A DNA stretch of 29,030 nucleotides from Priapulus caudatus (lineage: Eukaryota; Priapulida; Priapulimorpha; Priapulimorphida; Priapulidae), in assembly GCF_000485595.1 (NCBI RefSeq), contig NW_014577340.1, positions 101,204-130,233 on the forward strand. The letters are read 5' to 3'. The position numbers were made by a program, and so were the translations under genes. The first letter of the stretch is position 1. Each line of letters starts with the position of its first letter. Of this stretch, positions 1 through 29,030 are shown piece by piece. Under the pieces are notes generated by a model. The model was not told where the DNA came from and did no database searches. It saw only the letters and a list, made by a program, of their open reading frames with translations.

Positions 1-1
1 A

Positions 2-1142
2 AGCGGCATTGCTGCCACCCTGCTGTCACTCGGCCTTCAAGCTGCCATTCAACCTGGCAAAGCGGGAAAATCCAACCTGCAACATCAGCCGTGGCTCCAC
101 AAAGGCCAAGCTGTTCCAAGAGTGCAAGCTCATCATCTGGGACGAGGCAACCAATGAGCCACAAAGGCGCCTTTGAAGCATTCGACAACACCCTACAAGA
201 CCTTCGGCACAACACAAACGTCATGGGAGGTGGGACTGTCCTGCTCTCAGGCGACTTTCGCCAAACCTTGCCAGTCTTCGCCAAAAGAACAAGAGCAGAT
301 GCTGTCAATGCCTGCATCAAGTCGTCGTACCTCTGGAGCGAGGTGAACCGCCACAGCCTGAAGACCAACATGAGGGTGCAGCTTAGCGGCGATGAAGAAG
401 CTGGCCGCTTCTCTCAGCAACTGCTGGAGGTCGGCAATAGCAGACTCACCACCACAGCTGATGGCCAAGTCAAGCTGCCATTCAGCAAAGCAGCGGCGGA
501 CATCACCCAGCTGATGACCAAAGTCTTCCCAAACCTCCACCTCCGCTACCAAGACCAAGACTGGCTGAGCGAGCGAGCCATCCTTGCTCCCAAGAATTTG
601 GCCATGGATGATATCAACGCCAAGCTGCTGAAGCAACTGCCTGGCGACCCAACGAGCTACAAGTCGATGGACACAGTTCCTGATCCTGACCAGGTCATGC
701 ACTATCCGACCGAGTTTCTGAACAGCCTGGCGCCTTCAGGTCTGCCATCACACAACTTGGTGCTCAAGGTCGGCGCGCCCATATTGCTAATGCGCAACCT
801 GGATGATCCCAAGCTCCAAGCGCAACGGCACAAGGCTCACAGTGAAGCAGCTCATGCCCAGAGTCATCGAAGCCAAAATCATGACAGGCAAGGGCAAGGG
901 CGAAAATGCCATTTCAGTTCAAGAGGCTGCAGTTTCCAGTCAAGCTAAGCTTTGCCATGTTCATCAACAAGGCCTAGGGCCAGTCCCTCAAGGTGGTTGG
1001 ACTCAACCTCAGTGAGCCAGTGTTCTCCCATGGCCAGCTCTATGTGGGGTGCTCCAGGGTGGGCAACCCAGACAACCTCTACATCCTCTCTCAAGATGGC
1101 AAGACCAAGAATGTTGTGTACCAAGAAGCGCTGCAGAACTGA
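2..1142 (+). pseudogene. Helitron-type Pif1-like helicase, frameshifted
   Basis: This is the C-terminal helicase of a Helitron transposase, broken in several places. Pif1/SF1B motifs appear in order across three frames. SGIAATLL is in frame 2 at the window start. LIIWDEAT (Walker B, about 129-152) is in frame 3, and one extra base near 153 moves the reading to frame 1. Frame 1 then gives GDFRQTLPV (about 250-276), TNMRV and LKVGAPILLMRNL (about 763-801). Frame 2 follows from about 803, then frame 3 from about 912 with FAMFINKA, an in-frame TAG at 975-977, LYVGCSRV, and a terminal TGA at 1140-1142. At least four frameshifts plus one nonsense codon make it non-functional. The 285-codon stretch 91-948 is the longest open part but starts inside the domain. 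Identification as a Helitron helicase rather than cellular PIF1 rests on the linked Helitron 3' end. Confidence 0.88.
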
Positions 1143-1218
1143 CCAGAAGTGAAATTCTTGGCACAGATTTATAAAATCCGAATAAGATCAGTACTGACTA
1201 AATTCTAGCTCTTTAATC

Positions 1219-1245
1219 CTGGGCATCGCCGGGTAGCCCAGCTAG
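1219..1245 (+). repeat. Helitron 3' terminal hairpin and CTAG end
   Basis: CTGGGC (1219-1224) pairs with GCCCAG (1236-1241) around an 11-nt loop, directly followed by CTAG (1242-1245) and a T at 1246. This matches the Helitron rule of a short hairpin, CTRR and insertion between A and T. It fixes the element's right boundary to the base. Confidence 0.85.
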
Positions 1246-1270
1246 TATATAATATAACTGAAGCTCAGCC

Positions 1271-1315
1271 ATGTGTGTGTGTGCATGTGCATGCTTGCGT
1301 GCGTGTGTGTGTGTA
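1271..1315. repeat. (TG)n/(GTGC)n microsatellite
   Basis: Imperfect TG-rich tract with CATG and CGTG interruptions, lying in the intron or flank between the Helitron end and the first WDR31 exon. No coding or RNA feature is visible between 1246 and 1439. Confidence 0.8.
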
Positions 1316-1439
1316 TACTGAGGTTAATTATGGCATAATTTCTCCAGAGGCTATAGACTTGAGAGACCATGCAGTGACTTGTATGAAAGCGACTGTATAG
1401 TTTTAATGTTGCGTGCCCCGCTGCTTCCGTTCGTTGCAG

Positions 1440-1587
1440 TTACCTATGCGATGATTCTTCGATCACGGCAGTGACGAGCGAATTTGAGGTGGAGGGATTC
1501 CAGAAGCTGACACCTGCGCATTGTTGTTCCGTTAACTGCATCGCTGGCGTTAAGCCTGGATTGTGTCTGTCAGGTGGCGTTGACAAG
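1440..1587 (+). CDS. WDR31: WDR31 exon 1 of window
   Basis: Acceptor TTCGTTGCAG ends at 1439 and donor AAG|GTATGC follows 1587. The exon enters in phase 2 and leaves in phase 0. It encodes the N-terminal region plus the first blade's LCLSGGVDK, equivalent to LCVSGGKDK in vertebrate WDR31. There is no good start codon in frame, so this is not the first coding exon. Confidence 0.88.
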
Positions 1588-4500
1588 GTATGCAGGCGCG
1601 TGACCCGTGTCCAGCATTTTCCTGCCGTAGAAATCAACACCGTAATAGTTTATATTAAGTGTGATTTCTATATGTTCGCGTCTGCCGGCCGCTCTATCGC
1701 TGTGTTCTGATGTGTTTGAGTGATTCTGTTTTCGTGTCGTGGTAATTGGTTTGCCTTTGTGTAGTTAGTGTAACCCTTGTTCGCACGCAGACGTTATAAC
1801 TCCGCTTTGCTAATTTGAGGGTGCGGGTTTACTGGTTTAACCCCATTACTGGAGTCTGCGTCGGCTCGGACTAGTGTAACCCATACCCCTAATATTTAAT
1901 TACCCATACCTCTAATAATACCCCTAATAATAAAGCCATTTCCTAATCATGATGTGGTGCAGTTGTCACTGTCCAATCAATAAGACATAGCGCTGTACAT
2001 GCTGCAACAGTGGCGGCGAAATGTAGGTTACCTGGAAATGTTTGTGTTCTGAGATAAACGCAAGGAAGCCGGAGTCTTTCTTCGACTATAATAGCCATTG
2101 TTTGACAATTCTAGTGTTCAAATAATTTGTTTAAGGCGACTCGCTAGCATTAATCCTGCTAAGGTTTATTGAAAATTAATTATTTAATGGAGATTTGCTC
2201 GATGACTGTGAAGGTTTTAACATCCCGACAAATAACGATAACTTTCAGTCTGTTATAGTGTACGACTATCTTAACGGGAGCGTCAAGCAGAAATGGAGTG
2301 GACACGAGAAACCTGTAACAGCGGTATGTATACACCTGTCTGCATCCTTTTGAATTCTGACCGTTGCGAAAAATTAGCACCTTTGTCGGGTAATTTACCA
2401 GGGGCCGAGCGCATGCGTACGAAAACCCAGTTGCTTCTCAAAACTCTTCTATTCTGGTTTTAGCTCACCTTGACATCGTCAAGATGAGCTATTGCCATGG
2501 GGTGTCGTACGTCCGTCTGTCTGTCCGTCCGTCTGTCAACATTTGGCTACGGTCAACGATAACTCAGGAACCATTTGACCCACATGTTTCAAATTGCATA
2601 TAGTTGTTACTCCTATGGGAGAGGTTTGAACGTCCTATTTTGGAGCACGCCAGTCGACCTACTTTAGAGCCACGTCCACTTTTGCAAAAATGGAAATGGC
2701 CATAAGTCAGTTCAAGTTCAACGGATTTTGCTCATTTCTGGTATGTGAATGAACAAGGACTGGCCCCAAAACATATCACACAGGTTTGGATTTTTTTTTA
2801 ATTTAGCAAATTAGGTATATTTCGTCAATTCCCCTATGCATTTCAGTGTCTGCCTACGGTCAACGATAACTCAAGAACCGTTTGACCCACATGTTTCAAA
2901 TTGCATACAGTTGTTACTCCTATGGGAGAGGTTTGAACGTCCTATTTTGGAGCACGCCAGTCGACCTACTTTCGAGCCACGTCCACTTTTTTGAAAAAAT
3001 GGAAATGGCCATAAGTCAGTTCAGGTTCAACGGATTTTGCTCATTTCTGGTATGTGAATGAATAAGGACTGGCCCCAAAACATATCACACAGGTTTTGAT
3101 TTTTTTTTTAAAATTATGCAAATTAGGTAGATTTTGGCAATTCCCCTATGCATTTCAGTGTCTGCCTATGGTCAACGCCATCAGATTGTATGCCAACAGA
3201 TCTGAAACATTTATTTTCGCATCAAAAATTACTCATATATCATCATTATCCAGAGTAAAGTCCGACCTCCTTTATCCGGTCACGGCGGGACCGGCACCCA
3301 TCCGGATATGGGATTTGGCCGGATATGAGAGTTATGCTCAAACACAGCATTTCTATGGCTATGCAGTTCAGTAGGGTTTATGCATGTGATAATGTATTTA
3401 CTCGTTGCTATGATTATTTGTAACAAACTGTCGTGTTTTATGGTTTATATGAAATGGAAATAAAATGAAATAAAACGTAAATTTTACCGGAGGCATAGCG
3501 GAAACGAGCGGACAACACACATGCGCTCGCGCACACGCAAACACACGTACGGTTGGTACATCGCGCAAGTTTTGAGCGAGATTTTTAGGTGGAAATGAAT
3601 GAAAAACAGAGAACATACACTGCGAGACCGCGGCCGGTTAATAGAGATTTCCGGATAACGGATGGCCGGATAAAGGAGGTCGGACTGTATATAATAGGAG
3701 ATATGCTATATAATGGGAGTTCTTCTATATATACTCTTGCTTTTTATATCCCCCTCTTCTATCACACCCAAGGTAAGCTACAGTGCCATTGACACTTTCA
3801 TTCCTTTACATTTTCCTGGCGTTACTTAGATTTCTCTGTTGCGTGTTGAACTTGGGTTGCTTATGAAGAGTCCGTCACTAACACCTTTGTACCCCGTGCA
3901 CCGACATAAAGGTGTGCTATGCGGAGAGGCAGCACTTTGTCATGAGCGGCTCGCGTGACAAGACGATTCACCTGTGGAAATGTAACGAGCCGTCTCCCGT
4001 CACCACTTTCGAGGGACACGAGCTAGTCGTAACGAGCATCTCTCTCGATCCAAGTACGCCTCCTCGTCTCCTCGCTGCGATCGCTCTGCACGCGCAGAAT
4101 CTTTTATTCGACACGTGATACGTAAATTAGATTGCGTTAGCAATAGCATACCAAATTTAGCGACGTGAATGTGTAATTAATATTATGAGCGAATTTAAAG
4201 GTCGTACGAATGTTGAGTCGAAGCCGCAACGCAGTTTCGTCTTTCGAACGATACGCATGTGATTATTCTAGATCAGTGGTGGGCAAACTTTTCAAAGCGA
4301 GGGCCGCATCAGTGGGCCATGAAAAGTCAAAGGGCCGCACCTTTTAAAATCGGGCGGTGCGCTCTAAGATAATATGTGCGTTTCGCCTCAAGGGCGCCAT
4401 CTCTGGACCATAATTAGCTGAAATGGCGTTGCAGAGCGAACCAGAGACAATAGAACACTAATCTGTATGACACTGAAAAAGTCAGCCTCGGTTCAAGCAC

Positions 4501-7163
4501 AAACATGTTGACTTTCACAAAAATTTATTGATTTAAAAAAAAAAAAATAAATATTTTGTAATTTGCTGCATGCTTCCTCGGGCCGCACAGAACCCCGTGG
4601 AGGGCCGCATGCGGCTCGCGGGCCGCAGTTTGCCCACCCCTGTAATCTAGATTAAAGTGTTGTGCTATTCAAAATTGGCAGTGCCATCAACTACAATTGT
4701 TAAGGTGTTATTCCACCAATCCTTTTATATCATGCATACATTAACTGAAAAAAGAAATTCCAAACTTCACTTAGCTGCCATGTAGTGAGCTGCGTACGAC
4801 AACAAGGTTCGAAGTTAATTGATGGCATTATAATGCACGCAGAGAATGAAAGCAATGTACTAGCTTCTTTTTAATTAAATTCCTGAATATGACTTCAGCA
4901 TGCTGTCAAACACAAAGGAATGCATGGGATCTTGTTCATTTATGCCGTGAGCTGCTTTCCTATTGTCCTGCTTTGGTTGGTGGCGTGCTTAAACCAGGAT
5001 AGTTATTAACGTAGCTATTGTGGGGATCGGAGAGCCCTGGGCGTGATGTGCACTTACCAGCGTTTTAGAAGTTAATTTGAGAGCTCTCGCTAAGATTTTA
5101 ATCTTGTTGCAGGTAATTCCTTTCTGTGCAGTGGCTCGCGTGACAACTCAGTACGGATATGGGACCTTGAGACCGGATCCTGCTTAGCCAATGCTAATAT
5201 TTCTCGAAATCTAGTGAGTACACATATTTAGCTCACCTTGACATCGTCAAGATGAGCTATTGCCATGGGTCGTCGTCCGTCGTACGTCCGTCCATCTGTC
5301 CTTCCGTCAACATTTGGCTACGGTCAACGATTACTCAGGAACCGTTTGACCCACATGTTTGAAATTTGGTATAGTTGTTACTGCTATGGGAGAGGTTTGA
5401 ACGTCCTATTTTGGAGCACGCCAGTCGATGTACTTTCGAGCCACGGCAATTTTTTGCCAAAAATGGAAATGGCCATTAGTCAGTTCAGGTTCAACGGATT
5501 TTGCTCATTTTTGGTATGTGAATGAACAAGGGCTGGCCCCAAAACGTATTACAAAGGTTTTGATATTTAAAAAAAAATTAAGCAAATTAGGTAGGTTTTG
5601 GCAATTATATAGCATATTACATAGACACACAGATAACAATCTGTGGTGTCACACTCGTTTGGTTCGTTTTACAAGATTTCATTGACAATATCTTTAATGC
5701 AAAATTGGTATTTCCTCTCCACCCTGCCAATAAAACGTCTATATTAGAGTAAAGTTTTACAACACATGTCGGAACGCAGCATAACCTATTTATTTCGAAT
5801 GCCATCGCTAAGAAACATCAAAGCGGGTATAGCGCCATCTACCATCACAAATTGTGATTCATTTTAGTTTATAAATTATTATTGCGATATACAGATGGCA
5901 ACCGTGTGCTACCGCCTAGAAATATTCATACGAAGTAAACACTTCCATGCAACCAATTAACCTTTGACAAAAGTTGTGTTATGGGCGGGGAAACACCATT
6001 GTCACGTGGTATTTAGCAGCTACGTGGAATAAGCGTATCTTCTTAATCTTACACGTTACACATCGGGAGCTCCGCTTTTAGGCAGTGCCTAAATCAGAAT
6101 ATTATAAAAACGTTACCGCCTTGCTAGCTCCAAGAAACCGTCTTGCTAGGGTTATTTTTTTGGGGGGGGTTGCGATTTTGTAGTACATATGTTACTAGAA
6201 AGTAGTTATTTTAAGCTAAGAACAATGAAGAAATGAATTAGAATTATAATTAATACCTTTAGTATAGTACCACTAAATACTGTTAAAACTGGTGGCTAAA
6301 CTGCCCCCCCCCCCACTCGGTGCACTTATTCACTCATTTGTGCCCTTTTTGTGGTGAGCTACAGTGTCATTGACACTTTTATTTTAATTAAATTGAGAGC
6401 TTATGATAACATGTAAATTTCATGATGTCGGCGAGTTTTTCCTGCGTTAACGATTGGTAGGTTTAATTCTATCAAGAGCTCAAAGGACTACAGCATTCTG
6501 AACTCTTCATTCTATCCTGAGCAGCTATGTCCATCCGCGCATTTATCAGTTTATGTTGCCTAGAAACAATCGTGAGTTTTGAGGGCTTCGCAGACCTAAT
6601 TTTGGGCTTCAGTCACATATCCTTTTTTGTCAACCAGGTGACCAGTGTCTGCTGGGCTCCAGACGACAGTGTAATTGCTCAAACAAGTGAGGACAAAGAA
6701 CTAAGGTACGCAAATTCAAAGTAAAAACATGACGAAACTTTCTGGCAACCGCGCAGCATTCGAGGGTAATTCAGAAACGTAGCCTCTATGTCAGTGCTTC
6801 TTAAACTATTTCAGTGTCATTCACCCTCGAGTCTTTATCACAAATTTTCATTCACCCGCGACTAAATTTCCTTGTGTTTTTGGTAAGTTTCTTTCACCCG
6901 AAAATAATTTCATTCACCATTGGGCTTGGAGCCAAAGTTCACCAGTTTCACCAGTTTAAACTGCTCTATGTAATCCACCCACCCTCCTCCGCTTGTCCAC
7001 AGGCTGTGGGATCCGAGGTCATTCAACGTTGTTCACGTGTTCCCAAAGAAGCAGAACATTCTCAGCTGCTGTGCGGTGAGCGAGGACGGACTTCACTGCC
7101 TGTCCGGCAGCAGCGGCTGCAACAGCACGGGGTCCGAGCTGACAGTGAGTCGAACCAGCGCCG

Positions 7164-7195
<32 letters not shown>

Positions 7196-10100
7196 ATCTT
7201 TATTGCATGTAATTCAAACATAAATACTTGTACTGAAGACAGTCTTTTTCATGGAGAAAAAATCTGATAAATGCAAATGCTGTTGAGCAGTTAAAATAAT
7301 GAAATTTCTGAGTGATACAGTACAAAACAGCGATAAACAACATGGAGGAAAAATAGTAAACAGTAATGGCGACGGTGCTTAAACCGCCGCGTCCGCTTCG
7401 CGTTTGTGTGTGTTTGCTGGGAAAGGTCGGGCGGGGGTAGGTTCCAAACTGGGCGCGGCGAAATAAAGAAGAGAATAAGCTTTCTGCGGTGAGATTGCAA
7501 GACTGTGCGTTTTTAATGCGCATGGGTTCCGGCCTGTGCTAGTGACAAAGTTGACGAGATTGTCCACTTGTATTAGTGATGACTATTTCGGGTGGAAGTG
7601 ACTGACCAGAAATTCACGAAATTAATAGTGCAAGATTTGCTTTCGAGCCGTCTTATACTACTCGCGTCTCCCGGTTGAGTAAATTGTGTGGTGGCGCGAG
7701 TACTAGGAGATATACCGAATAACAACCAACTTATTGACCGAAAATATCCGATCATACCACTAACCTAGACAAGATCAATCCGATTACTGAGATGAAATGA
7801 GGCGGCATGTTGGACACACCCTTCCCTCGCCGGCCACGCGTCACGCGTTCTCAGAGTAAACCAAACCCATCGGTATCTAGCTATACCGGTGTACCCCTCC
7901 CGCTACAGGGAGTGAAGGGGCTACACCGGTAGAGCTAGTCGGTAACAAGCTCTACTTATCTACCTTTAGCTAGTTACCTTTGAGCAGGAGTGAATGCATG
8001 GGCTACACCGGTACAGCTAGTCGGTAACAACGTCAAGCTCTACTTAGCTACCTTTACCTAGCTACCCTTGAGCAGGAGTGAAGGGGCTACACCAGTACAA
8101 TAGTCAGTAACAAGCTCTACTTAGCTACCTTTACCTAGCTACCCTTGAGCAGGAGTGAAGGGGCTACACCGGTACAGCTAGTCGGTAACAAGCTCTACTT
8201 AGCTACCTTTACCTAGCTACCCTTGAGCAGGAGCGAAGAGGCTACACCGGTACAGCTAGTCGGTAACAACGTCAAGCTCTACTTAGCTACCTTTACCTAG
8301 CTACCCTTGAGCAGGAGTGAAGGGACTACACCGGTACAATAGTCGGTAACAATTAAGCTCTACTTAGCTACCTTTACCTAGCTACCCTTGAGCAGGAGTG
8401 AAGGGGCTACACCGGTACAGCTAGTCGGTAACAAGCTCTACTTAGCTACCTTTAGCTAGCTACCCTTGAGCAGGAGCGAGGGGGCTACACCGGTACAGCT
8501 AGTCCGTAACAAGCTTAGCTACCTTTAGCTAGCTACCCTTGAGCAGGAGTGAAGGGGCTACACCGGTACAGCTAGTAGGTATCATGCTGGCACTCCTCTC
8601 TATCGCGAGCGTGATAAGTGCTTTCGTTCTTGCAGCTGTGGGACCTGCGGCAGCGGAAGCCCCTGTGTGAGTTCAGAGGTCACGAGCAGGGCGTCAGCGG
8701 CTGCGTGTTCCTGCCCCTCAACCACGGCGGCCAGCAGATGGTGGCGTCCTGCGGTGCCGACTCGACCGTGCGCGTCTGGAACGTGGAGTCCAAAGGTATT
8801 CGCTTCACTAGTGCTACCGTCGCGCGGGTTGTGCGGTCGTGCGTGGCGGAACTGCGGCGACGTTAGAGCACAGCTGCCGATCGATACGTGATGGCAGTAT
8901 AGTTCTGTAGTTATAGGTTATCACGTCCATAATTACGTAACGACAGAACGATGGATTAGGCTGGAATTTATGTCGTATCTGCGCACCTATCTGCGTGTAG
9001 TTGTCACGTTTCGATGCGCAGGTGGCTGCAGAAATAGGTCATGATAGCTCACACACCGAGTCGGAAATCGAAAGATAAAGACACGAAGATTTAGCTAGTT
9101 CTAGACTTCACCTAAAAACGCACAGTCGCGACACATTTCATTCGAGTTTTTCCGCCATTAGTTTTTCAGTTAATTAGTATTTCTATGTTGAAGTTAAATA
9201 TAACAGTAAGTTCGTGAACTCTCTATGGTTAGTCATAAAGAATGCTGGTGTGATTGACCGACCAACTTGCTCTGTCAATGTATTTTGCTGTATGTTTGCA
9301 ATGTTTTAAATAATGCATCGATTGTGCAAGATTTTTTGTATTGGACGATCGTATGGCAGTATATATATATATGTGCTTCGTTGCAGATTGCGTAGGTTTG
9401 TTCATGCTGGAAGGCCGTGGACCTGTCACCGGCATAGCTGCCTATCCGGATTACAGGTGCTGTCAAAATACCTATACTCTAAACATTTTACCATTTTTTT
9501 GCAACTAAAAAGTAATTAAATACCCTCCTGTTCACCTACCTGCCCATTTTGTTCAGCAAATTGTTGTCATCATTGTTTATCTAGTAACAGCTCTAATACG
9601 TCGTGAAGTAGGAGATATGGGCTCTTCGTGGCATACCTCTAAATTTGGTGGTACACTTTTCAAGAATAAATATATTTTGTTTGCAGAAATTATTTTTCGT
9701 TATGTTCAAGGCTGAGGCAGTGACAGTACAAGTGCTACTATGAACTCTATAGATAATATATGTACATGTTTGTGGTTCTGTCTTATATCTTGTATCCCTC
9801 CAATTTTTTGTCGTTTTGAATTTGTGCCATCATTGTTATTTATAATTACCCAACCAGTAGATCAAGAGGAATTGTTTCATGTGCACACGTGTGAGATTCA
9901 AATAGAAAGGTCTCTCTCTAGGTGCAGAAGAGTACAAAACTATGAGAAAATTTGAGTTCAGAGTTAGGATATTTACGTGCTGTGTCAGCCAGTATTTATA
10001 TGAAATGTGCAGCTACTGCACAATCTTTAGCATCGTACTGATGTTTTCATTCAGTCAATACTACCAGAAATTATTTCAGCCGATTACTTACTATCAATTT

Positions 10101-10220
10101 ATGTAATAAACGGCGTTTTCTAGCATCCTGGCATCGACATTCAACCAAGGAATTCACCTCTTGTCGTTGGACTACACTAACCCACACTACCCACAGCTCA
10201 AGCGAAAACTGCAATTCTAG
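1440..10220 (+). CDS. WDR31: WDR31-like WD40 repeat protein (nine exons visible; 5' exons outside window)
   Basis: Nine exons splice in frame: 1440-1587, 2249-2323, 3912-4053, 5113-5213, 6638-6705, 7003-7144, 8636-8795, 9387-9456 and 10124-10220. They give about 333 residues plus a stop, against roughly 367 for vertebrate WDR31; the first exon starts in phase 2, so a short N-terminus lies upstream. WD40 strand-d signatures appear in order: SGSRDKTIHLW, SGSRDNSVRIWD, TSEDKELRLWD, ELTLWDLR and ADSTVRVWN, with GH dipeptides (SGHEKPV, EGHELVV, RGHEQGV) before them. The C-terminus NQGIHLLSLD matches the WDR31 end rather than a generic WD protein. WDR31 is known as a ciliary protein acting with ELMOD and RP2 GAPs on intraflagellar transport and BBSome recruitment; that role here is inferred from homology. 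All introns are GT..AG and phases match at every junction. The last five exons recur at 11510-14918 because of an apparent assembly duplication. Confidence 0.9.
1588..2248 (+). other. WDR31 intron; no other feature
   Basis: AT-rich intron between exons 1 and 2. It includes a short direct repetition of a CCCATACC/CCTAATAA motif around 1875-1935. I see no coding sequence, RNA gene or transposon ends in it. Confidence 0.7.
2249..2323 (+). CDS. WDR31: WDR31 exon 2 of window
   Basis: Twenty-five codons, phase 0 to 0, from acceptor ACTTTCAG to donor GCG|GTATGT. It encodes SVIVYDYLNG and KWSGHEKPVTA, the end of one WD blade and the GH start of the next. Confidence 0.88.
2461..3180 (+). mobile_element. 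Hairpin-headed interspersed repeat, copy 1 (with tandem half-unit)
   Basis: It opens with a near-perfect 31-nt palindrome (2461-2491): TAGCTCACCTTGAC, ATC, then GTCAAGATGAGCTA, with one mismatch. A GTCCGTC-rich tract and a body including GGTCAACGATAACTCA and TTTGAACGTCCTATTTTGGA follow. The body is repeated in tandem: about 2551-2860, then about 2861-3175 without the head. A second headed copy lies at 5229. It has no ORF of its own. The family is unidentified; it may be a non-autonomous transposon, since the same unit occurs twice in one gene. The right boundary is approximate. Confidence 0.65.
3258..3687. mobile_element. pogo/Tigger-like MITE with TA duplication
   Basis: The ends are inverted: AAGTCCGACCTCCTTTATCC on the left (3258) and its complement ending GGAGGTCGGACTG at 3687. 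TA dinucleotides flank both sides (3256-3257 and 3688-3689). The CAGTC..CCTCC..TATCCGG style of terminus resembles Tigger/pogo elements, which duplicate TA. It is 430 bp with no transposase, so non-autonomous. It lies in the intron before exon 3 of WDR31. Confidence 0.7.
3912..4053 (+). CDS. WDR31: WDR31 exon 3 of window
   Basis: Acceptor ACATAAAG precedes 3912 and the donor after 4053 reads CCAA|GTACGC; phase 0 to 1. It encodes a complete WD blade with FVMSGSRDKTIHLWKC and the next blade's FEGHELVVTSISLDP. The donor choice is set by the frame: A plus GT of the next exon makes Ser. Confidence 0.9.
4274..4642. mobile_element. hAT-like MITE
   Basis: Terminal inverted repeats CAGTGGTGGGCAAACT (4274) and the complement of CAGGGGTGGGCAAACT (ending 4642) bound 369 bp that also contains inner GGGCCGCA repeats near both ends. 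CAGnGGTGGGCAAAC termini are typical of hAT elements. The expected 8-bp target duplication is imperfect: TCTAGAT lies next to the left end and 3 bp outside the right end. No transposase ORF is present. Confidence 0.7.
4643..5112 (+). other. WDR31 intron sequence; nothing further seen
   Basis: AT-rich intron between the hAT-like MITE and exon 4. I found no ORF with family similarity, RNA gene or repeat ends here. Confidence 0.6.
5113..5213 (+). CDS. WDR31: WDR31 exon 4 of window
   Basis: Acceptor CTTGTTGCAG and donor CTA|GTGAGT; phase 1 to 0. It encodes NSFLCSGSRDNSVRIWDLET and ends ANISRNL, the fourth WD strand and the RN(V/L)VT junction seen in WDR31 proteins. Confidence 0.9.
5229..5610 (+). 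mobile_element. Hairpin-headed interspersed repeat, copy 2
   Basis: The same TAGCTCACCTTGAC palindrome (5229-5259), GTCCGTC tract and body as the copy at 2461 are present, here as a single unit. It begins only 15 nt into the intron, immediately after the exon 4 splice donor, in the same orientation as copy 1. The 3' boundary near 5610 is where similarity to copy 1 fades. Confidence 0.65.
5611..6637 (+). other. WDR31 intron, unannotated; poly-C tract near its end
   Basis: AT-rich intron with no recognisable gene. A C homopolymer of about 11 bases at 6304-6314 directly precedes the left edge of the duplicated block (6317). A short G run lies near 6162. The segment 6317-6637 is repeated at 11181-11509. 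Confidence 0.7.
6638..6705 (+). CDS. WDR31: WDR31 exon 5 of window (copy 1)
   Basis: Acceptor TTTTTTGTCAACCAG and donor CTAAG|GTACGC; phase 0 to 2. It encodes VTSVCWAPDDSVIAQTSEDK and EL. The exon is identical in copy 2. Confidence 0.9.
7003..7144 (+). CDS. WDR31: WDR31 exon 6 of window (copy 1)
   Basis: Acceptor CTTGTCCACAG and donor ACA|GTGAGT; phase 2 to 0. It encodes RLWDPRSFNVVHVFPKKQNI, then CCAVSEDGLHCLSG and a Gly/Ser/Cys-rich loop ending GSELT. The corresponding region of vertebrate WDR31 also has a glycine-rich insertion in this blade. Confidence 0.9.
7165..7194. repeat. (TTA)n microsatellite, copy 1
   Basis: About ten TTA units shortly after the exon 6 donor; the partner copy at 12022 has about nine. 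Confidence 0.9.
7195..7877 (+). other. WDR31 intron sequence before the minisatellite
   Basis: Intronic sequence between the (TTA)n tract and the minisatellite. Open frames on the minus strand here are short, low in complexity and disrupted differently in the two block copies, so I see no gene. Confidence 0.6.
7878..8580. repeat. ~78-bp minisatellite in WDR31 intron, copy 1 (nine units)
   Basis: Nine tandem units recognised by GCTACACCGGTACAGCTAG near 7920, 8000, 8087, 8162, 8239, 8325, 8405, 8483 and 8557. Each unit also carries TACCTTTACCTAGCTACC and TTGAGCAGGAGTGAAGG. The array starts with an inverted pair (7878-7898 against about 7916-7936). It ends about 55 bp before the exon 7 acceptor. 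Copy 2 of the block has seven units. Confidence 0.9.
8636..8795 (+). CDS. WDR31: WDR31 exon 7 of window (copy 1)
   Basis: Acceptor TTCGTTCTTGCAG and donor AAAG|GTATTC; phase 0 to 1. It encodes LWDLRQRKPLCEFRGHEQGV, then CVFLPLNH and VASCGADSTVRVWNVESK, two WD strands. It is noticeably more GC-rich than its introns. Copy 2 differs by one Leu/Val change and one silent change. Confidence 0.92.
8796..9386 (+). other. WDR31 intron; nothing further seen
   Basis: Intron between exons 7 and 8 with a short (TA)n tract at about 9359-9372 just before the acceptor. No other feature is supported. Confidence 0.7.
9387..9456 (+). CDS. WDR31: WDR31 exon 8 of window (copy 1)
   Basis: Acceptor CTTCGTTGCAG and donor TACAG|GTGCTG; phase 1 to 2. 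It encodes CVGLFMLEGRGPVTGIAAYP, corresponding to the penultimate strands of WDR31 (vertebrate ACLFTL..GPLTSLA). Confidence 0.88.
9457..10123 (+). other. WDR31 intron; nothing further seen
   Basis: AT-rich intron between exons 8 and 9. No ORF, RNA gene or repeat is supported apart from being part of the duplicated block. Confidence 0.7.
10124..10220 (+). CDS. WDR31: WDR31 terminal exon (copy 1)
   Basis: Acceptor CGTTTTCTAG; enters in phase 2 and reads SILASTFNQGIHLLSLDY, then a 14-residue tail ending LKRKLQF and TAG at 10218-10220. The FNQGIHLL motif matches the WDR31 C-terminus (FNRGIHLL in vertebrates). Confidence 0.9.
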
Positions 10221-11170
10221 ATCTTGGCTTAAAGTTGACATGCCGCTACGTTTATCATGTCACTGGTCACTCGGGACGGTCTTCTCGTAGGCACGAGGTA
10301 ATACTGATATATGAACATTATTATTCGACTTGAAAAAAAAAGTCAAAACGAGCGAATTTCGTGTTAATATGTCACTGTAATAAAAATCGACGTTGTGAGA
10401 GATGGTCAGGTGCAGGTATCTTGGTTTACGATGTCGTTATGGTGATGCTGACACTGCTGTTGTTGGTAATGGAGATTAACTGATGTTTGATATATGTTGA
10501 TTCGGTTATATGAAGAAGCTGTGATGCACGCACGTACATTTATGGCCATCAGTATAACGTCATGACAACCGATTGCATGCTACGCAGCCAAAATAACGAA
10601 TAGTAAAAACGTTTCTTCTGAGTAAATTAATAACTACTATTGTAAAAACCTACAGTGTCAGGGTACTTTATTTCTTTGGTGGAAAAAAAGTTTTCCGGGG
10701 GAAGTTATAATATCTAAGTCATTGCATAGCTGCAGACACAATTATGCGATGATATTTAGTAGTTAGTTTTGAATCGGACTGATGTGCAATTAAAGCATTG
10801 ATATTTTTATAGTCCACAAACGTCCTTTGTATTGCTGCTGCACACGCTCACTGCTTTTAGGTAATTAATCTATGTCCGTTCCTCTGTGTATCTTCACTTA
10901 TATCGGCGGATGTACTTTACACCCGAACTTCGCTAATGGCAGAAACATTGTAACGATAAATAAGAAGAGTGACTATTCTATTCACCTTAATATGTCTGTT
11001 CGCCTTATCTGGGAAGATTACTCATGTCGGGTACTTGTACACCTGCAGAGCGTTACCGTAATATTCTCATAATGTAATTAAAGGGGGGGGGGGAAGATGC
11101 AGAGAAAGGATAGAATTAGTTAGGATGGAGGATAGTTATATTCTCCTAATGCATTAGTGATATTGGGAAA
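10221..11170 (+). other. WDR31 3' UTR and flank, copy 1
   Basis: Non-coding, AT-rich sequence downstream of the stop. A G homopolymer lies at about 11083-11093 and the contig ends at the gap. The matching sequence 14919-15864 continues beyond this point. Confidence 0.6.
10379..10384 (+). promoter_or_regulatory. Candidate poly(A) signal AATAAA, copy 1
   Basis: AATAAA 159 nt after the WDR31 stop, conserved in copy 2 at 15076-15081. It is the first canonical hexamer downstream; use is inferred. Confidence 0.35.
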
Positions 11171-11180
11171 NNNNNNNNNN
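11171..11180. other. Assembly gap (10 Ns)
   Basis: Ten Ns joining two contigs. The sequence left of the gap reappears ending at 15864 and the sequence right of it begins at the equivalent of 6317, so the two contigs overlap almost completely. Confidence 0.99.
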
Positions 11181-11509
11181 TCGGTGCACTTATTCCCATT
11201 CACTCATTTGTGCCCTTTTTGTGGTGAGCTACAGTGTCATTGACACTTTTATTTTAATTAAATTGAGAGCTTATGATAACATGTAAATTTCATGATGTCG
11301 GCGATTTTTTCCTGCGTTAACGATTGGTAGGTTTAATTCTATCAAGAGCTCAAAGGACTACAGCATTCTGAACTCTTCATTCTATCCTGAGCAGCTATGT
11401 CCATCCGCGCATTTATCAGTTTATGTTGCCTAGAAACATAATCGTGAGTTTTGAGGGCTTCGCAGACCTAATTTTGGGCTTCAGTCACATATCCTTTTTT
11501 GTCAACCAG

Positions 11510-11577
11510 GTGACCAGTGTCTGCTGGGCTCCAGACGACAGTGTAATTGCTCAAACAAGTGAGGACAAAGAACTAAG
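11510..11577 (+). CDS. WDR31: WDR31 exon 5, copy 2
   Basis: Same coding sequence as 6638-6705; the donor is GTGCGC instead of GTACGC. Confidence 0.88.
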
Positions 11578-14500
11578 GTGCGCAAATTCAAAGTAAAAAC
11601 ATGACGAAACTTTCTGGCAACCGCGCAGCATTCGAGGGTAATTCAGAAACGTAGCCTCTATGTCAGTGCTTCTTAAACTATTTCAGTGTCATTCACCCTC
11701 GAGTCTTTATCACAAAATTTCATTTACCCGCGACTAAATTTCCTTGTGTTTTTGGTAAGTTTCTTTCACCCGAAAATAATTTCATTCACCCTTGGGCAAA
11801 CCATTCACCAGTTTAAACTGCTCTATGTAATCCACCCACCCTCCTCCGCTTGTCCACAGGCTGTGGGATCCGAGGTCATTCAACGTTGTTCACGTGTTCC
11901 CAAAGAAGCAGAACATTCTCAGCTGCTGTGCGGTGAGCGAGGACGGACTTCACTGCCTGTCCGGCAGCAGCGGCTGCAACAGCACGGGGTCCGAGCTGAC
12001 AGTGAGTCGAACCAGCGCCGGTTATTATTATTATTATTATTATTATTAAATCTTTATTGCATGTAATTCAAATATAAATACTTGTACTGAAGACAGTCTT
12101 TTTCATGGAGAAAAAATCTGATAAATGCAAATGCTGTTGAGCAGTTAAAATAATAAAATTTCTGAGTGATACAGTACAAAACAGCGATAAACAACATGGA
12201 GGAAAAATAGTAAACAGTAGTGGCGACGGCGCTTAAACCGCTGCGTCCGCTTTGCGTTTGTGTGTGTTTGCTGGGAAAGGTCGGGTGGGGTAGGTTCCAA
12301 ACTGGGCGCGGCGAAATAAAGAAGAGAATATAAGCTTTCTGCGGTGAGATTGCAAGACTGTGCGTTTTTAATGCGCATCGGTTCCGGCCTGTGCTAGTGA
12401 CAAAGTTGACGAGATTGTCCACTTGTATTAGTGATGACTATTTTAGGTGGAAGTGACTGACCAGAAATTCACGAAATTAATAGTGCAATATTTGCTTTCG
12501 AGCCGTCTTATACTACTCGCGTCTCCCGGTTGAGTAAATTGTGTGGTGGCGCGAGTACTAGGAGATATACCGAATAACAACCAACTTATTGACCGAGAAT
12601 ATCCGATCATACCACTAACCTAGACAAGATCAATCCGATTACTGAGATGAAATGAGGCGGCATGTTGGACACACCCTTCCCTCGCCGGCCACGCGTCACG
12701 CATTCTCAGAGTAAACCAAACCCATCGGTATCTAGCTATACCGGTGTACCCCTCCCGCTACAGGGAGTGAAGGGGCTACACCGGTAGAGCTAGTCGGTAA
12801 CAAGCTTTACTTAGCTACTTTTACCTAGCTACCTTTGAGCAGGAGTGAATGCATGGGCTACACCGGTACAGATAGTCGGTAACAACGTCAAGCTCTACTT
12901 AGCTACCTTTACCTAGCTACCCTGGAGCAGGAGTGAAGGGGCTACACCGGTACAGCTAGTCGGTAACAAGCTCTACTTAGCTATCTTTACCTAGCTACCC
13001 TTGAGCAGGAGTGAAGGGGCTACACCGGTACAGCTAGTCCGTAACAAGCTCTACTTAGCTATCTTTACCTAGCTACCCTTGAGCAGGAGTGAAGGGGCTA
13101 CACCGGTACAGCTAGTCCGTAACAAGCTCTACTTAGCTATCTTTACCTAGCTACCCTTGAGCAGGAGCGAAGGGGCTACACCGGTACAGCTAGTCCGTAA
13201 CAAGCTTAGCTACCTTTAGCTAGCTACCCTTGAGCAGGAGTGAAGGGGCTACGCCGGTACAGCTAGTAGGTATCATGCTGGCACTCCTCTCTATCGCGAG
13301 CGTGATAAGTGCTTTCGTTCTTGCAGCTGTGGGACCTGCGGCAGCGGAAGCCCCTGTGTGAGTTCAGAGGTCACGAGCAGGGCGTCAGCGGCTGCGTGTT
13401 CCTGCCCGTCAACCACGGCGGCCAGCAGATGGTGGCGTCCTGCGGCGCCGACTCGACCGTGCGCGTCTGGAACGTGGAGTCCAAAGGTATTTGCTTCACT
13501 AGTGCTACCGTCGCGCGGGTTGTGCGGTCGTGCACGGCGGAACTGCGGCGACGTTAGAGCACAGCTGCCGATCAATACGTGATGGCAGTATAGTTCTGTA
13601 GTTATAGGTTATCACGTCCCTAATTACGTAACGACAGAACGATGGATTAGGCTGGAATTTATGTCGTATCTGCGCACCTATTTGCGTGTAGTTGTCACGT
13701 TTCGATGCGCAGGTGGCTGCAGAAATAGGTCAAGATAGCTCACACACCGAGTCGAAAATCGAAAGATAAAGACACGAAGATTTAGCTAGTTCTAGACTTC
13801 ACCTAAAAACGCACAGTCGCGACACATTTCATTCGAGTTTTTCCGCCATTAGTTTTTCAGTTAATTAGTATTTCTATGTTGAAGTTAAATATAACAGTAA
13901 GTTCGTGAAATCTCTATGGTTAGTCATAAAGAATGCTGGTGTGATTGACCGACCAACTTGCTCTGTCAATGTATTTTGCTGTATGTTTGCAATGTTTTAA
14001 ATAATGCATCGATTGTGCAAGATTTTTTGTATTGGACGATTGTATGGCAGTATATATATATATATGTGCTTCGTTGCAGATTGCGTAGGTTTGTTCATGC
14101 TGGAAGGCCGTGGACCTGTCACCGGCATAGCTGCCTATCCAGATTACAGGTGCTGTCAAAATACCTATACTCTAAACATTTTACCATTTTTTTGCAACTA
14201 AAAAGTAATTAAATACCCTCCTGTTCACCTACCTGCCCATTTTGTTCAGCAAATTGTTGTCATCATTGTTTATCTAGTAACAGCTCTAATACGTCGTGAA
14301 GTAGGAGATATGGGCTCTTCCTGACATACCTCTAAATTTGGTGGTACACTTTTCAAGAATAAATATATTTTGTTTGCAGAAATTATTTTTCGTTATGTTC
14401 AAGGCTGAGGCGGTGACAGTACAAGTGCTACTATGAACTCTATAGATAATATATGTAAATGTTTGTGGTTCTGTCTTATATCTTGTATCCCTCCAATTTT

Positions 14501-14918
14501 TTGTCGTTTTGAATTTGTGCCATCATTGTTATTTATAACTACCCAACCAGTAGATCAAGAAGAATTGTTTCATGTGCACACGTGTGAGATTCAAATAGAA
14601 AGGTCTCTCTCTAGGTGCAGAAGATAAGAGTACAAAACTATGAGAAAATTTGAGTTCAGAGTTAGGATATTTACGTGCTGTGTCAGCCAGTATTTATATG
14701 AAATGTGCAGCTACTGCACAATCTTTAGCATCGTACTGATGTTTTCATTCATTCAATACTACCAGAAATTATTTCAGCCGATTACCTACTATCAATTTAT
14801 GTAATAAATGGCGTTTTCTAGCATCCTGGCATCGACCTTCAACCAAGGAATTCACCTCTTGTCGTTGGACTACACTAACTCACACTACCCACAGCTCAAG
14901 CGAAAACTGCAATTCTAG
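11510..14918 (+). CDS. WDR31: WDR31 exons 5-9, second copy (probable alternate haplotype)
   Basis: Exons 11510-11577, 11860-12001, 13327-13486, 14080-14149 and 14822-14918 repeat exons 5-9 with identical lengths, phases and splice sites. Protein changes seen are Leu to Val in exon 7 (FLPLNH against FLPVNH) and Pro to Ser in exon 9 (YTNPHY against YTNSHY). The copy has no 5' exons of its own. As a gene it would be a headless fragment, whereas as an allele it completes the same gene. It should not be counted as a paralogue. Confidence 0.88.
11860..12001 (+). CDS. WDR31: WDR31 exon 6, copy 2
   Basis: Same coding sequence, acceptor and GTGAGT donor as 7003-7144. Confidence 0.88.
12022..12048. 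repeat. (TTA)n microsatellite, copy 2
   Basis: Shorter than the partner at 7165-7194, as expected for an allelic microsatellite. Confidence 0.85.
12740..13271. repeat. ~78-bp minisatellite, copy 2 (seven units)
   Basis: Units begin near 12775, 12855, 12939, 13018, 13097, 13176 and 13247 with GCTACACCGGTACAG or close variants. Several internal units here are nearly identical to each other (all with TAGCTATCTTTACC), showing recent homogenisation within this allele. Confidence 0.88.
13327..13486 (+). CDS. WDR31: WDR31 exon 7, copy 2
   Basis: Two substitutions against 8636-8795: CTC to GTC (Leu to Val) and GGT to GGC (silent). The frame is intact. Confidence 0.88.
14080..14149 (+). CDS. WDR31: WDR31 exon 8, copy 2
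   Basis: One silent change (CCG to CCA) against 9387-9456; splice sites identical. Confidence 0.85.
14822..14918 (+). CDS. WDR31: WDR31 terminal exon, copy 2
   Basis: Matches 10124-10220 with one silent change (ACA to ACC) and one Pro to Ser change; TAG at 14916-14918. Confidence 0.88.
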
Positions 14919-15075
14919 ATCTTGGCTTAAAGTTGACATGCCGCTACGTTTATCATGTCAATGGTCACTCGGGACGGTCTTCTCGTAGGCACGAGGTAAT
15001 ACTGATATATGAACATTATTATTCGACTTGAAAAAAAAGTCAAAACGAGCGAATTTCGTGTTAATATGTCACTGT

Positions 15076-15081
15076 AATAAA
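15076..15081 (+). promoter_or_regulatory. Candidate poly(A) signal AATAAA, copy 2
   Basis: Counterpart of 10379-10384. Confidence 0.35.
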
Positions 15082-15864
15082 AATCGACGTTGTGAGAGAT
15101 GGTCAGGTGCAGGTATCTTGGTTTACGATGTCGTTATGGTGATGCTGACACTGCTGTTGTTGGTAATGGGGATTAACTGATGTATGATGTCTGTTGATTC
15201 GGTTATATGAAGAAGCTGTGACGCACGCACGTACATTTATGGCCATCAGTATAACGTCATGACAATCGATTGCATGCTACGCAGCCAAAATAACGAATAG
15301 TAAAAACGTTTCTTCTGAGTAAATTAATAACTACTATTGTAAAAACCTACAGTGTCGGGGTACTTTATTTCTTTGGTGAAAAAAAAGTTTTCCGGGGGAA
15401 TTTATAATATCTAATTCATTGCATAGCTGCAGACACAATTATGTGACGATATTTAGCAGTTAGTTTTGAATCGGACTGATGTGCAATTAAAGCATTGATA
15501 TTTTTATAGTCCACAAACGTCCTTTGTATTGCTGCTGCACACGTACACTGCTTTTAGGTAATTAATCTATGTCCGTTCCTCTGTGTATCTTCACTTATAT
15601 CGGCGGATGTACTTTACACCCGAACTTCGCTAATGGCAGAAACATTGTAACGATAAATAAGAAGAGTGACTATTCTATTCACCTTAATATGTCTGTTCGC
15701 CTTATCCGGGAAGATTACCCATGTCGGGTACTTGTACACCTGCAGAGCGTTACCGTAATATTCTCATAATGTAATTAAAGGGGGGGGAAGATGCAGAGAA
15801 AGGATATAATTAGTTAGGATGGAGGGTTGTTATATTCTCCTGATGCATTAGTGATATTGGGAAA

Positions 15865-17736
15865 AGAAATAAATTGCTTGGGGGTGGGGTGGGGTGATAC
15901 TAGAAGAAGAATAGCGTGACAGAGGGACAACGAGAGAGAGAGAATCGATGCAGTTAGTGTGGATGTTTAAATGTCTAGTATTCGATTATTCCCATGTGGA
16001 ATGCTAGATAGCAGCTATTTATTTCGTAGTGTTTGTTTATTAATGCAATTTATTTATTTTTTTACGTAGTCTTTATTCTTTAAGTGGCTACGTTGGTTTT
16101 AATGTGTGCCGAGTTAAACACTGTATCAGAAGGATCTAGTCATCGATTTATTTCCAAGCATTGGCTACATTTCTCAGAGACATACTCTTTATTTGAGGAT
16201 GTTGCCAGATGTGTTTATTATATCGTCTGTAATTTCGAATCATTACTGTGTGGTATAACAAAGAAAAGCAAGCTAAACTAGTGCAATACCGGCCAATTAA
16301 TAACTCCATTGCAGTTTGCATTGTTTGCCCATACGTTGTCACTGCAAGATTTCACATTTGGTGTCAGACAATGACCTGATATTTCATCAACCAAAGTGCT
16401 TACTTAATAATCCATCACGCATGCCACATACACAAAGATGCACGTGTTCACGTAAAGACATGGAAGATATTTTTTGTATTTTTTACAGAATAAAACGGGA
16501 CCATAAATAGTTTAAACCTCTGTGTAAGACAATCTGATGTAGTCGTCACGTTGAATCTTATAGTGGTTTCTGATGACTTTGAAACTAACTACGGATAATG
16601 TGGAATGTCCGTCTGCTATGCTATCACTGGCAAACGTGTAAACACGTAACCACGTCTATTTCCTGTTGTTTTTGCTTGCACGCACATCAGAGGGGTAAAT
16701 ATGTACATGTTATGTAGCGCTCAACTTTTGTGATGTAATAAACTTACTCATGATGTTGTGAGATGAAATGAAATCTGGTTTACAGCTGCTTATATCGAAT
16801 ATGATCTTTACTTTTACGACAACTCTTTGATTAGGAATGCGAAGTAAAAACGAAACCAGTGAATTGATTTACCGTATTTTTTTATTATTATTTGACCACA
16901 ATTATAGTTCTATTCTGATACAATACACAACAGAGATAGACAGGTGTACAGGGAGCATGTGTACTTGGCTCCGAGATGCATAAACGCTGTCGCCACCAAA
17001 GTTGCTATAGTTACCTCGTTCACACAACTTGCACATGCAGACACACGAATCTGTGCAACGTAACAGGGCACACGCCGACCCCCTGCTATACTGGGGGCAG
17101 GTCACATCGACAACAAATATTTTAATTTTCCAAGAAGCACAAGCAGCGACCCCCCCCCTCATCCTCCTAAAGTTGCAGATTATTTTGCATTTTATACAGA
17201 CTGGGATATTTAACGTCGTGCACCGACTTGCTGTGCGTGTGAGAGGGTTTTCTCTCCAGCAGTGCGAGTTGATACCACTTATCGCCGGTCACAACCTAGT
17301 ACGTTTGGAAATAATTCATCATCCCTATACTGGATGCATAATAGAAACGCCAACACGCGCAGTCGATAATCCTTGCCTACTTTGCACGTGGGACGACGCT
17401 CGCGCTTTACAAGACTGAAAACCCGGCACACAAGAAGGTAAAACTCACTCGAAGAGACTTATGGCTACCTTCCATCCCGCCGTCAGAGCGGTGTAGAAAC
17501 CGAATATGGCGTGAAGTTCGTGAACCAGCCGCACACACGTAAGCACACACGCACACACGTTAACAAACACGGACAGGTGCGTGCACAAACACCCGATAGA
17601 ATAAACTTTACCACTAGAAGCTACACACCGTACACGCGGAGCACTCCAGATCTCAGCATCCCTGTAGATTAAATCAGCACACAGTTCTCTCTCTCTCTTT
17701 TTGCAATACACATTGATTAATGAACCAGGAGATTAA
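15865..17736. other. Intergenic sequence, no gene recognised
   Basis: Unique AT-rich sequence downstream of WDR31. Short low-complexity tracts occur (GGGGTGGGGTGGGG near 15882, (GA)n near 15931, T/TA-rich near 16045 and 16880, CA-rich near 17535-17575). The open frames, including one at 17029-17418, show no known domain, no codon bias and no splice context. Confidence 0.6.
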
Positions 17737-18223
17737 AGCCGCACAATGCGCATCCAAACGCTAATTTCTCCAGTACTAGACTAGCAAATACTTCGTGTCA
17801 TGCATAATCACACTACCTTATGACAAAATAAACTCTAGTTGCTCCCATTTCACTGCGCGTTTGCTTAAAACCCACAAGAAAGAGGTGAGAAAACTGGCAT
17901 TCTGGCGCAAACGCCAACTGTTTGCCAAACAATATAGCCTCGAAGTGGTGACGTGACGTCACATGTTTTTATCTTTGCTACACCCGTACCGCTGTACCGC
18001 AGCACTGCTGCACGGTTGCTTGGGGATTGGGGAAACTGTCAACAACATCGGAGAATTTGAACAACATTGGAGGTATTTTCAAATACCTTTTATAAGACAA
18101 CGCGCAGTGAAATGGGAGGAACTAGAGTTTATTTTGTCATAAGGTAGTGTGATTATGCATGCCACGAAGTATTTGCTAGTCTAGTACTGGAGAAATTAGC
18201 GTTTGGATGCGCATTGTGAGCCT
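17737..18223. mobile_element. 487-bp MITE/foldback with 124-bp inverted arms and TTAA flanks
   Basis: The left arm 17737-17860 and right arm 18100-18223 are inverted copies of 124 bp with four mismatches by eye. They are bounded by TTAA at 17733-17736 and 18224-18227. The outer ends read AGCCGCACAATGCGC and AGGCTCACAATGCGC. The 239-bp centre has no ORF but includes CGTGACGTCACATG. TTAA target sites are characteristic of piggyBac-type elements, but the ends do not start with the usual CCC, so the superfamily is open. High arm identity implies recent activity. Confidence 0.8.
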
Positions 18224-18227
18224 TTAA

Positions 18228-18670
18228 GAGCACACGATCAATGGCACGCCCAGCGACCATGATCGACCGACGACGTTACCAACGCGGGCCCCGCGGACAA
18301 CTCAACGACTCGCCGCCAGCAAGCAGCACCCTCTACCTGCGACCACCCAGACTACGAGTAAGATCGCGCGTAGCCGGGCCACCGCCTCCCTCGCCGCAGC
18401 ATCGAAACCAAGGAGCGTGAAAACCGCCGCGAGAACCAAGCCGCGTCGTCGCGACGAACGTTTGGAATGCGCAACAGCATCGTTCGAGCTCGAGCCTTGA
18501 CGCTTCTCGCGCGAATCACATATCGGCGTCAAAAGTGATCGCACGCTCACTGACGACGTTGCGTCCGCTGGCGGCGGCTACGTCCCACGCATCCGCCGCC
18601 TACTGGAGCGGGCATTCGTATTCCGACCGCCTATCGCCGGGTACCATTACATCGCATGCTGCTATCGGTA
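18228..18670. other. CpG-rich intergenic segment
   Basis: Marked rise in GC and CpG (about 18240-18620) against the AT-rich sequence to the left. No coding exon is recognised on either strand. It might be distal 3'-flanking sequence of the minus-strand PBX gene or a regulatory CpG cluster; the sequence does not decide. Confidence 0.4.
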
Positions 18671-18904
18671 AGCTGGGTTTACAATACCAACTTTGTGTTG
18701 GCGAATTGGCAAATTGGACCAACTTCCCAACTATACAACCGACAATCGGCAGTGTAAACGCAAAAGTTGCGTGACCAATCGATTGATAGCAACTAGTAGG
18801 GAGATTAGAACATGTTCTATTTACGCCAACTCGGAGTTGGCGAATTGAAAAGTTGGTCCAACTCGCCAATTCGCCAACATAAAGTCGGTAGTGTAAGCCC
18901 AGCT
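18671..18904. mobile_element. 234-bp MITE with ~56-bp inverted termini
   Basis: The left end AGCTGGGTTTACAATACC and right end (complement) AGCTGGGCTTACACTACC continue as inverted copies through TGTTGGCGAATTGG and TTGGACCAACTT. The arms hold internal dyads around TTGGCGAATTGGC, giving a strongly folding element. TA or TTA lies beside both ends. There is no coding capacity. Confidence 0.7.
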
Positions 18905-20266
18905 TTACACTGGCAGGACGTGCAAGCCTGCTCAGCTAACGACGGGATGAGGGGGGGGGCTACGTTACTAAGCTTCACGTACACAACTACCGATGCTACC
19001 ATTATTAATATTAATTCCATTTTTCTATATATATTCAACGTATATATAATAGACCTATGTGCAAAAGAAATCGCACACATATATAAAACAATAATTGCTA
19101 AAACTCTGCTTGAAAAAAAAAACGGATAAAATACTCATCATAATATACAGGCGGGAAGTAAACTTCCCCGACACAGTGTATTTCTAGAAATATGTACCCC
19201 CTGCGTATACTTATGAACATGATGCGATTTGTCTGGCTCCAGGATGGACAGGGAAAAATACATGCGCGCTTTCCTGCATTTCACACATTCCCGATTGCGA
19301 TCGGTCTCACGATGGTACCTACGTAGAACTAGCTTGGCTAGAAAACTACCGGGGGCAAACCCTCTATACTGAACTCTGTTCACGTTTGCATACGAGAAAA
19401 AGGTGCGGAGCCAAGACAGACTCTACCTCACCGGTGGCAATGGTCTTCCACAAGTCACACAGTTACACGAATTGCATAGGGATGATCAGACCGAGCTACA
19501 ATTAAAATTTCCAATCGAGATTTTGTCGTCGGACACACACACACACACACACACACACTCTTCCTTACAATTTACATCGTTCAAAACAACGAAAAAGCTA
19601 AAAACACGAATCAATGCGCCGTCCGCGCGACCGCTCGTGGATTCCGAACATACACAATATACAACGATTTCTTACGATTTTTCGGTTTTCACACGATCGC
19701 GTTTACGATTGCTTACACATCGCTACGACCGCGTTGCGCGCTCATGCCAACCTTGCGGCTACAACAACCCCACCTGTCGCCGCACACGTTAGGCGAGGGG
19801 GAGCTAGTTAACGGTAGGTCGGCGCACTGCGCGCGTTCTCGCGATGGCGAGTGCCTCGTCGTAGCGACAACAGGTCGCGACCCCGCACTCACGGCCGCCC
19901 TCGTCGGTGAGCCTGCACGTGAATTACGAAGGACGCGCGGAGGTCAGCTACCCATGACGAGACCGGCGGAGGTGAGGGTCGAGGCGGCGGACGCAGACCC
20001 CACGTAACACTCCAGCTTAATGGCTACGACAGTGGGCAGCGCGGGCGAGTTCGCGTAGCAGCGGAGGAACGGAAACGCTCGTGACGACAGCGACCGTGCC
20101 GGCGACGCGTCCGACGCGCGGTCCGAACGTCATCGTGACCACCATCCCTCTCCCCTGCGCACGAACGCGCGTTTTCCGAGCGAGTCACGGAGAGCGACGT
20201 CCGCCATCCTCGTGCGCCGAACATCGCTCTTCCCCCGCTGAGCGCGTGCGTCGACGGTGGCGCCAC
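18905..20266 (-). other. 3' flank of PBX gene; no further exon recognised
   Basis: Lies downstream of the PBX stop on the minus strand. AT-rich until about 19600, then GC/CpG-rich up to the terminal exon. It contains a (CA)n tract at 19534-19559. Part is presumably 3' UTR. I found no AATAAA on the minus strand in 18905-20266, so the transcript end is unplaced. Confidence 0.5.
19534..19559. repeat. (CA)n microsatellite
   Basis: About twelve CA units in the 3' flank of the PBX gene. Confidence 0.9.
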
Positions 20267-20449
20267 CTACACCTTGGAGCGCTTGGAGGGCGGCTCGTCC
20301 TGGGTGCTGTCGTCGTCGCCGCTCTCGCTGAGCCCCTGGATGTCCGGGAACTCGGGTACGGCCGAGATGCGCAGCTCCCCGCCGCCCGGCTTGTTGCCGT
20401 CCTGCGACTCGGGCCGGCTGCCGCTGCTGCTCGCCGGCTTGTTACCGCC
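20267..20449 (-). CDS. PBX: PBX terminal exon (putative)
   Basis: Sixty codons plus TAG (20269-20267), from acceptor TTCGTTCGTTTGGCAG; phase 0, matching the preceding exon. It encodes [20 protein letters not shown], a stretch with PEFPDIQGL, an acidic run [12 protein letters not shown] and a basic end PPSKRSKV that looks like a nuclear signal. It does not resemble the SPTEGPGSVHSDTSN end of vertebrate PBX. It could be a lineage-specific PBX tail or the last exon of another minus-strand gene. Phase, strand and acceptor favour PBX. Confidence 0.6.
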   Translation of the reverse strand, partial: GGNKPASSSGSRPESQDGNKPGGGELRISAVPEFPDIQGLSESGDDDSTQDEPPSKRSKV

Positions 20450-23400
20450 CTGCCAAACGAACGAAGGTAGCATGATGGCAAACGTTAACCCTATCATCAG
20501 GTTATTTATTACCTCCACCCACGGAGTGGAGGTTATGTGATCCCTCTCGTGTAGTGTGTTCGTGTGTTAGTCCGTTCGTGTGTTAGTGTGTTCGCGCGAT
20601 CGATATTAGCGCGTTGAGTCAGCAGCAGCCAGCAGCGAGCGGCGAGCCAGCTTGTAACACATACATGTTACATGGGGCGTATGTCGCTGGCGGAGGTATG
20701 CACTCCGTGAGTGCCCTCTGTCTAGTTATTACTGTTATTAATACTGTTATTATTATTATATTGTTGCTATTATTATTATTATTGTTATATTAATATTAAC
20801 ACGCGCCAACGAGCGATATCTGCATTGGCAATGCTGTGGCAACCCACCGTATGCCAATATACAATAGTGTGATATTGATTGTATATATATAATATATGCG
20901 TGTTTATGTACAGGGTTTGTTTCCCAGGAATTTTCAGAAGCACATCATCTACAGTTGAAGATGGAGGAAGGTATCCTACAAACTGGGGTCAATTATATTA
21001 CGTGGTAAAATGGGCCGAGGTACTACGATGTGCTGAGCTCATATCAGTTCTGAGCAAGTGGATCCGGAGCTGAGGTCCGGAGCAAGTGGGGAATGTAGTT
21101 CGCGTGATGTGTCTCTCGAGTGTTTCTGACTCCCATTAATGTATTAAATATTCAACTACTCGTTATTCTATATTATTAATATACCTGCGGCGGTGTACCG
21201 CGTGCGGTGGAAAATCTGTGCTACAACATACTACTTTAATATATTGGGACAAATAGAACAATTGCGTAATACGACTGTAATTAATATTGCCACACAATAT
21301 TCAATATTTAGAATCAGATCTAAGAAGATAATAGCATGACCGGAAAAAAACGATTAGCAAGAGCTCGACACTAACTTTTTTTCAGTGGCCCGATCGGCCA
21401 CCAAAATCATTGATTTTCAATTTTTTGGCTGGCCCAAAAATAAATCTGCGTGGCCCGAAACAAAACAAAGAAAAACATAAATCTTTATTCAAATCTCGTA
21501 TTGTATATTATTCTGAAAATTGCCGGCCGTTTCTGATGCACTTGCCACAGTCGTGTTCTAAAACAAAACCCCACAACATGGGCACACACTGACATGATGA
21601 TTGAGGCATACATTTGGAGTATTATCCATTCCACGCCGCATCAAATTTTCACCAGGGATCTCTGCCATTTATCTATAACACCCCGCGTGTGCACATTGCT
21701 ATCGATCAGTTCAGACGCTTTCAAAGAGATCAAAGTTACAGAGCATGCAAATATATAAAACAAGTAACTGTAATAAACACACACATTGGGCCTTTTCATG
21801 TTAAAATAAAAACATATTAAATTTTATCTCATCAAAGTTAAAATGCTGGCAGGTCCTTCTGAACTGTAAAAATAAAATATTGGCAGATTTAATAAGATAA
21901 AGTAGAACCATAATTATCAACAACAGTAGCCTGGGTACGCGATGCATTTAAAAAGAAAAAGCAGCATCGTGTCTAAGTTCAATATTTCGTATGCGTAACA
22001 GAGACATGAGAAAATGGCATAAATAAACTTACAAAGCACTTAATATTACACTTTCGTGATTATAAATACTTGCATCATCTTCATGGAAGTTAGTTATTTC
22101 TATCACGCTGTAACGTTTCGAACGCTGGCAGTTTCGCTTCGGATCCGAAACAGTGAGCACCAGTGGCAGCTAGCTAGCTAGCAATCAGGCTGACCAGAGT
22201 CGTCCCGTATTTTGCGCCCATGTGTCCCGCGTCCGCTTACCCGACCCTTCCCGGGACGCATTTATGTGCTGTCCCGTATTTTTAACATTTTGAACAGAGC
22301 TACATCAAAAAGAGAGAATTTCCATAATTTTTTATTATGACAAATTGTTGCCTTCGAAACTCTTCATCGCTTGCGCGTTTCACGCCTGCCACTCAGATAC
22401 ACTGCCAGACAGGCGTATTGTATAGACGCATTGTCTGGTTCGCTTGATTATCAAATGTAATCACATGTTGCTACGCTGCAAAATATATGCTTGGCTGCCG
22501 CTCGCTCAGATTGTTGACCTCTGGCTAGACTGGTCCGCGAGCCGAAACTGTTCGTCGGCAGAGCGTGTACATTGTTCTATGGCAGAGCGTGAGGCCGGAT
22601 CACCAGTCTAGATACAATACGGGCTTGTTGCAGCCACAGTAGACGATAATACCGCTGTGCCATCGTTGTATGTCCCGTCGGTAGATATGCTGCAGGTTTC
22701 TGCAGTACCTGTGTGGGGCTCGCCCCCTCGCTTCCGCGAATTGCTCGGCATCTCTTTGAATGAGATTAGCACGTAAGAAACAATTATTATTTATCACATA
22801 GACACTCCTGACAGTTTAGTGGCCCGATCTTGGGCCATCGCAAATTTAACTTGTTTGCAAATTTTGGGCTGCCCGATCATCAATTTTGGTTGCCCCGCCG
22901 GCCACCGGGCTACGGCTAGTGTCCGAGCCTTGTGTTCGTATGACATTTATATATGACAGCAGAACCTAACTATAGAACCGCCTGGAACTTGATAGTAATA
23001 TGGTGTAAATGAACAAAAAGTTATTATAACAGCATGTACGGAATGGGTTTGGACGTTTCATTTCGAAACTCTCGTGATAAACAATGTTTTATCGTGTTAT
23101 CTTCATCTGCGTGGAAATACGTAAAGCATTCCTGCGCTCTCGAACTGTGCGGCTTCTCCCACTACGGCAATCACGTATGGCGCAGCGTACGGCACCGTAA
23201 CCAGCATGTACGAATGAGGTTGCAGCTTCTCATTTCCAAAGCCTGTTGATAAACAATGCAGTTCGTAACCTCTGAACTGGTCCTGCTGTGCTCTGTTTTA
23301 GGCCTGCGTGGCTCAGGTTTCGGTTTCACATACCAGCAGCCGGATGAGGTGAGGGAATCGATTTTCTGTTGTGTAGGCAGCACTGTACAAGTGAGTGCTG

Positions 23401-23842
23401 ACATTGGTGTGAAGATTCACGGAATTTGAGGGGTCTTTTCACCGGATTTTTTCTGCGAGTTTTGACGGGTTTGACAGGTTTTTTTCGTCTAGGAACACTA
23501 CCCGGGTATAAGAGATGGCCCTGTGAAAATTGCATCCAGATCGCTTGGGCGGTTTGGCCGCCTATAGGGAAGATACATACATAGATACATACGAACTCAA
23601 ATATATATTAGATAACATATCTTATATATTATTTATTACATGTGTTTATGGCTCTCAAATATTGGCTCACCTGCTGTATGCGGTCGTAAATGTTCTCGCC
23701 GGCGTAGCCTCCGGTCGATGCTATAACGTGACGTAGCGCGTTTACCTACCGACACAGGAGAAAAAACACACGTTAGATATCAGATATGGCCACACGCACG
23801 CACACACACACATACATACAGATTCATACACACCCACACGCA

Positions 23843-23874
<32 letters not shown>

Positions 23875-26800
23875 CACATACTTGTAGTGAGAGAATCAGT
23901 GGTGCACGCGCACGCGTACTCTTCATGAACAGTTACACCGACACGCTACTACGTGCCCGAGTTTATGAGACGACTTTCTTTTATCGAACCTACTACTCTG
24001 TCTATCTGTAACGAGTCTGTAGCTGTACGTGTTGTTACTACTCACTAACATCTGTTGACACTGGTGCATGGTACAGCCATTTCCTGTACACATGTGTGCT
24101 ACTACTACTTAGTCCCTACGTATGCTTCTGTAAGGACTACTTAACACCCGTGTACACGTGACAAACAAGTATCTGCCACATGCGTGCATGCGTATATATG
24201 TGTGTACATGCATGCATATAGGTGCGCACGTGCGTGATGACGTTGTGACTGTACATTAGCATGGACTGCAGCGCTGGCAGGCATGTGTGAACACGTGCAT
24301 GTTTGCGTACATGCGTGCATGCGATGGTGTTACACTTAGTAGCTGTGACTGTACATTAGAAGAGGATTGCAGCGTTGGCGTAGCTGCGTACATGCGTGAT
24401 CGTGTGTGCGTGCGTGCGATGGTGTTACACGTACCTGTGACTGTACATTAGAACAGGATTGCAGCATTGGAATAGCTGCGTGCATGCATGCATGTGTGAA
24501 CACGTGCGTGCGTGTGTGATGACGTCACCTGATGTACCTGTGACTCTACATTAGAACAGGATTTCAGCGTTGGAATAGCTGCGTGCGTGCATGCATGTGT
24601 GAACACGTGCGTGCGTGCATGCGTGTGTGTGATGACGTCACCTGATGTACCTGTGACTGTACATTAGCACCAACCGCCGCACTGGAGGAGTAGCCGTCGC
24701 CGTTCACATTTAGATTGTACATGTCCGGCTGCTGGCCCGCCATCATCTGTCCTCCACCCTGTGAGTTGGGCACCATGTTGTAGCCTGCAAACACACACAC
24801 AAGACACAGACGTTCAATCAACCGGTCGAGACATTGTCGAACACACGTGCGCGCGTACACAGTACGTCAAAGCACTGGAGCCCGTTGTGAGAAACAAAAT
24901 TAGTCTTAGTCAATTAACAAATTAACAATTTAAACAAATTAACAAATTAACAAACATTAGTCTTAACACATTAACATTTTCTCGTAGATCGTCGACAGCG
25001 CTTTAATTCGTATTCTTATGAGGAAATCTGCTACGATTTTTCATTCAGGTAACTTCGCAGCGTTTCTGTCAACGGTCTCAGAGAAAAAGTTAACGTTACG
25101 ACTAATGTTAAGACTAATTTTGTTTCTGACAATGGGCCCCTGATCGCAAGATTTCCGACTCTCGTCGAACGCTGCTCACGTTCGACGAAGTTCCCGATTC
25201 GATTCATGTCGTGTTAAGATGACGAATCGATAAGTTAAGAAAACAAAACAAACAAATAAAAGAAATGTCGACGAGTGTCATACCACTTCAATGTTTACAC
25301 GGTCTCTTACACTAACGAGCAATCGAATTACGAAACAACAGCATCACATTATGATCATGCACAGTTCACATTGGCCTCCTATAAAACACAGCAATGAAGT
25401 CAATTGTAAACCTATGAGTATAACTGAAATAGCGGCACACGACTGCACCTAAACGACCCTACGATGATCAGGTCACACAAAACAATAAACACACGAAGCT
25501 ACGTGTTTTAGCTGTAAGGGTGTAAATGGTGGAGTTATCCTAACACAATCTGCCTTTCCCTTGTAAAAAAAATGGAGAAGATCTGGTGAAATTTGTGTAG
25601 GTTGTAAAAAGCTGCACTTGGGTTTCCAGGCCTATACTCATTATGCAGAGTATTATTGGATTTTTTATATTTGATCATTGGTTGGACTCAAGAGCAACAA
25701 TAAGCAGCAGCAGCATGAGCAGCAGCGGCAGTAGTAGTAATAGCAGCAGCAGCAGTAGTAACAGCAGCACCAACAGCAGTAGCAGCAGCAGCAGCACTAG
25801 CAGCAGCAGCATCAGTAGTAGCATCAGCACCAGCAGCAGTAGCACGAACAAACATGGTTTTAATTAATCCCAATGCACACAGCTGAACTGTGAAATGCGC
25901 ATCAGAAATAAGCGCCGCCGTAGATTGACAGCGAAAGCGGGCGCCAGAAATAGCCGACACGACCGCGTCCGCACCATTTATCTGCGTCGCTAACCGTGTG
26001 CGTGGCAGCTCACGCGTAGTTTGCTACTAATGCCGAGATTTCTTTGCTTGACGTCCGACGACGACGCAAAATGGCCACCTTCCGTTTACCGTCAGAGCGG
26101 CACGCCTGCCCATGTGATCCCTCCTCTACACGCCACCCTACCTAAGCAACAAACCCAGCTAAGACTAGTGAATTGAATCACGAACTCCGTGGCTCCGAGG
26201 CCCTCGCGGCATCCACCCCATCCATCCACTAACCATGGCTAACATTTCTGCTTATTTTCTTTTTAATATAAACTTAACCCAGAAGTACCCGCGACTCTCG
26301 TTCCACGTAACATAATCAGTGACCCCTAATATTTTCGGCACTTGACCAGGCGTGGGTGCTTCAGATAATACACTACAGTACACAAAATTTTCGGACTCTT
26401 TCACGACACCCATGATGTAACATTAATTTCCCAGACCAACCAATTGTATAGGCACCGTAACAACCTACATGCATCGTTTCAAAATGATCAATATGAAGGT
26501 GAAGATATCTATGTTTATCGGGAACCCACATTCAATGTCACAATGACCATGGTACTATAAGATGACCCATGCCTCACAACGACAACGATGAATTCTTCTC
26601 TCTAACACATCCTTTGCCTAACACTCTCCTAAATTTAACCATTTCTCACCAACCTCACACTCCGCTGACCTTGCACTGACCGACGGAAACCCAGCTAGCC
26701 TAACCGATCTCTGCCAAGCAAAGCAAGCGCAACAAAATATTATTTACAAAACATTAGTTGCTTTTCTCTTTGAACTTCATAGGTCGCAAGACGAAATCGG

Positions 26801-28732
26801 TGAGAACAGATCTGTCATAGCTCGCCCTGATCCAGTCTTCTATCAACTACTCCCATCATGGTTCATTCCACTCTACCCAACTAGTGCCGACTCGTACCCA
26901 AGACCCGAAGACCCCCTCTCTACCGCCTCTCTTTGAGCGCCACAGATCCGTAGCATGATCGGTCATGCGTCGGTCGCTACAGATGCGGCTCCGACGCATT
27001 TCTCTCCGTCACCGTTATCAACATCAGCTTCTTCCCCTCGCTGCCAGACGAGACAGCCGCCATCGATGCGTAACGCGGCTCTACCTAAGCGACGACGACG
27101 GCGCGAGAATGAGCGACGCAACGATTCGCAAGCACCGGCCAGCGATTTGATCGGCTGCGCATGCACGCACGGGGCGGGCGGGCGGTCGGGAGATGGTGGT
27201 GCAGGGGGCGCTAGCGGAGGGAGCCACGGGGCGCCTAGCTCGTCTCCGCGCAGCGCGTTACCTTGCTGACCTCCCGTCACAACCGTGGCTGCGGCAGCCT
27301 TTGCGGCGTACAGGTTAGCTTCCTCCTGCGCTTTACCTATGTTCTTCTTATAGCGGATGCGCTTGTTGCCAAACCAGTTGGAGATCTACGGGAGGAGAAA
27401 TTGACACAATGTCGGTTACTACTGGACGCAGCATTACCTGACTGACTAGCATTCATGGTGGCGGCCGCCCGGGATGCGGCCTTCGCCGCGTAAAGGTTCG
27501 CCTCTTCCTGCTCTTTACCTATGTTCTTCTTATAGCGGATGCGCTTGTTGCCAAACCAGTTGCATATCTACAGGAGCAAAAATACAGTACGTTAGGCTCG
27601 ATAAACAGTGCCGTTGGTTGAGGTAGCACGAGCGGTTTTCGCTGCCGAGACGCCAAGAAAACGCAGTACTGTCTCAGGTGTATCGACGACTCGACGAGAA
27701 AACATGAGACGCGGGGTGGACGCGTTGACGATCGTAATATCGAGCGAGGAACGACAAGTGTTACAGGTGCCCCACCACGAAGAACAGAAGTAGTGCATAT
27801 GCTACCACAACCAAGAGAAGTGTTTACGCGGCCTTGCCCTGTATGTTTTGTTCTCCCCGGAGTGCAAATCGCGTAAAACGTGCCTTCTCAATTATGTCGT
27901 GCCGTTGAGTGCAAAACCTCGGCGAAAGTTCGTTATTTTTCCCTCGCCTGTATTGATAGGTTTACGGAAATGACCAGGGATTACGTTTATTCCGAACATT
28001 TGCATTGAAAGAATAACTAGCAGAATGAGTGTTGCAAATGATATTTAGATTTTCCATGGCTCGTGACATCGGCGATGCCACAGCGAGAAGCGATTTTCGA
28101 GCTGCACATCTCTGATGAAGACACTTGTCGGTACAGCTTCTTTTTTCACGGCTAACGCTTACTCATGCTTACATCCATAATTCATGCAGGTTTTACGGCG
28201 ATTTGCTGCGATTAGTTTGCGCAGGAAGGCTTCTTTAATAATCGAGTTAATTGCTTTTGCACTCAACGCGGCCCAATCAACTCGCTGCCGACGGAGCTTA
28301 GACGGGCGGCGCGACTGCGCGCATGCCGCCACCTGAAGGCTTCGTCTCGTCCTCCCGTCCCGCGGGAACCGCCGCGCACACGTCTAAGCTCGCGTAGGTT
28401 TCGCACGCCGCCGCGACGAGGGGAGATGGGAACCCTCCCCCGGGATCGAACCACGAGGGGATCAAACCCCGACAGGATCGAACCCCAAGGGGGATCGAAG
28501 CCCGGGGGGGTCGAACCCCGGGGGGATCGAAGCCCGGGGGGGATCGAACCCTGGGGATCGAACCCCAAAGGGATCGAACCCCGACCTCGCTGCTACCTGT
28601 GACACGGTGATTCCACACTTCCTCGCCAGCTCCTCCTTCGCCTCCTCGCTCGGGTACGGGTTGCTGAGGTGCGAGTAGAAGTACTCGTTGAGAATCTCCG
28701 TCGCCTGCTTGCTGAAGTTCCTCCTCTTGCGC
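20267..28732 (-). CDS. PBX: PBX/extradenticle homeodomain transcription factor, 3' half (with duplicated helix-3 exon)
   Basis: TALE-class PBC homeoprotein, a nuclear Hox and Meis/Hth partner. Minus-strand exons in gene order are 28597-28732, then either 27438-27567 or 27262-27385, then 24651-24784, 23671-23745 and 20267-20449. The homeodomain begins [18 protein letters not shown], carries the TALE three-residue loop extension in [11 protein letters not shown], and breaks after CGITVSQ, the intron position 44/45 common in homeoboxes. Helix 3 is [15 protein letters not shown] or [15 protein letters not shown] with Gly50 and Asn51, followed by the PBC C-terminal helix [18 protein letters not shown] and LRHVI..TGGY further on match PBX1-type tails. 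The PBC-A/B domains (Meis binding) would be encoded beyond 29030. The gene is convergent with WDR31. The last exon is the least certain member. Confidence 0.9.
20510..20725 (+). mobile_element. Short non-autonomous Helitron-like element
   Basis: The right end has hairpin GCACTC-CGT-GAGTGC (20700-20714) followed 7 nt later by CTAG (20722-20725) and T, the Helitron 3' arrangement. The left end opens with an 8-bp hairpin ACCTCCAC..GTGGAGGT (20511-20533). GTGTGTTCGTGTG repeats lie inside. It has no ORF. It sits in the last PBX intron about 60 bp upstream of the terminal exon acceptor. The left boundary is approximate. Confidence 0.55.
20726..21357 (-). other. PBX last intron, AT-rich; (ATT)n tract
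   Basis: Imperfect (ATT/TTA)n at about 20727-20798, then AT-rich sequence with no supported feature. Confidence 0.6.
21358..22932. mobile_element. hAT-like non-autonomous element, ~1.6 kb, degenerate
   Basis: The left end CAAGAGCTCGACACTAAC and right end (complement) CAAGGCTCGGACACTAGC are imperfect inverted repeats. Subterminal GGCCCGATC / GGCCACC / CAAAATnATTGAT blocks are also inverted between the ends (21388-21420 and about 22870-22910). Such CARGGCTCGRCACTA ends occur in hAT elements. There is no transposase ORF and no clear 8-bp duplication (ACGATTAG against TGTTCGTA). A foreign segment with GTCCCGTATTTT motifs (about 22200-22290) may be a nested insertion. It lies in the last PBX intron. 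Confidence 0.5.
22933..23670 (-). other. PBX last intron, nothing further seen
   Basis: Intronic sequence between the hAT-like element and the 25-codon exon. A related phrase recurs at about 23032-23066 and 23204-23257 (CAGCATGTACG.AATG.GTT..), suggesting an old local duplication. No gene is visible. Confidence 0.5.
23671..23745 (-). CDS. PBX: PBX exon with LRHVI..TGGY motif
   Basis: Twenty-five codons, phase 0 to 0, with a T-rich tract and acceptor CCTGTGTCGGTAG and donor CAG|GTGAGC. It encodes [14 protein letters not shown] then [11 protein letters not shown]. It corresponds to VDTLRHVISQTGGY of vertebrate PBX1, joined to VGANVQSQ exactly as here. It is too short to be seen by ORF length alone. 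Confidence 0.88.
23798..23880. repeat. (CA)n/(CACG)n microsatellite
   Basis: CA-rich imperfect tract just upstream, in gene direction, of the acceptor of the 23671-23745 exon. Confidence 0.85.
24240..24650 (-). repeat. ~100-bp tandem array derived from a PBX exon end and its splice donor
   Basis: Four degenerate units follow the donor of exon 24651-24784. On the minus strand each repeats CTAATGTACAGTCACAG, the last bases of that exon, with exon-equivalent boundaries at about 24538, 24435, 24343 and 24244 (spacing 92-113 bp). GCATGC/GTGTG-rich filler separates them. The two nearest units keep an intact donor (CAG|GTACAT and CAG|GTACGT); the two farthest have lost it (CAG|CTAC and CAA|CG). Confidence 0.85.
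24651..24784 (-). CDS. PBX: PBX exon downstream of the homeodomain
   Basis: Acceptor TGTGTTTGCAG and donor CAG|GTACAT; phase 1 to 0, so it accepts either helix-3 exon. It encodes [20 protein letters not shown], then [15 protein letters not shown] and VGANVQSQ. The [13 protein letters not shown] end matches the PBX1 tail [17 protein letters not shown]. It is Gln/Gly/Met-rich and probably disordered. Confidence 0.9.
24785..25687 (-). other. PBX intron, AT-rich
   Basis: Intron sequence with short AACAAATTA direct repeats (about 24905-24965). A related stretch (CTTAGTC..TTAACA..TTTTCTC and its complement near 25075-25135) suggests a weak inverted pair. No gene is visible. Confidence 0.5.
25688..25853. 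repeat. (AGC/AGT)n imperfect trinucleotide repeat
   Basis: About 55 triplets, mostly AGC with AGT, AAC and ATC interruptions, in the large PBX intron. It is open in several frames simply because of its composition. There is no splice context to suggest coding use. Confidence 0.85.
25854..27261 (-). other. PBX intron; GC-rich near the cassette exon
   Basis: Mixed AT-rich sequence, then a CpG-rich stretch with GGGCGGGCGGGCGG at about 27172-27186 close to the downstream helix-3 exon. The open frames at about 26955-27280 are compositional. No separate gene is supported. Confidence 0.5.
27262..27385 (-). CDS. PBX: PBX helix-3 exon, downstream cassette (Ser form, canonical)
   Basis: 41 codons plus one base, phase 0 to 1, acceptor TTTCTCCTCCCGTAG, donor CAAG|GTAACG. 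It encodes [20 protein letters not shown], then [11 protein letters not shown] and [10 protein letters not shown]. Ser before Asn47 and [13 protein letters not shown] are the conserved Extradenticle residues, so this is the ancestral form. It joins CGITVSQ upstream and GYNMVPN downstream in frame. Only 52 nt separate it from the donor of the alternative exon. Confidence 0.93.
27386..27437 (-). other. 52-nt intron between the two helix-3 exons
   Basis: Begins GTAATG and ends CTCCTCCCGTAG. If branchpoint and donor need more room than this, the two exons cannot be spliced to each other. If they are, the frame shifts and a TAA follows after about a dozen codons. Confidence 0.8.
27438..27567 (-). 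CDS. PBX: PBX helix-3 exon, upstream cassette (Cys form)
   Basis: 43 codons plus one base, phase 0 to 1, acceptor GCTCCTGTAG, donor GTCAG|GTAATG. It encodes [20 protein letters not shown], then [11 protein letters not shown] and [12 protein letters not shown]. It is a tandem duplicate of 27262-27385 with Cys for Ser at homeodomain position 46, Glu for Ala in the PBC C-terminal helix, and a different tail. All base-contact residues (Asn47, Gly50, Asn51, Arg54/Arg55 region) are kept and there is no stop. That argues for use as an alternative exon rather than a dead copy. Confidence 0.88.
27568..28436 (-). other. PBX intron between homeodomain exons
   Basis: Intron separating the first homeodomain exon from the helix-3 cassettes, mostly AT-balanced with a GC-rich stretch from about 28268 onward leading into the minisatellite. 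No gene is recognised. Confidence 0.6.
28437..28585 (-). repeat. GC-rich minisatellite of B-box-like units beside a splice donor
   Basis: Nine tandem units of about 12-18 bp built on plus-strand GGGATCGAACCCC, separated by G or C runs. On the minus strand the units read GGGGTTCGATCCC. Five match the RNA polymerase III internal B box GGTTCGANNCC exactly (units at about 28442, 28507, 28541, 28553 and 28570). The array ends about 11 nt inside the intron from the 5' splice site at 28596. G runs of 4-7 on the plus strand could also form quadruplex-like structures. Confidence 0.8.
28597..28732 (-). CDS. PBX: PBX homeodomain exon, helices 1-2
   Basis: Acceptor TTGCTGTCCTCCGGCAG; the exon starts with the last base of an Arg codon and then reads [37 protein letters not shown] and CGITVSQ. 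The donor is CAG|GTAGCA; phase 2 to 0. It includes the basic N-terminal arm and the PYP loop extension that defines TALE homeodomains. In PBX this loop forms the pocket for the Hox hexapeptide. Upstream exons (PBC domain) are outside the window. Confidence 0.95.
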
Positions 28733-29030
28733 CTGCCGGAGGACAGCAACGCGCGAGTGAGTGTCGGTGATCGCGAGTTACGTCGTACGATTGCCAATTA
28801 TGAATGAATCCGGCCGGTTCAGATCGAATGTGTTATCAATTAAAATTAAAATTAAAATGACAGGCTAGACCAATGAATTGGGACCTCCTTTACGGATTTT
28901 CCGATGTACACCTTCGTTCTGCACCCGGCACCAATGAATACCCCTTCAGTAATACATTATGAATCACAGTACTTTCGAAAGAAACCGTTGTCTTCTGCTA
29001 GCACTTTTAGAAAGCCCGAGAGAAGGATCG
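28733..29030 (-). other. PBX upstream intron (partial)
   Basis: Intronic sequence up to the window edge with a short AATTAAA repetition near 28837-28856. No further PBX exon is recognisable. Confidence 0.6.

What the first reader, a model, noticed from the sequence alone, without database searches (positions are those of the whole stretch)
27262..27567. Tandem, mutually exclusive exons that swap the recognition helix of a PBX/Extradenticle homeodomain
Seen: two complete minus-strand exons (27438-27567 and 27262-27385) each encode the [16 protein letters not shown] core and the PBC helix. Each has its own acceptor and donor, and both run phase 0 to phase 1, so either joins CGITVSQ upstream and GYNMVPN downstream in frame. 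They differ at homeodomain position 46 (Cys against Ser), in the C-terminal helix (GKEQ against GKAQ) and in the following tail. Known: Asn47, Gly50 and Asn51 of PBX contact DNA, and the C-terminal helix strengthens DNA binding and Hox cooperation. Inference: alternative splicing would produce two PBX proteins with tuned DNA or partner binding. I do not know of a described helix-3 exon switch in a PBC gene.
Basis: partly seen in the sequence, partly recalled or inferred. Interest (0 to 1): 0.88.

Follow-up and report, generated by a model that had tools for sequence, protein, structure and literature searches.

The report
Swappable homeodomain exons in PBX gene
An invertebrate's gene for the Hox partner PBX carries two neighbouring, interchangeable copies of one exon of its DNA-binding domain, arranged so that a messenger RNA can sensibly use only one of them; this probably lets one gene make two slightly different PBX proteins, but no RNA evidence was available to prove it.

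Summary
Exons A (27567-27438) and B (27385-27262) are tandem copies of the exon for helix 3 and the PBC helix of a PBX/extradenticle gene, whose 3' end also lies in the window. Both copies look functional: in 30 core codons 8 of 10 changed codons are synonymous. Using A+B or neither gives a frameshift and stop. The separating intron is 52 nt; the shortest of 38 estimated myosin introns in the same genome is about 104 nt (raw gap 86). B's probable branch point lies 22 nt from A's donor, under the ~50-nt steric limit in print. Mutually exclusive splicing is the best reading, without RNA proof. 'Swaps the recognition helix' is overstated: helix 3 differs only at Cys/Ser46; the other changes are Glu/Ala at the PBC-helix start and the tail. 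Most likely effect: tuning of the allosteric fourth helix. Related gene models: Ridgeia has two helix-3 copies; molluscs, Owenia and a barnacle vary the neighbouring homeodomain exon. A known kind of mechanism; a new variant in this gene class as far as my searches show.

The parts
28597..28732 (-). Exon U: homeodomain N-arm, helix 1, TALE loop, helix 2 (RKRRNF...CGITVSQ); phase 2 to phase 0
   Evidence: Pfam Homeobox_KN and Homeodomain on the joined product
27438..27567 (-). Exon A: helix 3 and PBC helix, variant copy ([44 protein letters not shown])
27386..27437 (-). 52-nt intron between A and B; probable branch-point A at 27416 (GTAAC), 22 nt from A's donor and 30 nt from B's acceptor
27262..27385 (-). 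Exon B: helix 3 and PBC helix, canonical copy ([42 protein letters not shown])
27568..27612 (-). 3' splice region of A, with branch-point candidate CTAAC (A at 27592, 24 nt from the acceptor), alignable to the region before B (20 of 2000 shuffles as good)
24651..24784 (-). Exon D: common downstream exon (GYNMVPN...VGANVQSQ)
23671..23745 (-). Exon [30 protein letters not shown]-terminal region
   Evidence: read; motif found
20267..20449 (-). Exon F: last coding exon, [10 protein letters not shown]...[10 protein letters not shown] and stop
   Evidence: DEPP-KR-KV-type ending also in Lineus, Tubulanus and Owenia proteins

Best explanation
The helix-3/PBC-helix exon of a PBX/extradenticle gene was duplicated in tandem, and the two copies are spliced as mutually exclusive alternatives. 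Shown from sequence: two complete exons with equal phases, splice sites at both ends, mostly synonymous differences, and a frameshift if both or neither are used. Inferred: exclusivity is enforced because A's donor and B's branch point are too close (22 nt; 52-nt intron) to be paired by the spliceosome, with nonsense-mediated decay removing leftovers. Inferred: the two proteins keep the same base contacts but differ in the C-terminal extension that folds into a fourth helix on DNA and promotes partner binding, so the switch tunes DNA affinity or Hox/MEIS cooperation rather than the site recognised.
For: Coordinates, phases, frames. Codons 1-30: 8 synonymous, 2 non-synonymous; P of 8 or more synonymous of 10 is 9e-5 to 2.5e-4 under random single-base change; codons 19-30 alone 7 of 8, P about 1e-4 to 2.4e-4. 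Donors of A and B rank 7 and 11 of 636 GT in the 3' gene region by a donor matrix recalled from memory. Own-genome intron background: 88 myosin-head matches gave 38 adjacent exon pairs; gaps corrected for profile overlap 104 to 4206 nt, raw gaps 86 nt and up; no match hides a surplus of 30-80 nt, two hide 156 and 249 nt; 5 junctions placed by best GT-AG fit are 131-248 nt. TAAC branch-point candidates before A and B align. A ~50-nt donor-branch-point steric limit and its use in OGDH exons 4a/4b: passages of PMC7969005. Fourth-helix folding and allostery of PBX-HD: passage of PMC4786136. Two helix-3 copies in a Ridgeia model.
Against: No RNA read or EST was available, and none of the 259 retrieved proteins holds the A- or B-specific tail pieces tested. 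Synonymous differences are uneven: 0 of 15 codons with a synonymous option in codons 3-18 against 7 of 12 in codons 19-30 (Fisher 9e-4), so gene conversion could have kept part of A intact without selection on A; codons 19-30 argue for selection by themselves but are few. No branch point was mapped, and the 52-nt intron holds no full yUnAy match. Flank similarity downstream of A and B is not above shuffles (480 of 2000 as good). The intron background comes from one gene family. In other animals 52-nt introns are spliced normally (recalled). The functional difference is inferred from position only.
Confidence: 0.62

Rival explanations
1. Both exons are used, mutually exclusively, but the two proteins are functionally equivalent; the copy persists by drift or as a regulatory convenience.
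For: Helix 3 is identical from residue 47 on; Cys46 occurs in 21 of 259 motif matches of retrieved PBC proteins.
Against: Glu before QEEAN is found in 0 of those 259 and lies in the extension known to fold and signal to the partner site (passage); most changes in A's core are synonymous.
Confidence: 0.2
2. A is a dead copy: not spliced into mRNA, kept similar to B by recent duplication or gene conversion.
For: 50-nt identical run and uneven synonymous divergence; B is the canonical sequence, A the odd one.
Against: A's donor ranks as well as B's, the frame is open, the length change is in frame, and 7 of 8 changes are synonymous in codons 19-30.
Confidence: 0.1
3. The pair works as an off switch: joining A to B gives a stop codon and decay, lowering PBX level.
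For: A+B gives [12 protein letters not shown] and a stop.
Against: The 52-nt intron is about half the shortest of 38 introns estimated in this genome, so A-B joining should be hard; conserved coding in both copies is not needed for a poison exon.
Confidence: 0.05
4. Assembly artefact: one exon copy is a false duplication.
For: The same window has a near-identical direct repeat (offset 4.69-4.87 kb) beside an N10 gap, so false duplication is possible in this assembly.
Against: A and B differ at many positions and by an in-frame indel, the window has no N near them, and the similarity fades outside the exons.
Confidence: 0.03

Closest known systems
C. elegans unc-62 (MEIS/homothorax) exons 7a/7b
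   Same: Mutually exclusive internal exons inside a TALE homeodomain of a Hox cofactor. Passages of PMC3585033 report 7a in the intestine and 7b in other tissues, and that 7a activates a vitellogenin reporter.
   Different: MEIS, not PBC; [quoted passage not shown] Passages of PMC3685541 disagree on tissue specificity: they describe largely overlapping expression of the unc-62 transcripts.
FOXP1 exons 18/18b
   Same: Mutually exclusive exons within the DNA-binding domain of a developmental transcription factor (passages of review PMC11701043).
   Different: There DNA motif preference changes; here helix 3 is identical from residue 47 on.
OGDH exons 4a/4b (steric mutually exclusive splicing; alpha-tropomyosin appears there as a reference)
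   Same: Exon duplication, with branch points closer than ~50 nt to the upstream donor (passages of PMC7969005).
   Different: OGDH uses distant branch points in an intron of 118-131 nt in birds and mammals; here the whole intron is 52 nt.
Other PBC genes with doubled homeodomain exons in gene models (Pomacea, Biomphalaria, Owenia, Mytilus, Panulirus, Pollicipes, Littorina; Ridgeia)
   Same: Doubled or alternative homeodomain exons in a PBC gene.
   Different: All but Ridgeia vary the helix 1-2 exon. In Ridgeia the canonical-looking helix-3 copy comes first and the odd one second, the reverse of this gene. These are models, not RNA.
PBX1a/PBX1b (exon 7 choice, PTBP1)
   Same: Splicing-made PBX isoforms (passages in PMC11701043, and PMC4755740).
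   Different: Changes the C-terminus; both isoforms keep the same homeodomain.

Membership tests
PBC (PBX/extradenticle) gene | TALE homeodomain close to PBX1/Exd | tested here: met
   PDB search: PBX1 1b72_B E 1.6e-43, Exd 4cyc_B 2.5e-42; Pfam Homeobox_KN
PBC (PBX/extradenticle) gene | PBC helix after the homeodomain and conserved C-terminal exons | tested here: met
   [12 protein letters not shown] in both exons; NALRHVI-TGGY and DEPP-KR-KV exons
PBC (PBX/extradenticle) gene | N-terminal PBC-A/PBC-B domain | not testable with these tools
   Lies upstream of the window; not found in the readable upstream sequence, part of which is withheld; the PF03792 genome search did not complete
Tandem-duplicated mutually exclusive exons | Adjacent homologous exons with the same phases | tested here: met
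Tandem-duplicated mutually exclusive exons | Double inclusion or double skipping breaks the frame (common, not universal) | tested here: met
Tandem-duplicated mutually exclusive exons | Transcripts contain exactly one of the two | not testable with these tools
   no RNA data at hand
Steric (tropomyosin/OGDH-type) exclusion | Branch point under ~50 nt from the upstream donor | tested here: met
   met by geometry, since the whole intron is 52 nt; candidate at 22 nt; not mapped experimentally
Dscam-type docking/selector RNA pairing | Competing intronic base pairs choosing one exon | tested here: inconclusive
   8 inverted-repeat pairs in 24600-28700, none in an evident docking arrangement; no comparative sequences
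FOXP1-type specificity switch | Exon swap changes base-contacting residues | tested here: not met
   residues 47-51 and [11 protein letters not shown] identical in A and B; residue 46 was not tested structurally

The most novel reading that the evidence does not exclude
The homeodomain of the Hox cofactor PBX has repeatedly become a splicing-controlled module in protostomes: separate lineages duplicated either the helix 1-2 exon or the helix 3/PBC-helix exon, and here the switch installs an acidic residue at the start of the allosteric fourth helix, so that one PBX gene supplies cofactors with different partner cooperation in different tissues.
Probability: 0.3. Interest if true: 0.75.

Novelty: new variant of a known kind. 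Interest (0 to 1): 0.55.

Why it matters
PBX is a general Hox partner (recalled). In this genome exon A has no match at E <= 0.001 besides A and B, so one gene would have to serve. If splicing supplies two homeodomain versions, Hox cooperation could be retuned by tissue without gene duplication. The 50-nt identical run, the 52-nt intron and the doubled homeodomain exons in other PBC gene models make the idea directly testable by RNA-seq and simple binding assays.

Tried and rejected
Internal donor idea: ATAG|GTAAAG inside both exons (phase 1, so it could join D in frame and drop the PBC helix) ranks 20 of 636 GT, but none of 259 motif matches lacks the helix; kept only as a note. Shared ancestry with Ridgeia: over 30 core residues A and B differ by 2, Ridgeia's copies by 6, A from the Ridgeia copies by 5 and 7, B by 3 and 6; this and the reversed order suggest separate duplications, but gene conversion could hide shared ancestry, so undecided. 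The Ridgeia model is an unverified database model with 11 extra residues before the first copy and a truncated helix 1-2 exon; it shows two copies, not two isoforms. Oncorhynchus P0002 (repeated partial helix-2 segments) and Adineta P0015 (two PBC genes in one model) were not counted as exon switches. Species: not identified; by the tail the best of 120 listed hits (166 in all) are nemerteans, 74 and 73 bits, which I do not treat as an identification. Docking-site RNA structure: one search gave nothing decisive. The donor score printed for exon E is wrong because my coordinate was off by one; it is not used. My notebook says 48 nt for the identical run; the alignment gives 50. Manila clam: the main text of PMC9803972 (passages) says that pbx4 is differentially spliced between the sexes; the kind of event is in a supplement that I could not read, so it is a lead only. 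The spliced proteins were not folded, since they are not letter-for-letter in the window.
Full report
The observation. Exon U (28732-28597) encodes RKRRNF to CGITVSQ. Exon A (27567-27438, 130 nt) and exon B (27385-27262, 124 nt) each encode [16 protein letters not shown] and the PBC helix; exon D starts at 24784 with GYNMVPN. A and B have AG before and GT after, and both run phase 0 to phase 1. Exons E (23745-23671) and F (20449-20267, with stop) complete the 3' end of the gene. The joined product matches PBX1 and Exd structures (1b72_B E 1.6e-43; 4cyc_B E 2.5e-42) and Pfam Homeobox_KN.

Not chance, and not a false duplication. Nucleotides 6 to 55 of A and B are identical, then differences appear mainly at third positions, then a diverged tail with a two-codon indel. 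The similarity reaches back into the acceptor and a TAAC branch-point candidate (20 of 2000 shuffles as good), but is not detectable past the donors (480 of 2000 as good). The window does hold a suspicious near-identical direct repeat, offset 4.69-4.87 kb, around an N10 gap, but the exon pair does not look like that.

Both copies look used. In codons 1-30 there are 10 changed codons, 8 synonymous; under random single-base change the chance of 8 or more is 9e-5 to 2.5e-4. The pattern is uneven: 0 of 15 codons with a synonymous option changed in codons 3-18, 7 of 12 in codons 19-30 (Fisher 9e-4). A short conversion tract, or constraint on the RNA, would explain that. Codons 19-30 alone have 7 of 8 changes synonymous (P about 1e-4 to 2.4e-4). 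With a donor matrix recalled from memory, the donors of A and B rank 7 and 11 among 636 GT of window 20000-29030; D ranks 33 and U 60.

Why only one copy per mRNA. Using both shifts the frame and gives [12 protein letters not shown] and a stop; using neither also shifts the frame. The intron between A and B is 52 nt. In the same genome (385,217,808 bases), 88 myosin-head matches gave 38 adjacent exon pairs. Raw gaps start at 86 nt; corrected for overlap of the profile matches, the estimates run from 104 to 4206 nt. A search by profile can read through short introns: 2 of the 88 matches hide 249 and 156 surplus nt, none hides 30-80 nt. Of eight regions, five gave a junction by best GT-AG fit, 131-248 nt. 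The branch-point candidate before B lies 22 nt from A's donor. A steric limit near 50 nt between donor and branch point, used to enforce exclusive splicing of OGDH exons 4a and 4b, is described in PMC7969005 (passages). Steric exclusion plus frame is therefore the likeliest mechanism; it is inferred, not shown, and rests on one gene family for the background.

What changes in the protein. A has Cys46 where B has Ser46, Glu where B has Ala just before QEEAN, and a different tail. The residues from Asn47 through KKNIGK are the same; Asn51 and Arg55, named as DNA contacts in PMC5240567 (passage), are among them. Among 259 motif matches in the 259 proteins retrieved by the three searches (at most 120 listed per search), residue 46 is Ser 236, Cys 21, Asn 1, Ala 1; the residue before QEEAN is Phe 150, Ala 107, Thr 1, Gly 1, Glu 0. 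So B is canonical and A is the odd copy at the start of the PBC helix. A passage of PMC4786136 states that this extension is disordered in free PBX-HD, folds to a fourth helix on DNA binding and enhances partner binding at a remote site. Hence the proposal that the swap tunes affinity or cooperation rather than the DNA site.

Related loci. Exon A matches two places in its own genome at E <= 0.001, A (100%) and B (81%). In one search (2616 hits, 120 listed) the six top hits were inspected: Pomacea, Biomphalaria, Owenia and Mytilus models each carry two U-type segments before one helix-3 exon, Panulirus three, Oncorhynchus a run of partial repeats. Models with one or the other U-type copy exist in Littorina (P0042, P0080) and Pollicipes (P0194/P0196, P0204), and Pomacea P0167 uses one of the two copies in P0003. 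In one search (1201 hits, 120 listed) the top hit, a Ridgeia piscesae model, holds two helix-3 copies in series; it is the only one of the 259 retrieved proteins with two. None of the 259 holds the A- or B-specific tail pieces tested, so this species or a near relative is not among them. These are gene models, not RNA. They suggest that PBC homeodomain exons duplicate repeatedly. Whether U is also duplicated in this gene could not be seen: the upstream exons lie outside the window, part of the contig is withheld, no further PBC exon was found in the readable part, and the genome search with U did not complete.

Literature. unc-62 exons 7a/7b in C. elegans are mutually exclusive exons in a MEIS homeodomain; passages of PMC3585033 report tissue-specific use, while passages of PMC3685541 describe overlapping expression. 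FOXP1 exons 18/18b change DNA preference (passages of PMC11701043). PBX1a/b differ by exon 7 and share the homeodomain (passages). Manila clam pbx4 is reported as differentially spliced between sexes, event type not seen (passages of PMC9803972). Searches for a PBC homeodomain exon switch listed none; I saw only titles and abstract starts for most papers, some lists were capped, and the library holds open-licence papers only.

Verdict. A real tandem exon duplication, very probably spliced exclusively, in a PBC gene; new variant of a known kind. The functional claim is the weak part. RNA evidence is the missing decisive test.

Noticed in passing
window 6328-10633 and 11198-15330, N10 at 11171-11180: Direct repeat at 4.69-4.87 kb offset, 97-100% identical in the nine listed segment pairs, including a WD40-type exon (8618-8866 and its copy at 13309-13557); the second copy starts just after a 10-N gap, so a haplotype or false duplication is possible.
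   Followed up: partly
window 27519/27518 and 27337/27336: In-frame internal donor candidate ATAG|GTAAAG in both exons; the 50-nt identical run ends at its +6 base. Use would drop the PBC helix in frame. No isoform of that kind among 259 motif matches.
   Followed up: partly
window 24296-24667: 103-nt tandem repeat that includes the end and donor of exon D (TAATGTACAGTCACAG|GTAC...), giving several donor-like copies downstream.
   Followed up: no
window 28442-28584: About nine copies of a 16-nt GGGTTCGATCCCC-like unit just after the donor of exon U, resembling the tRNA T-arm/B-box motif (resemblance recalled, not tested).
   Followed up: no
window 25703-25844: CTG/CTA-type triplet repeat, about 47 units, in the intron between B and D (sense strand of the gene).
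   Followed up: no
database proteins P0194/P0196 and P0204 (Pollicipes), P0042 and P0080 (Littorina): Models of one species that differ in the helix 1-2 homeodomain exon while the helix-3 part shown is the same, suggesting a separate exon switch in barnacles and gastropods.
   Followed up: partly
database proteins such as P0124-P0126 and P0134 with VCN, from sources without names: A group of PBC proteins with Cys46 and KRNIGK, sharing an [27 protein letters not shown] helix-1 region.
   Followed up: no
PMC9803972 (paper): Manila clam pbx4 is a hub gene of a female-gonad module and differentially spliced between sexes; the exon is not named in the passages seen.
   Followed up: partly
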